From Sporosarcina sp. ANT_H38 (GTDB taxonomy: Bacteria > Bacillota > Bacilli > Bacillales_A > Planococcaceae), in assembly GCF_008369195.1 (NCBI RefSeq), contig NZ_VOBC01000001.1, positions 1,426,001 through 1,490,000 on the forward strand: 64,000 nt of DNA. Direction: 5' to 3'. Under the pieces are notes generated by a model that made no database searches, had not been told where the DNA came from, and saw only the letters and a list, made by a program, of their open reading frames with translations. Within the stretch, counting starts at the first letter, position 1. Each line of letters begins with the position of its first letter. This document shows, one piece after another, positions 1 to 64,000 of the stretch. Both the position numbers and the translations under genes were made by a program.

Positions 1-196
1 TATCCGAGGTTTGATTTGAAATATTAATTCCAACCTCATTCATGGCTTTCACGGCATTCGAGTTTACACCGTGCGCTTCAATTCCAGCACTAAGAACTTG
101 CCATTCTTCTGCAAGAATTTTTTTGCCCCAGCCTTCAGCCATTTGGCTACGGCATGAATTACCCGTGCATAAGAAGTAGAGTGTTTTTTTTGACAT
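1..196 (-). CDS. arsC: arsenate reductase, thioredoxin-coupled (partial, runs off the left edge)
   Basis: Reduces arsenate to arsenite in the cytoplasm so that the neighbouring ArsB can export it. Only the first 65 codons are in the window. They show the phosphatase-like loop CTGNSCRSQ at residues 10-18, with nucleophile Cys10, then the MAEGW and SAGIEAHG segments usual for the Gram-positive, thioredoxin-dependent family. The ATG at 196 has a strong G-rich ribosome binding site (AAAGGGGGGG). The gene lies 18 bases downstream of arsB on the same strand, the standard arsR-arsB-arsC order. The later cysteines of the relay are outside the window. Confidence 0.93.
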
Positions 197-214
197 GACT
201 ACCCCCCCTTTTTA

Positions 215-1513
215 TTATTGGATGAATGACAACCATACATATAGTCCAATTAGTGTTATCAAGAGTGTAGGAATCGTTAGAATTATACCTATTTTAAAAT
301 AGCTACCCCAAGAGATCCTCACACCTTTTTTAGACAGCACATGCAACCATAATAAAGTGGCCAAAGAGCCGATTGGTGTGATTTTGGGACCTAAATCTGA
401 TCCGATGATATTTGCATAAATCAAAGCTTCGCGAATCGACTCTGTTGTCGTCGTTTCAGATATCGCTAACGCGTTAATCATGACAGTAGGCAAATTATTC
501 ATAATGGATGATAATATCGCTGCAATAAAGCCCATCGAAATCGTCGCTACAAAGAGTCCTTGGTTGGCAGCCATCTGAATGACCTCGGCCAATACACCCG
601 TTAGACCGACATTACGCAATCCGTAGACTACAACGTACATACCAATAGAGAAGAATACGATTGCCCAAGGTGCCCCTTTAAGCACTTGCTTTGTATGAAC
701 AGCAGGACTTCTTTGTGCCATAATCATAAAGAATATCGCTGTAATTCCAGCAATAACAGAAACAGGAAGCCCTGTAAATTCACTAGAGAAATACCCAATG
801 AGTAACACGCTTAATATCACCCAAGCTATTCGAAATAGCTTTATATCTTTTATAGCATCCTTTGGTTCTTTTAAGTCTGCTACTACATAATTTTTAGGGA
901 TACTTTTACGGAAGAACAGCAACAACACTAGAATACTAGCAACTAAAGAAAATAAATTAGGTACAATCATTCGAGACGCATATTCGACAAAGCCAATACC
1001 GAAAAAATCTGCCGAAACAATATTTACTAAATTACTCACAACAAGTGGCAACGATGTTGTATCTGCAATAAAACCACTGGCAATAATGAATGGGAAAATC
1101 ATTTTTTCGTTGAAGTTCAAATTCCTAACCATCGCTAAAACAATTGGCGTTAGTATTAGGGCAGCTCCATCATTTGCGAACAAAGCAGCAACTATCGCTC
1201 CAAGAATGCTGACATAAACAAACATGCGAATACCGCTGCCTTTAGCTAATCTAGCCATATGTAGGGCGGACCACTCGAAAAATCCGATTTCATCTAATAT
1301 CAATGAGATAATTATGATGGCGATAAAAGCCAGTGTAGCATTCCATACAATTCCAGTTACATCAATAACATCCTGAACATTAACAACGCCCACTAACAAA
1401 GCGATTATGGCTCCAATACAGGCGGACCATCCAATTGATAAATTTCTAGGCTGCCAAATAACAAAAGTAAGTGTAATGATGAATATTAATGATGCCGTTA
1501 TTACTGAAGCCAA
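215..1513 (-). CDS. arsB: arsenite efflux membrane protein ArsB
   Basis: Exports arsenite (and antimonite) across the cytoplasmic membrane. The 432-residue protein is almost wholly hydrophobic, with about a dozen predicted membrane segments, and matches the length of the plasmid-type ArsB/NhaD superfamily rather than the shorter Acr3 type. Typical features are the [16 protein letters not shown] segment and the repeated-half [11 protein letters not shown] segment. The start is a TTG at 1513 preceded by GGGAGGGGAAAG. It is the middle gene of arsR-arsB-arsC, 15 bases after arsR, and is expected to be induced with it when ArsR binds As(III). Confidence 0.93.
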
Positions 1514-1528
1514 TATTCTTTCCCCTCC

Positions 1529-1876
1529 CTACTCACAACAAACTCTAAGCCCTTGCGCTTCCAGTTTAGCTATGGACTCATTCTGTTCGGGAAGCTGTTC
1601 AAGAATGCTTTGAATAAACGGATAGTCTTCATGATTTTTATTAATCGAGAAGAAAATCCATTGTCCTCTTCGCTCTTCTTTCACTACCTTGATATCTCTG
1701 AGTTTACGCAAGTGCTGGCTGATAGCCGGCTGACTCATATTAAAAATCTCAACAAATTCACATACACAGCATTCATGTGACTTGAGAAGCTGCATCATAG
1801 TCAAACGCGTTGGGTCTCCGAGTAATTTTAAGAGTTGTGATGCTCGCTGAATATCAACGGTTACTGTTTCATTCAT
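1529..1876 (-). CDS. arsR: ArsR family As(III)-responsive repressor
   Basis: A 115-residue winged-helix repressor that leaves its operator when trivalent arsenic or antimony binds. The recognition-helix region has MSQPAISQHLRKL, and the metal site ECCVCE (residues 35-40) corresponds to the ELCVC motif of classical ArsR. A second cysteine pair sits at the C-terminus (VCCE). The ATG is preceded by GGGAGGG. It is first in the ars operon and likely represses itself and arsBC from the operator-like palindrome just upstream. Metal specificity is inferred from the motif and the neighbours. Confidence 0.93.
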   Translation of the reverse strand: MNETVTVDIQRASQLLKLLGDPTRLTMMQLLKSHECCVCEFVEIFNMSQPAISQHLRKLRDIKVVKEERRGQWIFFSINKNHEDYPFIQSILEQLPEQNESIAKLEAQGLRVCCE

Positions 1877-1896
1877 CTACTATCCCTCCCGAAATC

Positions 1897-1925
1897 ATCA
1901 TATAAGAATATACTTATATACGCAA
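1897..1925 (-). promoter_or_regulatory. ars operon promoter with ArsR operator-like inverted repeat
   Basis: On the minus strand a -35 box TTGCGT (1920-1925) and a -10 box TATGAT (1897-1902) are separated by exactly 17 bases. The spacer is filled by a perfect 7-bp inverted repeat ATATAAG-N6-CTTATAT (1900-1919), the shape of an ArsR/SmtB-family operator. Repressor bound there would block RNA polymerase. The placement is seen in the sequence; binding is inferred. Confidence 0.72.
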
Positions 1926-2169
1926 GCGAAATATTCTCCTGTATTTACTTAAATGGGCTGTACTATGAGAAATTTAATGAGGACAATACCAAAAAGTATT
2001 ATTCCATTTTAAAGTTCCTGCTTACTGTTTGTACTTCCTATTTTGCAAAGCATACTATACAAAGGTCAAATAATGCCCTTTTTTTCAAGTTAGCATTATT
2101 TGACGCTTTCTGAATGAACTTTACCACACCAATATCGGAGTTCTCTACACGTTAATCAAAATCCCCGTA

Positions 2170-2211
2170 ATTCTCTATTCTCTATTCTCTATTCTCTATT
2201 CTCTATTCTCT
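2170..2211. repeat. six perfect 7-bp tandem repeats (ATTCTCT)
   Basis: Six uninterrupted copies of ATTCTCT (AGAGAAT on the minus strand). Three units encode the last residues (RIENRE) and stop codon of the PaiB-like gene; the other three lie past the stop. The unit length is not a multiple of three, so copy-number change moves the frame, but a TAG occurs every 21 bases inside the array. Translation therefore ends within it as long as about four copies remain. Confidence 0.95.
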
Positions 2212-2812
2212 TTTTCATTACTTTCGCCATTTGCTGGGAACTTTGATCCTCTTCCCCATGCAGTCTATCAACAATATTAAGGTAATCCTCCTCATTACGA
2301 TTCTGACTTAATTTATAAGCAGCTTGAATTTCTTGTACTTTAATCTTAAATCCAACAATCCCTTTTAGTTCTTTTTCCAATAACTGAGGAGAAAGATTGT
2401 CCCATAGAACCGGATTCTTACGATGTTTCTCGTATTTTTGTAGCATCACTATAAGGTCTTGTTTTAACTCCTCCTCATCCAAAATGCTAGCTTTGCCATA
2501 TACATGCACAGCTTGATAATTCCAAGTTGGAACATTTTCATGCCCGTACCAAGAGGAAGAAATATAAGCATGTGGCCCCTGGAACATAACTAGTACATCA
2601 TCACAGCTTTCGAATGTTCTCCATTGTGGATTCCCATAAGCCATGTGTCCGGTAATATAATAATCATCTCCTATTTTAGATAACGCCAAAGGTAAATGAC
2701 TAGCAATTGGTTTACTTTTTCTCGTTGTAACAATAGTTCCAAATGAATTCTTTTGAACAAATTCTCTAATTTCATCTACGTCTGTGATTTTAAAATACTT
2801 AGGAATATACAT
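2189..2812 (-). CDS. PaiB-like FMN-binding split-barrel protein
   Basis: A 207-residue member of the FMN-binding PaiB family. In B. subtilis PaiB was described as a negative regulator of sporulation and protease genes, but the fold is that of a flavin-binding split barrel. Family features are the start MYIPKYF, the HLPLAL segment, GHMAYGNPQW, FQGPHAYISSSWY and VPTWNYQAVHVYG. The ATG is preceded by AAGGAG. No PaiA acetyltransferase gene is adjacent, unlike the paiAB pair of Bacillus. The C-terminal codons lie in a 7-bp tandem repeat, so the tail length may differ between strains. The biochemical role is not proven by sequence. Confidence 0.88.
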   Translation of the reverse strand: MYIPKYFKITDVDEIREFVQKNSFGTIVTTRKSKPIASHLPLALSKIGDDYYITGHMAYGNPQWRTFESCDDVLVMFQGPHAYISSSWYGHENVPTWNYQAVHVYGKASILDEEELKQDLIVMLQKYEKHRKNPVLWDNLSPQLLEKELKGIVGFKIKVQEIQAAYKLSQNRNEEDYLNIVDRLHGEEDQSSQQMAKVMKKRIENRE

Positions 2813-2879
2813 GAATAGGCTCCTTTTTGATTACTAAATTAGTAGATACCGAACTATTAATTGAATATTAAAATCATCA

Positions 2880-3101
2880 TTACGTCTTCTCTGATTCGTA
2901 ATCATCAAGTTTTACATTAATAAGTGCAAATAATTCTACTGCCATTGCTGTGTTGTCATTTTTATGACCATTGTATGTTAGCAAAAGATTGACATAACGC
3001 TTCGGTATTTAAGCGACAAATGTGGGTTCTTCCATTTTTCCAAAGCCATCATATGAAGCATGAAAAATGTCATTTAAATTATCCTCATTATGGTTAACCA
3101 T
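2880..3101 (-). pseudogene. remnant of an unrecognised gene with an internal stop
   Basis: Reading the minus strand from an ATG at 3101 gives MVNHNEDNLNDIFHASYDGF and on to EEPTFVA, then a TAA, then in the same frame IPKRYVNLLLTYNGHKNDNT and AMAVELFALINVKLDDYESE before a final stop at 2880. The protein-like composition on both sides of the stop suggests the C-terminal part of a decayed gene. I do not recognise the family. This is the main content of the gap between the PaiB-like gene and nos. Confidence 0.5.
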
Positions 3102-3211
3102 GTAGTAAAGTGTAATTTATCTCCAAATCTTATTCAACCGTTTAGTTGAATATATAACATCCACATTTTAATATTTGTCTAACTCCCGTAATTCTCCAGA
3201 AGAACAATAAT

Positions 3212-4318
3212 CTATCTACTTTCATCTGGATTTTTCTGATGAAAATAATTAGGTTTAACGATGTCATTCTTATAAGGTTTATGAAAGACATGAGTCGTTG
3301 CTGGTGAAAGTGGCGAAATAAGCCATGTCCAATTCCCTGTAATAGCTCTGCCTACTGCACACTCATTTTTCTCGAAATTTTTAAATTGTTTGGCAGCAGT
3401 ATGATGGTCGACAAGCGTAACACCGGCTTTTTGATACGAATTCAACACCGCGATATTAAGTTCTACTAGTGCTTTATCCTTCCACAGCGACCGGTTTGAA
3501 CTTGTATCTAGTCCTAGCAACTCTGCAACTTTCGGGAGTAGATTATAACGGTCTTCATCTGCCAAATTTCTCGCACCGATTTCGGTGCCCATATACCATC
3601 CGTTAAACGGAGCCGTAGGATAGTTAATCCCACCAATCTCTAACCGCATATCTGAAATAATTGGAACGGCGTACCACTTTACATCCAACTCATCAAAGAC
3701 CTCTAGTTGCGGATGAGTAATCGTCACTTCTTTTACAAGCTCTCTTGGTATTTCAAAAAACTTGGGTGATTCATCTTTCAATTGAATGACAAGCGGTAGT
3801 ATATCATACGAGGTTCTCTCCCCTTTCCAACCTAATTTCCCGCACATTTTCGTAAACTCAATTGATGTGGAGTCACCTATAATCTGGTCACCCTCTTCAT
3901 ATCCTGCATAGCGTATAAGCTGATGGTTCCATATCCGTACCGGATCATCCCCGCCTTGTCTTGGGGAGAATATAGTAATCGTTGAACGGATTTTTCCATC
4001 GTTTGTCGCAAAGTCAATATGGTTCAATAATGCGTTACTTACATCTTCAGCCGTTTCCATTGCCCTTTCGTCAAATACTTGAAGCCTGTCCCAAAATAAA
4101 CGTCCAATACAACGATTATTATTACGCCAAGCCATTCTAGCCCCGTGTTCAAGCTCTAGAAAAGTATGTCTGTACGTTCCAGTTTCAATTATTTCTCTTC
4201 GAACTTCCTCTACTCGCTTAAATTGTTGCTCTACTGGAATCCCTAGTTCTGTATAACATTTATGTATGAATTGCTCAGCTTCAAAAAGCAATTTACTTTT
4301 TTCTGTTTGGTTAGTCAA
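3212..4318 (-). CDS. nos: bacterial nitric oxide synthase oxygenase
   Basis: Oxidises L-arginine to citrulline and nitric oxide using haem and a tetrahydrobiopterin-type cofactor; electrons come from general flavodoxin or flavoprotein reductases because no reductase domain is attached. The 368-residue length is that of stand-alone Bacillales enzymes. The haem ligand Cys70 lies in [12 protein letters not shown] and the arginine-binding Glu246 in [12 protein letters not shown]; the [20 protein letters not shown] segment is also typical. The start is a TTG (4318) behind GGAGATGATGGATT; the overlapping ATG is out of frame and stops at once. It appears to be a single-gene unit. Confidence 0.95.
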
Positions 4319-4577
4319 AATCCATCATCTCCAATAGTGCCAGTATATCATTCAACCAAAGCCTGTTTCCGATTCAATTTAACCAGCTTTCCGAACTTTG
4401 AATTTCAAAAAATATAACAGGTCAAGCATTAGATAAAACCGAAATTAAATAGACATTTTCTGTTGGCACTACAAATTGATACAGTACCAAACGGATTGCG
4501 AATGAGCATTTCAACAAATCCCCACTAAAACAATCATTATTCGTATGAGCTTTTATTCTAATTCATTATCTTCCCAC

Positions 4578-4612
4578 AAAAAAACGCAAACCAATTGTGA
4601 AATTAGTTTGCG
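4578..4612 (-). terminator. rho-independent terminator
   Basis: On the minus strand the stem CGCAAAC / GTTTGCG, extended by AATT pairs around a four-base loop, is followed by seven T. It ends the small basic protein gene that stops at 4621. It also occupies part of the 302-bp gap before nos, in which I see nothing else. Confidence 0.85.
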
Positions 4613-4620
4613 CTGTTTCA

Positions 4621-4824
4621 TTATGAGCCCATTTTTCTGCGGGCACTGCTTACTTTTTTTGCTTGTTGGCTTCGCATTTTTTTAGCAGCCTGTGCTGGAT
4701 TACCTTTTGCATTGTTATCAGCTGATTGGTTTTTCTTTGCTTCTAGCTGTTTTTGAATCGCTTCTTTTAAGCTAATCTTTTTCTTTGGTGCTTCTTGTTC
4801 ATTTGTTCCATTATTTTCAGTCAT
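4621..4824 (-). CDS. small lysine/glutamine-rich hypothetical protein
   Basis: A 67-residue, strongly basic, low-complexity protein (KKKISLKEAIQKQLEAKKNQ, and a C-terminus ending ARRKMGS). It has no membrane segment or signal peptide and is probably helical or disordered. An excellent ribosome binding site (AAAGGAGGATTTCAT) and a dedicated terminator support it as a real gene. I do not recognise a function; the composition would suit nucleic-acid or ribosome association, but that is a guess. Confidence 0.7.
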   Translation of the reverse strand: MTENNGTNEQEAPKKKISLKEAIQKQLEAKKNQSADNNAKGNPAQAAKKMRSQQAKKVSSARRKMGS

Positions 4825-4945
4825 ATGAAATCCTCCTTTATATCGAATAATGATTGCTATTGCTTCTCTTTAGTATAACCGAAACTCGACTACTACTGGG
4901 GATTTTCTATAATTAATTTAAAAAACATTTAGTCTGTCTAGATTA

Positions 4946-5101
4946 TCAATCCATATGCCTAAAAGTCCTGCTATTCGAGTAAGATCTTCCCCAAACTATA
5001 AAGCATTTAATTGGATCGATATCAAATACGCGCCGGCGTAATCTGATTGACTTATCCCTTAGTTCATCAGGGGTTTGGAAGCCCACTGAATTGTCTACAT
5101 T
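4946..5101 (-). pseudogene. C-terminal gene fragment, unidentified
   Basis: The minus strand reads DNSVGFQTPDELRDKSIRLR, RRVFDIDPIKCFIVWGRSYS and ends FRHMD before a TGA at 4946. The composition is protein-like, but there is no start codon or ribosome binding site and upstream frames are closed. It is probably the tail of a deleted gene. The rest of the 4825-5194 gap shows nothing I can name. Confidence 0.35.
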
Positions 5102-5194
5102 CTAATCAATCAACTCTTTTAAAAGCGGGAGACTTCTATAGCTATCACTTCGCTTCCAGTATAAAAAAATCACAAGTGAAGTTAAACGAATAAA

Positions 5195-5803
5195 TTATGA
5201 CCTATAGAACGGTATCAGTCCTTTTTTATATAAGAACGCAAATACATTTAAGAGTGGAGCTGGCATCTTCTTCGCAAAGTACCACCTCGTGTAAACTTGG
5301 TGATAAGCCATTTTCAGGTTATCCCATTGCTTGCAGTCTTTCGTTTGTCTGAAACGTGCGACATCAATGATAATAATCTCATCATTTGAAGTGATAAAAA
5401 TGTTGCGCAAGTGAATATCAGAAGGATTTAATGCCAGATTTGAAGCTAATGATAACGCATAATCTATCTCATTTAAATGAGCTGCCGTAATAAGCTTTCC
5501 TTGAGTCAAACATTCAAAAAGAGTTTGACCATCAATAAAATCCATAACAATATAATTCGATCCTGAATCATAAATAGCTGGGTAATAAGTAATATCCTGA
5601 AGAATATTATAAATAGCTGCTTCTTCTTTCGCGATGTGGATGAAATCAGGGAAAAATACTTTGATCGCTTTAGTAGTTGTCTTAACTCTAAAAACAAACG
5701 CACTTCTCCCTGTTCCAACAAGTATTAAAGAGTCATCATAGCCAATAAGTCGATTTTTCTTTCCAATGATAACTGTTTTCGCGAGTTCTTGAAAAGTGTT
5801 CAA
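5195..5803 (-). CDS. protein kinase-like protein (YrzF-like)
   Basis: A 202-residue protein with a minimal kinase fold. It has a glycine-loop segment VGTGRSAFVFRV (about residues 29-40), an ATP-site lysine in KAIKVFF, a catalytic-loop-like segment PSDIHLRNIFI and a metal-binding aspartate in IIIIDVARF. This resembles small bacterial RIO/Kdo-type or YrzF-like putative serine/threonine kinases. The HRD-like loop is unorthodox, so the phosphate acceptor cannot be predicted. It stands alone, with the ATG at 5803 preceded by a GAGGTTAC site. Catalytic activity is inference. Confidence 0.72.
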   Translation of the reverse strand: MNTFQELAKTVIIGKKNRLIGYDDSLILVGTGRSAFVFRVKTTTKAIKVFFPDFIHIAKEEAAIYNILQDITYYPAIYDSGSNYIVMDFIDGQTLFECLTQGKLITAAHLNEIDYALSLASNLALNPSDIHLRNIFITSNDEIIIIDVARFRQTKDCKQWDNLKMAYHQVYTRWYFAKKMPAPLLNVFAFLYKKGLIPFYRS

Positions 5804-6298
5804 AAGTAACCTCCATAATTAATTAGAAATAAAAAAGAGGTGCTATAACCCAAATGTGGTCAAAACGGCTCTAAATAGTAAAAAACGTCACCGAGTAATT
5901 GGAAAACTCTTGCTAACATTATTCGTTGGCACTAAATTGAACTACTCCAGCTTTCAATTCATTTAGAGCTGGTCGTACCTAAGGTTAGTAGAATTATCGC
6001 TACTTTTCCAGGATTTACACTTACGTTTATGGCTTAATTTTATCGAGTTCTGGATTTAGGACAATCCGATTTACGTAATGCGAGATGGTTAAAGTCCTTG
6101 TTACGGTAGCAACAACTTGTTTACGATAACATCTCATTTTGTATGTTAAGTATAAGTGCTACAGACTTAGTGGTCAATAATCGTTGATTTTCAACTGTCC
6201 CCAGACCATTCTCTCTCTCCTAAGCAACTTTGCTGTACATGGTAATTTCCATATTGTAAGGTTATTGTTGGAATATAGTAAGATGAGGAAGTGAACTC
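5804..6298. other. intergenic, no gene seen
   Basis: About 495 bases between the kinase-like gene and a DUF3817 gene on opposite strands. All frames are short and closed and no convincing repeat or RNA is visible. It holds the divergent promoters by position only. Confidence 0.6.
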
Positions 6299-6595
6299 AT
6301 GTTAAAAAATACTTTAGGACGTTTTCGTTTCATCGGTATATTGGAAGGCAGTTCTCTACTAATGCTATTGTTTATCGCGATGCCTTTAAAGTATTGGTTC
6401 GGTATGCCGAATGCAGTAACAATCGTAGGAACACTTCATGGCTATATATTTCTTGTTTATATCGTAGCTATTGTATATACGATGATAGCGGTGAAATGGC
6501 CGTTCAGATTTACAATTGGCGCCCTACTTTCAGCGTTCATCCCCTTTGGTAATTTCATTTTGGACAGGCGACTCAAGAACTTGAAAACGAACTAA
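6299..6595 (+). CDS. DUF3817 small integral membrane protein (YdzA-like)
   Basis: A 98-residue membrane protein with three hydrophobic segments. It carries the N-terminal LGRFRFIGILEGSSLL motif and the GTLHGYIFLVYIVAI segment typical of DUF3817. The function of the family is unknown. The ATG is preceded by GAGGAAG. It is monocistronic and followed by a strong terminator. Confidence 0.85.
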   Translation: MLKNTLGRFRFIGILEGSSLLMLLFIAMPLKYWFGMPNAVTIVGTLHGYIFLVYIVAIVYTMIAVKWPFRFTIGALLSAFIPFGNFILDRRLKNLKTN

Positions 6596-6622
6596 AAAAA
6601 CTACAAAATAATAAGTTCTGTC

Positions 6623-6665
6623 AAAAAAAGCGAAGCCCTTAAATTAAGGAGACTTCGCTTTTTTT
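6623..6665 (+). terminator. bidirectional rho-independent terminator
   Basis: A perfect stem of A-run plus GCGAAG pairs with CTTCGC plus T-run around a loop of about 17 bases, shortly after the DUF3817 stop. Confidence 0.88.
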
Positions 6666-6964
6666 GAAACCGCTCCATTTTCGATAATGTTAAATACATT
6701 AAATACCATTATCTAAATCTTGAACTTAGAATAGATGAATTTGTATATGGCTAGAGTTAATGATTCCATTCAATTACGAAAAGGCGCTTATGAGATGGCT
6801 TCAGCTACCCCCATAAGGCGACTTCGCTTAATTTCCAGATATATTCATAACTTCAATATACATAGAGAGATAAAAATAAATTTCTTGTTAATGGTAACTT
6901 TTTGCTTTATTATAGAAAAATGTTGTGGAGGAATCCATAATTAACGATACTTAAGGAGAGTGGC
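6666..6964 (+). promoter_or_regulatory. leader region of glnA
   Basis: About 300 bases upstream of glnA. A stretch at 6688-6704 (TGTTAAATACATTAAAT) is a weak match to the GlnR/TnrA box TGTNAN7TNACA: the left half fits, the right half does not. A 69-codon open frame here has no ribosome binding site and looks spurious. Nitrogen control is plausible from the family but is not shown. Confidence 0.3.
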
Positions 6965-8302
6965 ATGATGAGGAATTATACAAAAGAGGATATTCGCAAA
7001 TTTGTAGCAGAAGAACATGTGAATTTCGTTCGACTTCAGTTCACCGATATTTTAGGAATGATCAAGAACGTGGAAATTCCCATCAGTCAGCTCGAAAAAG
7101 CACTTGACAATAAGATGATGTTCGACGGATCTTCAATCGAAGGATTTGTACGTATTGAGGAATCCGATATGTACCTTATACCGGATCTTAACACTTGGAT
7201 GGTATTCCCGTGGCCCTCAGGTAAAGGAAGGGTTGCACGGTTCATCTGTGATGTTTCACTTGCTAATGGTTTGCCATTTACAGGCGATCCCCGCGGCAAT
7301 TTAAAACGTGTATTGAAAGAAATGAATGAGCTCGGGTTCACTGATTTTAATCTTGGACCAGAACCAGAATTTTTCTTATTTAAACTTGATGAAAATATGC
7401 AACCGACAATGGAATTGAACGACAATGGCGGCTATTTCGACCTTGCCCCAATGGACCTAGGAGAAAACTGTCGACGTGATATCGTCTTGGAACTAGAAGA
7501 AATGGGCTTCGAGGTTGAAGCATCTCACCACGAGTGCGCACCAGGACAGCACGAAATCGACTTTAAATATGCGGATGTACTGACCGCTTGTGACAATATT
7601 CAAACCTTCAAACTTGTCGTTAAAACAATTGCACGCAAACACGGTTTGCACGCAACATTCATGCCAAAACCCCTTTTCGGCGTCAGCGGATCAGGTATGC
7701 ATTGTAACGTTTCCCTATTCAAAGACGGTGAAAATGCTTTCGTCGACGAGCAAGGCGAATTGAAGTTAAGTAAAACAGCCTATCAGTTCATGGCTGGTGT
7801 CCTCGAACATGTACGAGGTTTTACAGCAGTGACAAATCCAACCGTCAATTCATACAAACGGCTCGTTCCGGGTTACGAAGCACCCTGCTACGTAGCGTGG
7901 TCCGCGCAAAACCGTAGCCCTCTCATACGGATTCCAGCATCTCGGGGCATCAGTACACGGATTGAAGTCCGTTCTGTTGATTCGGCAGCAAATCCCTATC
8001 TTGCGTTAGCTGCTATACTAAAAGCAGGCTTAGACGGTATTAAGCGCGAACTCGAGCCACCAAATCCCGTCGAGCGCAACATATACGAAATGGAACAGTC
8101 CGAACTAAAAGAGTTGGGTATTGACACGTTACCGACTGACCTCGACCACGCTCTCATAGCGCTCTCTGAAGATACAATTATCCAGGACGCTCTAGGCGAG
8201 CATATCTTCGCAAATTTCATGGAAGCGAAAAAGCGAGAATGGGAAAGTTTCCGAACTAATGTACACCCTTGGGAAATTGAACGCTATATGAAGATGTACT
8301 AA
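6965..8302 (+). CDS. glnA: glutamine synthetase, type I
   Basis: Makes glutamine from glutamate, ammonia and ATP. The 445-residue protein has the beta-grasp start ([22 protein letters not shown]), the [10 protein letters not shown] segment, the metal ligands of GPEPEFFLF, and GSGMHCNVS in the active site, all as in Bacillales GlnA. The ATG follows AAGGAGAGTGGC. In B. subtilis glnA follows the repressor gene glnR; here there is no glnR beside it, so this may be a second copy or a relocated gene. A long hairpin follows the stop. Confidence 0.95.
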
Positions 8303-8309
8303 AAATGAC

Positions 8310-8349
8310 AAAGAGCTAGGTTCCGAGATATCTCAGAACCTAGCTCTTT
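8310..8349 (+). terminator. glnA terminator hairpin
   Basis: A perfect 14-bp stem AAAGAGCTAGGTTC / GAACCTAGCTCTTT, continued inward by the self-complementary GAGATATCTC, directly after glnA. The T tail is short, so termination may be modest. Confidence 0.8.
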
Positions 8350-8457
8350 ACTATTTTTCAACTTCAAAAACATACACTGTAGTTCAAGAATTTCATGATC
8401 AAAAATTGAAAAATCGTCCCAAACGAATACAGTTGGATACATTGCGATAAGCTTTCA

Positions 8458-8904
8458 TCATTGTTTTTTAAATAAACCCTTACCATCCGGTCTTTCGCGC
8501 GGTGTGATATTCATAATGAAATACCCAATGATCAAAATCAGGATGACAAGTGAATAGAACAATGTATTTACCGGATTACCATGATCAACAATAATCAATC
8601 TGACCATCGCTGTAATACCGATATAAAGAAAATATCTTAACGGGAAATGATAATCTTCTTTGAAATACTTTATAATCATCGCGATAAACTCGAAATATAA
8701 AAAATAAATGAGGATATTCGCCAAGTAAAGTTGATAGTCGTGGCTTTCATTAATAATTAATGTATGACCAAAAACAAATAACTCCTTCATCAATAAATAG
8801 GATAAAATAACCGCTAGAAAAACGAGGGAAATATTCAGGATGATTTGCAGTGTTTTAGGGATAATCTTCAAGAAAAAAGCGTCCCCTTTTTTGTATTTCG
8901 ACAT
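8458..8904 (-). CDS. psiE: PsiE family phosphate-starvation-inducible membrane protein
   Basis: A roughly 148-residue protein with four membrane helices. The conserved core FEFIAMIIKYFKEDYHFPLR, followed by YFLYIGITAMVRLIIVDH, is characteristic of PsiE. The biochemical role of the family is unknown; the E. coli gene responds to phosphate starvation. I place the start at the ATG at 8904, nine bases after GGAGG, rather than at the ATG touching the ribosome binding site at 8913. It is convergent with glnA. Confidence 0.88.
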   Translation of the reverse strand: MSKYKKGDAFFLKIIPKTLQIILNISLVFLAVILSYLLMKELFVFGHTLIINESHDYQLYLANILIYFLYFEFIAMIIKYFKEDYHFPLRYFLYIGITAMVRLIIVDHGNPVNTLFYSLVILILIIGYFIMNITPRERPDGKGLFKKQ

Positions 8905-8913
8905 AAATATCAT

Positions 8914-9294
8914 CCTCCAGTACTACAATTCCTATTCTAAATAGGTTGGCATCATTGACAAGTAAACTATACGTTTCTTAAGCCTACTTTTCCCCTTTTA
9001 CAATTCCCTCTTAATTTATGGCTGTGCTAGAACTTATTAGCCGCATATGGACATAAACCACATATCTTTTTGAATTGAATGGTTTGTCTTTCACTCACAT
9101 ATTATAGCAAAATATAATAAAATAATAAATTGTAATGTACCATTCGTTCAAACCTATTATTAGTTATTTGAGCCTAGCATCTACGATTTAACGAATGCAG
9201 AAGACTTCCTGTATTTTGTTGAACTAGATTGGATAAATGAAACAGCCATTTGCCCCTATTTGATAGGACAATCCACTTTTAATAATAAGATGTT
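8914..9294. other. intergenic, no gene seen
   Basis: Divergent spacer between psiE and guaC. It is AT-rich with only short frames. The right end runs into the guaC promoter. Confidence 0.5.
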
Positions 9295-9323
9295 TTGACA
9301 TCTCATCTGAAATAATGTAAATT
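9295..9323 (+). promoter_or_regulatory. guaC promoter (sigma-A type)
   Basis: A perfect -35 TTGACA (9295-9300), a 17-base spacer and a -10 TAAATT (9318-9323) put the transcript start near 9330, about 55 bases before the guaC ATG. Confidence 0.6.
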
Positions 9324-9327
9324 AATA

Positions 9328-9371
9328 AAGTACGAACGTTTCATACTAAACGAATAATATTATTCGGTTTT
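9328..9371 (+). promoter_or_regulatory. PurBox-like pair / palindrome before guaC
   Basis: The B. subtilis PurR box is AWWWCCGAACWWT. On the minus strand, AAAACCGAATAAT (9371-9359) matches 12 of 13 positions. On the plus strand, AAGTACGAACGTT (9328-9340) matches 10. The two are inverted with 18 bases between them, the usual arrangement. A perfect 16-bp palindrome CGAATAATATTATTCG lies at 9351-9366. PurR control is known for guaC relatives in Bacillus; here it is inferred. Confidence 0.55.
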
Positions 9372-9384
9372 CGAGGTGTTATCA

Positions 9385-10368
9385 ATGGAAAATGTATTTG
9401 ATTACGAGGATATTCAATTGATTCCTGCAAAGTGTATAGTAAATAGCCGTTCTGAGTGTGACACATCCGTCATACTTGGTGAGCATACATTTAAAATTCC
9501 AGTAGTACCTGCAAATATGCAGACGATTATTGATGAAAGTGTCGCCATCAAATTAGCTGAAAATGGTTACTTCTATATTATGCATCGTTTTAATCCAGAA
9601 AAAAGAGCTGACTTTGTAAAAGATATGCAATCACGTAACTTAATCGCTTCTATTAGCGTTGGTGTTAAAGACGAGGACTATACTCTTATTACACAACTGG
9701 CTGCCGACAAAACTACACCTGAATTCATCACTATCGATATTGCACATGGTCATTCCAATGCTGTCATCAATATGATTCAACATATTAAACTGCACCTACC
9801 TAAAAGCTTTGTCATAGCTGGTAATGTAGGCACACCAGAAGCCGTTCGCGAACTTGAAAATGCAGGTGCAGATGCTACAAAAGTTGGTATTGGACCAGGT
9901 AAAGTATGTATAACAAAAATCAAAACCGGCTTCGGTACAGGAGGTTGGCAATTAGCTGCAGTTCGTTTGTGTGCAAGAGCAGCTACAAAACCTATTATCG
10001 CAGATGGTGGAATACGTACACATGGTGACATTGCCAAATCGGTACGTTTCGGTGCTTCTATGGTCATGATTGGTTCCCTATTTGCTGGGCACGAAGAATC
10101 TCCAGGTCAAACTATCGAAAAAGACGGACAACTTTTCAAAGAATACTTTGGCTCAGCCTCAGAATTCCAAAAGGGTGAAAAGAAAAACGTCGAAGGTAAA
10201 AAAATGTACGTCGAATATAAGGGTCCGTTAATGGATACTTTAAACGAAATGCAACAGGACCTACAATCATCCATTTCCTATGCTGGAGGTAACAAGCTAG
10301 ATGCCATCCGTACCGTGGATTATGTCATTGTGAAAAACTCTATTTTTAATGGAGATAAAGTGTACTGA
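9385..10368 (+). CDS. guaC: GMP reductase
   Basis: Converts GMP to IMP with NADPH, linking guanine salvage to adenine nucleotides. The 327-residue TIM-barrel protein has the active-site loop with Cys175 in [17 protein letters not shown], the [15 protein letters not shown] phosphate site and the [12 protein letters not shown] segment, as in the Bacillales GuaC subgroup. I choose the ATG at 9385, seven bases after GAGGTG; the GTG at 9376 overlaps that site. It is monocistronic with its own promoter, PurBox-like sites and terminator. Confidence 0.95.
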
Positions 10369-10383
10369 AAATTTATAGCTAAT

Positions 10384-10424
10384 AAAAACCCAATCAAGAA
10401 ATTGTATTTCTGATTGGGTTTTTT
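10384..10424 (+). terminator. guaC terminator
   Basis: The stem AAAAACCCAATC-AGAAAT / ATTTCT-GATTGGGTTTTT, with one bulge, is followed by a T run. It lies 15 bases after the guaC stop. Confidence 0.9.
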
Positions 10425-10525
10425 CCTGGGCTCTAATTGCATGTCAAATATAGAGAATAATAAACCTGTGGTAAAAATGTATAAGTGAGCAGAATAATTG
10501 ATTTCGAGTCATTTTCCCCAATGCT

Positions 10526-10870
10526 TTATAGTAATAAGAACAACAGCGTAAATGTAAGAATGCCCAAAACAATGATTGCTGCCGTATCTTTTATACTATC
10601 TTTCACGCGTAAATGTGTTAAGATTCCTCCAATTGCCGTCACCCCTAATAGTAATGCCCCTGTGATTCCACTTGTACTATTCCAAAATCCAATGATGAGT
10701 AAAATAGCTCCCACTAATTCAACAAGACCGGTTACGACACGGAACCATTGTGGTAATCTCCATTTGTCAAAATTCACTTTGTGCATTTGTGAACCAATTG
10801 TTTTGCCTACACCTGCCATTAAAAACATAGCGGCGAGTAAACCTTGGATAATAGAAGTTAAAATGGTCAT
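10526..10870 (-). CDS. DoxX family membrane protein
   Basis: A 114-residue, four-helix membrane protein of the DoxX-like family: LLAAMFLMAGVGKTIGS at the N-terminus, then RVVTGLVELVGAILLIIGFW. Members are linked to membrane redox or thiol metabolism, but no specific reaction can be assigned. The ATG follows GGAGGACGATAA. It is monocistronic and convergent with guaC. Confidence 0.82.
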   Translation of the reverse strand: MTILTSIIQGLLAAMFLMAGVGKTIGSQMHKVNFDKWRLPQWFRVVTGLVELVGAILLIIGFWNSTSGITGALLLGVTAIGGILTHLRVKDSIKDTAAIIVLGILTFTLLFLLL

Positions 10871-10949
10871 TTATCGTCCTCCATTTGTATTATCAGCAAT
10901 CGGCATTTTACCAATATATGCTTAATTTACAACGCTATCCATAAAAAAA

Positions 10950-11268
10950 CCTAAATGTGTAAGTCCTCCTTTAAAACATAAATCAATAGCAGAACAGATT
11001 TCCTTCTTCTACTCCCAGATGTAATCCTAATGAAACCGATACAGATGAGATATTACCGAAATATTTCATGCGCGTTAATGATTTTTCACATATTGATTCA
11101 ATAAATCTTAGATTAGCTATAAATGGTATGAACCAGTTAATATTTTCTCTAGAAACTTCACATTTGCAGTACCCAGTAACTGTTCCGGAGTCATTCCTTT
11201 CAAACTTTCTTCAATCGCTTTGACTGTTTTCTCATGAGTATTAGGCATAAGTTGAATTACGAATCCCC
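10950..11268 (-). pseudogene. chimeric relic: hslO fragment joined to fabH 3' fragment
   Basis: Bases 10950-11152 are a degraded copy of the 3' part of fabH (18078-18312), with small deletions including 21 bases. Bases 11141-11268 are a degraded copy of the middle of hslO (12980-13151), with a deletion of about 55 bases. The switch falls exactly in TATTTTCTCTAG, a 12-base sequence present in both parents (18301-18312 and 12980-12991). On the coding strand hslO residues such as NVKFLEK run into fabH residues NINWFIP out of frame, and the catalytic His of FabH is lost. It is non-functional. Confidence 0.9.
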
Positions 11269-11446
11269 AAATTTCTTGGTCGAGCTTTTAAATGTAGACT
11301 TTCTTGAATGTAATATTTGAATACCGCAAACTAATTACATCCTTCAACCAATTCAGACGAAGTATTTTCTCGTACTCAAAACAGTAAAAATAAGACATGC
11401 TTAGGTTTACGTTTGCAGGACAACATACATGGCAAGAGGTGAAGTT

Positions 11447-12706
11447 ATGAAAAAGATCTTACTAACCCTGATGGTCTTCTGTTTTATTTCCCAGTCCCTT
11501 AGCCATGCGCAAACGAACACATCTGATGTGAAAATTGCTTTTATTCGAGATGGCTATGTATGGCTCAAGGTCGAAGACAAAGAAATGAAAATAACGAAAG
11601 AAAAAGCGACGTATAATTATCCACCCCAATGGTCTTTCGATGGAAAAATGCTTCTTTATCAAAAAGAAGTGGCAGGGAATATCATTGATACGACAGGCAC
11701 TTCAAATGAATTATGGATTTATGATGTCGCAACAAAAAAGCATCGCAAAATTTTTTATGACGGCTCTAATCCGAAATGGTCTCCAATAGACAACATTGTT
11801 GCCTTTAGTGCTAGTGGTGTATTGAATATATCTGATTTGAAACGCTTCTATAATATCGCTTTAGGTGTAGACGATTATGCATGGCAGCCAGACGGAAAAG
11901 GTTTTATCGCGTCATCAAGTGCTTCTCTCCGCCCAGATGGATGGACTCATCTAATTCTTTACACCATTTCTATTGAGGGTTATCAAAACAGCAATTTCTC
12001 AACAAGTAATGCCAAAAAATTATTTGTCATACCCAAAGAGATAGGAAAAGATGACGTAAAAATCATCTCGATCAACGCGGGTTCGTTTACGTATTCACCA
12101 AACAAACAATGGATAGCTTTTGTCGTCTCCCCTACTGCTTCATGGTCGATGGACAGCGATATGCTTAGTGTGATTTCCGTAGACGGCAAAAACTTTGAAG
12201 TAATTGATGAGCTCAATAACGAATCCAAGCCGAAATGGGCTTTCACCGAAAACTTACTCGGTTATATTGCTGGCGGAGGAAGGATTGTCTTTGGTTTTAA
12301 AAATAAGGAGCTAAAAGTAACCGAACTCCCTGCCGATCAAACAGTAACGCTTACGCCAAAAAACTATGCGGAAATGGGATTTTCGTGGGTAAATGATGCT
12401 TCACTAATCGTTTCCAGGGTACAGGAAACCGAATGGTCCAATGATGCTAACAAGCGCCCTAATCCGGCGTTATATCTAGTATCACTAACCGACCCAAAAC
12501 AAATACAAATAACTAGGCCTCCAAAAGACCAAGGAGATTTTACGCCCATTTTTTTACCTTCCATCCAAAAAATTACTTGGACAAGAAAAAATGATTTAGT
12601 ATCTTCAAAAGGTGATTTATGGTCGGCTGATCCAAATGGTGACCATGCAAAAGTATGGATCCGTGATATCTGGTTAGGGATGTATGACTTTTTCCCTTCA
12701 CAATGA
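11447..12706 (+). CDS. secreted TolB-like beta-propeller protein
   Basis: A protein of about 419 residues with an N-terminal signal peptide (KKILLTLMVFCFISQSLSHA). It then has repeated WD40/TolB-type blades, seen as W-S-x-D/P-(G/N) motifs: PPQWSFDGKML, NPKWSPIDNIVAF, DYAWQPDGKGF, SFTYSPNKQWIAF, LWSADPNGDHAK. It probably acts outside the membrane, perhaps as a binding or lipoprotein-like sensor; no enzyme motif is visible. I start at the ATG at 11447, five bases after GAGGTG, not at the upstream ATG at 11429. It is convergent with hslO, sharing a terminator. Confidence 0.75.
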   Translation: MKKILLTLMVFCFISQSLSHAQTNTSDVKIAFIRDGYVWLKVEDKEMKITKEKATYNYPPQWSFDGKMLLYQKEVAGNIIDTTGTSNELWIYDVATKKHRKIFYDGSNPKWSPIDNIVAFSASGVLNISDLKRFYNIALGVDDYAWQPDGKGFIASSSASLRPDGWTHLILYTISIEGYQNSNFSTSNAKKLFVIPKEIGKDDVKIISINAGSFTYSPNKQWIAFVVSPTASWSMDSDMLSVISVDGKNFEVIDELNNESKPKWAFTENLLGYIAGGGRIVFGFKNKELKVTELPADQTVTLTPKNYAEMGFSWVNDASLIVSRVQETEWSNDANKRPNPALYLVSLTDPKQIQITRPPKDQGDFTPIFLPSIQKITWTRKNDLVSSKGDLWSADPNGDHAKVWIRDIWLGMYDFFPSQ

Positions 12707-12727
12707 TTGGGCGTAGTATGTGAAAGG

Positions 12728-12773
12728 AAACACAAATAAGCCATCCCTCTAGTGGATTGGCTTATTTGTGTTT
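12728..12773 (+). terminator. bidirectional terminator between convergent genes
   Basis: A perfect 16-bp stem AAACACAAATAAGCCA / TGGCTTATTTGTGTTT around a 14-base loop, placed between the stops of the TolB-like gene and hslO. Confidence 0.88.
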
Positions 12774-12793
12774 GGAACAATCTAGTGAAAAAA

Positions 12794-13672
12794 TTAATTC
12801 GCGGCTTCCAGTAATTCTATTAAATCCTCTTTAGTGAAATGGTAGTGTTCATTACACAGATGGCAGTGTGCATCAGCTTGCCCGTCTGACTGAATCATAT
12901 CTTGAATCTCTTCACTTCCTAAACTGAAGATGGCATTGGAAATTCTCTCCCTGGAGCATTGACATTGGAAATGAACAGCTATTTTCTCTAGAAACTTCAC
13001 ATTTCCAGTACCCAGGAGCTGTTCAAGTATCTGTTCCGGCATCAAACCTTGCTCAACCATCGAAGATATAGGAGTCATGCCTTTCAAACGTTCTTCTAAC
13101 GCATGGACTGTCTCCTCATCTGTACTAGGCATAAGTTGAATGATGAATCCCCCTGCGGCTTGAATTGTATGATCAGGATTCACCAAAACATCCATTCCTA
13201 CAGAGGAAGCTACTTGCTCTGAATTAACAATATAGGACGTAAAATCTTCAACTAGCTCACCCGATACAAGGGGAACATACCCAACAAATGGTTGCTGTAA
13301 TCCGATATCTTTTGAAACAGTAAGCATGCCATCCGTTCCAACAGCTCTTTTCACATCTAATTGACCTAGTTCATTCAACTCAAAATGAGTTTGAGGATTT
13401 GTGACGTAGCCTCTGACTTCCCCTTTGGTATTTGCATCTACCAGAATGGTTCCAATTGGACCACCACCATCTATTTTGACCGTGATTTTTTCTTCACCTT
13501 TGAGCATTGCACCAAGTATTACGCTGGCTGTCATAGAACGTCCAAGTGCAGCCGAAGCAGTTGGCAAAGTCTTATGACGACGTTGTGCTTCGCCAACACT
13601 TTCTGTTGTTCTCACTGCATAAGCACGTACTTGATTATTGTAAGCAGTTGCCTTTACTACATAATCCTTCAC
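12794..13672 (-). CDS. hslO: Hsp33 redox-regulated chaperone
   Basis: A cytoplasmic holdase activated by oxidation: zinc is released and disulfides form in the C-terminal switch. The 292-residue protein keeps all four zinc cysteines, Cys237/Cys239 in [10 protein letters not shown] and Cys270/Cys273 in HCHLCNEHY, plus the [13 protein letters not shown] linker. The start is GTG (13672) after an AGGA site. It begins 28 bases downstream of a flavin monooxygenase gene, so it is likely the last gene of the Rrf2 operon. Part of its sequence recurs in the relic at 10950-11268. Confidence 0.95.
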
Positions 13673-13699
13673 TTCAAACTTTCCTTTCTTCTTTCACAG

Positions 13700-14692
13700 T
13701 TATAAAAGTTCCTTTGCCAATAAACGATAGACATTCAAACGTTTCTCTTGCGAATGGGGAATACTGCAAATCATCGCTTCATCGAATCCATATTGCTGTT
13801 GCTCTTGTAGTAATCGCGTTGCAATTTCTTTTGAGGATCCCACTAAGTGGATTTTACGACTGTCTTTAATCATCATGCGATCCATTTCCGTCAGTGGATA
13901 ATCACGCGCTTCCTCAGGAGTCAATACTTGCCCGATTTTACCTTTCATAAACAGTAAACGCCAAATATCTTGAGGACCGGCCTCAAACTCAGCTTCTTCG
14001 GCTGTTTCAGCTGTTGTCACCATATAGGAAACATTGATTTCTGGCTTCTCCATAAATACTGAAGGTTGAAAGTTATTCTTATAAGCATCTAAAATCGATT
14101 TGGACAACTGACCGTTAAAAAACTGCGCAAAAGAATAGCCAACGCCCCTACGCCCTGCTTGAATAGCACTATTCCCACTTGAGCCCAATAGCCAAGCTTC
14201 AGGCAAAACAACGTGAGATGGCGTTGCAATCGTTTTATTGTATAGTTTATCTCCTGGCACTTCATCGTTGATCAATTGTAGTGCAATATCGAATTTTTCA
14301 TACATATTATTCACCATAGGAGGACGCCCTTCAGATAAAGCATAAATGGAATCGTTATCCCCTCCCGGAGCTCGTCCCACCCCAAAATCAATCCGTCCAG
14401 GCGAGAAAGCGCTAAGTGTTTTAAATACTTCAGCTAGTTTTAACGGAGAATAATGCATCATCATCGCACCGCCAGTACCAATACGAATTTCTTTAGTTTT
14501 AGCAGCTAAATGTGCCGCCGTTACTTCAGGAGCTGAACTTGCAAAGGTATTTGTTCCGTGATGCTCTGCCATCCACATTCGATGATAGCCCAATTCGTCT
14601 GCCACTATAGCCAGCTCTTCAGCTTTTTTTAAAGCATCAGGCGCACTATTTCCCTTCGTAACCGGTGCTTGGTCCAGTACACTTAATCTCAT
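13700..14692 (-). CDS. luciferase-like (LLM class) flavin-dependent oxidoreductase, group 1
   Basis: A 330-residue TIM-barrel protein of the bacterial luciferase/alkanal monooxygenase superfamily, which uses reduced FMN and oxygen. It has the family start LSVLDQAPVTKG, the RMWMAEHHGTNTFASSAPEV segment, GTGGAMMMHYSPLKLAEVF, FGVGRAPGGD and ESWLLGSSG-like WLLGSSGNSA. The substrate is unknown. The ATG overlaps the stop of the DUF896 gene by four bases (ATGA), so the two are probably translationally coupled. It is the fourth gene of the Rrf2 operon. Confidence 0.85.
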   Translation of the reverse strand: MRLSVLDQAPVTKGNSAPDALKKAEELAIVADELGYHRMWMAEHHGTNTFASSAPEVTAAHLAAKTKEIRIGTGGAMMMHYSPLKLAEVFKTLSAFSPGRIDFGVGRAPGGDNDSIYALSEGRPPMVNNMYEKFDIALQLINDEVPGDKLYNKTIATPSHVVLPEAWLLGSSGNSAIQAGRRGVGYSFAQFFNGQLSKSILDAYKNNFQPSVFMEKPEINVSYMVTTAETAEEAEFEAGPQDIWRLLFMKGKIGQVLTPEEARDYPLTEMDRMMIKDSRKIHLVGSSKEIATRLLQEQQQYGFDEAMICSIPHSQEKRLNVYRLLAKELL

Positions 14693-14910
14693 TTTGTTAA
14701 CTTCCTTTCCTCTTGTACTTTGTCAGGTGTAACATCATTACCAAGTGGATCCAGCACGGTTATTCCTGAGACAGTATTGAGAACCTGTCCGCGAATTTCA
14801 CGTAAGTAATCTTGTTGCAAGACAGTTTGTTCAACCATTTCTGCATTTGTCAAACCCTCTTGACGCTGTTTTTTTGCTAATTCATTAATACGATCTAGAC
14901 CTGTAATCAT
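14689..14910 (-). CDS. DUF896 (YnzC-like) small protein
   Basis: A 73-residue protein with the DUF896 signature LDRINELAKKQRQEGLTNAE, then QQDYLREIRGQVLNTVSGI and a DPLGNDVTP tail. Known YnzC structures are two-helix bundles; the function is unknown. I place the start at the ATG at 14910 (MITGLDRINEL), since the longer frame back to 14961 runs into the upstream gene without a ribosome binding site. It is sandwiched between two flavin monooxygenase genes, which is unusual for this family. Confidence 0.82.
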   Translation of the reverse strand: MITGLDRINELAKKQRQEGLTNAEMVEQTVLQQDYLREIRGQVLNTVSGITVLDPLGNDVTPDKVQEERKLTK

Positions 14911-14926
14911 CAATATTCCACTTCTT

Positions 14927-15874
14927 TCATAATGTATTTGTAGGGAAATGAGGGACCACATATTCTCCTAATTCTTGAATCACTTCTGCTGCCGGACGTG
15001 TACCGTACTTCAAACCAAACATTACATGATTAACTCCAGCATCTTGGTAAGCTTGTAAATAATCAATTAAAAACGTATAACCTGTTCTAAAGCCGCCACG
15101 TATCGGTTTGGGTGCTTCATTAGGATTCTCTGATAAGTCAATTGCCAAAGCTTGAGCAAATGGTTTAAATACGCCAGCTGCTTCTCGCCATTTCCTCACA
15201 AGTTCGCGCTGTTCATTCACCCCTTGAGAATAAAAGAGCCAACCATCTGTATGCTTGGCTAGCCACTCAATCGTTTGACCGGAATATCCCGTTCCAAAAA
15301 CAGGAATATCGGATAACATCGGTTTTGGAACTATATCACCTTGAAGCATCTCGACTCTCTCTGACTGAATTTGCGGGAAAGATTCTTTCCAAACTTTTTT
15401 CATGACTACTATTGACTCCCTAAATAACGCCGCATTTTCATCGCTATCCACTTTAAATGCGGGAAATTCGATTGGACGGTCTCCAGTCGCCGTTCCAAGT
15501 AAGAAGCGTTGATTTGATATTTTGTCTAGAGACGAAGCTGACTTTGCTACGTGAAGTGGGTGACGTAATGTCGTGACAATACTCGAAGTTCCGAGCGCAA
15601 TTCTTTTCGTATGCGCTGATACATACGCCAGTAATATCCAAGGGTCATAAGCAGCACCAACATCACCAAAGTTCGAATCGTAAATTGGAGAATCTCTAAC
15701 AAACAAAGAGGCAAACCCTAGATTTTCCGCCATTTTCGCTAGTATCATTTGTTCATCCAAATCCATCCTCGGGAAGCTTCCTTCGTAAGACTCCAAAGGA
15801 AATGCTAGCCCAAGCGTTAATTTATTCTCTTTAAATGTTTGTGCAAAACCATGATGTGCATGAAAGTTATCCAT
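14927..15874 (-). CDS. luciferase-type (LLM) oxidoreductase, BA3436-like
   Basis: A 315-residue flavin monooxygenase-type barrel of the BA3436 luciferase-like group. It has LTLGLAFPLESYEGSFP, FVRDSPIYDSNFGDVGAAYD, ALGTSSIVTTLRHPLHVAKS and GTGYSGQTIEWLAKHTDGW. It is distinct from the group 1 enzyme two genes downstream, and the substrate is unknown. It starts 20 bases after the Rrf2 regulator stop and ends 16 bases before DUF896, so it is the first enzyme of the operon. Confidence 0.85.
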   Translation of the reverse strand: MDNFHAHHGFAQTFKENKLTLGLAFPLESYEGSFPRMDLDEQMILAKMAENLGFASLFVRDSPIYDSNFGDVGAAYDPWILLAYVSAHTKRIALGTSSIVTTLRHPLHVAKSASSLDKISNQRFLLGTATGDRPIEFPAFKVDSDENAALFRESIVVMKKVWKESFPQIQSERVEMLQGDIVPKPMLSDIPVFGTGYSGQTIEWLAKHTDGWLFYSQGVNEQRELVRKWREAAGVFKPFAQALAIDLSENPNEAPKPIRGGFRTGYTFLIDYLQAYQDAGVNHVMFGLKYGTRPAAEVIQELGEYVVPHFPTNTL

Positions 15875-15894
15875 ATAATTATTCTCCTATTTTC

Positions 15895-16374
15895 TTATAA
15901 AACCATTCTGTCTTTTATCCATTCCTTTAAGCCTTCCACTTTTTCAGGGAAACGATTAGTTGTTTCTTCATCTAGAGATGCAATGGTTTCACGCTTCAAT
16001 ACAGTTTTCCAAGTGGATTCAGCTTCATCCATTAAATCGGTCAACAAACAGCACGCATCTTCTTTTTCTAGTTCAAGCATGTCGTCGAGAATTCCACTTG
16101 GAGAATAAAGCGATTGTTGACCTTCTATTGCGAGATACACATCATACACTCTAATCTCTTCAGGTTTTTTCTTTAATTTAAAGCCGCCCTTTACGCCTGC
16201 CACTGAGGAAATCAGGTCTGCGCTAACTAACTTTCTCAACAGTTTTTGAAAATAAGTGGGTGAGGTTCCCAACTGTTGACTAATTGCGTCTCCTGGTAAA
16301 ACAGCTCTATCTGGCAACATATTCAGTAATAGCATGGCGTAGACAGATTGTTCAACACCGGTTTTCATCTGCAT
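15895..16374 (-). CDS. Rrf2 family transcriptional regulator
   Basis: A 159-residue winged-helix regulator: SVYAMLLLNMLPD start, recognition region GTSPTYFQKLLRKL, wing GVKGGFKL, dimerisation helix, then an adjacent cysteine pair at Cys108-Cys109 (EDACCLL). Classical Fe-S Rrf2 proteins use three spaced cysteines; this one has only the pair, so redox or thiol sensing is possible but unproven. The start is the ATG at 16374, eight bases after AGGTGG. It heads the operon with the flavin monooxygenases and Hsp33 and probably regulates it. Confidence 0.88.
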   Translation of the reverse strand: MQMKTGVEQSVYAMLLLNMLPDRAVLPGDAISQQLGTSPTYFQKLLRKLVSADLISSVAGVKGGFKLKKKPEEIRVYDVYLAIEGQQSLYSPSGILDDMLELEKEDACCLLTDLMDEAESTWKTVLKRETIASLDEETTNRFPEKVEGLKEWIKDRMVL

Positions 16375-16425
16375 AATACCCACCACCTTTTTTAGACATA
16401 TTTTTCATCATTTTTCACCGAAACC

Positions 16426-16440
16426 GGATAATCATTATCC
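16426..16440. promoter_or_regulatory. palindrome upstream of the Rrf2 gene (possible operator)
   Basis: GGATAAT-C-ATTATCC is a perfect 7-1-7 inverted repeat 52 bases before the Rrf2 start. On the minus strand a TTGATA box lies about 17 bases upstream of it, so it overlaps a plausible -10 region. Autoregulation is inferred. Confidence 0.45.
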
Positions 16441-16574
16441 AGGTTAGTTTATCTTATCAATATCTAAAAGTAAAATCTTTTGTCTTATCTGTATGCAGGT
16501 AGAAAATCCCCTTAGTATTCCAATGAATCATCATGCAACCTATCTATAATTCTTTAATTTCTACATGCACATAC

Positions 16575-16612
16575 ACAAAAAAACTCCCTTCGCTGATTCA
16601 CGAAGGGAGTTT
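16575..16612 (-). terminator. azoR terminator
   Basis: A perfect 12-bp stem AAACTCCCTTCG / CGAAGGGAGTTT with an eight-base loop, followed on the minus strand by a T run, 22 bases past the azoR stop. Confidence 0.9.
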
Positions 16613-16634
16613 CTGAACTTATTTACTTGTAGTC

Positions 16635-17279
16635 TTAGACAGTAGCCGGTTGAGCAGTCAATGCTTTTGCAACTTCAGCCACTTTTTCAAGGCCTTGTGC
16701 GATGATTTGTTCTGCTTGATCTGGCATTGCATTATGACCTTCAATGATTACTTCTTCAACGGACATACCGAATACGCCACCAAATACGTTACGCATATAA
16801 GTAGCTGACATTTCCATTGGTGCAGTTTCAGGTGTTGAGTACACACCACCACGTGCATTGAGGATGATTGCTTTTTTCTCTGGCATTAAGCTGATCATTT
16901 GACCTTCTTCACTATATTTAAATGCATACCCTGCTTGATATACATAATCAACAAATGTTTGAAGTGGTGCTGGAATTGTTAGGTTCCACAATGGGAATGC
17001 GAAAACAACTACATCAGCTGCTGTTAAAGCGTCCATCGCTTTTTGTTTAGCCGCAACAAGACGTTGCTCAAGGTCAGATAGCTCTTCACCGTTTTGCATT
17101 TTTCCAAATGCGTTGAACAAGTCTTGACCGAAGTAAGGCATATCTTCAGAAAATACGTCAAACGTCGAAACGTTCAAACCCTTTGTATCTTGTACGTTTT
17201 CCATAAACGTTTCGTACATTTTGCTTGAAATTGCTTCTGAAGCTGGGCGGTTATTTGCTTTCACTACTAAAATATTCAT
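16635..17279 (-). CDS. azoR: FMN-dependent NADH-azoreductase
   Basis: A flavodoxin-fold NAD(P)H:quinone/azo reductase of 214 residues, acting on quinones and azo compounds and thought to protect against thiol-specific stress. It has ADVVVFAFPLWNLTIPAPLQ, the FVDYVYQAGYAFKYSEEG FMN-pocket segment and ILNARGGVYS. The ATG follows a GGAGGAAAGACAT site. It is divergent from a broken TetR-family gene that was probably its regulator. Mono-cistronic, with its own terminator. Confidence 0.92.
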   Translation of the reverse strand: MNILVVKANNRPASEAISSKMYETFMENVQDTKGLNVSTFDVFSEDMPYFGQDLFNAFGKMQNGEELSDLEQRLVAAKQKAMDALTAADVVVFAFPLWNLTIPAPLQTFVDYVYQAGYAFKYSEEGQMISLMPEKKAIILNARGGVYSTPETAPMEMSATYMRNVFGGVFGMSVEEVIIEGHNAMPDQAEQIIAQGLEKVAEVAKALTAQPATV

Positions 17280-17494
17280 TATGTCTTTCCTCCAAGTTGT
17301 TTTCTATTCTAGGCCATTCGTTTACCACGGCTGACCAAAATTTATTCTAGCATACAAATTAGCTTGAAATCAAGCAATTTAACTCTGAGGTTTTTTTAAC
17401 TCCCCAATTGTGCGATCATCATAGCTAGAAAGTCGATGATAATCACGTTGATACGTACTTCAATCATGACTTAAGTAGGTTTAGTCGACTTGGC

Positions 17495-17933
17495 GTGGAC
17501 TTTTGAAATACAAAGGACATTACTGATACCGCAACTGTCAATCGGACTACTTTCTATGCTCGTATCACAGATAAATATCAATTATTAGATGCCGTATTAA
17601 CGAAAAACCTCATGACAAAGATTTTTATTGAAATTCAGTTGCATGATGAACTTTCGGAAGAAACGATTAGTAAAATATTTGTTTCAGTTACAGTATTTCA
17701 ATCTGACCTTTCCTCACAACGTAAACGCAATTACGATGCCTTTATGTCTACAAATGAAAAATCAACCGCAGGAAAATGCGGAAACACTACGAATCTCTTC
17801 CGTCATGTTAAGCTGGGGCATTTACGGGGCTTCTGTCGATTGGCAGTATAATTGCCAACTTACAGCTGAACAAAATATCGAAATGGCACTTCCTCCTATT
17901 GCTAATGGCATGCGGTTTATAAATCCCAAGTAA
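17495..17933 (+). pseudogene. TetR/AcrR family regulator, decayed
   Basis: The frame KDITDTATVNRTTFYARITD, then KYQLLDAVLTKNLMTKIFIE and SEETISKIF, is a TetR DNA-binding domain and early ligand domain. It is preceded by an in-frame TGA. The frame shifts near 17760 into QENAETLRISSVMLSWGIYG, ASVDWQYNCQLTAEQNIEMA and a final TAA at 17931. The true N-terminus is missing. At least three lesions make it non-functional. It is divergent from azoR. Confidence 0.85.
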
Positions 17934-17942
17934 AATAAAAAA

Positions 17943-17977
17943 GCTGTTTAACAAGGATCTCTCTCACGTTAAACAGC
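17943..17977 (+). terminator. hairpin after the TetR pseudogene
   Basis: A perfect 10-bp stem GCTGTTTAAC / GTTAAACAGC, preceded by an A run and 10 bases past the last stop. The A run would serve as a T tail for minus-strand transcripts from fabH. Confidence 0.7.
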
Positions 17978-18049
17978 TCACTATTAGACGAATGTTCGGT
18001 TAAACGATCAAAATGATGACAATATATGATTGCTAGTAATGCTATATTC

Positions 18050-19036
18050 TTATGTTAAGTTCCAAGTTAAAACAAGTCCTAAATGTGTAAGTCCTCCTCC
18101 AAAACCATATAGCAATAACGTATCTCCAGAACATACTTTCCCTTCTTCTACTCCCAGATGCAGTGCTAACGGAATCGAAGCAGATGAGGTGTTGCCAAAA
18201 TACTTCATACTCGTTAATGTTTTTTCTATCGGAAATCCTGATTTTTCACATATCGATTCAATCATCCTTAGATTAGCGCTATGTGGTATGAACCAGTTAA
18301 TATTTTCTCTAGTTAATTCAGCCTTGTATAATAGCTCTTGCATTCCAATTGGGATAGTACGAGCTGCCCATTTGTATACTTCTCTTCCGTTCTGAACCAT
18401 TTTCCCATTGTTGATTAGTGGTTTATCATCCATTGTAGTTGCAAAGGTCGTTCGATAGACATGAATCCCCCCTTCACCATTCGTCCCCATATGGCTAGCT
18501 AGAAAACTAGGATTTTCCTGGTCGTATTCAACTAGCATTGCACCTGCGCCATCTCCGAATAAAATACAGGTTGTTCGATCTGTATAATCAGTTACTTTTG
18601 ATAAAGTCTCGGTTGCGACAACTAAAATCTTTTTATGTGCCTCGGCAGTAACTAAATTGTTAGCTAAATGTAATGCATAGGTGAAACCTGCACAGGTAGC
18701 ATTTAAGTCAAAAGCCCCTGTACAAGGAATATTAAAGTGACTCTGAATTTGACATGCCACACTCGGAAACGCATAGTCTGGAGTTGTTGTCGCTACTATA
18801 ATACAATCGACGTCTTGTAAGTCTGTATGATAGTTTCCAATCAAATTTTCGATCGCTTTAAAAGCCAAATGAGAAGCAAATTCTTCGTCCCCTGCAATTC
18901 TCCTTTCCTTCATACCAGTCCTCTGAACAATCCATTCATCATTCGTCTCTACCATTTTTTCTAAATCTTTGTTTGTCAGTCTCTTTTGCGGAACGTAGCT
19001 ACCAATTGCTGTTATACGCGCTTTAGATTTAATCAT
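18050..19036 (-). CDS. fabH: 3-oxoacyl-ACP synthase III (FabH family)
   Basis: Condenses an acyl-CoA starter with malonyl-ACP to begin fatty acid synthesis; Bacillales FabH prefers branched starters. The 328-residue protein has the catalytic triad: Cys115 in LNATCAGFTYAL, His in NWFIPHSANLR and Asn in YFGNTSSASIP. The start is the ATG at 19036, seven bases after GAGGTG. It stands alone, away from fabF, so it may be an accessory paralogue like FabHB. Branched acyl-CoAs from the bkd complex in this window would be its natural substrates. Its 3' part is duplicated in the chimeric relic at 10950-11268. Confidence 0.93.
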   Translation of the reverse strand: MIKSKARITAIGSYVPQKRLTNKDLEKMVETNDEWIVQRTGMKERRIAGDEEFASHLAFKAIENLIGNYHTDLQDVDCIIVATTTPDYAFPSVACQIQSHFNIPCTGAFDLNATCAGFTYALHLANNLVTAEAHKKILVVATETLSKVTDYTDRTTCILFGDGAGAMLVEYDQENPSFLASHMGTNGEGGIHVYRTTFATTMDDKPLINNGKMVQNGREVYKWAARTIPIGMQELLYKAELTRENINWFIPHSANLRMIESICEKSGFPIEKTLTSMKYFGNTSSASIPLALHLGVEEGKVCSGDTLLLYGFGGGLTHLGLVLTWNLT

Positions 19037-19051
19037 TAAATCACACCTCAT

Positions 19052-19345
19052 TTCCCTTTTTATTATAGCAGCTACTTATAGTACCTGGTAACAATTCGAG
19101 CCAAAAGTTTATTAACTATATATTTGGTTGCTTAAAAACCCTTAATACAGCCCCCTTTAGAGACGCTATTTGACCTTACGATATCGGACTAAATACTGCT
19201 ACATTACGTTTACTTTCTAGCTGAATGGATTATCGGTACCTGCAAAAGAGTATGGAAATACAAATTAGTTAAGCGTCCATTTTCAATTTATTAATAAAAA
19301 GTTGACGCATTGAAAATGGTTAGTCATCTGTAGCCTTCAACATCG
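19052..19345. other. intergenic with a partial inverted repeat
   Basis: No gene is seen. CCATTTTCAAT (19277-19287) pairs with ATTGAAAATGG (19309-19319), and GCGTC/GACGC overlap the same arms, giving two alternative foldings. There is no T tail, so it is not an obvious terminator. Confidence 0.4.
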
Positions 19346-20338
19346 TCAAAGCCACTTCTCTGTTAAATAAACCCTCTTATTCGTTGCATCTAACGCGACA
19401 TTACGTCCAATTGGCATTGGATGCATAGGGTGTGTATGACATGCATCGAATTCCGCAAGCACAGGAATATTTACATCATCTAGAATTTCTAACAACACTT
19501 CATATGGCTTACGGCCTGTACATAAATCATCAAAGCATTCATGTTTGCCTAGAATAATACCGCCTACCTTATCAAAAATACCGCTCACTTTGAGCATTGC
19601 GAAGTTTTTTTCAATAATAGACGTATTTTTGGCACAGTCTTCAATTAGCAATATGTCACCACTTTGAATTTCAGGCATATACGGACTACCTAAAAAACCG
19701 TACATTGTATTCAAATTACCACCAATCAATCTACCTTCAGCTAAGCCACCTATTACAGAAATCCATTCATTTTTATACAATGTTTTATCAGTGGTTTTTT
19801 CTTCCCAATTGACTGGCTCGTCCGACCAAAATGAAGGCATTGGTATTTCATACGGTAGACTTTGTGGTTTCATAAAGAGATTTTCAAAATATTGATAGGT
19901 ATCGTGTACGAGTGGTTCAAATTCACCGAAAGACGGAATCAAAGATGGACCATAAAAAGTTGGTATACCTGTTTTAGCATATAAACTTAACAACACTGCT
20001 GTTGCATCCGAATAGCCCACGACTATTTTGGGATTTGCTTTAAACGCTTCGTAATCAATGTATGGCAATATACTATTTGAATTTGTACCACCAATAGTAG
20101 ACATTATGAGCTTAATAGTAGGGTTTCGAATTAATTCATTTAATTCTGAGGCCCTTTCTTTGGGTGTTCCCGAACGATAACTATCAATCTTCCCTGTTAA
20201 ATTGCCTTCTATAATTTCAAAACCTTTACTTTCCAAAAACAGTTTACTTCTTTCAAATCGTAAATGATCAGTAACTGTTGAAGGTGAAGAGGGAGAAAAA
20301 ATTCCTATTTGATCGCCTTGCTGCAAGTATTGAAACAT
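19346..20338 (-). CDS. S66 family peptidase (LD-carboxypeptidase / MccF-like)
   Basis: A 330-residue serine peptidase of the S66 family, which includes murein LD-carboxypeptidases and the microcin C self-immunity protease MccF. The nucleophile is Ser110 in VVGYSDATAV, with the GGNLNTMYGFLGSPY segment and the His of DACHTHPMHP. The extended insert (SLPYEIPMPSFWSDEPVNWE) is more like MccF-type members than short LD-carboxypeptidases. It may cleave muropeptides or detoxify nucleotide-peptide antibiotics; sequence alone does not decide. It is a single gene in this region. Confidence 0.88.
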   Translation of the reverse strand: MFQYLQQGDQIGIFSPSSPSTVTDHLRFERSKLFLESKGFEIIEGNLTGKIDSYRSGTPKERASELNELIRNPTIKLIMSTIGGTNSNSILPYIDYEAFKANPKIVVGYSDATAVLLSLYAKTGIPTFYGPSLIPSFGEFEPLVHDTYQYFENLFMKPQSLPYEIPMPSFWSDEPVNWEEKTTDKTLYKNEWISVIGGLAEGRLIGGNLNTMYGFLGSPYMPEIQSGDILLIEDCAKNTSIIEKNFAMLKVSGIFDKVGGIILGKHECFDDLCTGRKPYEVLLEILDDVNIPVLAEFDACHTHPMHPMPIGRNVALDATNKRVYLTEKWL

Positions 20339-20518
20339 TTTAATACAGCCCCTTAATTTACATTTTATTTACTTTCTTATTTTTACTTCATCACTTAAAA
20401 CACTTATCGTTGAAGTTTCAGTATCGACTACATGTAAGGAACATGCTTCATAACCATATAACCTGTACACAACTCATTCATATTATCGAAAAATTGAAGC
20501 AAGAGTTATTGCCAAGGT

Positions 20519-21045
20519 TTAATATTGGCCTATGAAATTACAAGCAGATTCTTCCCATGCTTCATACTCATTCAGTTCGGTATTTGCTATAAAAGAAAAA
20601 ATGGTATGTAGAGCTTGGCTTGTAGTCGCTTCTCAATTTTCAAATCTCTAAACCTCTTATATGGAGAATCTGAATGATAGACCTTTTCATAAGGTGAGAA
20701 TGCCCAGTGAGGGTGTAAACATTCCCCATCTGCCCATTTAAATATCGCCACGTATCCCTTGACTGTTTCGTAATGTTTCTCTAATAGTATAAGATTCGGA
20801 TGAAACAGATCATTGTAATTAGGCATTGCACATTTTAACCGTAAGATCGCATCCTCCACTTCACCTGCATATTCAACAAATTTCTTTTGATTGTCAATCA
20901 TTACCCCAAATGAAAGATTACCTGAGTCTTGCTAATCAAATACACAAAATACTTCTCCCAAATCGTAAAGCCAGTTTAGATAAGCAGATTCTCTTAACTG
21001 AAATCGTTTACCATTAAAATTGTAATCGACTACTTTACTTCTCAT
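20519..21045 (-). pseudogene. serine/threonine kinase-like protein, broken
   Basis: From an ATG at 21045 with an ideal AGGAGG site the frame reads RFQLRESAYLNWLYDLGEVF and CVFD, then an in-frame TAG (20932-20934). The same frame resumes with QDSGNLSFGVMIDNQKKFVE, AILRLKCAMPNY, GYVAIFKWADGECLHPHWAF. A frameshift near 20620 leads to QALHTIFSFIANTELNEYEA and a stop at 20519. The GECLH and RLQALHTIFSF segments resemble a Bacillales kinase-like family whose catalytic DFYDGS part is missing here. It is a dead gene. Confidence 0.7.
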
Positions 21046-21416
21046 CTTAATTCCTCCTAATCCTACTCCAAAATAAAAAAACTATAGTTGCAAATAGCAG
21101 CTACAGCCCTAATCTTAATTCGAAAGGAGTAAATTTATGAGTTTCCAATCATATTTGAAATAGGTGACTATATGTAAACTGACTATTTAGCAACTGACTG
21201 TTACTTTCCATATAAATCACCTACTTTCAATTAAAGTTAGTTTTATTCTAACATTTTAAACTATTAAGTCAATTAAACATATATTACCTTTCAATTACAC
21301 TCAAAAACGCTTATAATGTTACTTTTGTAATTGTCGATAATGATCCAGACTTTTTTTTGATAATTAATTTATGCTTGTACGATTATAGTAATTAATATAA
21401 CTGCGGTATCATTTCA
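21046..21416. other. intergenic with a truncated gene start
   Basis: At about 21130-21170 a good ribosome binding site (AAAGGAGTAAATTT) precedes ATG and eight codons ending in TAG, on the plus strand. This looks like the leftover start of a lost gene. Nothing else is visible; the region is very AT-rich. Confidence 0.35.
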
Positions 21417-21998
21417 TCACACAAAAAGAGACACGGCACTGTACACCAATAACAACGCCATTACGATATTAAATTGCTTTTTATAGTTGGATAGAAACTT
21501 CTGGAACATAGAACCAAAGAGACTCCAACTACAAGTGCTCAGAATACCCACGAAACCTAAAAATAACGCCAGAAGTAATAAGCTACTAGTTGAAGTGTGA
21601 TATGGAAGGATATACGTCGCAACTACCGTAATGCCAAATAAAACACCCTTCGGATTTACAAATTGCAACAACATTCCTGACAAAAAACCGTTATATTTGC
21701 CGCTCTCATCATCATTTGCGCTAGTTGTACTAGTTATTATTTTGATTGCCAGATACAGCATATATCCCGCACCTAGAATCATCATCGGTAATTCAATTTT
21801 TGGAATGAAATTATGTAGCATTAGATTAAAATAAGTCGATACTATCATGATGACAAAAAAACCTGCACCTACGCCTAAGCAAAATCGAAGTGTCTTCTTA
21901 AATCCATATTGATTCGCAAATAACATCGCCATAATATTATTCGGACCCGGCGTAAAACTCATGATAAAAACATATAACAAGAATGACAATACTGGCAT
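21417..21998 (-). CDS. LysE/RhtB family amino-acid exporter
   Basis: A 193-residue membrane protein with six hydrophobic segments and the LysE-family signature SFTPGPNNIMAMLFANQYGF. It then has LRFCLGVGAGFFVIMIVS and the FVNPKGVLFGITVVATYILP segment. It probably exports amino acids or related small solutes. The start is the ATG at 21998, six bases after GGGAGAGG; the longer frame reaches across the divergent promoter. It is divergent from an XRE-cupin regulator, a common pairing that suggests control by it. Confidence 0.9.
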   Translation of the reverse strand: MPVLSFLLYVFIMSFTPGPNNIMAMLFANQYGFKKTLRFCLGVGAGFFVIMIVSTYFNLMLHNFIPKIELPMMILGAGYMLYLAIKIITSTTSANDDESGKYNGFLSGMLLQFVNPKGVLFGITVVATYILPYHTSTSSLLLLALFLGFVGILSTCSWSLFGSMFQKFLSNYKKQFNIVMALLLVYSAVSLFV

Positions 21999-22023
21999 AG
22001 TAGACCTCTCCCCCATTGCATAT

Positions 22024-22052
22024 GTTATACTGTCTAAAACAGACTGTATAAC
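22024..22052. promoter_or_regulatory. inverted repeat between lysE-like and XRE-cupin genes
   Basis: GTTATAC-T-GTCT-AAAAC-AGAC-T-GTATAAC is a near-perfect palindrome in the divergent spacer. A related half-site, GTTATATTGTACAG, follows at 22081-22094, nearer the regulator start. Its position suits an operator for the XRE-cupin protein acting on both genes; binding is inferred. Confidence 0.6.
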
Positions 22053-22113
22053 GTCTTTATTTTTATTGTACAATTCAGACGTTATATTGTACAGAAAAGT
22101 AGGAGTGTTTTTT

Positions 22114-22668
22114 ATGAAGGAAATACATCTTATCATTGCTGAGAATTTAAAGTCACTAAGAGAAAATAAGAAGTTAAGTCTTGAAAAGGTAGCGGAATTG
22201 ACAGGCGTAAGCAAAACGATGATTGGTCAAATTGAACGTGGTGTATCAGCTCCAACCATAACAACAATCTGGAAAATATCTAATGGCTTAAAGGTTTCTT
22301 TTACTTCACTCATCAATAACCCTCAACCTGATACAATTATTGTGTCCAAAAATGATATTCAAGTCTTATCCGAAGATAACGGAAAGTATCGGGTCTATCC
22401 ACATTTCCCTTTCGAAGATGATAAACGCTTTGAAGTGTATACAGTTGAGATCGATAAAGGTGGATTCCTAAGTGCGGATGCGCATATGGAGGGGACTGAA
22501 GAGCTGTTAACAGTTTTTGACGGAGAGCTAACGATACGTGTAAATAACGAGGAATATCGCCTAGGGTGTGGTGATTCCATCCGATTCAAGGCCGACAGAC
22601 CCCATAGCTATCAAAATTTCAGTGAAAAATTGACCCGCTTAAGTATGGTGTTGTATTATCCGAATTAA
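22114..22668 (+). CDS. XRE family regulator with C-terminal cupin domain
   Basis: A 184-residue regulator. Residues about 1-65 form a helix-turn-helix of the Cro/XRE type (LSLEKVAELTGVSKTMIGQI, ERGVSAPTITTIWKISNGL). Residues about 105-184 form a small cupin sensor (AHMEGTEELLTVFDGELTIR, LGCGDSIRFKADRPHSYQN). Such proteins often control a neighbouring exporter or catabolic gene in response to a small ligand. The start is the ATG at 22114 behind AGGAG, not the frame's earlier ATG at 21961 inside the divergent gene. It ends with its own terminator. Confidence 0.9.
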   Translation: MKEIHLIIAENLKSLRENKKLSLEKVAELTGVSKTMIGQIERGVSAPTITTIWKISNGLKVSFTSLINNPQPDTIIVSKNDIQVLSEDNGKYRVYPHFPFEDDKRFEVYTVEIDKGGFLSADAHMEGTEELLTVFDGELTIRVNNEEYRLGCGDSIRFKADRPHSYQNFSEKLTRLSMVLYYPN

Positions 22669-22670
22669 AT

Positions 22671-22717
22671 AGGGGTTGTCCTATGAATAGTGAATTATTG
22701 CTTATGGGACAACCCCT
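22671..22717 (+). terminator. terminator after the XRE-cupin gene
   Basis: The stem AGGGGTTGTCC / GGACAACCCCT with flanking pairs begins three bases past the stop codon. Confidence 0.82.
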
Positions 22718-23157
22718 TTGTACCAATATAGTAATTTATCTCGAATGCTTCGTTTAGTTATCAGAAGGCATATTGAATTAGTATCACTCTTTGCATCCAT
22801 TAACAGAACATTATTATATTCCTGAACGAATTGTTTTTTGATCAAATACTTTAATGAACCTGCACTAATTAAAATGAGGTTCAGCGTAAATGCCGGGTTT
22901 CACTAAATGTATTTGTTCGTTTTTTGATTGATGACTTGAATTAATTTCCACATCTCCATTTGATTCTCGAATAACCTCAAGAGCTTGTTATTTCTCAGTT
23001 TCCTGTCCAATAGAACTGATTCCAGCAGTTTCGAACTAGTTAATGCACAATCATTTCCCCTATATATAGAAAAAGCCAAGATCTGAGTTAGCCCAGAACT
23101 TGGATACCTTCCATTATACGGGTATATTTGCATCGTTTTCTTTACGTTTGCTAGTCC
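22718..23157. other. intergenic, no convincing gene
   Basis: A 76-codon minus-strand frame (22903-23133) lacks a ribosome binding site and matches no family I know. Otherwise the frames are short and AT-rich. Confidence 0.45.
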
Positions 23158-23424
23158 CTATTTAGATTTCAGGCTGTAAACAATTAGTAATATTCCAGCA
23201 AAAAGGCAAATCATTCGAGTCAAAGATACTTTTTCAGAGAGACCGAATAATGCTATTCCCGTTGTAATGATTAACACAATAGGACCTACCAGAGCTAGGA
23301 GAGTATTGATATAAAAGGCTTTTTCTAAATCATTAAATTTATACATCAACATCGCCGCAGTGATATCTACACTACCTGAAAAAATTCTTAATAATATTAT
23401 CATTAAAAGAGCTTTTTCAACCAA
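23158..23424 (-). CDS. DUF2619 (YqhV-like) membrane protein
   Basis: An 88-residue protein with three hydrophobic helices. The arrangement LRIFSGSVDITAAMLMYKFN, then KAFYINTLLALVGPIVLI and LSEKVSLTRMICLFAGI, matches DUF2619. In Bacillus the relative YqhV sits near sporulation genes, but the family function is unknown. The start is a TTG at 23424 with AAGGGG about ten bases upstream. It is a lone gene here. Confidence 0.8.
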   Translation of the reverse strand: MVEKALLMIILLRIFSGSVDITAAMLMYKFNDLEKAFYINTLLALVGPIVLIITTGIALFGLSEKVSLTRMICLFAGILLIVYSLKSK

Positions 23425-23857
23425 TAAATCTGAACCCCTTCCCTTTTAATATTCTTTCATTAAAAATATCTTGTCTTTTCCATATGAAGTCCATAATACT
23501 ACCGATAGTGTATGTAAGTTTTCCCACTATTATCATAGAAACATCTACCGTTTTAAGCGGAAGTTCATCATTACTTCTACGAGCCTAATTTAATACTCCT
23601 TCAATTTCCATTTATTTCACAACTCTAGAGAACAAATTGATGTTGAAGAAGGAAATCAATACTAATTAGGTTGGCACTTAAATGTACCAGCTTTTTTATA
23701 TAGACTGGAACATATTAACCGATATCACAAATATCGCTTATTTTCTAGTTGCCACTTGCACTCTACTTTCACCATATAATTTCACAATAAAAGGCAGTTG
23801 TTTTTCGGTAATTCAAATCACGTTTAGCACTGCAAACCAAGATACGTGCACAATAGA
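23425..23857. other. intergenic, no gene seen
   Basis: AT-rich spacer with only short frames. A 64-codon plus-strand frame (23682-23876) runs into the phnA terminator and has no ribosome binding site. Confidence 0.5.
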
Positions 23858-23906
23858 AAAAAATACCCTATTCTAAAACAACTGCGAATTGTTTTAGAGC
23901 AGGGTA
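23858..23906 (-). terminator. phnA-like gene terminator
   Basis: An 18-bp near-perfect stem (23864-23881 with 23889-23906) is followed on the minus strand by a run of seven T, just past the stop at 23911. Confidence 0.88.
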
Positions 23907-23910
23907 CATT

Positions 23911-24252
23911 TTAAAGTTTCTTAACAAATTCAGTTTTTAATTTCATAGCACCAAAACCATCAATTTTACAATCAATATCATGATCCTCGTCAACTAAACG
24001 AATGCTTTTTACTTTTGTACCTGCTTTTACGACTGATGAGCTTCCTTTTACTTTAAGGTCTTTTATGACCGTTACAGAGTTACCATCATTCAAGATATTT
24101 CCATTAGCATCCTTGTAAACCTTAGTAACTTCACTATTTTCAATTTCCGTTTCTAAACTCCACTCATGCGCACATTCTGGGCAAACAAGATTACTTCCAT
24201 CTTCATACGTGTATTCCGAATTACATTTCGGACAATTTGGTAAATTTGACAT
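23911..24252 (-). CDS. PhnA/YjdM zinc-ribbon protein
   Basis: A 113-residue protein with an N-terminal zinc ribbon (CPKC at residues 8-11 and CPEC about 18 residues on) and the [20 protein letters not shown] barrel segment of the PhnA/YjdM family. Despite the old name it is not an established phosphonate enzyme. The start is the ATG at 24252, ten bases after GGAGG. It is mono-cistronic. Confidence 0.9.
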
Positions 24253-24669
24253 ACTTTCATTTCCTCCAGTCATTATTACTAATTTCCTTCCAATAACTAT
24301 AGGGAAGAGTAGTTACCAACTTACAATTATAAGCGAACTGACGTCATTTGAACAACATAAAATTCATGAACAATCTTATGTATTACTTAAGATTTTTTTG
24401 TATAAGGTTATGACCATTGGTTCAATCAGCGCTTATAATGTTTCTGTGACAATACCATTTTGAGACTTCTCAATCAATATCTTCAACTGCACAGTAGATT
24501 GTTGAGGCAGAATTGTCCTCCTAAGGTTAAAATTCGTCGATCTATGGTAAACCAGCAATTTCATCCAACGCTTTAAGCGGATTAGTCAAATCATCATAAG
24601 AGCGATGAATAGACCCCCCCATATCTTTGGGTACAAGAAACATTCGATAGTTCGCTTCAGTATCAGCCT
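24253..24669. other. intergenic with a short C-terminal gene fragment
   Basis: On the minus strand from about 24675 to 24542, in a frame different from the acetyltransferase, one reads EANYRMFLVPKDMGGSIHRS and YDDLTNPLKALDEIAGLP, then a stop. It resembles the tail of a lost gene fused to the end of the acetyltransferase region. I do not recognise it. Confidence 0.35.
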
Positions 24670-25215
24670 TTATTTCCCACTCCATTCTTGCACTAAAATA
24701 CTGTATAAAAGTGAATCACGCCATCCATCTTTTATTAATAAATCTTCACGCATTCTACCTTCTTTTGCCATTCCGATTTTCTCCAATACCTTAGATGAAC
24801 CAATATTTCTTGGGTCACAGGTTGCATAAATACGATGGAGATTTAGATTTTCAAAGCCAAATCCAATTAATAATTTCGCTACCTCCGTTGCGTATCCCAT
24901 TCCCCAATAACCTGGGTTAATAATGTACCCAATTTCTCCGGCTTTATTGCTATAGTCACGGATGTTAAACTCACCCGAACCAATCATTTTTCCATTTCCC
25001 TTTAAAAATACAGCAAAAACAAATCGAGTTCTCGGATTATTTTTGGCATCTTTAATAACTTGTTTTACAAAGAGTTCAGATTCCTCCTCATTGTTTGGGC
25101 CCCACGGTTGGTATCGACAAACTGCTGGTTGCGAAGCATATTCATGGACATCTATCCAATCTTTTTCTTCCATTTCTCGCATTATTACGTTTTCGCCTTT
25201 AAGATAGTCAACCAT
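24670..25215 (-). CDS. GNAT acetyltransferase (RimJ/RimL-like)
   Basis: A protein of about 181 residues of the Gcn5-related N-acetyltransferase fold, RimJ/RimL branch. It has the acetyl-CoA loop in YWGMGYATEVAKLLIGFGF and the LHRIYATCDPRNIGSSKVLE, KIGM segment typical of the branch. The substrate is unknown: protein N-terminus, antibiotic or metabolite. I start at the ATG at 25215, nine bases after AGGAG. It stands alone. Confidence 0.85.
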   Translation of the reverse strand: MVDYLKGENVIMREMEEKDWIDVHEYASQPAVCRYQPWGPNNEEESELFVKQVIKDAKNNPRTRFVFAVFLKGNGKMIGSGEFNIRDYSNKAGEIGYIINPGYWGMGYATEVAKLLIGFGFENLNLHRIYATCDPRNIGSSKVLEKIGMAKEGRMREDLLIKDGWRDSLLYSILVQEWSGK

Positions 25216-25606
25216 CAATAACATCTCCTAACAGGTCTGTTGATTAACCATTTTATCACATGAAATGGTTAAAATAAATTACAAAAAATCCATTTTCACC
25301 TATACATTTCCGGCTTACTTTGGACTAAACAATCACTACACATTTACCATCAAAATAACTCAATAACCATTATGTCAAGTCTTCCTTCTATACCATCAAT
25401 TTTATTCTATTAATATATAAAACTTTCATAACGAAGACGACTTCCCGCTGCAATTTACATTAAGTTGCATGATTTATAGTCGTTTTACTTCAAATAAAAT
25501 ACGAGGTAAAACACTTCTAACTTTAGAGATACTCGAGCCTTCCATTCAGTTTTAACCTCCCTACTTTGCTATACTAATGGGGTTAAACACTAAGGGGGTT
25601 AAGAAC
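25216..25606. other. intergenic upstream of namA, no gene seen
   Basis: Divergent spacer, AT-rich. A TATACT box near 25573 may be part of the namA promoter, but no matching -35 is clear. Confidence 0.4.
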
Positions 25607-26626
25607 ATGGCTAAATTATTTGAACCATTTACAATACGCGATATTGAATTTAAAAACCGTATCGTTATGTCTCCGATGTGTATGTATTCGAGCCACAATG
25701 AAGACGGGATGATTGAGGATTGGCACAAAACTCATTACACTACGCGAGCAGTCGGTCAAGTCGGACTTATCATTGTTGAAGCGACAGCCGTCCAACCTGC
25801 AGGCCGAATTTCCATACAAGATCTCGGCATTTGGAGTGACGACCATATTGATGGACTGGCAGAGGTTGTCCGTCTCATGCAACATCACGGTGCGAAAGCG
25901 GGTATCCAGCTTGCACACGCCGGGCGAAAGGCGACAGTTAACAGCGATATTTATGCACCATCTGCTATCGCTTTCAATGACAAATATAAAACACCAGTAG
26001 AAATGTCTAAGGACGATATAAAAACGACTGTACAAGCATTTAAGGATGGTGCTATTCGCTCTAAGAAAGCTGGATTCGACGTCATAGAACTCCATGGTGC
26101 TCATGGTTATCTTATTAATGAATTCCTATCGCCCCTATCGAATAAACGGATCGATGAATACGGTGGTTCTGCGGAAAATCGCTATCGCTTGTTACGTGAA
26201 ATTATTGATGAAGTGCGCACAATTTGGGAAGGTCCCCTTTTCGTCCGCATATCCGCGTTCGATTACAGTGAGGGCGGCATGACACCTGAAGCATACATCG
26301 AAATGGCGAAATGGATGAAAGAACAATCTGTGGATCTGATTGACGTCAGTTCTGGAGCAGTAGTACCAGTTAGAATCGATGTTTTTCCAGGCTATCAAGT
26401 CAAGTTCTCTGAAACAATTAAAGCAGGTGCCGATATACCAACAGGCGCAGTTGGGTTGATAACAACAGGTATCCAAGCTGAAGAAATAGTAAAAAATGGT
26501 CGAGCAGATATGATTTTTCTGGCACGTGAACTATTGCGTGATCCGTACTGGCCATATACTGCAGCGAAAGAGCTTAGGGTTGAGATTCAATCTCCAAAAC
26601 AGTATGAACGCGGCTGGATGTTTTAA
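25607..26626 (+). CDS. namA: NADPH dehydrogenase NamA (YqjM, old yellow enzyme)
   Basis: An FMN-dependent ene-reductase that reduces activated C=C bonds with NADPH and is induced by electrophile stress in Bacillus. The 339-residue protein matches YqjM in length. It has the redox-tuning Cys25 and Tyr27 in MSPMCMYSS, the substrate-binding histidines in [16 protein letters not shown], and the C-terminal ERGW arginine finger. The ATG at 25607 follows AAGGGGG. In B. subtilis yqjM is near rnz, as here. Confidence 0.95.
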
Positions 26627-26698
26627 TTAATAAATAAAAGTAATCTTCAATCAGTGGGGGATTCTTCTACCCCCAACTGGTTGTTTAAAGATCTTTGG

Positions 26699-27126
26699 CT
26701 AAGTGTGCCAGGTCCTGTGGCAAGAAAGAGGGATGAATTTCAGTGAGTTAAGATAGATGTTTTCACAACACAAAAACCACTTTTCTTTTCTCATCAATTC
26801 CAATAAATCTTCACAAGTATTCCATTTAACACTTACTTGTCTTACTTCTTCAATTACGTTTGCTCTCACCTTTGAACTCCCACTAGTTGTATAGAATACT
26901 TTTTTCAAGGGTTCATCGACAATACCTATTTAATATCACCTTTCTGTTTCAATATAAATGTATGATTATTTTCGGTGGGATAAGTTGTTTTATAAACGAT
27001 TTCTCTCCATATTTCTGTTCCTTTAAAAACATATTCATTTCCCCAATATTCTCCCTCCCCTAAAAATATATTTTTAGAATTTATCATTTTATTAATGGAC
27101 AAACGAATAAAATTAGTAGCCTGCAT
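26699..27126 (-). pseudogene. hypothetical protein gene with a one-base frameshift
   Basis: The first frame from 27126 contains NIFLGEGEYWGNEYVFKGTE, then YPTENNHTFILKQKGDIK and stops at 26926. One base missing from the A run (AAAATA read as AAATA) would join it to GIVDEPLKKVFYTTSGSSKV, RANVIEEVRQVSVKWNTCED in the next frame, ending at 26699. Both parts look like one soluble protein of about 140 residues. The family is not recognised. It could be a real pseudogene or a sequencing error in a homopolymer. Confidence 0.6.
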
Positions 27127-27259
27127 AATATGTTTAGCGTAATTTTCTCAGGAATACTATGAAATTCAGGAAAAAAATATAGCATTGTAGTATATTATAC
27201 AAAGAATATAAAACTGTTTATTCCGTGTAAGCAGTCAACTCCCAGGAGGTTTAAGGCAA

Positions 27260-27736
27260 ATGCAAAATTTAACAGCAAGTGTTCAGCAAGTACAGGGTAA
27301 ACTACTGGAACTAGGACATCCAAACGATGTAGTGAAATTGACAGACAGTGCTCGAACTGCTCAAGAAGCGGCGAATGCCTTAGGTTGTGAGGTCGCACAG
27401 ATTGCTAAATCAATTATTTTCCGATTAAAAAGTACAAATCAGCCACTATTAGTTGTAGCAAGTGGCATCAATCGTATTAATGAGAAATTAATTGCACAAC
27501 AGCTTAATGACAAATTAGGGAAAGCAGATGCCGATTTTGTACGTGAATCCACAGGGTTTGTTATTGGAGGAGTTCCTCCATTAGGGCATAAAAACCCCGT
27601 GCTAACGCTAATTGATGAAGATCTTTTTCAGTATGAAACGATCTGGGCTGCTGCTGGACATCCGAAAGCTGTGTTCCAATTAACGCCGCATGAATTAGAA
27701 AAAATGACTAAAGGACAAGTTGTTACAGTGAAATGA
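27260..27736 (+). CDS. YbaK/EbsC family aminoacyl-tRNA deacylase-like protein
   Basis: A 158-residue YbaK/ProX-type protein; relatives hydrolyse mischarged tRNA such as Cys-tRNA(Pro). It has TDSARTAQEAANALGCEVAQ, the invariant lysine in IAKSIIFRL, GFVIGGVPPLGHKNPVLTLI and AAGHPKAVFQLTPHEL. The ATG follows CAGGAGGTTTAAGGCAA. It is a single gene with its own terminator. The exact tRNA specificity cannot be read from sequence. Confidence 0.92.
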   Translation: MQNLTASVQQVQGKLLELGHPNDVVKLTDSARTAQEAANALGCEVAQIAKSIIFRLKSTNQPLLVVASGINRINEKLIAQQLNDKLGKADADFVRESTGFVIGGVPPLGHKNPVLTLIDEDLFQYETIWAAAGHPKAVFQLTPHELEKMTKGQVVTVK

Positions 27737-27753
27737 AAAATATAAAATGAAAT

Positions 27754-27793
27754 AAACCCGATTTTTCCTTATGTACAGGAAAAGTCGGGTTTT
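27754..27793 (+). terminator. terminator after the YbaK-like gene
   Basis: The stem AAACCCGA-TTTTTCCT / AGGAAAA-TCGGGTTT begins 17 bases past the stop. Confidence 0.85.
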
Positions 27794-27861
27794 CACTTAG
27801 AAAGAAAAACGTTTCGTTAGGAGAAACACGAAGGTTTAAGCTATTGCAATGGTTATCACTG

Positions 27862-28800
27862 TCAATCCCGAATAACTTCACCGTTTTTCCATTCAAACCG
27901 CGAGAAATCTTCAGCGATGTGAAGCGCTGGGAAAATCGCCGCCCCTTGTTTCTGTAATTGTGCCACGTCACTCGCCATAAATCGTGCACTTATGTGATTG
28001 GCGATAAGCGTTTTCGCTTCTGCTTCCTTCGCTACGCGAGCTGCATCTCCAATCGTCGAATGACCATATTCTTTCGCTAAATTTCCGGTTTCGATATCAA
28101 ACGTCGCTTCATGAACTAGAATATCAGTGTCACGCGCTAATTCAACAGCCGCGGTACAATAACTCGTATCGCCGAGAATGGCAACCGTAAATCCTTCTTG
28201 CGGTTCACCGGTGACTTCTGAACTAAGAACAATCCGTCCATCCTCCAACGTTACATCTTCCCCGTCCTTTAGCTGTTTCAACAGCGGGCCTTTCGGTACA
28301 CCCGCCTCTTTTGTTTTGTCGATGAGCAATTTACCTGGCAACGGTTTTTGCTCAATCCGGTAACCTAGGCATGGAATGATATGCTGAAGGCTTTTTGCAG
28401 TAACCCGATATTCAGCATCTTCAATTACCACGCCTTCACCAATTTCATGAACTAACAGCTCATAGTTTAAATGTGTATTCGTAACTCGTAATGTTGTCTT
28501 GACCCATTCACTCAGGCCAGGGGGGCCATATATATCAAGTCGCTCTTCGCCACCAAGAAATGATCGTGAACCAATTAACCCAGGCAATCCAAATATATGG
28601 TCACCGTGCAGATGGGTAATGAATATTTTACTGATTTTCCGTGGTTTCAGCGATGTATGTAATATTTGGTGCTGCGTCGCCTCCCCGCAATCAAATAGCC
28701 AGTAACCTTCTCCTTCAGCAGCCAAATTTAAAACAACTGCTGACGTGTTGCGCATCTTGGACGGCATACCCGCACCTGTCCCTAAAAATTGCAGTTCCAT
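27862..28800 (-). CDS. rnz: ribonuclease Z
   Basis: A metallo-beta-lactamase-fold endonuclease that trims the 3' ends of tRNA precursors lacking an encoded CCA. The 312-residue short-form protein has the zinc motif HLHGDH at residues 63-68 in KIFITHLHGDHIFGLPG, FLGTGAGMPSKMRN at the start and the exosite region GPPGLSEWVKTTLR. It begins 16 bases after dinB and is the last gene of a minus-strand run with dinB, cheW-like, M20 peptidase, pccB and mce. Confidence 0.95.
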   Translation of the reverse strand: MELQFLGTGAGMPSKMRNTSAVVLNLAAEGEGYWLFDCGEATQHQILHTSLKPRKISKIFITHLHGDHIFGLPGLIGSRSFLGGEERLDIYGPPGLSEWVKTTLRVTNTHLNYELLVHEIGEGVVIEDAEYRVTAKSLQHIIPCLGYRIEQKPLPGKLLIDKTKEAGVPKGPLLKQLKDGEDVTLEDGRIVLSSEVTGEPQEGFTVAILGDTSYCTAAVELARDTDILVHEATFDIETGNLAKEYGHSTIGDAARVAKEAEAKTLIANHISARFMASDVAQLQKQGAAIFPALHIAEDFSRFEWKNGEVIRD

Positions 28801-28816
28801 AACGGATAACCACCTT

Positions 28817-30004
28817 TCATTTCGTGCCCCGCTTCACTGTTCCGGGACCAAATTTTTGCTCTAGCTGTGAAAGGAGAATATCCATCGTCTCTTCTTTCGC
28901 ATGTTTTTCAAAATTATAAAACGATAACTGTTCATGCAGTTCATTCTTCATGATTACATTGGTGACGGTAATGCCAAGAAGACGAATCGGTTCCCCATCC
29001 CAATGTTTTTTGAATAGTTCAGTTGCTACTTTGTAAATGTCCTGTTCTTTATAAAGAGGGTTGAGGACAGTCTTGCTTCGCGTTTGATTCTGCCAGTCGG
29101 CTGAACGAATCTGAATCATGACAACCGTGCCGGCAAGTTGCCTGTTGGCAAGGCGAGTAGCTACCTTCTCTGCTAACCATTTGAAAACTTTTAGGCATTC
29201 ATCCAAATCAGTTTCATCCACAGTCAATGTCGTTGAACTACCCACACTTTTTCGTTCTGCGGCAGCATCAGGGTCTACTAGGCGGTCATCAATGCCGTTT
29301 GCCCGTTTGTGCAAGCTAATGCCATGTTTACCAAAAGATGATTTGACGGTGATTTCATTTGTTTTTGCCAGGTCACCAATTGTGTAAAGGCCCAACTCAT
29401 TCATCTTTCTCTCTGTACTCTTTCCAATTCCATGCATTTCAATAACTGGGAGCGGCCATAGTACTGATTCGACTTCCCGTTTTCTTAAAATCGTGATACC
29501 CATCGGCTTTTTCATATCCGACGCTGTCTTTGCAAGGAACTTATTCGGTGCGATACCAATGGAACACGGTAAATCGAGCTCCTGCAAAATACGCTGTTGC
29601 ATGCCCGTTGCAATTTTCATGGCATTCGTTAATCCACCAATTGCAGTAATATCAATATAGGCTTCATCAATCGACACCGGCTCTACAAGCTCCGTATATG
29701 TACGCAACAAATCGAAAACCGCAGAAGAGGCAATTCGATACTTTTCAAAGTCAGGTGGGACAATGATGAGATTAGGACAAAGCCGTTTCGCCTCACCAAC
29801 TGTCATCGTCGTGTAAATGCCAAGTGCTCTTGCTTCATAGGAACACGTCACAAGAATGCCTTTCCGAGCTTTAGGATTACCCGCAACCGCCATCGGAATA
29901 CCTTTCAATGAAGGGTCATGCGATTGTTCGACGGATGCGAAAAAACTATTCATATCAAGATGAAGGATTACCTTTGCTCTCGATTCACCATTCGATGTCA
30001 ACAC
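28817..30004 (-). CDS. dinB: DNA polymerase IV (Y family)
   Basis: An error-prone translesion DNA polymerase. The protein of about 395 residues has the catalytic acidic motifs LHLDMNSFFASVEQ and PVSIDEAYID, the GIAPNKFLAKTASDMKKP palm segment, and a helix-hairpin-helix thumb (MHGIGKSTERKMNELG). The little-finger domain follows. GTG at 30004 or the adjacent TTG best fits the GGAGGGGG site; the earlier GTG at 30019 overlaps it. It corresponds to B. subtilis yqjH (polY1) by position near rnz. Confidence 0.94.
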   Translation of the reverse strand: MLTSNGESRAKVILHLDMNSFFASVEQSHDPSLKGIPMAVAGNPKARKGILVTCSYEARALGIYTTMTVGEAKRLCPNLIIVPPDFEKYRIASSAVFDLLRTYTELVEPVSIDEAYIDITAIGGLTNAMKIATGMQQRILQELDLPCSIGIAPNKFLAKTASDMKKPMGITILRKREVESVLWPLPVIEMHGIGKSTERKMNELGLYTIGDLAKTNEITVKSSFGKHGISLHKRANGIDDRLVDPDAAAERKSVGSSTTLTVDETDLDECLKVFKWLAEKVATRLANRQLAGTVVMIQIRSADWQNQTRSKTVLNPLYKEQDIYKVATELFKKHWDGEPIRLLGITVTNVIMKNELHEQLSFYNFEKHAKEETMDILLSQLEQKFGPGTVKRGTK

Positions 30005-30072
30005 ACTTTCCCCCTCCACTTTTCTTGATTATATTGCAAAAACCGGACAGATGACACTGCCCGGTTTACACA

Positions 30073-30549
30073 TTATTTCGCTTGTGCTATCTGTGCTTCC
30101 ACGTACTCACCGATTTTATCCATCCCAGCAAGCGTTTGGGACAAAATCTCAGGGTCCACAACTGTAATCATGCGGTTTTCTAAATTTGCAACTGTCGTGA
30201 AATACGGTGTTCTCGAATATGCCATAAGCCCCGAAGAAGTTAAAGCACTGTCTGGAATATCAAGAATCTCTTTCGCATCAAGAACGAGAAGACCAATGTA
30301 TAAACTAGCAGTCTGAACTACCACGACACGTGCATCTTCGCATCCTTTTGCAGTTTTACCATAAAGAATTTGTTCAAAATCCAGAATCGGAACAAGTTCT
30401 CCACGAATCCGCATAAGTCCGAGCATATAGTCGGGAAGATGTGGTATTGGGTTTACTTGTTCAAGCCGCTCTATTGACACGACAGCATCGACAGCAATCG
30501 CGTATTCCTCGTTACCACATTGGACAATAACTGCTTTCAAATTACTCAT
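30073..30549 (-). CDS. orphan CheW-like coupling protein
   Basis: A 158-residue single CheW domain: KAVIVQCGNEEYAIAVDAVV, then IPHLPDYMLGLMRIRGELVP, ILDFEQILYG and an ITVVDPEIL end. CheW normally couples chemoreceptors to CheA. No chemotaxis gene is nearby; this one sits 12 bases after an M20 peptidase gene and about 70 bases before dinB, on the same strand. It may be a coupling-protein variant or a scaffold for other signalling. The ATG is preceded by a GGGGG site. Confidence 0.88.
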   Translation of the reverse strand: MSNLKAVIVQCGNEEYAIAVDAVVSIERLEQVNPIPHLPDYMLGLMRIRGELVPILDFEQILYGKTAKGCEDARVVVVQTASLYIGLLVLDAKEILDIPDSALTSSGLMAYSRTPYFTTVANLENRMITVVDPEILSQTLAGMDKIGEYVEAQIAQAK

Positions 30550-30561
30550 TCTTTAACCCCC

Positions 30562-31683
30562 TTATGATTTTGCCGTAACATTGACAATTTCTAGTAAGAG
30601 TTCTGTCAGCTTGTTCAACTCTTCAACAGGCATCCGTTCGTTTTTAGTATGGATTTCCTCATAACCGACAGATAGTGTGACTGTCGGGATACCTGCTCCA
30701 TTGAATACATTGCCGTCACTTCCGCCACCACTCGTCATCAGTTCAGGTGTCAGACCGATATTTTTGATTGCTTTCATGGCTGTTTGAACGACTTCTGCAT
30801 CTTCATCAAAGCTAAAGCCTGGATACATAAGCTGAACTTCCGTTTCTGCTTTTCCACCCATTAGTTCAGCAGTACGCTCAAATGTACGTATCATATGTTC
30901 TGTCTGTTCATTCAGTTTCTCTTGATTGATAGATCTTGCTTCCGCTAAAATACGCACTTCATCACAGACAATATTTGTCGCTTGTCCACCTTCGAAGCGG
31001 CCGATATTAGCAGTCGTTTCTGAGTCAATGCGCCCCAGAGACATTGCTGCAATCGATTTAGCCGCAATATTGATGGCCGAAACTCCTTTTTCAGGTGCAA
31101 CGCCAGCATGTGCTGTTTTGCCGTGGATTGTCGTCCATAATTTCGCCTGGAAGGGAGCAGCAGTTACAATGCCACCCACTTTTTGATCACTGTCGACAGC
31201 ATAGCCGTATTTCGCTGTAATCAATGACGCATCCATCTCTTTCGCACCGACTAAGCCACTTTCTTCGCCTGCTGTAATAATGAACTGAATATCGCCATGT
31301 GGTTTACCGCTTTCTTTCAATGTACGCGCCATTTCAAATAAGGCTGCAATCCCTGCTTTATCATCCGCGCCAAGAATTGTCGTACCATCAGAGTAGATAT
31401 AACCATCTTCGCGTAGTTCAGGTTTAATGCTTTGACCAGGAACGACTGTGTCCATATGACAAGTGAAGTAGATTGGATCTATTCCTTCAGCAGTCCCCTT
31501 CATCGTCGCAATTAGGTTACCTGCTCCGTGATCAGTTCGATCATCGGAATCATCTTCCTCCACGTCAAAACCAAGTGCTTCCATTTTTAATGTTAAAACA
31601 TCGGCAATTTCACGTTCGTTTTTTGTTTCCGAATCAATTTGTACAAGTTCAAAAAATTCATCTAGTAGTCTTTGTTTATTCAT
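30562..31683 (-). CDS. M20 family metallopeptidase (YqjE, PepT-like)
   Basis: A 373-residue dizinc amidohydrolase/peptidase. Metal ligands lie in His76 and Asp78 (TCHMDTVVPG), in LGADDKAGIAAL, in the catalytic glutamates of TAGEESGLVG, and the dimerisation domain begins near VTAAPFQAKLWT. It is close to YqjE of B. subtilis, whose substrate is uncertain; a tripeptidase-like or aminoacylase-like role is likely. It lies 17 bases after pccB in the same operon. Confidence 0.9.
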   Translation of the reverse strand: MNKQRLLDEFFELVQIDSETKNEREIADVLTLKMEALGFDVEEDDSDDRTDHGAGNLIATMKGTAEGIDPIYFTCHMDTVVPGQSIKPELREDGYIYSDGTTILGADDKAGIAALFEMARTLKESGKPHGDIQFIITAGEESGLVGAKEMDASLITAKYGYAVDSDQKVGGIVTAAPFQAKLWTTIHGKTAHAGVAPEKGVSAINIAAKSIAAMSLGRIDSETTANIGRFEGGQATNIVCDEVRILAEARSINQEKLNEQTEHMIRTFERTAELMGGKAETEVQLMYPGFSFDEDAEVVQTAMKAIKNIGLTPELMTSGGGSDGNVFNGAGIPTVTLSVGYEEIHTKNERMPVEELNKLTELLLEIVNVTAKS

Positions 31684-31700
31684 TTAAAGCATCTCCTTAA

Positions 31701-33248
31701 TTATAACGGTATATTCCCGTGTTTCTTCTTCGGTCTAGTTTCTTGTTTGTTGCGCATCATGTCAAGCGCTTGTAGTAGTTTAATGCGTGTTTCACGCGGA
31801 TCAATAACATCATCGACCATGCCGTGTGATGCGGCAACGTAAGGATTTGAGAACTTCTCACGATACTCCTCTATTTTTTCCGCGCGCATCGCTTCGGGAT
31901 CATCGCTATTCGCAATTTCTCTGGCAAAAATAATATTTGCAGCGCCCTGCGCGCCCATAACTGCAATTTCAGCATTTGGCCAAGCGTAAACAACATCGGC
32001 TCCGATTGATTTGGAATTCAGCGCAACATAAGCTCCACCGAATGCCTTTCGAAGGATAACTGTTATTTTTGGCACAGTTGCTTCCGAATAAGCATACAAG
32101 ATTTTGGCTCCATGACGAATTATACCACCATGCTCTTGTTTAATACCCGGGAAGAAACCCGTTACATCTTCAAACGTAATAATCGGAATATTAAAAGAGT
32201 CACAGAATCGAATGAACCGTGCAATTTTATCAGACGAATCAATGTCAAGCCCACCTGCCATCACTTTCGGCTGATTACAAACAAGGCCGACCGGTTCCCC
32301 TTTCATACGGGCTAATCCGACGACTGCATTCCTCGCAAATTCAGCTTGAACTTCCATGAATGAATCTGCGTCAACAATTTGTTCAACCACCCTGCGAACG
32401 TCATAAGGTCGGATTGTTTCAAAAGGTACAACATCAGCCAAATTTGCTCGGTAATCATCTGCTTCATCACAAGCTGCGACTGGCGGTTTTTCATTATTGT
32501 TTTGCGGTAAATATGCAAGTAATTTCCGCACGCTTTCTAAAACGGTCTTCTCATCTTTACCTCGGAAATGAGCGTTCCCGCTTATCGTGTTATGTACTTT
32601 TGAGCCACCCAAATCTTCGGAAGAAATTTTCTCCCCTGTAACCGTCTCAATAACTTTCGGCCCCGTGATGAACATCTGACTCGTTTCATCCGTCATGAAA
32701 ACGAAGTCCGTGATAGCTGGCGAATAAACAGCACCGCCTGCGCAAGGACCGAGAATAACCGATATTTGCGGAATGACGCCGGAGTAAATCGCGTTACGGT
32801 AGAATATTTCACCATAGCCGTCCAGTGAAACGACACCTTCCTGAATACGTGCTCCACCCGAATCATTTAAGCCAATGAAAGGAGCACCATTTTTAGCGGC
32901 AAGATCCATCACATTAGCAATTTTCATCGCATGCATTTCACCTAACGCACCGCCAAAAACAGTGAAATCCTGTGAGAATAAATATATCGGTCTTCCATTA
33001 ATCTTCCCATAACCAGTGACAACGCCATCCCCTGGTCCAACTTGCTTGTCCATTCCAAAATCACGCGTACGATGTACAACAAATGGATTTAATTCAACAA
33101 AAGAGTTTGGATCTAACAGCAGGTCAATTCGCTCTCTAGCTGTCAATTTACCTTTTTCATGCTGTTTAGCAATTCGATCGTCTCCGCCACCGAGTTCAAT
33201 CACTCTTTTTCTATCATATAAATCATTGATTTTATCATAGATATCCAT
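31701..33248 (-). CDS. pccB: acyl-CoA carboxylase carboxyltransferase (propionyl-CoA carboxylase beta type)
   Basis: Transfers carboxyl from biotin to an acyl-CoA, most likely propionyl-CoA, giving (S)-methylmalonyl-CoA. The 515-residue crotonase-fold protein has both acyl-CoA and biotin oxyanion loops: NDSGGARIQEG, GPCAGGAVYSPA, FEDVTGFFPG and LRKAFGGAYVAL. The start at 33248 (MDIYDKIND) follows AGGGG by nine bases. It lies four bases after mce. The substrate is inferred from mce, mutA and mutB; no biotin carboxylase/BCCP subunit is in the window, so that partner must be elsewhere. Confidence 0.92.
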   Translation of the reverse strand: MDIYDKINDLYDRKRVIELGGGDDRIAKQHEKGKLTARERIDLLLDPNSFVELNPFVVHRTRDFGMDKQVGPGDGVVTGYGKINGRPIYLFSQDFTVFGGALGEMHAMKIANVMDLAAKNGAPFIGLNDSGGARIQEGVVSLDGYGEIFYRNAIYSGVIPQISVILGPCAGGAVYSPAITDFVFMTDETSQMFITGPKVIETVTGEKISSEDLGGSKVHNTISGNAHFRGKDEKTVLESVRKLLAYLPQNNNEKPPVAACDEADDYRANLADVVPFETIRPYDVRRVVEQIVDADSFMEVQAEFARNAVVGLARMKGEPVGLVCNQPKVMAGGLDIDSSDKIARFIRFCDSFNIPIITFEDVTGFFPGIKQEHGGIIRHGAKILYAYSEATVPKITVILRKAFGGAYVALNSKSIGADVVYAWPNAEIAVMGAQGAANIIFAREIANSDDPEAMRAEKIEEYREKFSNPYVAASHGMVDDVIDPRETRIKLLQALDMMRNKQETRPKKKHGNIPL

Positions 33249-33252
33249 CTTG

Positions 33253-33663
33253 TCAGTCCCCTTTTCCACTTTTATCACATAGCTCATACAAAACGCCGAA
33301 TGATGATTTAGGATGAAGGAATGCTACTGCTGCTCCGCCAGCACCCAGTTTCGGTTCTTCTTGCAGTAACTGAACGCCTTTTTCTCGCAATTCGGCCATC
33401 CTTGTACGAATATCCGTCACTCCGAATGCGATATGATGAACACCTTCGCCACGTTTTTCGATAAATTTTGCAATTGGTCCATCTACCCCTAGTGGCTCCA
33501 ATAATTCAAGCTTAATATTCCCAGCGTCAATGAACGCGACCCGCACTTTTTGGCTGTCTACTTCTTCTACAGCTAAAAGCGTAAATCCGAGCGTATTTAT
33601 ATAATAGTCTAGTGATATATCGATACTTTTGACAGCGATTCCAATATGGTCTACTTTTTGCAC
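33253..33663 (-). CDS. mce: methylmalonyl-CoA epimerase
   Basis: Interconverts (S)- and (R)-methylmalonyl-CoA so that MutAB can use the product of PccB. The 136-residue VOC-fold protein has the metal ligands in VDHIGIAVKSID, VHHIAFGVTDI and the C-terminal glutamate of GVLYELCD, plus RVAFIDAGNIKLELLEPLG. I start at the GTG at 33663, seven bases after GGGAGGGAG; the frame extends upstream without a ribosome binding site into the Prli42 promoter. It heads the run mce-pccB-M20-cheW-dinB-rnz. Confidence 0.93.
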   Translation of the reverse strand: MQKVDHIGIAVKSIDISLDYYINTLGFTLLAVEEVDSQKVRVAFIDAGNIKLELLEPLGVDGPIAKFIEKRGEGVHHIAFGVTDIRTRMAELREKGVQLLQEEPKLGAGGAAVAFLHPKSSFGVLYELCDKSGKGD

Positions 33664-33716
33664 AACAATTCTCCCTCCCCCTATTGTACATTTTACCTCA
33701 TTGAAACGGCTAGATG

Positions 33717-33744
33717 TTGTGAAATTCATAAATTCTGTTAAAAT
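33717..33744 (+). promoter_or_regulatory. promoter of the Prli42 gene
   Basis: TTGTGA (33717-33722), a 16-base spacer and TAAAAT (33739-33744) form a reasonable sigma-A promoter ending 30 bases before the Prli42 ATG. It is divergent from mce. Confidence 0.45.
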
Positions 33745-33774
33745 AGAACTATAAAGCTTAAGGAGTTTTGACAT

Positions 33775-33873
33775 ATGAGCAATCGTAAAGTACAGAAAGT
33801 AGTTGTTTTAATTATGGTTGGCGCAATGCTTGCCTCAAGTGTTATGTTTGGCCTTAGCATGATCATGTCATAA
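33775..33873 (+). CDS. prli42: stressosome-associated miniprotein Prli42
   Basis: A 32-residue protein: a basic start (MSNRKVQKVVV) and one membrane helix (LIMVGAMLASSVMFGLSMI). This matches Prli42, the conserved Bacillales membrane miniprotein that in Listeria anchors the stressosome (RsbR) to the membrane and is needed to sense oxidative stress. AAGGAG lies eight bases before the ATG and a strong terminator follows directly, so it is a complete one-gene unit. The link to a stressosome in this organism is from family knowledge; no rsb genes are in the window. Confidence 0.88.
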   Translation: MSNRKVQKVVVLIMVGAMLASSVMFGLSMIMS

Positions 33874-33876
33874 AAA

Positions 33877-33915
33877 AAACAGTCCGTATGTGCATTTTGC
33901 ACGTACGGACTGTTT
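33877..33915 (+). terminator. bidirectional terminator between Prli42 and brxB
   Basis: A 12-bp stem AAACAGTCCGTA / TACGGACTGTTT, with A and T runs on both sides, lies between convergent genes. Confidence 0.9.
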
Positions 33916-33922
33916 TAATTTA

Positions 33923-34363
33923 TTATAGTTCTTCGCAATATTCCTCGAACTGACTTTGTAGGTTTGTCACAACAGACATCGGATCATGTCCTTCAATTTC
34001 ATAACGACCCACTTCAGCCACCATCTTGCCATCTTTCAGTAGTACGAATGATGGTGAAGAAGGTAAGTGATCTTCTCCGAAAAGCATACGTGCTTGTGCA
34101 GTTGCTTCTTTATCTTGTCCTGCGAACACAGTTACCAAGTGATCCGGACGTTTGTCATAATGAACTGCATGTGCAGCCGCAGGACGCGCAATACCGCCTG
34201 CACAACCACAAACTGAATTAACCATAACAAGAGTCGTGCCCGGGCGTTTAAAAGCATCTTCCACGAGTTCAGGCGTAGTCAGTTGCTCATATCCACCGGC
34301 CTCCATCTCTGAACGTGCTGTTTTAAGGATATCATTCATATAGAAATCAAAATTCATATTCAT
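33923..34363 (-). CDS. brxB: bacilliredoxin BrxA/BrxB (YphP/YqiW family)
   Basis: A thioredoxin-fold disulfide isomerase/de-bacillithiolase that removes bacillithiol from oxidised proteins. The 146-residue protein has the defining CGC active site in [17 protein letters not shown] (around residue 53), then [20 protein letters not shown]. By position near mce/pccB it corresponds to B. subtilis yqiW (brxB). The ATG at 34363 follows AAGGGG. It is convergent with Prli42. Its presence implies the organism makes bacillithiol. Confidence 0.92.
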
Positions 34364-34870
34364 GTATAATCAAACCCCTTTCTATTTACCTCTTTATCAT
34401 AGCAGGAGAGCGGGATTCGTGCAAAAAAACGATCTAATGCATAATTAGACTTATAAGGTATTCCTCTTTTACTTCAATAGTAGTTTGTGATTTTATGACA
34501 AACAAACAACACACCCATAATCTAAATTAATATATCTACATAGAGAATGCATTTTTCGTTTATTTTTATAACTTTCCTACCTCAGTTGCTAGAATACACT
34601 TTTTTCTGTAGTTCTCATATTAAATATTTTCAGTGACTTCCGTTTTTCACCTAATTATGATTAAATGAGAGTATAATCATTATTTTCAGCTTTCAACAGA
34701 ATTAGGAGTAGATTTCAGAAGCTCTATAACCGCAACTTCACTTGAGCTTTAAAATAATGTTTCTTGCCTTCTATCTACTTACCTTAATGGATACCTGAAA
34801 TTTCAGCACATATGACTAATGCCTGCGAATACCAATAAAGACTACCATATGGTGAAGGGGGAAGATTTCA
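34364..34870. other. intergenic, left border of the accessory zone, no gene seen
   Basis: About 500 AT-rich bases with no long frame on either strand. It separates the brxB block, which is syntenic with Bacillus, from the accessory genes that follow. Confidence 0.5.
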
Positions 34871-35698
34871 TTGAGTATTGAAACTACATTACAAAAAGAA
34901 GCCATGAATGTACTAAAGCTGACAAGTAGAACCTTTTATATTCCAATTAAACTGCTAAATCCAATGTTAAGAAAGACGGTAGGCTCTGCCTATTTATGCA
35001 TGCGGGCGATTGATGAAATCGAAGATCATGAAGAATTGCATTCTGAAACAAAGCAGCATCTATTACGTTCGACTAGTAAGCTCTTACAAACAAAGTTCGA
35101 TACCGCTGCCTATCAACAACTCCTTAAGCCATATGAAAACATTTTACCTGAAGTGACGTTAAGACTTGGTGATTGGCTTTCCGTATGTCCAGAAAATATT
35201 ATTGACAAGGTAAAAGAGTCAACGAGCATTATGGCAGATGGCATGGCACATTGGGTAGAAAAGGATTGGGTAGTAAAAACAAAGGAAGATTTAGATGAGT
35301 ATACATATTATGTAGCAGGCTTAGTAGGCATTATGCTATCTGATATTTGGGAATTATATGACGGGACGGTAACGGATCGAGACTTGGCAGTTGGCTATGG
35401 CAGAGGTTTGCAAGCGGTTAATATGCTGCGAAATCAGGATGAAGATGCTGATCGTGGTGTTCGTTTTATGCCCGAAGGTTGGGACAGAGATGATATGTTC
35501 GCCTATGCAACAACGAATTTGAATAAAGCGGACGAATATTTAAAATCGATTAATACTAAAAATATTCAGTTGTTCTGTAAAATCCCACTCGCCTTAGCAA
35601 AAGGAACACTAAAAACCTTGAAAAGTGGCAAAGAAAAAATGTCACGTGTTGAAGTGGAATCCACGGTGAACGCAATTATTAATGAGAAAAAACACTAA
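34871..35698 (+). CDS. squalene/phytoene synthase family protein
   Basis: A 275-residue all-helical prenyltransferase-fold protein. The first aspartate-rich motif is DEIED (residues 48-52) and the second NQDEDADRG (188-196), which replaces the more usual DxxED. It could condense two prenyl diphosphates, or act as a farnesyl diphosphate phosphatase like YisP of B. subtilis. The start is a TTG (34871) behind GGGGGAAG. No other carotenoid or hopanoid gene is nearby, so the product cannot be named. Confidence 0.82.
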   Translation: MSIETTLQKEAMNVLKLTSRTFYIPIKLLNPMLRKTVGSAYLCMRAIDEIEDHEELHSETKQHLLRSTSKLLQTKFDTAAYQQLLKPYENILPEVTLRLGDWLSVCPENIIDKVKESTSIMADGMAHWVEKDWVVKTKEDLDEYTYYVAGLVGIMLSDIWELYDGTVTDRDLAVGYGRGLQAVNMLRNQDEDADRGVRFMPEGWDRDDMFAYATTNLNKADEYLKSINTKNIQLFCKIPLALAKGTLKTLKSGKEKMSRVEVESTVNAIINEKKH

Positions 35699-35749
35699 AA
35701 AGGAACTTGGTACGAATACAAGTCACAATTGCATCAGTACCAGGTGCCT

Positions 35750-35838
35750 TATGGATGTAGGTCATGCAAAGCAACGAGGAGGGATTGAACTCCATCCCTC
35801 CTTGTTGCCGCCTTTCACTCCAATCAACGAGAGTAGTC
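35750..35838 (+). repeat. partial copy of the MITE-like repeat
   Basis: Shares with 39637-39749 the block GGATGTAGGTCATGCAA, the hairpin GGGATTG-ACTCCATCCCT region, CCTTGTTGCCGC and the end AATCAACGAGAGTAGTC. It lacks the left terminus and a 35-base internal part. It lies just after the squalene/phytoene synthase stop. Confidence 0.85.
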
Positions 35839-35904
35839 GTATCATTTACGAACAATAAACTAATATACTTAAAAAGTGTTTGCCTAAATATATCGAATAA
35901 GTAG

Positions 35905-37713
35905 TTACGAAATTGATTCACTTAAAAGATTTTCTAGCAATGCTAGCTTTTCCTCAAAAACTTTACATGCCTTGACAACGGGTTCAGGTGATTGCATATC
36001 AACACCTGCATTTTTTAAAATGTCTATCGGAAAATTTGAATTCCCTTCTTTTAAGAACGCATTTATATATAGATCATCCACTGGCTTTCCTTTTTCTAGC
36101 ACCTGTTTACTTAGCGCAAAGGCTGCTGATTTCCCTGTTGCATATGTATACACATAGAAATTGTAATAGAAATGAGTAATACGCGCCCAATTAACGCCAG
36201 CTATTTCATCAACTGTGAGTGCTTCTCCGTAATAGGTCTTCATTAAGTTGATATATAAATCGGTTAATTTTTTTTGCAGTTAACGCTTGTCCTGCACGAT
36301 CCCACTCGTGTATCGTTTGTTCAAACTCCGCATACATTGTTTGCACAAATACGATATCACAAAAATTCTGTAACCATGTATGGAGCAAATGGATTTTTCG
36401 ATTGGTATCTTCTGTTTTATTCAATAAATATTCAAATAATAATTTCTCATGTCAAGTTGCAGCTACTTCTGCAAGAAAAGGTGAATAGTCCGCATAGGGA
36501 ATCGGTTGCGTTTGACGTGTGTAATAACTATGCATACTATGGCCAAACTCATGCGTTAAGGTAACTAGGCTATCCATATTATTTTGCCAATTCAGAAAAA
36601 TGAATGGATTTGCACCATATGCCCCCCATGAATAAGCACCTGTTTTCTTCCCCTTTTTTTCGACAACATCAATCCAACGATTGTCAAAACCTTGTTGGAC
36701 AATTTAATCGGATCCAAATGGTGCCACACTTTCTACAATAATTTTCTTGGCGTCCTCATAAGAAACCTCTAACTTTATTTTGTCATTTATCGGAACGGAA
36801 ACATCATAAAGATACATTGATTTCACACCTAATAATTGCGTGCGCAGTGCCATGTAGCGGTGCAACAAAGGCAAGTGTTGCTGAATCGTTGAAAGCAATT
36901 GATCATACACTTTTTCTGGAATGAAAGATTGACTCATCGCTGCATGACGAGCAGATGAATAATGGCGAATTGTCGCTTTTTTGTTATTTGCTTTGACATG
37001 GCTTGATAATATTGAAGCGAATGTTTGGATTCGTTTTTGATACGTTTCGTACATCGCCAAAAACGCTTCATTTCTCACATTTCGGTTTTGGCTTTCTAAA
37101 AGGACATGATAGATTCCTTGAGTTAGTTGAACGCGTTCTCCCGATCCATCAGTTACCATTGGAAACTCTACTTCAGTATTTGTAAGGACATGATAAATTT
37201 GACTTGGCGCACTTGCGATTTCTTCCATTTGTGAAAGCAATTTTCCTTGCTCATTTGAGAGTTTATGCGGTTTTTGACTATGTATTACTTTTAAATAATG
37301 GCGATATAATGTTAAACCTTCTTGACTCTCTACATATTGCGCCAGAACCATTTCATCCATCGTTAAAATAGCAGGGGTGATAAAAGATGTTGCCGATACT
37401 AATTGAATAAATAAAGATTGTGCACGAAGATGCATTGACTGATAGGTTTCATTTGTTGTGTCTTGATCCGATTTTAAACGCGAGTAAAGATAAATAAGAT
37501 TAATCCGTCGCCCTAACTCATGGTCAAATTCAAGGGTATCTAATAAGCCTTGTGCCGATTGTGTAACTTGTTTTTCATAGTATGCGATCGTTGGGAGTAT
37601 CTTCTCAATTGCTTGATATTCTAATTCCCACAGTTCATCATTTCCGAAAACTGTCGTTAGTCCCAAATTAATTCTTTTGGAACTACTTCTCCAACTATAG
37701 TATTATTCTGCAT
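35905..37713 (-). pseudogene. pepF: oligoendopeptidase F (M3 family), broken
   Basis: From an ATG at 37713 (AGGAGACAAC site) the full M3 peptidase can be followed. The reading frame breaks at WD (near 37662), has an in-frame TAA at 36704-36706 after VAPFGSD, a TGA where the family has a sense codon (AAT-stop-HEKLLF, near 36453) and a frameshift near 36245. The zinc motif is intact between lesions (LTHEFGHSMHSYYTRQ). The C-terminal part (ITHFYYNFYVYTYATGKSAA) is also recognisable. Four lesions make it clearly dead. Confidence 0.92.
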
Positions 37714-38468
37714 GTTGTCTCCTTTCTCTATTCATTTATTTGTAGAAAAACGGTCCTTTGTTCAACTATTGTATTATCTTAATAATCTTTATTTTTAGTT
37801 ATATCAAAATCATAACACTACTTATTCACCAACGTTAGTAATAGATAAACATTATAAGTTATCTCCAGATTCCCCGTACTCCACAAGGAACGTGCCAGTT
37901 TCCAAGCGTTCCACGTTCCATCTAGCAATTGTTTTATTAATTATTAGTTTCAAGTTACTCTAGCAGATTTGAGTTATTTAATTCGTTCTAGTTACATTTT
38001 TTAGATATTATCTATTTTCTAACATCTTTTCTGTGATGTCCAAATTTTTAATGAGTATATTTGTCGATCATATGGATTAGTTTATATACCTCTTTTTGGA
38101 GGAGACGTAAATTATTGAATTTATCACTTCCCCAAGTGCTAGTTCTGGAACTGATTGCTAAACAATTTTGTATAGTACATAGACACCCAGTCGTCCGCTC
38201 GAAGAAGATGTAAAGAAACTGTATTCCAACCAGAAACAAAATAATATCTTGTAGGTACTCGTCAAAAATATAAATTGAAGTCATATTACATGAAATACTA
38301 TTAAATATACCTGTACAATAGAATTCGTAAAAGAGTGTGGAAACAAAACGATAATATTACACATTAAATACAGCAAATCAATTATCGAAAGATTGATCTA
38401 ATTTAAGAACATGAGCTAACTACTTACCTGTCACGTTTTCAAAATAAATGACTTAAGAAGGTGTTAAT
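37714..38468. other. intergenic, no convincing gene
   Basis: AT-rich. GGAACGTG (37887-37894) pairs with CACGTTCC (37912-37919), an inverted repeat of unknown meaning. A 78-codon minus-strand frame (38048-38284) has no ribosome binding site and unlikely composition. Confidence 0.45.
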
Positions 38469-39104
38469 ATGAAAATTGATCTACCTAGGATCCCAAAAGA
38501 GCTATCCCCAGCAAACTTTCAAGATATTTACAACGAGGAAGACCCTGATTTAAGTAACTGCCTAATAACAAATTCATTCTTTGATGGTGAGAATATAGAC
38601 AGAGTTAACTTAACAGGTATGGTTGTGAAAAACTCAACATTCCAAAATACTGTTTTTAGTAATATTAATATAACGGATGTTAGTTTTGAGAATTGCGATT
38701 TTTCAAATGCTGATTTAAATCAGGCCAGCATTCATAGGGCTTCATTCAAAGGTTGTAAATTACTTGGCACTAATCTCACAGAAGCACGTTTAGGTAATGT
38801 GTTATTCGAAGATTCCGTTTTAAATCTAAGTTTGTTTAGGTATGCAAATTTAAATAAGATCGTATTTAAAGATTCCTTGATAAAAAATGCTGATTTTTTT
38901 GATTGTAAATTGATTAAAACAAAGTACCTATCATGCAATATTGATGGTACAAGTTTTGACCGAACACTTTTAAAAGGTATCGATATAAGTACTTCTGAGT
39001 TTCAAAATTTAACAGTTTCATTAGATGAGTTACGGGGGTGTGAAGTATCTTCACACCAAGCACTCATATTTTCTACATTAATGGGCTTAGTTATTAAAGA
39101 ATGA
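38469..39104 (+). CDS. pentapeptide-repeat protein
   Basis: A 211-residue right-handed quadrilateral beta-helix: tandem A(D/N)LXX-type repeats such as CDFSNADLNQASIHRASFKG, CKLLGTNLTEARLGNVLFED, FRYANLNKIVFKDSLIKNAD. The length and C-terminal tail (SSHQALIFSTLMGLVI) resemble Qnr-like DNA-gyrase-protecting proteins, but general pentapeptide proteins cannot be excluded. The ATG follows AGAAGGTGTTAAT. It is mono-cistronic in the accessory zone. Confidence 0.8.
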   Translation: MKIDLPRIPKELSPANFQDIYNEEDPDLSNCLITNSFFDGENIDRVNLTGMVVKNSTFQNTVFSNINITDVSFENCDFSNADLNQASIHRASFKGCKLLGTNLTEARLGNVLFEDSVLNLSLFRYANLNKIVFKDSLIKNADFFDCKLIKTKYLSCNIDGTSFDRTLLKGIDISTSEFQNLTVSLDELRGCEVSSHQALIFSTLMGLVIKE

Positions 39105-39567
39105 CGCTCTCTCAGTTCATACATTAATAAAGCAGCCTTAATTTAACTAATCCGTCCAGTTGAGTGGTGCAAAATACACAACAACGCGTCATATAGAACA
39201 CAAATCAACACAATCTTTAGCAGGTTTTCACCCCATATAAAAACTTATCATTTATTATGAAATCAATAGCAGAACTATTTTCGTTCAACTAACAGGCTAA
39301 AGAATGGTAAAGCAAGTGTTTTTTGTTTTAAATGTTGATTTGTAGGCATTTTAAAGACCGTTAATTCACATGCGAATTAGCGGTCTTTTTCGTGTTTTAA
39401 TATATTTTTTGTAACACTGAACTGCACGGGTTATTATTTAACGGCTACTTTCTTATTTTGTATTCTCTATTCACAACCACTTTACATAACGCCAATTCAC
39501 GGAAGTATTTTACTCCATAATTGAATCAATTTCATAATAGGATTATTAAACGGGAAAAACGAACAAT
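39105..39567. other. intergenic between pentapeptide gene and MITE
   Basis: Contains the terminator at 39353-39390; otherwise AT-rich with no gene. Confidence 0.5.
39353..39390 (+). terminator. rho-independent terminator
   Basis: The stem AAAGACCG-T-TAATTC / GAATTA-G-CGGTCTTT plus T run. It is 248 bases past the pentapeptide gene, so it may belong to a lost gene or end a long 3' region. Confidence 0.8.
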
Positions 39568-39739
39568 GTTGATTTCCACTTCACGTGGATGCTTTCTGCG
39601 GGGGCTTCAGCTCGTGCTGTTCCCGAGGCTTACAGGATGTAGGTCATGCAACGGGGAGGGATTGCACTCCATCCCTCCTTGTTGCCGCAGGACGCGGCGA
39701 ACTTAGGTTGCCAAGTCGCCACCTTCCGCTACAATCAAC
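39568..39739 (+). mobile_element. MITE-like repeat with 7-bp terminal inverted repeats
   Basis: A 172-bp element beginning GTTGATTTCCACTTCACGTG and ending CTTCCGCTACAATCAAC, so the ends GTTGATT / AATCAAC are perfect inverted repeats. The layout (GTTGATTTCC... CTTTCTGCGGGG ... CCGCTACAATCAAC) is like an abundant non-coding repeat in Bacillaceae. It has no transposase. A truncated relative lies at 35750-35838, and its central GGAGGGAT hairpin recurs in several operon gaps. Confidence 0.78.
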
Positions 39740-39920
39740 GAGAGTAGTCTGGTAAATTGACGGACTATGAATTGATAGATGAATTATATCGTTCGTCTTT
39801 ACACATATTATAAGTAATTGTGAAATCGATTCAATTCAATAAGAAAAAGTCACAAATAAAGGCAGCTGAATCTTCACTAAAACTACCCATTAGTTTAAGT
39901 GCAAAAGAGGTTTCCTTAAT

Positions 39921-40110
39921 TTAAAACGGTCCATTTTGCTGGTCATGCCTCCCCACTTCTCGTAGAGTATCCGCTCCCGCTGAGTTCTGATTCAATGACT
40001 TTTCCTGTCCTTTAATACTATATTTCCGCCCAGTCAAAAAATCCACAAGATAGATGCCTACAATCAAGATTTCAATGGAACCCCCAGAAAATCCACATCA
40101 CCCAATGCAT
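39921..40110 (-). pseudogene. small single-helix membrane protein, frameshifted
   Basis: An ATG at 40110 with a strong GGGGAGGGAATATA site starts MHWVMWIFWG. After a one-base slip in TGGGGGTTCC the frame continues IEILIVGIYLVDFLTGRKYS, IKGQEKSLNQNSAGADTLRE and ends NGPF before a stop at 39921. The intact protein would have about 62 residues with one membrane helix. The function is unknown. Confidence 0.55.
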
Positions 40111-40374
40111 TATATTCCCTCCCCTTTTCAACATACACGTAGCGTTCGGCAAAAAGTTGCGTTTAATTTACTATTTAAGTAATCTACTCAGTTAGTTAAA
40201 TAAGAGTCATTTTAAATAATACCTTGTGGTTCATCCAATCATCTATTTCAACATTACCTTGAACAAATAATAAACAATATAGTATCGATAAATTGTCCTG
40301 CATTTTGGTAAGTTAAGAATTTCCATAACCTTCATTAGATGATCTCCTATTGTTCAATTAATACACCCCTTAGT

Positions 40375-40893
40375 TCAACAAGACGAAATAATCAAAGCAT
40401 AATTAACGAAACTCATCTTCTGACCATTCATTTCGAATTCTTCACTACTAGTATCTATTCTTTCAAACCCATTTTTCTCTAAAACTCTTTGAGATGCTAT
40501 GTTATTAGTTGTTGTTTTGGCTATAATCTGTTTTATGTCCTCGTCAATTACTGTTTCTATTAATATTTTCAATGCTATATAAGCGATTCCTTTTCCAGTA
40601 TTTGCTTGCCCCACCCTATAACCGAGATAACCGATTTTATGCGATTCATCAATATCCACTAAATTTATTCTTCCTAGAATTGAACTATCGTTATCTTTAA
40701 TTAAATAGAAATATGAACCTCCTTGCACTTGTTCTTCAAGTAAAGCCTCATGTCTTTTATTAAAAATCTCAGGATTATAGTAGTCATCTCCACGAGTAGG
40801 TACCATTTCTTCGAAAAAAGATCTGTTTTCAAGTTCAAACTTATACAAAGCTTCGGCATCTGTAACTTGTAATTGTTCAATATATACTGCCAT
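40375..40893 (-). CDS. GNAT acetyltransferase (RimJ/RimL-like)
   Basis: A 172-residue N-acetyltransferase. The acetyl-CoA region is IGYLGYRVGQANTGKGIAYI, followed by TTNNIASQRVLEKNGFERID. It resembles ribosomal-protein or small-molecule acetyltransferases of Bacillus (YdaF-like); the substrate is unknown. The start is the ATG at 40893, eight bases after AAAGGGGG. It is one of three GNAT genes in the window and not closely alike to the others. Confidence 0.85.
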   Translation of the reverse strand: MAVYIEQLQVTDAEALYKFELENRSFFEEMVPTRGDDYYNPEIFNKRHEALLEEQVQGGSYFYLIKDNDSSILGRINLVDIDESHKIGYLGYRVGQANTGKGIAYIALKILIETVIDEDIKQIIAKTTTNNIASQRVLEKNGFERIDTSSEEFEMNGQKMSFVNYALIISSC

Positions 40894-41052
40894 GTATAAT
40901 ACCCCCTTTATCACATTTTTGCCTATTACAGATTTCTTGTTTACCACACCTGCCTGTTAATACATTAAAAAATTCGCCCTATCGACAGCAATAGAATTCG
41001 TTCATAAAAGCAATGATTAATATCCTGATTATTTAGTCTCCCTTTGTTAAAG

Positions 41053-41555
41053 TTATCCCTCTTGCAATAAATCCAACAAATCTTGATCTGTAACATGATT
41101 ATAAAGTGCATCATCTCTGTTATTCATGACAGCCCAGTACTTATCACCGTATGACCAGTGCCACCATTCCGTATAGTAATTTAACAAATCCAGCAGATTG
41201 AAGAGCGTGTGCGAGGATTTGACGATTCTGTATGGCTTTCTACAGAGATATTTGTTGCATCAAAAAAAGTTGCGTTGTCAGTCTCGTGTGGTATGGCATC
41301 AAATGGTGTGCCGAGATCCAATTCAATACTATTTGAATCAATTAGGGTTAAATACACTGCACCACCTGTTTGATGTGGAGCTACATTAGGAGGCGCTAAA
41401 TATTTTGATGCTTCAGCAATTTAATAATCTAAATCCTGATATGGAGTATTTTCTTTTACCCGTTGTAAAGAAAGCTCAAAAGCTATTTCTTGATTATCTA
41501 ATAACTTATAACCTTCTTTAATAAAAAACGAATATCTTTAGGTAGAATTTTTTTT
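41053..41555 (-). pseudogene. VanX/DdpX-like D-Ala-D-Ala dipeptidase, broken
   Basis: Across three frames one reads YKLLDNQEIAFELSLQRVKE, a TAA after DLDY, VAPHQTGGAVYLTLIDSN, then ELDLGTPFDAIPHETDNATF, a frameshift, NRQILAHALQSAGFV, another shift, and TEWWHWSYGDKYWAV to LLDLLQEG at 41053. These are the M15D landmarks: the SxHxxGxAxD-like zinc segment and the EWWHW segment. The zinc-ligand aspartate of the first is a tyrosine here. The N-terminus is lost at the neighbouring acetyltransferase gene. Non-functional. Confidence 0.85.
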
Positions 41556-41557
41556 AG

Positions 41558-42046
41558 CTATCCTGTCCATTTTAAATTCTTTTTCATTAGTGTAAAGACT
41601 ACTGGATGTCCGAAAAAATCGCCCATATTCTCTGTTACAACCTTGAATCCCTCTCTTTTATAAAAAGAAATATTCGGATTGCCTTTATAAACTGTTAATG
41701 ATAAAGAAGTCGGTTCCTTGAATTTCGTAAGTCCAGTTAATAAGAGTTGTTTTCCAATTCCTTTTCCTTGATGATTTGGATGAACATATAAGGACTCTAA
41801 GAATATGTCTTTACCCGATAATTCACCAGAGAAAAAAGCATATCCCATAATTTCCTCATCCTTTTCAGAAACCAACAATAAAGAGGATTTAAATCTATTA
41901 TCCATGGCAACTGCAGAATAAGCCTCATTTAATACCCTATCTTGTATTTCTTCTGGGATAAACGTACTATATGTATCCCTCCAAGTATGTGCTGCAATAT
42001 CTCTGACGCTTTCTATGTCAGAAAGGAGCATCTCTCTAATTACCAT
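41558..42046 (-). CDS. GNAT acetyltransferase
   Basis: A 162-residue N-acetyltransferase with the classical acetyl-CoA motif LESLYVHPNHQGKGIGKQLL and the SFYKREGFKVV segment. It fits the general GNAT family of unknown substrate (PaiA-like in layout: an IREMLLSDIESVRDIA start and a TWRDTYSTFIPEE segment). The start is the ATG at 42046, nine bases after AGAGGGGG; the longer frame to 42133 has no ribosome binding site. No PaiB partner is adjacent, though a PaiB-like gene lies at 2.2 kb. Confidence 0.85.
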   Translation of the reverse strand: MVIREMLLSDIESVRDIAAHTWRDTYSTFIPEEIQDRVLNEAYSAVAMDNRFKSSLLLVSEKDEEIMGYAFFSGELSGKDIFLESLYVHPNHQGKGIGKQLLLTGLTKFKEPTSLSLTVYKGNPNISFYKREGFKVVTENMGDFFGHPVVFTLMKKNLKWTG

Positions 42047-42343
42047 TTCTTTATCCCCCTCTAAATAGACTGTAAGTACCCCTATATTACCACACTTCAT
42101 AAAATTCAGTTCATTCAAATAATTTAAGTTCATGTATAATTACTTTGTCCAGTTGTTCGAAAAAGAGATCAGCTCCATGGGATCAAACCTGAACAGACAT
42201 TAAAAATATCAAACAGAACAGGTTAACATAACACCCCTTCATAGAAGTAGTTAACTCCATTACTTAATAAGAAAAAGACTCCTCAGTAAAGGGAGGCCAC
42301 TGAAAAACTTACGTTTTAAAAGTTTGAAAGATGTATTAAAATT
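42047..42343. other. intergenic, no gene seen
   Basis: Only short frames. The region ends in the strong hairpin at 42344-42389. Confidence 0.5.
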
Positions 42344-42389
42344 AAAAAGGCAACATTTGGTTCGAAATCGAACCAAATGTTGCCTTTTT
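42344..42389 (-). terminator. strong terminator downstream of the YqeY-like gene
   Basis: A perfect 22-bp stem with a two-base loop, AAAAAGGCAACATTTGG... mirrored to CCAAATGTTGCCTTTTT. It is 153 bases past the stop at 42543 and the likely end of that minus-strand transcript. Confidence 0.85.
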
Positions 42390-42542
42390 CTTGATTTTAT
42401 TTGCCTCTTTTTTTAGGTCAGTGCAGAATCCATTGATTCGTATGCAGGTTCATTGAATGAATCGTGCCTGCTTAGTTAAAAGCGCCTAAAAATAATCTTT
42501 CCGGATTTCGGGGAACAGCTCATAGTTATAGTATATTTCATA

Positions 42543-42989
42543 CTACAATAACGCTTTAACAACCTTACTGATCAAACCGCCTTCAGTTTTGCCTTTGAGT
42601 TCAGACATCGCAAGACTCATTACCTTGCCCATATCTTGCTTACCAGAAAAACCATTCGATTCGATAATACTTTTTATCACTGCTGTAACTTCATCTTCGT
42701 TAAGTTGCTTAGGTAGATAAACTGTCAGCATCTGAATTCGATTTTCAAGCTCAGTTATCATCTCAACCTTGTTAGATTGCTTCGCGTACATCAGAGACTC
42801 ATTCGTTTGTTTAATTTCCGTTTGGATGATCTGCATAACTTCCGCATCGCTAAGTTCAACACCATCATTTTTATCAATTTCTTTTTTTTGAATCGTACTT
42901 AAAACCAAACGAATGCTTGTTAATTCTTCTTTGTTTTTTGCTTTCATTGCTACTTTCATCGAATCCTTTAGTTGTTGTTTAAGTGTCAT
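42543..42989 (-). CDS. yqeY: GatB/YqeY domain protein
   Basis: A 148-residue helical protein homologous to the C-terminal tail of GatB. It has MTLKQQLKDSMKVAMKAKNK, RLVLSTIQKKEIDK and the C-terminal GKQDMGKVMSLAMSELKGKT. YqeY proteins may assist tRNA-dependent amidation or tRNA handling; no activity is settled. The start is the ATG at 42989 behind AAGGGAG. In Bacillus yqeY follows rpsU; here it stands alone, so it may be a second copy. Confidence 0.9.
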   Translation of the reverse strand: MTLKQQLKDSMKVAMKAKNKEELTSIRLVLSTIQKKEIDKNDGVELSDAEVMQIIQTEIKQTNESLMYAKQSNKVEMITELENRIQMLTVYLPKQLNEDEVTAVIKSIIESNGFSGKQDMGKVMSLAMSELKGKTEGGLISKVVKALL

Positions 42990-44206
42990 TTTAAAAACTC
43001 CCTTTTCTACTTCATCTTCACCTATTTCTGTCTTCAATTATATACTATCTTTATTACTTTTGAGTAAATAACGATTTAATAACAATGAAAAACTGTCAAA
43101 AAAACGCAGAGAGGTCTGATTTATGCCTTATTAGTATCCAATTGTAATCCTTTTACTAAGATGTACCACGTGTACTTAAAGTGTATCCACCATTTATTAT
43201 GCTATAATCCTAAACCCAAAAAATATTTTCAACAAAATGTATCCTAAACCTCATTTCCCTTTTATATAAAGATTAAAAGTGGATACTTTCAATGATTACA
43301 TACCTAACTAAGTACGCACATTCCACAAACAAGATTTAGACGTGGCGACAAAGCAACATGTGTAGCCCACTAGAACTTCAAGAACCATACAGAACGGGCT
43401 GTCATGAGCTGTCTAGGCGCTACTATTTACGCCATTAAACCTTTTACTGACCAGTCGAAAATAAACAGTCCAGTAGAAGCCGAGAAGCCATCTAACAGTC
43501 GGCCACAGCCCACGAGTTTTGGGACCGAATCCTTTCTTTCTAAAGCTATAAATTCTAAAGATCTTAAAAAAACGTCTCCTACGGAAGTGTTACCTACAAC
43601 GCTTTCAGCAAAATAAAATCTTTTTTTCTTCAACAATCGGAGATAGTAAATTAGCGTACAATTTTTATGGAGGCTATCGCAGCCAATCCTTAGAAATGCT
43701 AAGGTTTAGTATTCACGAAAACAAAGTAAATCTGTTCGACCACTTGGAAATGCACGCTCTCCTTATTTCGATTCAAACAACCAAACTGAAAAAAATACGG
43801 AATCTACTCGGCTATTATTCAGGGGACTTGCGCGAACTCATCAGCAAGGCATAATTCAGTGACGCTTTTATGGATTAAGATGTACCACTTGAGGGGTTTT
43901 TCAATCGATAGGAAGTATTTCAGTGTGAGGAACGAGTTTCTAACAGATGAGTTAATACCTCGTAAGCGGAGGGTGAAAAATTGTTCATCTCAGCCATTGT
44001 TAATTTGCTCGAGGAACTATTCTCACCAATTCTAGTTTCTTAGCAATCCAGCATATCCGTATGCATACCTATTCCATTGGAATGGCTTTAGCCTTTGTTC
44101 TATCGACTTCACCTGGCTTTATAACTTAACTCACCTGTCTTTCACGCTGTTAACGTTTGTTACAGAACTTGACGCGCCACCGTTGGTTAATGAAGAACAG
44201 CAATAG
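42990..44206. other. 1.2-kb gene-poor debris
   Basis: No intact gene. Plus-strand protein-like pieces include NFYGGYRSQSLEMLRFSIHE, then KIRNLLGYYSGDLRELISKA (stop at 43854), and near 44050-44205 the pieces HTYSIGMALAFVLSTSPGFI and TELDAPPLVNEEQQ, the latter like the tail of a membrane transporter. None has a start with a ribosome binding site. I read it as decayed accessory DNA. Confidence 0.5.
43556..43854 (+). pseudogene. unidentified open frame without a start (debris)
   Basis: An open plus-strand frame of about 99 codons with good protein-like character in its second half (GGYRSQSLEMLRFSIHENKV) but no ATG/GTG/TTG with a ribosome binding site. It is probably the 3' end of a lost gene. 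The family is not recognised. Confidence 0.35.
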
Positions 44207-44811
44207 TTATATCAAGTCCAGCCTGTAAAATTTGAATACTTTACGATTATTCACGTATAAATAAATCATTTCTTTCAATAATCTCTCTGCATTTCTCAAA
44301 CCCTTTTTTGTCTTGCTATACACAGGGAAACATAAATCATAATTCCCTATAAATACTGTATCAAGAGATGGAAAGAAAAAATTAGAAAAATACAATTCTT
44401 CAACCGGAATTTTAACCAGGAATATAAGTGCTCTTCATCACCAATTTTGTATATGCCCTTGTTAATAGCAAACAACTTTCTAAAAATACTCGCCTCTATC
44501 CGATTTAAAGAGCCTAGAATTAATTTGAATTGTTCTTTGCTTAATCCTTTATTATAGATATGAACAAATACTTCATTTTCTGTACGATAAATCCGTGTTA
44601 AAGAACTTAAATATCTGAAACCATATTTTAAATTATGCTCATAACCTAATAAATTCCCCGCCTCTTGCTCCGTAAGAATTTGATCAAATACATCCATAAT
44701 ACCGATAAAGGGAAACACCTTTAATGGCTCATCAAGAAGATGTGTGTTGAATTTCTAGAATTTTTTATATAGTTTTTCAATCTCTTCATTTGTTGCTAAT
44801 TCTATTCTCAT
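44207..44811 (-). pseudogene. unrecognised protein of about 200 residues, broken
   Basis: From an ATG at 44811 (GTGAGG site) the frame reads MRIELATNEEIEKLYKKF, an in-frame TAG, KFNTHLLDEPLKVFPFIGIM, DVFDQILTEQEAGNLLGYEH, then YNKGLSKEQFKLILGSLNRI and GDEEHLY. A frameshift near 44418 continues IPVEELYFSNFFFPSLDTVF, YDLCFPVYSKTKKGLRNAER to the stop at 44207. It was one soluble protein; I know no family for it. Two lesions make it a probable pseudogene. Confidence 0.65.
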
Positions 44812-44887
44812 ATTGATCGCCTCACTTTAAATAACTCATTTCATCATTTCTCTACTTAAACTAATTGGCCAGTTAGTTTAAGTAGAA

Positions 44888-44912
44888 AAAGAGCTGTTTA
44901 ATACAGCTCTTT
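44888..44912 (-). terminator. terminator after the HAD hydrolase gene
   Basis: The stem GAGCTGT-TTAAT-ACAGCTC is followed on the minus strand by TTTTT, six bases past the stop at 44918. Confidence 0.85.
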
Positions 44913-44917
44913 GGTTT

Positions 44918-45595
44918 TCAAGTAAAGCTAACGTTTGTTCTAAAAACTTTAGGTAATATTGTTTTTAGTTCAATTAAGTTGTCTATTACAATATCAGCTT
45001 GAGCGAGTTCATCTTCCTGTGCAAAATCAAAATTACATCCAATTGCAATTAATCCATTATCTTTTGCCGCATTTATATCAGATAGGCGGTCTCCGACTAC
45101 TGCTGCTTTTTTTATATCATATTTTTTTATAATTGTTTTAACTAAATCTCCTTTATCAAGCGTTTGTATTTGTTGAATACTAAAAGTTTCAGTAACCCAA
45201 TTATCCAAATCATAATAACTCACAATTGCTTTTAAATAATCCGTTAAACCATTACTTGCTATGTAAATCGAATAATTATTTTCTTTCAAATAACTGAAAA
45301 CTTCCTTTACGTTAGGATATAAATCACCTTTTCCCTTTCTTATGTTTTCAACTAAACTTTCCAGGAAATAAGCATCAGTTTGTTCTCTTTCTTCATTGGA
45401 ATGATTAGGTAACAAAGCTTCCCATACTTTCGGTAAAGGAACACCCATAATCTCACGGTATTTATCAATAGGGGTTACTGTGTCCCATTTATTTAGTGAC
45501 CGTAAATGATTAAAAGTATCATCAAGTGATAATTCTAAAATTTTATCTGTTTGAAATAGAGTTCCATCCATATCAAAAATCAGTGATTGTATCAT
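44918..45595 (-). CDS. HAD family phosphatase
   Basis: A 225-residue haloacid dehalogenase-type hydrolase. Motif I is FDMDGTLFQT (nucleophile Asp8, acid Asp10), motif II IASNG, and motif IV VVGDRLSDINAAKDNGLIAI. A helical cap (residues about 18-85) makes it a class I phosphatase like phosphoglycolate phosphatase or beta-phosphoglucomutase relatives. The substrate is not predictable. It is single, at the right edge of the accessory zone. Confidence 0.88.
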   Translation of the reverse strand: MIQSLIFDMDGTLFQTDKILELSLDDTFNHLRSLNKWDTVTPIDKYREIMGVPLPKVWEALLPNHSNEEREQTDAYFLESLVENIRKGKGDLYPNVKEVFSYLKENNYSIYIASNGLTDYLKAIVSYYDLDNWVTETFSIQQIQTLDKGDLVKTIIKKYDIKKAAVVGDRLSDINAAKDNGLIAIGCNFDFAQEDELAQADIVIDNLIELKTILPKVFRTNVSFT

Positions 45596-45819
45596 TAATT
45601 TCTCTCCCTTATTACCATTCCTAAATAAACATCCGTGATTATTATTCTATAAAAAGTATGTTTTTCCTTGTTCTATTCAAAAGCAACACTGTTTACGAAA
45701 AGAGCCTTTTAAAATCCCTAAGTTTACAGTGCGCTCGATCTTTACCTACATCTTTTTCTGTTAAAATACAATTGGATCAATCATATAGTTTATGCTCCAT
45801 AAAGCTATACCTAGTAGCT

Positions 45820-46899
45820 CTAGCCAAACAGTCGCTCAACCGCCCCGGTCACCGTAAGACGTCCCTCAAGCAGCCCATTCTCAAGTTCCGCCACCTCTTC
45901 CTTCCTACCAGGTTCCGCAAAAAATGTATCCACAAGCCGATCATTAATCATGGAACGGAACCAATCTTTTGTCTGCGACTGCCTGCGCCCGCTCCAGAAT
46001 CCATCGCTACCCATTGTTTCTTTGAATGACAAAACAGTTGTCCAAACTTCTTCGAGTCCGGTATTTTTAATCGATGAAACAGGAAGTGCCGTTGATGTCC
46101 AGCCTGGTGATGCTGGTTGGAGAAAATGGAGCAGTTGGCGATATTCTCGTACAGTTTTCTTCGCCAGCCTCAAGTTATCACCATCAGCTTTGTGAACAAC
46201 AACTCCATCAGCCAGCTCCATGATTCCTTTTTTCATTCCTTGCAATTCATCCCCGGCACCAGTCAGCACGAGTAGCATGAAATAATCGACCATTCCGCGG
46301 ACAACTGTTTCACTTTGCCCAACACCAACAGTTTCAATTAAAATGACATCATAACCAGCAGCTTCGCAAAGCAGCATCGTCTCGCGCGATTTTTTGTGAA
46401 CGCCGCCTAGAGTTCCTGCCGACGGTGAAGGTCTAATGAATGCGTTTGGATGCCTGGCCAGTTCCTCCATCCGCGTTTTATCACCAAGAATACTGCCACC
46501 TGTAACAGTTGAGCTCGGATCTATAGCAAGTACTGCAACTTTGTGACCGGCGTTAGCTAGCATTAGCCCGAATGCTTCGATGAACGTGCTTTTTCCTGCA
46601 CCCGGGACACCCGTAATACCAATCCTGATGCTATTGCCCGTTTTAGGAAGCAGGTTGAGCAAAAGTTGTTGACCCGCTATTTTGTCTTGTAGAATAATAC
46701 TTTCAAGGAGCGTAATCCCTTTTGCTAGATGAAGTCGAGAACCATTTGATATCTTTTCTGACAACTCTTCAACAGAAATTTCGCGGACCTTTTTCACAAA
46801 ACGTTTCCGCGCCGTTGCTGCCATGCCATCATGTGAGGACGTAATCCCCCCCATCACATTCAACGCACTATCATCAGTTAAACGGTTGTTATCTTTCAA
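45820..46899 (-). CDS. meaB: methylmalonyl-CoA mutase-associated GTPase MeaB
   Basis: A G-protein chaperone that protects the mutase and gates cobalamin loading and removal. The 359-residue protein has a Walker A/G1 loop GVPGAGKST at residues 97-105, the [19 protein letters not shown] switch region, the [11 protein letters not shown]3 and a base-recognition HKADGDN in place of NKxD, as in the MeaB/ArgK family. The TTG start overlaps the mutB stop (TTGA), which implies translational coupling. It is the last gene of mutA-mutB-meaB. Confidence 0.94.
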
Positions 46900-49055
46900 T
46901 CCGCCACTTCCTCGTAACCAAGCCTGCGATAGATTTCCTCAATGACTTTTTGTGCAGCAACTGGAATGACGGTTCCTGGACCAAAAATTGCTGCAGCCCC
47001 ATTTTCACGCAGGAATGCGTAATCCTGCGCTGGTATTACGCCTCCAACTACAATAAGAATATCTTCCCGGCCAATTTTTGCGAGTTCTTCCCGCAATGTT
47101 GGTACAAGTGTTTTATGCCCCGCCGCAAGTGAACTGACACCAATGACGTGGACGTCGTTTTCAGCAGCTTGCAAGGCCGTTTCTTCGGGCGTTTGGAATA
47201 ATGGTCCGATGTCAACATCAAAACCAAGATCCGCAAATGAGGACGCGATTACTTTCGCACCACGGTCATGACCGTCTTGCCCCATTTTCGCAATGAGGAT
47301 ACGCGGACGACGACCTTCATTTTCCAAAAAGTCTTCTGACATCATTTTCACTTCGTCGATTTCCTCTGCGTTCGAGAAATTCGAACTGTATACGCCACTT
47401 ACCGAACGAATCACTGCCTTATGTCGTCCTGATACAGTTTCAATTGCATCTGAAATTTCACCGATTGTTGCGCGTGAACGCGCTGCATTAACGGCACATG
47501 CAAGAAGATTACCCTCACCGCTACGTGCAATTTCTGTCAACTCTGCAAGAATTGTCCTTACTTCTGTTTCGTTTCGATCTGCTTTCATCTGATTGATTCT
47601 GTCGATTTGTTTCTGACGTACCAACGTATTGTCGATGTCTAAAATATCGATAGGATCTTCGGTATCTAGACGGTATTTATTCACGCCGATAATTGATTCT
47701 GCACGTGAGTCGATTTGAGCCTGACGTTTTGCTGCAGCTTCTTCTATTTTCATTTTCGGAAGGCCCGTTTCAATCGCTTTCGCCATACCGCCGAGTTCTT
47801 CGATTTCTCCGATTAACTCCCAAGCTTTGTCCATTAGCTCATCTGTCAGTTTTTCGACGTAGTACGAACCGCCCCATGGATCAATCACTTTTGTCATCAT
47901 TGTCTCTTCTTGCAAGAACAATTGCGTATTCCGCGCAATTCGGGCAGAAAAGTCTGTTGGTAATGCGATCGCTTCGTCAAGCGCATTCGTATGGAGCGAT
48001 TGTGTGTGGCCCATCGCTGCAGCGTTAGCTTCTATCAATGTTCGCGTTATATTGTTGAACGGATCTTGTTCCGTCAAACTCCATCCTGACGTTTGCGAAT
48101 GTGTACGAAGCGCAAGTGACTTCGGATTTTTCGGTTCAAACGTCTGCATCATTTGTGCCCACATTTTACGAGCAGCGCGCATTTTAGCTACTTCCATATA
48201 GTAATTCATGCCGACAGCCCAGAAGAACGAGAGTCTAGGTGCGAACGAATCGATGTCAATACCTGCCTTTAAACCTGTACGAACGTATTCAAGACCATCT
48301 GCAAGCGTATAGGCGAGTTCGATATCAGCCGTTGCACCCGCTTCCTGCATATGATAGCCAGAAATAGAGATTGAGTTAAATTTCGGCATCTTACTAGACG
48401 TGTATTCGAAAATATCCGCAATGATCTTCATTGACATTTCTGGAGGGAAAATATATGTATTTCGCACCATATATTCTTTCAAAATATCGTTTTGGATTGT
48501 GCCTGCTAGCTTGTCAGGTGACACACCTTGTTCCTCTGCCGCTACGATGTAAAACGCCAAAATTGGCAATACTGCACCATTCATCGTCATAGAAACTGAC
48601 ATTTGATCCAATGGAATGCCTTCAAATAGGATTTTCATATCTTCTACTGAATCGATTGCAACTCCGGCTTTTCCGACATCCCCCGTGACACGTGAATGAT
48701 CAGAGTCATACCCTCTGTGAGTTGCCAGGTCGAATGCAACAGATAATCCTTTTTGGCCCATTGCCAGATTCCGCCGATAAAATGCGTTACTTTCCTCGGC
48801 AGTTGAAAATCCGGCATATTGACGGACTGTCCACGGTCTGGAAACGAACATTGTCGGATAGGGGCCCCTTGTATTTGGTGCGATGCCAGGTAAATCAGTT
48901 AAATGGTCAAGATTCTCTGTGTCTTTACCCGAATAGAGTGTTTTAACGTCGATTCCTTCATTTGTTCTAAATAGCTTTCCTGACTGGCTTGCTGTTTCTA
49001 TTGCATTGCCAGCAAAATTCCGCAAGTCTACTTTGTTGAAATCAGGCTTGTTCAT
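46896..49055 (-). CDS. mutB: methylmalonyl-CoA mutase large (catalytic) subunit
   Basis: Rearranges (R)-methylmalonyl-CoA to succinyl-CoA with adenosylcobalamin. The 719-residue subunit has the TIM-barrel substrate domain ([40 protein letters not shown]) and the C-terminal B12-binding domain with lower-ligand motif DGHDRGAKV (Asp594, His596), followed by [11 protein letters not shown] and VVGGVIP. It starts 14 bases inside the end of mutA, behind AAAGGGG, and overlaps meaB by four bases. The three form one operon directly after bkdB. Confidence 0.96.
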
Positions 49056-50724
49056 GAGTCACGGCCCCTTTCAATTTATCGTTGATAGCTATCAGTTTCT
49101 CCACTTTATCTTGACCCGCGAAAATGAAGCCATTTAAGCCGGCATTTAGCCATTTATTAGAAAGTGCAGTATCGTACTTACCTGCTACATCCAGGATTAG
49201 ATGTTGTGCTCGCTCGGCTAACAATTGTTCCATTACAGTTTCAGTGAGGGAAGATGTTGCACAGACGATCGCATAGTCTGGGTTTTCATCCGCCAGCCAT
49301 TTAAGGGCTTGTTGTGCATTATCGAATGCCGGACTCCACTCCGCACGCATACCGCCTGTCGCTAAAAAGCCGTTAACAAAATCGGCACGCGGTTTAAAAT
49401 CTTTCAATTCACCGAACGTCAATAATGCAATACTTGTTGCACGATCTTTTTGTAGTTCAGCTAATTTTTCGAAAGGTTTCGCAAGACGTCCGTCAAATTG
49501 AATACCGTCCCAATCCCTAAAGTTCGTATCCGTCAATTCAGCATAGACATTTGTACCAATCAACGACTGTTTCCCCTTCGAAACGTCGCTCTTGCGTTGG
49601 TCAAGTAATGATTCGAGTCGACCACTGGTACTGAATACATCGTAGCCACCTAAAGACTCGATTTCCAAAAAGAGTGCCCATGCTTTATCAACAAGTTCAG
49701 AAGTTAACGTTTCAATGAAATAAGAACCGCCTGCAGGATCGATTACTTTATCAGTATGGGTTTCTTCTTTTATTACGAGTTGAATATTACGGGCCATACG
49801 TATAGAACTGTTTGTCGGTCCAGTAATGATATTGTGCGGGTGAACAGTGATTACGTCGGCGCCGCCAAGAACTGCAGCAAATGTTTCATTTCCGGCCCGC
49901 AATACATTGACATATGGATCTAGTTTGGAGTAAGAACGCAACGAAGTCGTTGCAATGATTGGAACATAAGGTGTTGCCGTTACTCCATAAGCGGAAGTGA
50001 ATGCTTGCCAAAGAATACGAAACGCTCGGAATTTTGAGATTTCCATAAAGAAATGGGTATCTACAGCAAAACGAACGAAAAAGTCATCGGCTAAATCGCT
50101 AAAGTTGTCCTCTTTTGAAGCTAGATTTGCTGCAAATGCCAGTACTAATGCAAGTTCAGTTACCGCATCCGCACCTTTGTGATGTGCATCCCACATATCT
50201 GCGCTAGTTGCCCGGACGAATGTATACCCTTCAGGAATGGTCCAATCCATAACAGCAATCGCACCACTTACAGTAGATCGCTCCGTTTCTGGGACTAGGG
50301 AGAATATCTTCAAGAATGAATCATTCTTTTGTGTATTTGTGATAAATATTGGATACCTCGTCATTAGTCGTGCTACTTCAGTGAGTGATGATTCTTCCCA
50401 CCGAAATTGTTTTGTGCCGTCATAAACAATGGCTTCATTACCACGCTCAATTGAACTCTTCAATTCAGCTACAAATTTCTCTGCGCTCTCAGCATATGGC
50501 TGCTGTGCAACGATCCAGCCCGCCTCTTTTTTTGCTACACGGATTGTCTGTGCACGTTTAACAAGACTTTCCTGCGTATAGAGTGGCTGCAAGTCAATTC
50601 CTTCAATCGTTTTCGTGATAAGCGAATCGAAAGGTTTTCCTTTCAATGACAGCACCGCGGCTTCTTTCCATTGTTCAAATCCAGCTATATCGAATGTTGT
50701 TATTTTCATGTTATGTATAGTCAT
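49042..50724 (-). CDS. mutA: methylmalonyl-CoA mutase small subunit
   Basis: The non-catalytic partner of MutB in the heterodimer. It is homologous over the barrel ([39 protein letters not shown]), but the C-terminal domain lacks the DxHxxG cobalamin motif, as expected for this subunit. The protein has about 560 residues. The start is uncertain: ATG at 50724 (MTIHNMK) or 50709 look most family-like but lie far from the GGAGG at about 50742; the upstream ATG at 50760 is also in frame. It overlaps mutB by 14 bases. Confidence 0.93.
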
Positions 50725-50830
50725 ATTATGCGCTTGCGCTTCCCTCCTCATAATAATCAATCTATTACTAGTTTACCTGACCTCACTAATTTTGGAAAGT
50801 TGAGAAAAGTGAAAAAGGCACTTTATTCAC

Positions 50831-50895
50831 GACAAGTAAGAGGAATGTAGCTCAATCCTCTCCCCACTTCGCGTGAACCAAGGGATTAGAGCCTA
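50831..50895 (-). repeat. degenerate hairpin repeat between mutA and bkdB
   Basis: On the minus strand, GGGGAGAGGATTGAGCTAC and ATTCCTCT form a hairpin like the core of the MITE-like element at 39568. It lies in the 258-base gap between bkdB and mutA. The match is weaker than between the two main copies. Confidence 0.45.
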
Positions 50896-50937
50896 GACAC
50901 TGTTCCATGTCAAAAAAAATAATTCTTATCTTTCAAA

Positions 50938-50974
50938 ATAAACCCCAGTGCCGCATTAACGGTCTGGGGTTTAT
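50938..50974 (-). terminator. terminator after bkdB
   Basis: An 11-bp stem ATAAACCCCAG / CTGGGGTTTAT begins nine bases past the bkdB stop on the minus strand, followed by a T-rich stretch. It separates the bkd operon from mutA. Confidence 0.85.
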
Positions 50975-50982
50975 AGTTACAC

Positions 50983-52299
50983 TTAGTAAACAGATGTATT
51001 TTCCGAAGTTACATTTTCAAGAATTGCTTTCACGCGTGCAAGGAATTGACCACAAACGAGACCGTCAAGAACACGGTGATCGAGTGAGAGACATAAGTTC
51101 ACCATATCACGCACACCAATCATACCGCCAGCCATTACAACAGGACGTTTTACGATTGATTCAACTTGCAGTATTGCCGCTTGAGGATGGTTAATAATGC
51201 CCATAGACTGCACCGAGCCGAATGAACCAGTATTATTCACTGTGAATGTACCACCTTGCATTTCAGACGACTTCAGTTTGCCTGAACGTACTTTTCCTGC
51301 AAGCTCTTGAATATCACGACCAATGCCCTTGATTGTTTTTTCATCCGCATTGTTAATGACCGGAACATAAAGAGCATCTTCCGAGGCGACTGCGATGGAA
51401 ATATTGATATCTTTTTTCTGAATGATTTTGTCTCCGGCCCACATTGAGTTCATCATCGGGAATTCTTTCAATGCTTGAGACACTGCTTTCACGAAGAATG
51501 CGAAGTATGTCAGGTTGAAGCCTTCCTTCTTCTTGAAGTCGTTTTTCAATGAATCACGGTATTGAACAAGACTTGTGACATCGACTTCAATCATCATCCA
51601 TGCGTGCGGCGCTTCGTGTTTCGAACGTAACATATTGCTCGCGATTGCACGACGAACACCTGTAATAGGAATTTCGATATCGCCTACCGCAACCGGAACA
51701 TTGACTGGCACAGATGGTTTTTCTGCAGATGTCGGCTCTGTGGCCGGTGCAGGTGCTGCCGTTTCCTCAACAGGCGCTGCAGAAGCTACAGGTGCTGTTG
51801 GGATAGTACCGCTCTCGATAATTGCAAGCAAGTCTTTACGCGTGATGCGTCCTTCTTTGCCTGAACCTTCCACTAGTGACAAATCAATGCCGTTATCCTG
51901 TGAAAGACGAAGTACCGCAGGAGAATAACGTCCAGCTGCCGCTCCTTTTTCACGATTCAAAGATGAAGCCGTTTTTGGGGTATCTACTGAAGGCATTTCC
52001 TTTGCAGCTTGTTCTTTTGCAGGCGCCGCTTCTACAGCAACTTCCGCAGTTCCGCCACCTTCAGTTTCAATCGTACAAACAAGTGCTCCAACTGCAAGCG
52101 TCTCTCCTTCTTGTGCTATCAATTCCTTAATGACACCTGTAAATGAAGAGGGAACTTCAGCTGTTACTTTGTCTGTATTCACTTCTGCAAGTGAATCATA
52201 TTTGTTAACAGTATCGCCTGGTTTAACAAGCCATTTCTCGATTGTGCCTTCTGTCACACTTTCACCGAGTTGTGGCATTAATATTTTTTCAATAGCCAT
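50983..52299 (-). CDS. bkdB: branched-chain 2-oxoacid dehydrogenase E2 (lipoamide acyltransferase)
   Basis: The core of the branched-chain 2-oxoacid dehydrogenase complex, moving acyl groups from E1 to CoA. The 438-residue protein has an N-terminal lipoyl domain with Lys44 in EVNTDKVTAEVP, an Ala/Pro-rich linker, the E3/E1-binding domain (RYSPAVLRLSQDNGIDLSLV), a second linker and the catalytic domain ending DHRVLDGLVCGQFLAR. The ATG follows AAGGAGGTCAATTTA. It is the last gene of ptb-bcd-buk-lpdV-bkdAA-bkdAB-bkdB. Confidence 0.96.
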   Translation of the reverse strand: MAIEKILMPQLGESVTEGTIEKWLVKPGDTVNKYDSLAEVNTDKVTAEVPSSFTGVIKELIAQEGETLAVGALVCTIETEGGGTAEVAVEAAPAKEQAAKEMPSVDTPKTASSLNREKGAAAGRYSPAVLRLSQDNGIDLSLVEGSGKEGRITRKDLLAIIESGTIPTAPVASAAPVEETAAPAPATEPTSAEKPSVPVNVPVAVGDIEIPITGVRRAIASNMLRSKHEAPHAWMMIEVDVTSLVQYRDSLKNDFKKKEGFNLTYFAFFVKAVSQALKEFPMMNSMWAGDKIIQKKDINISIAVASEDALYVPVINNADEKTIKGIGRDIQELAGKVRSGKLKSSEMQGGTFTVNNTGSFGSVQSMGIINHPQAAILQVESIVKRPVVMAGGMIGVRDMVNLCLSLDHRVLDGLVCGQFLARVKAILENVTSENTSVY

Positions 52300-52319
52300 T
52301 AAATTGACCTCCTTCCCGG

Positions 52320-53303
52320 TTAAAATTCAGCAAGTTCACGTGCTGCCTTCTCTACTTTGTCTGGATTCACCATGAAGAATTTCTCCATTGTCGGTGCATA
52401 TGGCATTGCCGGAATATCTGGCCCAGCAAGACGTTTAATTGGCGCATCAAGTTCAAACAGGCAATTTTCAGCAATAATTGCCGCAACTTCCCCCATAATA
52501 CTTCCTTCTTTGTTATCTTCAGTAACTAATAGGACTTTCCCTGTTTTTGAAGCCGCTTCAATGATGGCTTCTTGGTCGAGCGGATAAACTGTACGAAGAT
52601 CAAGGATATGTGTTGAAATACCATCTTCCGCAAGACGTTCAGCTGCTTGTAATGCAAAATGAACACATAGTCCGTATGTGATGATTGTGATGTCATCACC
52701 TTCACGCTTAACATCTGCTTTGCCGATTGGCAACACATAATCGTCTAATGGTACCTCACCTTTGATCAAACGATAAGCGCGTTTATGTTCAAAGAACAAT
52801 ACCGGATCTTCATCACGAATTGCTGCTTTGAGAAGCCCTTTTGCATCATATGGCGTTGATGGGATGACGATTTTCAAACCAGGAGTGCTTGCAAACATCG
52901 ACTCGACAGACTGTGAGTGATACAAAGCACCGTGGATACCGCCTCCAAATGGTGCACGAATAACAATTGGGCAAGACCAGTCGTTATTCGAACGATAACG
53001 AATTTTTGCTGCTTCTGAAACAATTTGGTTCACAGCCGGCATGATGAAATCAGCAAATTGCATTTCAGCAATAGGACGTAAGCCGTACATTGCTGCACCG
53101 ATTCCGACACCTGCAATTGCAGATTCCGCAAGTGGTGTATCAAGTGCACGGTATTCTCCGAATTGATCGTAAAGACCTGCCGTTGCTTTAAAGACACCGC
53201 CTTTTCGTCCAACATCTTCACCAAGAACGAAAACGCGGTCGTCCCGTTCCATTTCTTCTTTCATTGCAAGTGTGATTGCATCGATATAAGACATAACAGC
53301 CAT
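52320..53303 (-). CDS. bkdAB: branched-chain 2-oxoacid dehydrogenase E1 beta
   Basis: The beta subunit of the thiamine-diphosphate E1 that decarboxylates the keto acids of Val, Leu and Ile. The 327-residue transketolase-like protein has VFVLGEDVGRKGGVFKATAG, LAESAIAGVGIGAAMYGLRP and the PFGGGIHGALYHSQSVE segment typical of the branched-chain type. Its ATG overlaps the bkdAA stop (TAATG). It ends 20 bases before bkdB. Confidence 0.96.
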   Translation of the reverse strand: MAVMSYIDAITLAMKEEMERDDRVFVLGEDVGRKGGVFKATAGLYDQFGEYRALDTPLAESAIAGVGIGAAMYGLRPIAEMQFADFIMPAVNQIVSEAAKIRYRSNNDWSCPIVIRAPFGGGIHGALYHSQSVESMFASTPGLKIVIPSTPYDAKGLLKAAIRDEDPVLFFEHKRAYRLIKGEVPLDDYVLPIGKADVKREGDDITIITYGLCVHFALQAAERLAEDGISTHILDLRTVYPLDQEAIIEAASKTGKVLLVTEDNKEGSIMGEVAAIIAENCLFELDAPIKRLAGPDIPAMPYAPTMEKFFMVNPDKVEKAARELAEF

Positions 53304-54310
53304 TATACGTTCCCCCCATCTTCAGCATACACATGGAGCAGCGCAGATTCAGGTTCAGCGTACGCAGCGTTTTCCGCATAATCGGTCGCTTCGTTCACTT
53401 CTTTCATAATGCGTTCTTCCATTTCTTTTTCAAGTTCTTCCGTTAGTATGCCGACTTCTTTCAAATAAGCTGCAAACATAGGGATTGGATCCAATTCCTT
53501 CTCATTTGCAAGTTCTTCAGCATCACGGTATTGACGTTGGTCATCGTCGGAAGAGTGAGCTGTTAAGCGGTAACAGATGGTCTCAACAAGGCTTGGCCCT
53601 TCTCCACGACGGGCACGATCTGCCGCTTCTTTGACAACTTTGTAAACTTCAAGTGGATCAGTGCCATCAACGGTAACACCAGGCATTCCGTAACCTATTG
53701 CACGATCCGAAACATTGACACATCCAAGTTGCTTTTCAACTGGAACTGAAATTGCATATTTATTATTTTCAACCATGATAACTGTCGGTAGTTTATGGAC
53801 ACCAGCAAAGTTCATGCCTTCGTGGAAATCTCCTTGGTTGGATGAACCTTCACCAAGTGTAACGAAAGTAATGAAATCTTCCTTCTTCATCTTCGCCGCA
53901 AGAGCTACACCAACCGCATGCGGTAATTGTGTTGTAACAGGTGATGATCCTGTTAAAATGCGGTTTTTGCGTTGACCGAAGTGACCAGGCATTTGACGCC
54001 CACCCGAGTTAGGATCTTCTGCTTTTGCAAATGCAGAAAGCATCAAATCTTTCGGAGTCATTCCGAAATGTAGAACTACGCCCATATCGCGGTAGTATGG
54101 TGCAATCCAGTCTATTTCTTTATTAAGAGCGAAAGCTGCTCCAACTTGCGCTGCTTCTTGCCCCTGGCATGAAATAACGAATGGAATCTTCCCGGCACGG
54201 TTAAGGAGCCACATACGCTCATCAATACGGCGGGCCATAAGCATCGTTTCGAAAATTTGTAGTACATCCTCACTTGTTAAACCAAGTTCTTCATGACGTG
54301 TTTTTGCCAT
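53303..54310 (-). CDS. bkdAA: branched-chain 2-oxoacid dehydrogenase E1 alpha
   Basis: The alpha subunit of E1, carrying the pyrophosphate side of the thiamine diphosphate site: GEGSSNQGDFHEGMNFAGVH, with ENNKYAISVPVEKQ after it. The HSSDDDQRQYRD loop is the branched-chain-type phosphorylation-loop equivalent. It has 335 residues. The ATG follows GGAGGGGGATTTTAGAA. One-base stop/start overlap with bkdAB. A repeat-containing 146-base gap separates it from lpdV. Confidence 0.96.
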   Translation of the reverse strand: MAKTRHEELGLTSEDVLQIFETMLMARRIDERMWLLNRAGKIPFVISCQGQEAAQVGAAFALNKEIDWIAPYYRDMGVVLHFGMTPKDLMLSAFAKAEDPNSGGRQMPGHFGQRKNRILTGSSPVTTQLPHAVGVALAAKMKKEDFITFVTLGEGSSNQGDFHEGMNFAGVHKLPTVIMVENNKYAISVPVEKQLGCVNVSDRAIGYGMPGVTVDGTDPLEVYKVVKEAADRARRGEGPSLVETICYRLTAHSSDDDQRQYRDAEELANEKELDPIPMFAAYLKEVGILTEELEKEMEERIMKEVNEATDYAENAAYAEPESALLHVYAEDGGNV

Positions 54311-54367
54311 TTCTAAAATCCCCCTCCTATGGTTCGTTGCCTAATATTGCGACTTCATGTCGCTATA

Positions 54368-54432
54368 AAGAGGGATGAAGTCCAATCCCTCTCCACTGCA
54401 GGACCTGTATCGTGCAGGCCCTGGCAGCTTTC
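54368..54432 (-). repeat. degenerate hairpin repeat between lpdV and bkdAA
   Basis: On the minus strand, GGCCTGCACGATACAGGTCC is followed by the hairpin GAGAGGGATTGGACTTCATC-CCTC, like the centre of the element at 39568 (CTTACAGGATGTAGGTC, GGGATTGCACTCCATCCC). It lies inside the bkd operon and might influence readthrough. Confidence 0.65.
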
Positions 54433-54456
54433 TTCATTTAGACTCCTGAAACCTAT

Positions 54457-55884
54457 TTACATATGGATAGCCTTTCCGTCTACGGCTAAAGCTGCTTCGC
54501 CCATTACTTCAGATAGAGATGGATGCGGATGAATCGTGCTTGCCACTTCCCACGGCGTCGCATCGAGAACCATCGCAAGTCCTGCTTCTGATATTAAATC
54601 AGTAACATGTGCACCAATCATATGAACACCTAGGATGTCATCTGTCTTTTTATCAGCAATGATTTTTACAAAGCCGTCCGAATTGCCGTTGACAAGCGCT
54701 TTTCCGATTGCCATGAACGGGAACTTGCCGACCTTGATATCGAATCCTTGTTCTTTCGCTTGTTTCTCCGTTATGCCAACGCTTGATGCTTCGGGGCTTG
54801 AGTAAATACAACGTGAAATTTTTGTATAGTCGATCGCTTCATTTTTCAGACCCGCAATATGTTCGACAGCCGCAATCCCTTCATGAGAAGCTACATGAGC
54901 AAGTTGCAATCCGCCAATAACGTCACCAATTGCATAAATATGATGTTCTTTCGTCTGGAATGTTGGTCTTGTTTTAATAAAGCCATTTACAACTTCAATT
55001 TCAGTGTTGTCAAGGCCGATCCCTTCGATATTTGCCTGACGGCCGACAGAGACAAGCATTTTTTCAGCTGTGAATGCCATTGTTTCACCGTTCATTTCAG
55101 CAGAAATTGTGACAGATCCTTCTTTTTTAACTAAGGTTTCTGGGAGTACTTTCGCACTTGTCGCAAAAGTGATTCCTTTTTTCGTCAATAGCTTTTTCAT
55201 TTCTTTCGAGATGTCATCGTCTTCAGTTGGAATGATTCGGTCAGCATATTCAAGAACCGTAACTTCGACGCCAAAATCATTGAGCATAGATGCCCATTCA
55301 ATTCCGATAACTCCGCCACCGACGATAATAATCGACTTAGGGAGTGCTTCCATAGAAAGTGCCCCATCTGAAGACATGATTTGATTTTCATCGATTTCAA
55401 GACCAGGTAATGTACGTGGTCTTGATCCAGTTGCGATAATCAGATTTTTCAGGATAAGCATTTCATTTTCGTCACCGTTGTTCATTTCCACTGAAATAGT
55501 GCCCGGCATTGGTGAGAAGATTGACGGCCCAAGCATTCTGCCAAGTCCATCAAATACGTCAATTTTCCCTTTTTTCATCAATGCAGTCACGCCAGCATGT
55601 AACTGTTTAACGATACCATCTTTTCGTGCTTGTACACGGCTGAAATCTAATGATACGTCTTTTATATTAACACCAAAATCTGCTGCCTGATTTTTTGCTG
55701 TATCGAATACTTCAGCACTTTTTAATAATGCTTTACTTGGAATACATCCTTTGTGCAGGCATGTACCGCCAAGTTTGCCTTTTTCAACAAGTGCTGTTTT
55801 CAGTCCCAATTGAGCAGCGCGAATCGCAGCGACATAGCCGCCTGTTCCGCCTCCTAAAATAACTACATCATACTCCCTTGCCAT
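54457..55884 (-). CDS. lpdV: dihydrolipoamide dehydrogenase (E3) of the bkd complex
   Basis: Reoxidises dihydrolipoamide with FAD and NAD. The 475-residue protein has the FAD loop GGGTGGYVAA (residues 11-20), the redox disulfide Cys42-Cys47 in GGTCLHKGCIPSK, the NAD loop VGGGVIGIEWASM and the C-terminal catalytic His-Glu segment TIHPHPSLSE. It starts in the bkd operon after buk (gap 28 bases), matching the B. subtilis order. Confidence 0.96.
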   Translation of the reverse strand: MAREYDVVILGGGTGGYVAAIRAAQLGLKTALVEKGKLGGTCLHKGCIPSKALLKSAEVFDTAKNQAADFGVNIKDVSLDFSRVQARKDGIVKQLHAGVTALMKKGKIDVFDGLGRMLGPSIFSPMPGTISVEMNNGDENEMLILKNLIIATGSRPRTLPGLEIDENQIMSSDGALSMEALPKSIIIVGGGVIGIEWASMLNDFGVEVTVLEYADRIIPTEDDDISKEMKKLLTKKGITFATSAKVLPETLVKKEGSVTISAEMNGETMAFTAEKMLVSVGRQANIEGIGLDNTEIEVVNGFIKTRPTFQTKEHHIYAIGDVIGGLQLAHVASHEGIAAVEHIAGLKNEAIDYTKISRCIYSSPEASSVGITEKQAKEQGFDIKVGKFPFMAIGKALVNGNSDGFVKIIADKKTDDILGVHMIGAHVTDLISEAGLAMVLDATPWEVASTIHPHPSLSEVMGEAALAVDGKAIHM

Positions 55885-55912
55885 TATAGATGACCTCCCT
55901 CACAACGACCCG

Positions 55913-56995
55913 TCAAGACGGGTAGATTTTAGCTATTTCTTCACCAGTTAAAACGCGGAGTACGCCTTCTACAAGTGCTTGTAGTTCGTCTTCTCCAGCA
56001 TAAACGACAACATCCGAAATCCAGTCGATTTTGGATGTAATCTCTTTCACGAAGCTTTTACCATATGCGAGTCCACCCGTAAGGATGATTGCATCAACTT
56101 GGCCGTGAAGGACGGCAGCCGCACTTCCAATTTCTTTTGCAACTTGATAGGCCATCGCTTCGTAAACTAGTTTTGCTTTTTCATCGCCATCTTCTATTCG
56201 TTTTTCAACTCGAACGGCGTCGTTCGTCCCGAGATAACCGACGAGACCGCCTTGACCAACAAGTTTCTTCATCACTTCATGACGGAAGTATTTTCCAGAA
56301 TAACATAGATCGATGAGATCACCCGCCGGGACTGTCCCTGCACGTTCCGGACTAAATGGGCCGTCACCGTGAAGTCCATTATTCACATCGATTACTTTTC
56401 CGAACTCATGTACGCCGACTGTTATTCCCCCGCCCATATGGGTAACAATTAACCGGAGAGTGTCGTATTTTTTTCCGACTTGTTTTGCGTAGCGTCTTGC
56501 AACCGCTTTTTGGTTCAGGGCATGGAATATCGATTTTCGCTCAATTGCCGAAAATCCAGAAATTCGTGCGATTGGTGCAAGTTCATCGACAACGACGGGA
56601 TCGACAATGAAAGCGGGAAGGTTTAGGCTGGATGCGATTTCATGCGCAATTATGCCCCCGAGATTAGATGCATGTTGACCTGAATAACCTGTTTTTAAAT
56701 CTTTAATCATAGCTTCGTTAACAGAATAAGTACCACCTTCGATCGGGCGCAGAAGACCGCCCCGACCACAAATGGCAGATAATGTAGAAATATTGATGCT
56801 TTCTTTTTCAAGCGATTCAAGGATTGCCTCTTTACGAAACCTGAATTGATCGATGATTGAAGGATACTGTGCAATTTCTTCTGAACTATGCCTTAACGTA
56901 GATTCCATCAGTTGACTTTCGCCTTCAAAGACACCTATTTTTGTTGATGTAGATCCTGGATTAATTACTAGGATCCTATGGTGATTCTCATGCAC
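55913..56995 (-). CDS. buk: butyrate / branched-chain fatty acid kinase
   Basis: Converts an acyl phosphate (butyryl-, isobutyryl- or isovaleryl-phosphate) and ADP to the acid and ATP, working with Ptb. The 360-residue acetokinase-family protein has [37 protein letters not shown] and the [14 protein letters not shown] phosphate loop. I choose the GTG at 56995, seven bases after GGAGG, not the ATG at 57013 that overlaps that site. It lies between bcd and lpdV. Confidence 0.94.
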
Positions 56996-57040
56996 TATAG
57001 GTCCTCCTTCCATAACAATGCAACTTCTGCTTTTCTTTAT

Positions 57041-57184
57041 GTCTAGCTACAGCGACCAGACGCTCGGGGTCATTGAGCCCGCTGGGAAGGATTGAACTAT
57101 ATCACTCCTATGTACGACAATGAACGTCGTTTCGCCGGTCTAGCTAATGCCTGTCACGCCTAAACAGATCGCTATCGCTTTTCT
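57041..57184 (+). repeat. intergenic repeat element between bcd and buk
   Basis: The stretch GTCTAGCTACAGCGACCAGA...CTCGGGGTCATTGAG... ending AGATCGCTATCGCTTTTC has the layout of an abundant Bacillales intergenic repeat that opens with TCTAGCTCCAGCGC and closes with a GCGCTTxCGCTTTTC-like end. It fills the 190-base gap between bcd and buk, whereas other operon gaps are short. It has no coding capacity. Confidence 0.65.
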
Positions 57185-57187
57185 TTT

Positions 57188-58282
57188 TTAGCGTCTTGAA
57201 AGTACGCTTTTTTCATTTTGTAAGAAAGTGCTTCTTGTATTCGCAACACGTGCGATACGCTCTTCCGCCATGCGATCAGCTGCAACATACGTTGGAATAT
57301 TATCGCGTTTTGAAATTGCAAATATTTTTCCGATTACGTCATAGATGCCCTCGACGCGTTTCAGTGCACGTTCACGGTTATAACCATCAAGCTCATCTGC
57401 AACATTTATTACGCCGCCTGAGTTGATAACGTAGTCAGGTGCATAGACAATACCCATTTCGTGGATTAAATCGCCATGACGCGTTTCTTTCAATTGATTG
57501 TTAGCCGATCCTGCGATAACTTTTGCTTTCAATTGTGGAATCGTCTCATCATTAATGATTGCACCTAGTGCACATGGTGCAAATATGTCTGCTTCTTGAG
57601 AGTAAATTTCATTGATGCCGACTGCTGTTGCGCCAAACGCATCAACCGCACGCTGAACAGCTTCTTCGTTAATATCCGTGATGATCAGTTTCGCACCTTC
57701 CTCGTGCAAGAACTCACAAAGAGCATATGCAACGTTTCCGACACCTTGTACCGCTATTGTTTTGCCCGCTAGCGAATCGTCACCAAATGCTTCTTTTGCT
57801 GCTGCCTTCATACCGTAATAAATACCATAAGCAGTTACAGGAGAAGGATTGCCAGATGAACCTGCTCCAGCAGAAGTACCTGTAACATAATCCGTTTCAA
57901 GATTGATTAAGTCCATATCCGCTTCAGTTGTTCCTACATCTTCTGCAGTGATGTAACGACCGTTCAAACCTTCAATATAACGACCGAAAGCACGGAACAT
58001 TTCATCGTTTTTGTCTGTTTTTGGATTTCCTATAATAACTGTTTTTCCGCCACCTAGATTCAAACCAGCAGCTGCATTTTTGTACGTCATGCCACGCGCA
58101 AGACGAAGTGCATCTTCAATAGCTTCTTCTTCACTCGCATACGTCCACATACGTGTTCCCCCAAGTGCTGGTCCAAGTGTCGTATCATGTATAGCGATGA
58201 TTGCTTTTAGTCCTGAAGCTTTATCCTGACAAATTACTAGTTGTTCATAATCCTGATGTTCCATATATTTGAAAATTTCCAT
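57188..58282 (-). CDS. bcd: leucine (branched-chain amino acid) dehydrogenase
   Basis: Reversibly deaminates Leu, Val and Ile to 2-oxo acids with NAD. The 364-residue protein has [10 protein letters not shown], the catalytic-lysine region [20 protein letters not shown], the [11 protein letters not shown] segment, the Rossmann loop [19 protein letters not shown] and [18 protein letters not shown]. It starts 40 bases after ptb. It supplies the substrates for the BkdAA/AB complex encoded downstream. Confidence 0.96.
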
Positions 58283-58322
58283 TGTAAATTCCTCCTAAGG
58301 GCATCGTTCATTTTTATTTGTT

Positions 58323-59228
58323 TTATTTTATCGAAAGGATTGCTAGTGCCAACGAATACAGTTTACTTTCGGCACTATCTGTCCTCGATGTAAGGACAAT
58401 TGGCGCTTTTGCACCTTGGATAATAGCACCCACTTTTGCGTTGGCAAAATACATTAATGATTTGTAGAGAATATTTCCTGCTTCGATATTCGGAACCAGA
58501 AGAATATCAGCTTTACCAGCAGTTTCTCCAATAATTCCTTTTTGAGCAGCGGCCTTTTCAGATACTGCATTATCAAGAGCAAGTGGACCGTCAACGATGC
58601 AACCCAAGATTTGACCGCGCCGATTCATGGCGACAAGTGATGCTGCGTCTGTTGTTGGTACCATGGCTGGATTGACAGTTTCAACGGCAGCAAGCGGTGC
58701 AACGATTGGTTCAGACACACCGCACGCATGTGCAGCAGCAACCGCATTACGAATGATTTGCGCTTTCGCTTCAAGGTCAGGTGCAATGTTCATTGCTGCA
58801 TCTGTAACGAAAAGTAAACGGTTATATCCAGGAACTTCAAACGCTGCGACATGAGACAGTATTTTCCCTGTCTTCAAACCGTACTCTCCATTTAATACTG
58901 CCTTGAGAATGATGGAAGTGGCCAAGTTACCTTTCATCAGGACATGTGCCGACCCACTTGAAACCGCTTTCACAGAAAGGGTCGCTGCATTTATAGTATC
59001 CTCAGCATGATGAATACTAACTTTTTCACTATCTATTAAGTGCGGAAAATCTGTGTGCATCAAATCTTTTATCCGCTTTTCGTCATCAAAAAGCATGAAT
59101 GACGCAATTCCTTTTGCAATTGCGACGCTAACAGCCTCAAGTACTTCTCGATCCGCAGCTGACGCGACAGCAACAACAGGACCTTTCTTCGAAGCTGCTT
59201 GTACGATTAGTGAGTCGAGTGTAATCAT
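58323..59228 (-). CDS. ptb: phosphate butyryltransferase
   Basis: Exchanges CoA for phosphate on butyryl-/branched acyl-CoA, giving the acyl phosphate used by Buk. The 301-residue protein has HVLMKGNLATSIILKAVLN, LSHVAAFEVPGYNRLLFVTD and GETAGKADILLVPNIEAGNI typical of Ptb. It is the first gene of the bkd operon, 28 bases after bkdR. The ATG follows GGAGGAGAAAC. No clear -12/-24 promoter is visible in the short spacer. Confidence 0.95.
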   Translation of the reverse strand: MITLDSLIVQAASKKGPVVAVASAADREVLEAVSVAIAKGIASFMLFDDEKRIKDLMHTDFPHLIDSEKVSIHHAEDTINAATLSVKAVSSGSAHVLMKGNLATSIILKAVLNGEYGLKTGKILSHVAAFEVPGYNRLLFVTDAAMNIAPDLEAKAQIIRNAVAAAHACGVSEPIVAPLAAVETVNPAMVPTTDAASLVAMNRRGQILGCIVDGPLALDNAVSEKAAAQKGIIGETAGKADILLVPNIEAGNILYKSLMYFANAKVGAIIQGAKAPIVLTSRTDSAESKLYSLALAILSIK

Positions 59229-59256
59229 TGTTTCTCCTCCATTGACTAAATGTTAC

Positions 59257-61299
59257 TTAAACGAGGCTGAATTTCTCAAGTTTATAATAAAGTGATCGAA
59301 GCGAAATACCAAGCCTGTTGGCCGTTAATGATTTGTTTCCATTATTTTCACGCAGTGCCGTTTCAAGAATGGTTTTTTCGTATTCATCCATAATCGAAGT
59401 TAGTGTGCTTTTTTCTGGAAGTGACTGTTCCTCTACTGGGTTTTCCCTAGATGAAAGAGATTTAACCACATCTTTCACACTAATAACGACTTCTCCTGAG
59501 TCCATATAAATCATAGCGCGGCTAATTACATTTTCGAGTTCTCGTACGTTTCCCGGCCAATCATATTGCTTCAGCCGTTCTTGCGCTTCATCGGTAATCT
59601 TTTCAATATTCATACCGAATTCCTGATTCAGTCTCACAAGCAAATGCCCTACGATTGATGGAATATCTTTTTTCCGAGATCGTAGCGGGGCAATTTGAAT
59701 AGATAGTCGGTTTAAAACATAATAGAGCTCTTCAATGAATGTTCCCTCATGCATTGCTTTTTCTAAATTTTTAGAAGACGCCGCAATGATTCGGACGGAC
59801 AAATGGACGGGGTAGGTTCCCCCATTTTTGAAGATCGTTCCGCTTTTTAAGTAGTTGAGCAATCTCTCTTGAATTACGATCGGCAAATCAGCCACTTCAT
59901 CAAGGAACAGCGTCCCCTTTTCAGACTCTTTGAAAAGTCCTGGAGTACTATCATTCCCATTTTGAGAAAACCCTGATTCTTGTCCGAATAGTTCCGATTC
60001 TAATTTGGCTGGATGCATTGCAGAACAATTTACACGGATGAACTTATTGAACCGCCGTTCGCAGCTACTGTGAATGGCATGTGCAAATAATTCTTTTCCT
60101 GTTCCTGCTTCCCCACGAAGAAGGACCGGAACATCAGATTTGGCAGCTAATTTTGCCTGTTCAATTGAAATTTCAATATCAGCCGAACCGCCGAAGATAT
60201 CATCAAAAGTATAAGTAGATTCGAGTTTCCGAATGATTGTACGCGCCCGATCTAGTTCTTTCATCAGGTTTCGCATTTCAGTTATGTCGTGAATGACTCC
60301 GACACTTCCCTTTACTTGATGATCTACTATGATTGGTGCAACATTGACAATTACTTCTCGGTTATTTTCACCGATACGCATATTAACACCACGAACCGGA
60401 TTTCTCGACCTAAGCACTCTCATATGAATACTTTCACCTTCGTTTATATCTGCATTGGCAGGTTTTCCAATGACTTCATCTTCAGAAAGACCTGTAATTC
60501 GCGTATAAGCAGGGTTAACTAGAATCCCATAGCCTTTGTCATCGACGACTGAAATCGCATCGTCGCTTGAATGGATAATGGCTTCAAGCATCGTCTTTAC
60601 TCTGTTTAAATCTGTAATTTCCTCCGCAAGTGCAACAACTTCCGTAATATCTTTAAACACTGCGAAAGCGCCAACCTTTTTTCCAGTAGAATCGAAGAGA
60701 GGATAACGGGAAGTGACGATTTTCAAGCCGTTTCCAAGAATCTGTTCCTCATTTAATTCCGCTTTACCTGAATTGAATACTCTTGGAAGCTCAGTCGTCG
60801 GGATTACTTCCGTAATCAGCTGTCCAACAGCTTCTTCAATTGGGAATCCGATTATTTTTGAGGCACTCTTATTGAAAAAATCAATAGTTCCTTTTTTATC
60901 GATTCCAATCATACCTTCTTCAACTGAATCAAAGATCATCCGTTGCTTATGCATTTCAGCATGGATACGCTTAATGTATGTATCGTTCTCCTCAAGAAGC
61001 TTTACAAGGAGATTCGCGACAGAACCAGGTATTAGTACGGTATGGTCAGGCCTCACTTTTAACAGTTCAGCGAATACAAACTCGTCGCCTGTTACATCGA
61101 AAATGATATGTAAATCATCAGTCAGATAATTTGTCCAATCCATTCCATACGCAATGCCTAGTTTTTTCGCAAGAATTATTCCTGGTGCTTGTTCATCCGT
61201 ATCAATGATTGCGTTTACATTCATGAATTCTAAGTTTTGGAATAGGTCCAGTAGTATCGATCCGCCTGTCCCAGCCCCGACAATGAGAACGTTTTGCAA
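59257..61299 (-). CDS. bkdR: BkdR-like regulator: Rossmann-PAS-PAS-AAA+-Fis protein lacking GAFTGA
   Basis: By position, the activator of the bkd operon. The 680-residue protein has an N-terminal nucleotide-binding-like GxGxxG (VLIVGAGTGG, 4-13), PAS domains at about 115-225 and 235-345, an AAA+ domain (Walker A GEAGTGKE at 396-403, Walker B GTLFLDEV at 462-469) and a Fis-type helix-turn-helix at 640-680. The GAFTGA loop that touches sigma-54 reads GFSQNG (443-448). Sensing ligand and sigma partner are therefore open. The start is a TTG at 61299 behind AAGGAG. Confidence 0.92.
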   Translation of the reverse strand: MQNVLIVGAGTGGSILLDLFQNLEFMNVNAIIDTDEQAPGIILAKKLGIAYGMDWTNYLTDDLHIIFDVTGDEFVFAELLKVRPDHTVLIPGSVANLLVKLLEENDTYIKRIHAEMHKQRMIFDSVEEGMIGIDKKGTIDFFNKSASKIIGFPIEEAVGQLITEVIPTTELPRVFNSGKAELNEEQILGNGLKIVTSRYPLFDSTGKKVGAFAVFKDITEVVALAEEITDLNRVKTMLEAIIHSSDDAISVVDDKGYGILVNPAYTRITGLSEDEVIGKPANADINEGESIHMRVLRSRNPVRGVNMRIGENNREVIVNVAPIIVDHQVKGSVGVIHDITEMRNLMKELDRARTIIRKLESTYTFDDIFGGSADIEISIEQAKLAAKSDVPVLLRGEAGTGKELFAHAIHSSCERRFNKFIRVNCSAMHPAKLESELFGQESGFSQNGNDSTPGLFKESEKGTLFLDEVADLPIVIQERLLNYLKSGTIFKNGGTYPVHLSVRIIAASSKNLEKAMHEGTFIEELYYVLNRLSIQIAPLRSRKKDIPSIVGHLLVRLNQEFGMNIEKITDEAQERLKQYDWPGNVRELENVISRAMIYMDSGEVVISVKDVVKSLSSRENPVEEQSLPEKSTLTSIMDEYEKTILETALRENNGNKSLTANRLGISLRSLYYKLEKFSLV

Positions 61300-61372
61300 G
61301 GATGTTCATTCTCCTTTTTTAACCATGCAATCTTTTGCAATTACAACTATATCATACATGAAAGCTATGTTC

Positions 61373-61400
61373 TTGACAATGAAATTAGAGTAGGTAAAAT
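61373..61400 (+). promoter_or_regulatory. promoter of the DUF2627 gene
   Basis: A perfect -35 TTGACA (61373-61378), a 16-base spacer and a -10 TAAAAT (61395-61400), 25 bases before the ATG. Divergent from bkdR. Confidence 0.6.
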
Positions 61401-61425
61401 TAGATTCGGTAAGGAGTTGGTGTAT

Positions 61426-61662
61426 ATGGCACGTCTAGCAGCGTTTATAGTCCTTCTAATACCCGGACTTTTTGCGGCCGGCGGTATAAAATTAATGCGA
61501 GATTCGATATTCGGAATATTATTTAATCCATTTCCATTCATTTGGCTTCAATTTATCGTAGGTTTTTTTCTGTTCTCAGGTGGCCTATGGTTTTTTGCGG
61601 GTTTTCTATTACGCCGCGACCGGAGAAAAGGACGCGTCCAAGAACGATTTAAGCAAAAGTGA
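61426..61662 (+). CDS. DUF2627 (YqzF-like) membrane protein
   Basis: A 78-residue protein with two membrane helices: ARLAAFIVLLIPGLFAAGGI, KLMRDSIFGI, FPFIWLQFIVGFFLFSGGLW, then a basic tail RRDRRKGRVQERFKQK. It matches DUF2627, found next to bkdR in Bacillus. The function is unknown. The start is the ATG at 61426 behind AAGGAGTTGGTGTAT; the longer frame reaches into bkdR. Confidence 0.88.
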   Translation: MARLAAFIVLLIPGLFAAGGIKLMRDSIFGILFNPFPFIWLQFIVGFFLFSGGLWFFAGFLLRRDRRKGRVQERFKQK

Positions 61663-61700
61663 AATTCAAGTGCGCTAATGAATGGTAGGCAAAATCACTA

Positions 61701-61756
61701 CGCCCTCTCAAGGTGTTTAATCCTCCCCATTGCACGACCTACATCTTGTAGGCTCT
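61701..61756 (-). repeat. degenerate hairpin-family repeat
   Basis: On the minus strand, GCCTACAAGATGTAGGTCGT followed by GCAATGGGGAGGATT is close to the centre of the element at 39568 (CTTACAGGATGTAGGTCATG, CAACGGGGAGGGATT). The closing arm is lost. Confidence 0.65.
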
Positions 61757-61770
61757 ATTTAGTTAAATAG

Positions 61771-61796
61771 AAAAAGGACCAGTCTTGGTCCTTTTT
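61771..61796 (+). terminator. bidirectional terminator
   Basis: A perfect 11-bp stem AAAAAGGACCA / TGGTCCTTTTT with a four-base loop lies between the DUF2627 gene (+) and the glycerophosphodiesterase stop (-). Confidence 0.9.
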
Positions 61797-62504
61797 TTAT
61801 TTATTGAATCGATCAGGGAAGTCCGTTATCCAACCGTCTATATACGAGGGTGGATTGAAAGTGATTGCTTCTGTTCCTTGCATTCCATAAACTCGAATCT
61901 TTTTTTCAGATTGAATAAGATTAGTCAAATATGGCTCTTTCAACAAGCGTTTGTGAAAATGGAAGCCATCTGCAGATGAATACTGTTTAAGATTAGTCCA
62001 ATCTACGCTTTTCTTCCGGATAAGATATGCAGTTTCCATTCGCTCGTTCTCCTCTTTGACCAACTCAAGTAAGCGGTAGTCAAATGAAGAGATATGGACA
62101 TCGTCAACAACGGAAACTATATCAATGATCAGTTTGATTAATTCAGGGCGGTCCGAAACAGTTTCTTTCAATTCCACATTGAGGGCTAAACTGTGTTTTT
62201 CGCAAAATGTCACCACTTCTATCAATGTCGGAATGTGGTGCCCAAAAAATATCCGTCTGCATTTCCTTCCAACACGAATTTCCGCCATTTCTGCACTTGT
62301 CATGAATGAAATTGACCTTCGAATACCTGCAAGCCTAGAAAGTTCTGGATCATGGATGACAATCGGCACCCCATCTTCAGTTAACTGTACATCTAGTTCT
62401 ATTCCATCAGCGCCTTGATCGATGGCTTTCTCAAATGCTTTCATTGTATTTTCAAAGCAGATGCCTGATGCGCCCCGATGTGCAAAAACTGTCGGATTAA
62501 ACAT
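61797..62504 (-). CDS. glycerophosphodiester phosphodiesterase (YqiK-like)
   Basis: Hydrolyses deacylated phospholipids to glycerol-3-phosphate and an alcohol. The 235-residue TIM-barrel protein has the catalytic start VFAHRGASGICFENT (His9, Arg10), GADGIELDVQLTEDGVPIVI, then HD and the NVELKE metal site. There is no signal peptide, so it is cytoplasmic. The ATG overlaps the end of the upstream FapA-family gene by eight bases (ATGTTTAA), so they are translationally coupled. It corresponds to B. subtilis yqiK by position. Confidence 0.92.
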   Translation of the reverse strand: MFNPTVFAHRGASGICFENTMKAFEKAIDQGADGIELDVQLTEDGVPIVIHDPELSRLAGIRRSISFMTSAEMAEIRVGRKCRRIFFGHHIPTLIEVVTFCEKHSLALNVELKETVSDRPELIKLIIDIVSVVDDVHISSFDYRLLELVKEENERMETAYLIRKKSVDWTNLKQYSSADGFHFHKRLLKEPYLTNLIQSEKKIRVYGMQGTEAITFNPPSYIDGWITDFPDRFNK

Positions 62505-64000
62505 TCAGGACTCCATCGACGATTTCAAAAATACCTTTAGTGGTAACATGGAGTGTGGACGATTTGGAATTAACTTGGATGATTGTGCCTGGATTGGCTT
62601 CTCTCGTCACTTCGATTTGAGCAGGTACAGCTTGCTTAATTTTACGAATTCTCAGTTGAATCTCTTTGTCAAGTTCAGCTATAACCTTTCCGTTCGACTC
62701 AATCACTTCCAACATCTTTTCATATGCGTCTGCCTGAGGACCCCTCAATTGACTTTCGTTATTCCTAAATGGAAGGGCATGCTGTTCAAGTTTTCCGAAT
62801 GTCTCTTGGTGTTCTTTTAGACTTTTTGCCATTTCTTGAATTTCCATATAAAGCAGTTCCTTGTCGATCCCTTTCGCACGAAGGATCGTCTTCCGTTCGT
62901 GGCTATTTCCTGCATATGCACATTCAATTTTATAAAGCACCTCAACTTCTCCACCAATAATTTTACCTTTGTTTTTATCGATAAATACAGATTCCGCTCT
63001 AACTTCCGTCCCAAGTAGATATAAGCCGACATGTACTTCTTTCCCGTACAATTTACAATTATTTGCATGTTTAACGAATATATTTCCTCGCGCTTCGACA
63101 ATCGTCAATCCACCGCCGAAGATTCCTCCTTTTATGTAAACGTCTCCCTCTGACGACTGAATCTCCTTTGCATTCGTGATACCTTCATTTCCTTCAATAG
63201 AAATATCTCCTGTTGCATTTACTGAAAATCCGGCAAGTACTGTTCCATAAACAACAACACTCCCATCAAATGTTATCGAGCCTGTTTCAGGACCGACATC
63301 CCCGCTTACTACCAGTTGTTTTCCGACGCCAATCAAACCATCAATGCTTTCCAAAGCCCCTCCAAACGATGCCCGCAACACTAATTTATCCACATCTTGT
63401 TCTTCGTCCACTGATTTCCTGTCAAAGTAAATCTTAGCATCATTTCCCCGCTCAGCTGGAAGTTCGTTTCCGACCACATCCATGCCATTAACGCCCTCTT
63501 GCGTAGGTATTTTCTCACCAAGCCAATCACCTTGTTTAACAGGAGTAACGAAATTCATTTCAAAGTAATCAGCAGAACCGTCTTCACGAATCTCCGGCCT
63601 TCGTTCGGGTATTTCGATGTATGTTACGACTGCATCTTCACCTTTCTGAGGCTGTCTTCCAATAGCTGCGATAATGGGTTCACCCGGCTTAAACGGTTCT
63701 TCTAGCAATGCTTGCCTTCCATAAATAACTCCGGCATCATCAAGCACTTTTTCGGCTTGCTTTAAGATTGATTGTTTATTTTCTTCAAATTCCTTGGTTG
63801 ATACATTTATGTAAAGTTGGGCCATCATTTTATCAGGCGCGATGGATACTTCTATAGCTGGGATCCAATTGCCTATTACATGTTCTTCTAGATCTGTAAG
63901 TGCTTTTCTTAAAACTGGGAAAGAAATAATTTTTATTCGTGGATGTTCTCGCGTTATTGTGTCGAATGATTTAAGTGGAAAACCATTCTTCTTGGTGCGC
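62497..64000 (-). CDS. FapA (DUF342) family protein (partial, runs off the right edge)
   Basis: The frame stays open from the stop at 62497 to the last base of the window, at least 500 codons, so the ATG at 63828 is probably not the start; upstream residues KALTDLEEHVIGNWIPAIEV look family-like. The middle has a right-handed beta-helix of polymer-forming repeats (SGDVGPETGSITFDGSVVVY, VNATGDISIEGNEG, SSEGDVYIKGGIFGGG) and a C-terminal coiled coil (about 62690-62850). DUF342/FapA members are tied to flagellar or cell-envelope assembly; the role here is unknown. Confidence 0.88.
   Translation of the reverse strand, partial: RTKKNGFPLKSFDTITREHPRIKIISFPVLRKALTDLEEHVIGNWIPAIEVSIAPDKMMAQLYINVSTKEFEENKQSILKQAEKVLDDAGVIYGRQALLEEPFKPGEPIIAAIGRQPQKGEDAVVTYIEIPERRPEIREDGSADYFEMNFVTPVKQGDWLGEKIPTQEGVNGMDVVGNELPAERGNDAKIYFDRKSVDEEQDVDKLVLRASFGGALESIDGLIGVGKQLVVSGDVGPETGSITFDGSVVVYGTVLAGFSVNATGDISIEGNEGITNAKEIQSSEGDVYIKGGIFGGGLTIVEARGNIFVKHANNCKLYGKEVHVGLYLLGTEVRAESVFIDKNKGKIIGGEVEVLYKIECAYAGNSHERKTILRAKGIDKELLYMEIQEMAKSLKEHQETFGKLEQHALPFRNNESQLRGPQADAYEKMLEVIESNGKVIAELDKEIQLRIRKIKQAVPAQIEVTREANPGTIIQVNSKSSTLHVTTKGIFEIVDGVLNV

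Follow-up and report, generated by a model that had tools for sequence, protein, structure and literature searches.

Bacterial gene order changes fast, and duplication of a segment followed by unequal loss from its copies is one proposed route to a new order; such loss often leaves little trace. A possible trace is found in Sporosarcina sp. ANT_H38, in a stretch of 64,000 nucleotides analysed here as a whole (the window; contig NZ_VOBC01000001.1, positions 1,426,001 to 1,490,000). A first-pass annotation, made from the sequence of the window, drew attention to a short decayed segment to the left of a TolB-like gene, in which the 3' part of a fabH gene runs directly into the interior of an hslO gene. 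Both parents stand intact to its right, and the locus raises the question of how pieces of the two came to be joined at this place, and what the joint says about the history of the genes around it. The genome that carries the window (G000; 4.63 Mb in 19 contigs) encodes a second fabH (C1:2337954, 43% amino acid identity) and a second hslO (C7:81912, 61%), and we refer to the paralogues that gave rise to the relic as fabH2 and hslO2. The features of the locus are listed in Table 1.

Table 1. Features of the relic locus, in window coordinates (LLM, luciferase-like monooxygenase; a dot marks features given without a strand)
Feature	Position	Strand	Remarks
guaC	9376..10368	+	followed directly by intact fabH2 in G027 and G087, and by a fabH2 scrap in G065
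DoxX_2-like gene, between guaC and the relic	10526..10870	-	
Decayed 3' part of fabH2	10946..11152	-	corresponds to ~18074-18312 minus about 10 and 21 bases
Joint TATTTTCTCTAG, common to fabH2 and hslO2	11141..11152	.	located by BLASTN and exact-match comparison
Decayed interior of hslO2	11141..11268	-	corresponds to 12980-13152 minus about 46 bases
Stretch between the relic and the upstream region of the TolB-like gene	11269..11379	.	
TolB-like gene (label of the first-pass annotation)	11429..12706	+	without a Pfam match; a single weak NCBIfam match, well below its cut-off
Intact hslO2 (HslO paralogue), second parent	12794..13672	-	
Two LLM genes, DUF896 gene, Rrf2 regulator, azoR	13700..17279	-	
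Intact fabH2 (KAS III paralogue; first parent), the additional copy to the right of azoR	18050..19051	-	

Both ancestries of the relic, and its joint at a 12-base sequence, are seen when positions 10500-11800 are compared with the window by BLASTN. The fabH part aligns as 10915-11160 with 18043-18320 (E 5e-40, 197 of 278 columns identical, gaps counted), and the hslO part in two blocks, 11141-11176 with 12980-13015 (35/36) and 11187-11268 with 13071-13152 (69/82). Over aligned bases, the relic is identical to intact fabH2 at 174 of 213 positions and to the local hslO2 at 117 of 142. Chance similarity is ruled out by comparison with 1000 dinucleotide shuffles per test: the fabH half scores 132 bits against a shuffle maximum of 28.3, the hslO half 82.5 bits against shuffle maxima of 35.4 (without the 12-mer) and 29.7 (with the 12-mer), and for neither half did any of the 1000 shuffles score as high. 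BLASTN, shuffles and a whole-genome search thus agree with the first-pass reading of a single chimeric fabH/hslO relic. Its concern that unrelated fabH or hslO genes might be equally close is not borne out, since across the whole genome the relic has no match at E ≤ 0.001 beyond fabH2 and hslO2. Of the limits it gave (10950 and 11268), the parents and regions hold, while the ends shift slightly, with fabH homology beginning near 10946 and a weak hslO2 similarity extending to 11279 when the sequences of relatives are used as comparison. Apart from this weak similarity, nothing in the window or in nine relative loci matches the stretch up to the TolB-like upstream region at E ≤ 0.01.

The switch between the parents lies inside TATTTTCTCTAG, whose sole occurrences in the window are at 11141, 12980 and 18301, in each case on the plus strand, confirming the positions in the two parents that were first proposed. 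It is the longest exact same-strand stretch common to fabH2 and hslO2, and the switch thus falls within a stretch identical in both parents, as in a joint made by illegitimate recombination at short homology. The existence of such a match is only mildly unusual (a stretch of at least 12 bases shared with hslO2 appears in 36 of 500 fabH2 shuffles); a switch exactly on the 12-mer would be the expected product of short-homology joining. The 12-mer is present in the intact G000 parents, missing from fabH2 of G027 and G087, and not exact in hslO2 of the six relatives aligned (11/12 in G074). Its presence at the time of the event is accordingly argued from the intact G000 genes, given the G027 and G087 sequences. 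Homology of about 12 bases at the joint is a classical feature of duplications and deletions in bacteria, and Edlund and Normark reportedly described in 1981 joints of ~12 bp in ampC duplications of E. coli, formed by illegitimate recombination at short direct repeats. The relic joint likewise lies at a short identical same-strand stretch, but differs from these in being old and decayed and in having both intact parents to its right.

A relic common to the relatives is ruled out by DNA search, in which the fabH2|hslO2 joint was found in one of 68 genomes of the genus. Matches to the relic in five other genomes (G002, G009, G014, G027 and G087) lie inside intact fabH2 or hslO2, and none of them is a separately inserted fragment of the kind that the first-pass annotation had considered.

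The relic looks dead, judging from an even spread of substitutions over codon positions in its fabH half and from frame-breaking deletions, and its description as old and decayed is upheld. Substitutions found only in the relic number 10/8/7 over the codon positions of the fabH part, a loss of bias typical of a pseudogene; in the same part, those found only in intact G000 fabH2 number 0/0/7 and those only in G027 5/2/12. The relic-only substitutions of the hslO half (5/2/4, or 5/2/6 with G002) are too few to show neutrality alone. Of its deletions, those of about 10 and 46 bases disrupt the reading frame and that of 21 bases preserves it, and each gene survives in part only. In the minus-strand frame 10983-11210, the NWFIPHSANLR of intact fabH2 reads NWFIPFIANLR, with loss of the His that we take to be catalytic in FabH.

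Comparison of gene order in relatives suggests where fabH2 once stood. The order in the window is glnA-guaC-DoxX-relic-TolB-hslO2-...-azoR-fabH2-LD-carboxypeptidase-LysE-XRE-phnA. In G027 and G087 it is glnA-guaC-fabH2-LysE-XRE-phnA, and in G065 glnA-guaC-LysE. G014 and G081 have glnA-hslO2-LLM-DUF896-LLM-Rrf2-azoR-LysE-XRE; G063 has the same order, but with a fragment of XRE only and LysE not found, and G074 has the hslO2-azoR block, with glnA and LysE absent from the stretch compared. In G009 and G002 the order is glnA-LysE-XRE-TolB-hslO2-LLM-DUF896-LLM-Rrf2-arsB, so that the TolB-hslO2 block lies beyond LysE-XRE, a further change of order in the same interval. The LLM, DUF896, Rrf2 and azoR genes accompany hslO2 in relatives (azoR is not found in G009 and G002), and the TolB-like gene, 85% (G009) and 84% (G002) identical at the amino acid level, adjoins hslO2 there too. 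By DNA identity to G000 over two core regions, the closest of these are G009, G065 and G002 (87-93%), followed by G027 (84%) and by G014, G063, G081 and G074 (77-82%). A side observation in this comparison is that the first LLM gene of G002 is in two pieces (L014 8366-9354; 8366-8515 and 8512-9354) and in one piece in G009, which suggests a frameshift in G002.

Remnants of fabH2 are found in the matching interval of three relatives. In G065 (L017 10069-10230), the guaC-fabH2 spacer survives (103/121 identical to that of G027), as do some 30 bases from the 3' end of fabH2, the latter within a 62/73 alignment (E 8e-17); most of the G065 shuffle-test score comes from the spacer. Between glnA and LysE, G002 has a 52-column fabH2 scrap (L014 16672-16721, E 2e-8 against the G027 region) and G009 one of 32 columns (L013 ~6232-6263, E 3e-4), which is marginal at 31.1 bits against a shuffle maximum of 29.7. 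None of 1000 shuffles reached the score of any of the three. Most likely, then, the fabH2 of the common ancestor stood between guaC and LysE and decayed at this site in G065, in the G002/G009 line and in the species of G000; at least two other lines (G065, and G002 with G009) appear to have lost it at the same place. The position of fabH2 to the right of guaC in G027 and G087, together with the scraps in G065, G002 and, weakly, G009, makes the relic most likely the mark of the old home of fabH2, and the intact gene at 18050 a displaced extra copy. The left flank of the relic consists of DoxX and unmatched sequence and is unlike the guaC-fabH2 spacer of G027, so the position of the relic is argued from gene order.

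We think it probable that a local duplication with differential loss at the old fabH2 locus produced both the relic and the new gene order. A stretch with fabH2 and TolB-hslO2-LLM-Rrf2-azoR would have been duplicated in tandem in the G000 lineage, and each copy would then have lost a different set of genes. The fabH2 copy beside guaC would have been cut at its 12-base match to hslO2 and joined to the hslO2 interior, while the copy to the right of azoR was kept intact; tandem duplication from fabH2 to azoR with differential loss would give the order guaC-(fabH2 remnant)-TolB-hslO2-...-azoR-fabH2-LysE directly. The hslO2 piece could have arrived in either of two ways. With three tandem copies of fabH2-TolB-hslO2-LLM-Rrf2-azoR (F-T-H-L-R-A), deletions could leave F1/H1, T2-H2-L2-R2-A2 and F3 in line, once a deletion at the 12-mer had fused fabH2 to hslO2 within the first copy and subsequent deletions had cleared the rest. 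With two copies, a break in the first fabH2 could have been repaired by short copying from the nearby hslO2. We infer tandem duplication as the source of the second fabH2 copy, and the same holds for both routes to the hslO2 piece. That the relic keeps, in order, pieces of an ancient array of at least three tandem units is a tentative reading, with somewhat less than one chance in four by our estimate; if true, one chromosome would carry a readable record of how this redox and lipid segment was once amplified and then collapsed to give a new order. The past amplification proposed in the first-pass annotation is thereby neither established nor excluded, one of the two routes using three tandem copies and the other only two.

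An extra copy in a new order and a remnant at the old place, as differential loss predicts, are both present as far as gene order goes, with the reservation noted for the relic flank. G000 is the only one of 61 genomes with both fabH2 (at least 56% amino acid identity) and hslO2 (at least 74%). Neither a duplicated or intermediate state nor two full copies of fabH2 or hslO2 side by side were found in the genomes searched (68 for the joint, 61 for the fabH2 protein and 61 + 7 for the hslO2 protein; fabH2 in six of the 68, G085, G086 and G088-G091, was covered by DNA search only). DNA and protein comparison found no other remnants of the supposedly lost block copies in the window.

The age of the relic can be estimated from its changes and those of its parents. 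Relic-only changes amount to 25/202 in the fabH half and 11/129 in the hslO half (13/129 with G002 as third row), and intact-only changes to 7/202 and 5/129 (4/129 with G002), and the two halves look about equally old. The event would be about as old as the split of the G000 species from G009/G002. Intact fabH2 has since changed at 7 of 67 third positions, a figure comparable to half of the 16-17% by which hslO2 of G000 differs at third positions from that of G009 or G002. The glnA gene was dropped as a clock because that of G000 (6965-8302), for which exchange is possible, is about equally distant at 4-fold sites from the four relatives compared (0.45-0.49 for G027, G065, G009 and G002), though their core-region distances differ. 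In the fabH half, the relic shares the base of intact G000 fabH2 and not that of G027 at 19 sites, the converse holding at 7, and a maximum-likelihood tree of this half leaves the relic/G000 fork open. In the hslO half, it sides with G000 at 8 sites and with G009 at 5, or with G000 at 7 and with G002 at 4; two of the sites common to relic, G009 and G002 look derived, as does one common to relic and G000. The best tree of this half groups the relic with G000 (72/87), and the other two groupings are not rejected (p-AU 0.39 and 0.12). The identity of the hslO half to hslO2 of G009 and of G002 (116/145 each) nearly equals that to the local gene, so this half need not derive from the local hslO2 after the split.

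The main rival to local duplication with differential loss is that a simple deletion in a guaC-fabH2-hslO2 order made the relic, and that a sister species afterwards donated the TolB-hslO2-...-fabH2 block. Taken alone, the relic would indeed be the one-step product of such a deletion, and several distances suit an uptake: the TolB-to-Rrf2 block is 86% identical at the DNA level to that of G009 and G002, the 4-fold divergence of hslO2 from these two (0.20-0.21) is lower than that of guaC from G065 (0.35) or of glnA from G009/G002 (0.45-0.49), and the divergence of the intact genes from the relic is similar to that between sister species. Yet the identity of the block to G009 (86.2%) is close to that of the hslO1 region (87.5%), as for vertical descent, and is exceeded by the fabHA region (90-93%); moreover, no donor with the order TolB-hslO2-...-azoR-fabH2 is present among the relatives' stretches compared. 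We consider the uptake unlikely, at about one chance in five. A further rival is the account given in the first-pass annotation, a tandem duplication of 12980-18312 or its circularisation at the 12-mer, with the joint subsequently brought to the left of TolB by reinsertion. The orientation and sequence of the joint fit that account, as was pointed out; they are given equally by deletion in a guaC-fabH2-...-hslO2 order. The position of the relic had seemed to call for a circle or a rearrangement, whereas the relatives place the old fabH2 to the right of guaC, where by gene order the relic stands, and an excised and reinserted circle is then not needed. The account does not predict a relic at the old fabH2 site and requires an extra move that has left no trace in the window, and we regard it as improbable, more so than the uptake.

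Far less credible still are two further explanations. Two unrelated fragments landing side by side, or a chimeric assembly, are bare possibilities given the 19 contigs, but the joint falls exactly on the longest stretch common to the parents, the two halves look about equally old, and the relic differs by 13-18% from both parents, unlike an assembly error. Equally far-fetched is retention of the relic for a function, as an RNA pairing with fabH2 or hslO2 mRNA or as a promoter of TolB or DoxX. Its plus strand is antisense to both parents, and promoter-like matches occur at 10905-10941 and 11085-11114, although the region has 7 such matches against 5.2 +/- 2.9 in shuffles. Against a function, the substitutions of the fabH half fit neutral decay, the relic was not found in the 67 other genomes of the genus, and no RNA family matches at the Rfam gathering threshold in 8300-24500. 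A mobile element origin was also considered and, as far as plasmids go, rejected: the search gave one record, a Metabacillus fabH at 69% identity that reflects the gene family and lacks the joint. This record (NZ_OK052578.1 96950-97185, 69% identical to the relic fabH part) does indicate that fabH of this type can ride plasmids.

The local duplication with differential loss that we favour for the relic resembles routes of gene-order change already proposed. In the SNAP model, a segment is duplicated and its copies then lose different genes, and pseudogenes that match an active copy are suggested as what may be left of old duplications (Brandis and Hughes 2020, PMC7055797). The relic locus similarly shows a changed gene order and a decayed copy that matches an active one, but spans several kilobases, while the SNAP abstract speaks of tens to hundreds of genes; we do not file the relic as a proven case, because the intermediate was sought and not found. 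Rearrangement of an operon cluster by duplication and asymmetric loss has likewise been described for Gammaproteobacteria and Bacilli (PMC8046335). The route to the new order proposed there is the same, and includes Bacilli; there the gene orders of a conserved cluster were reconstructed, whereas at the relic the sequence scar of the loss is visible. The relic is thus a real scar and an instance of an already known kind of event, though an unusually readable one, and it probably records an old local duplication, partly lost again, by which neighbouring genes were reshuffled. The decayed copy that bears the joint, the intact gene at its new site and the relatives that show the former site are mutually consistent, which makes the locus a small worked case of gene-order change and involves no new principle.

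Several other features of the neighbourhood were recorded. The DoxX_2-like gene is missing from the stretches compared of nine Sporosarcina-group relatives, and was rejected as a travelling partner of the relic: nine of 68 genomes, G000 included, have a match, the others at 36-58% amino acid identity, and DoxX stands beside guaC in none of the mapped loci. The Rrf2-hslO2 block of Lysinibacillus contaminans has, ~2.5 kb away, a DoxX-like gene (L058 4357-4686) with 63% amino acid identity to that of the window; DoxX may thus be part of the neighbourhood. Jeotgalibacillus proteolyticus encodes Rrf2-LLM-DUF896-LLM-hslO2 (L057 7306-10873) at 81-92% amino acid identity, which is close for another genus and makes transfer of the block between genera possible. 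Between azoR and fabH2, positions 17507-17933 hold a regulator remnant in two frames (114 and 105 amino acids, stop to stop), which we, like the first-pass annotation, read as a putative TetR. Separate from the relic, the window contains further diverged repeat pairs, 35753-35926 with 39635-39839 (E 1e-11) and, inverted, 39627-39707 with 54340-54420 (E 6e-7).
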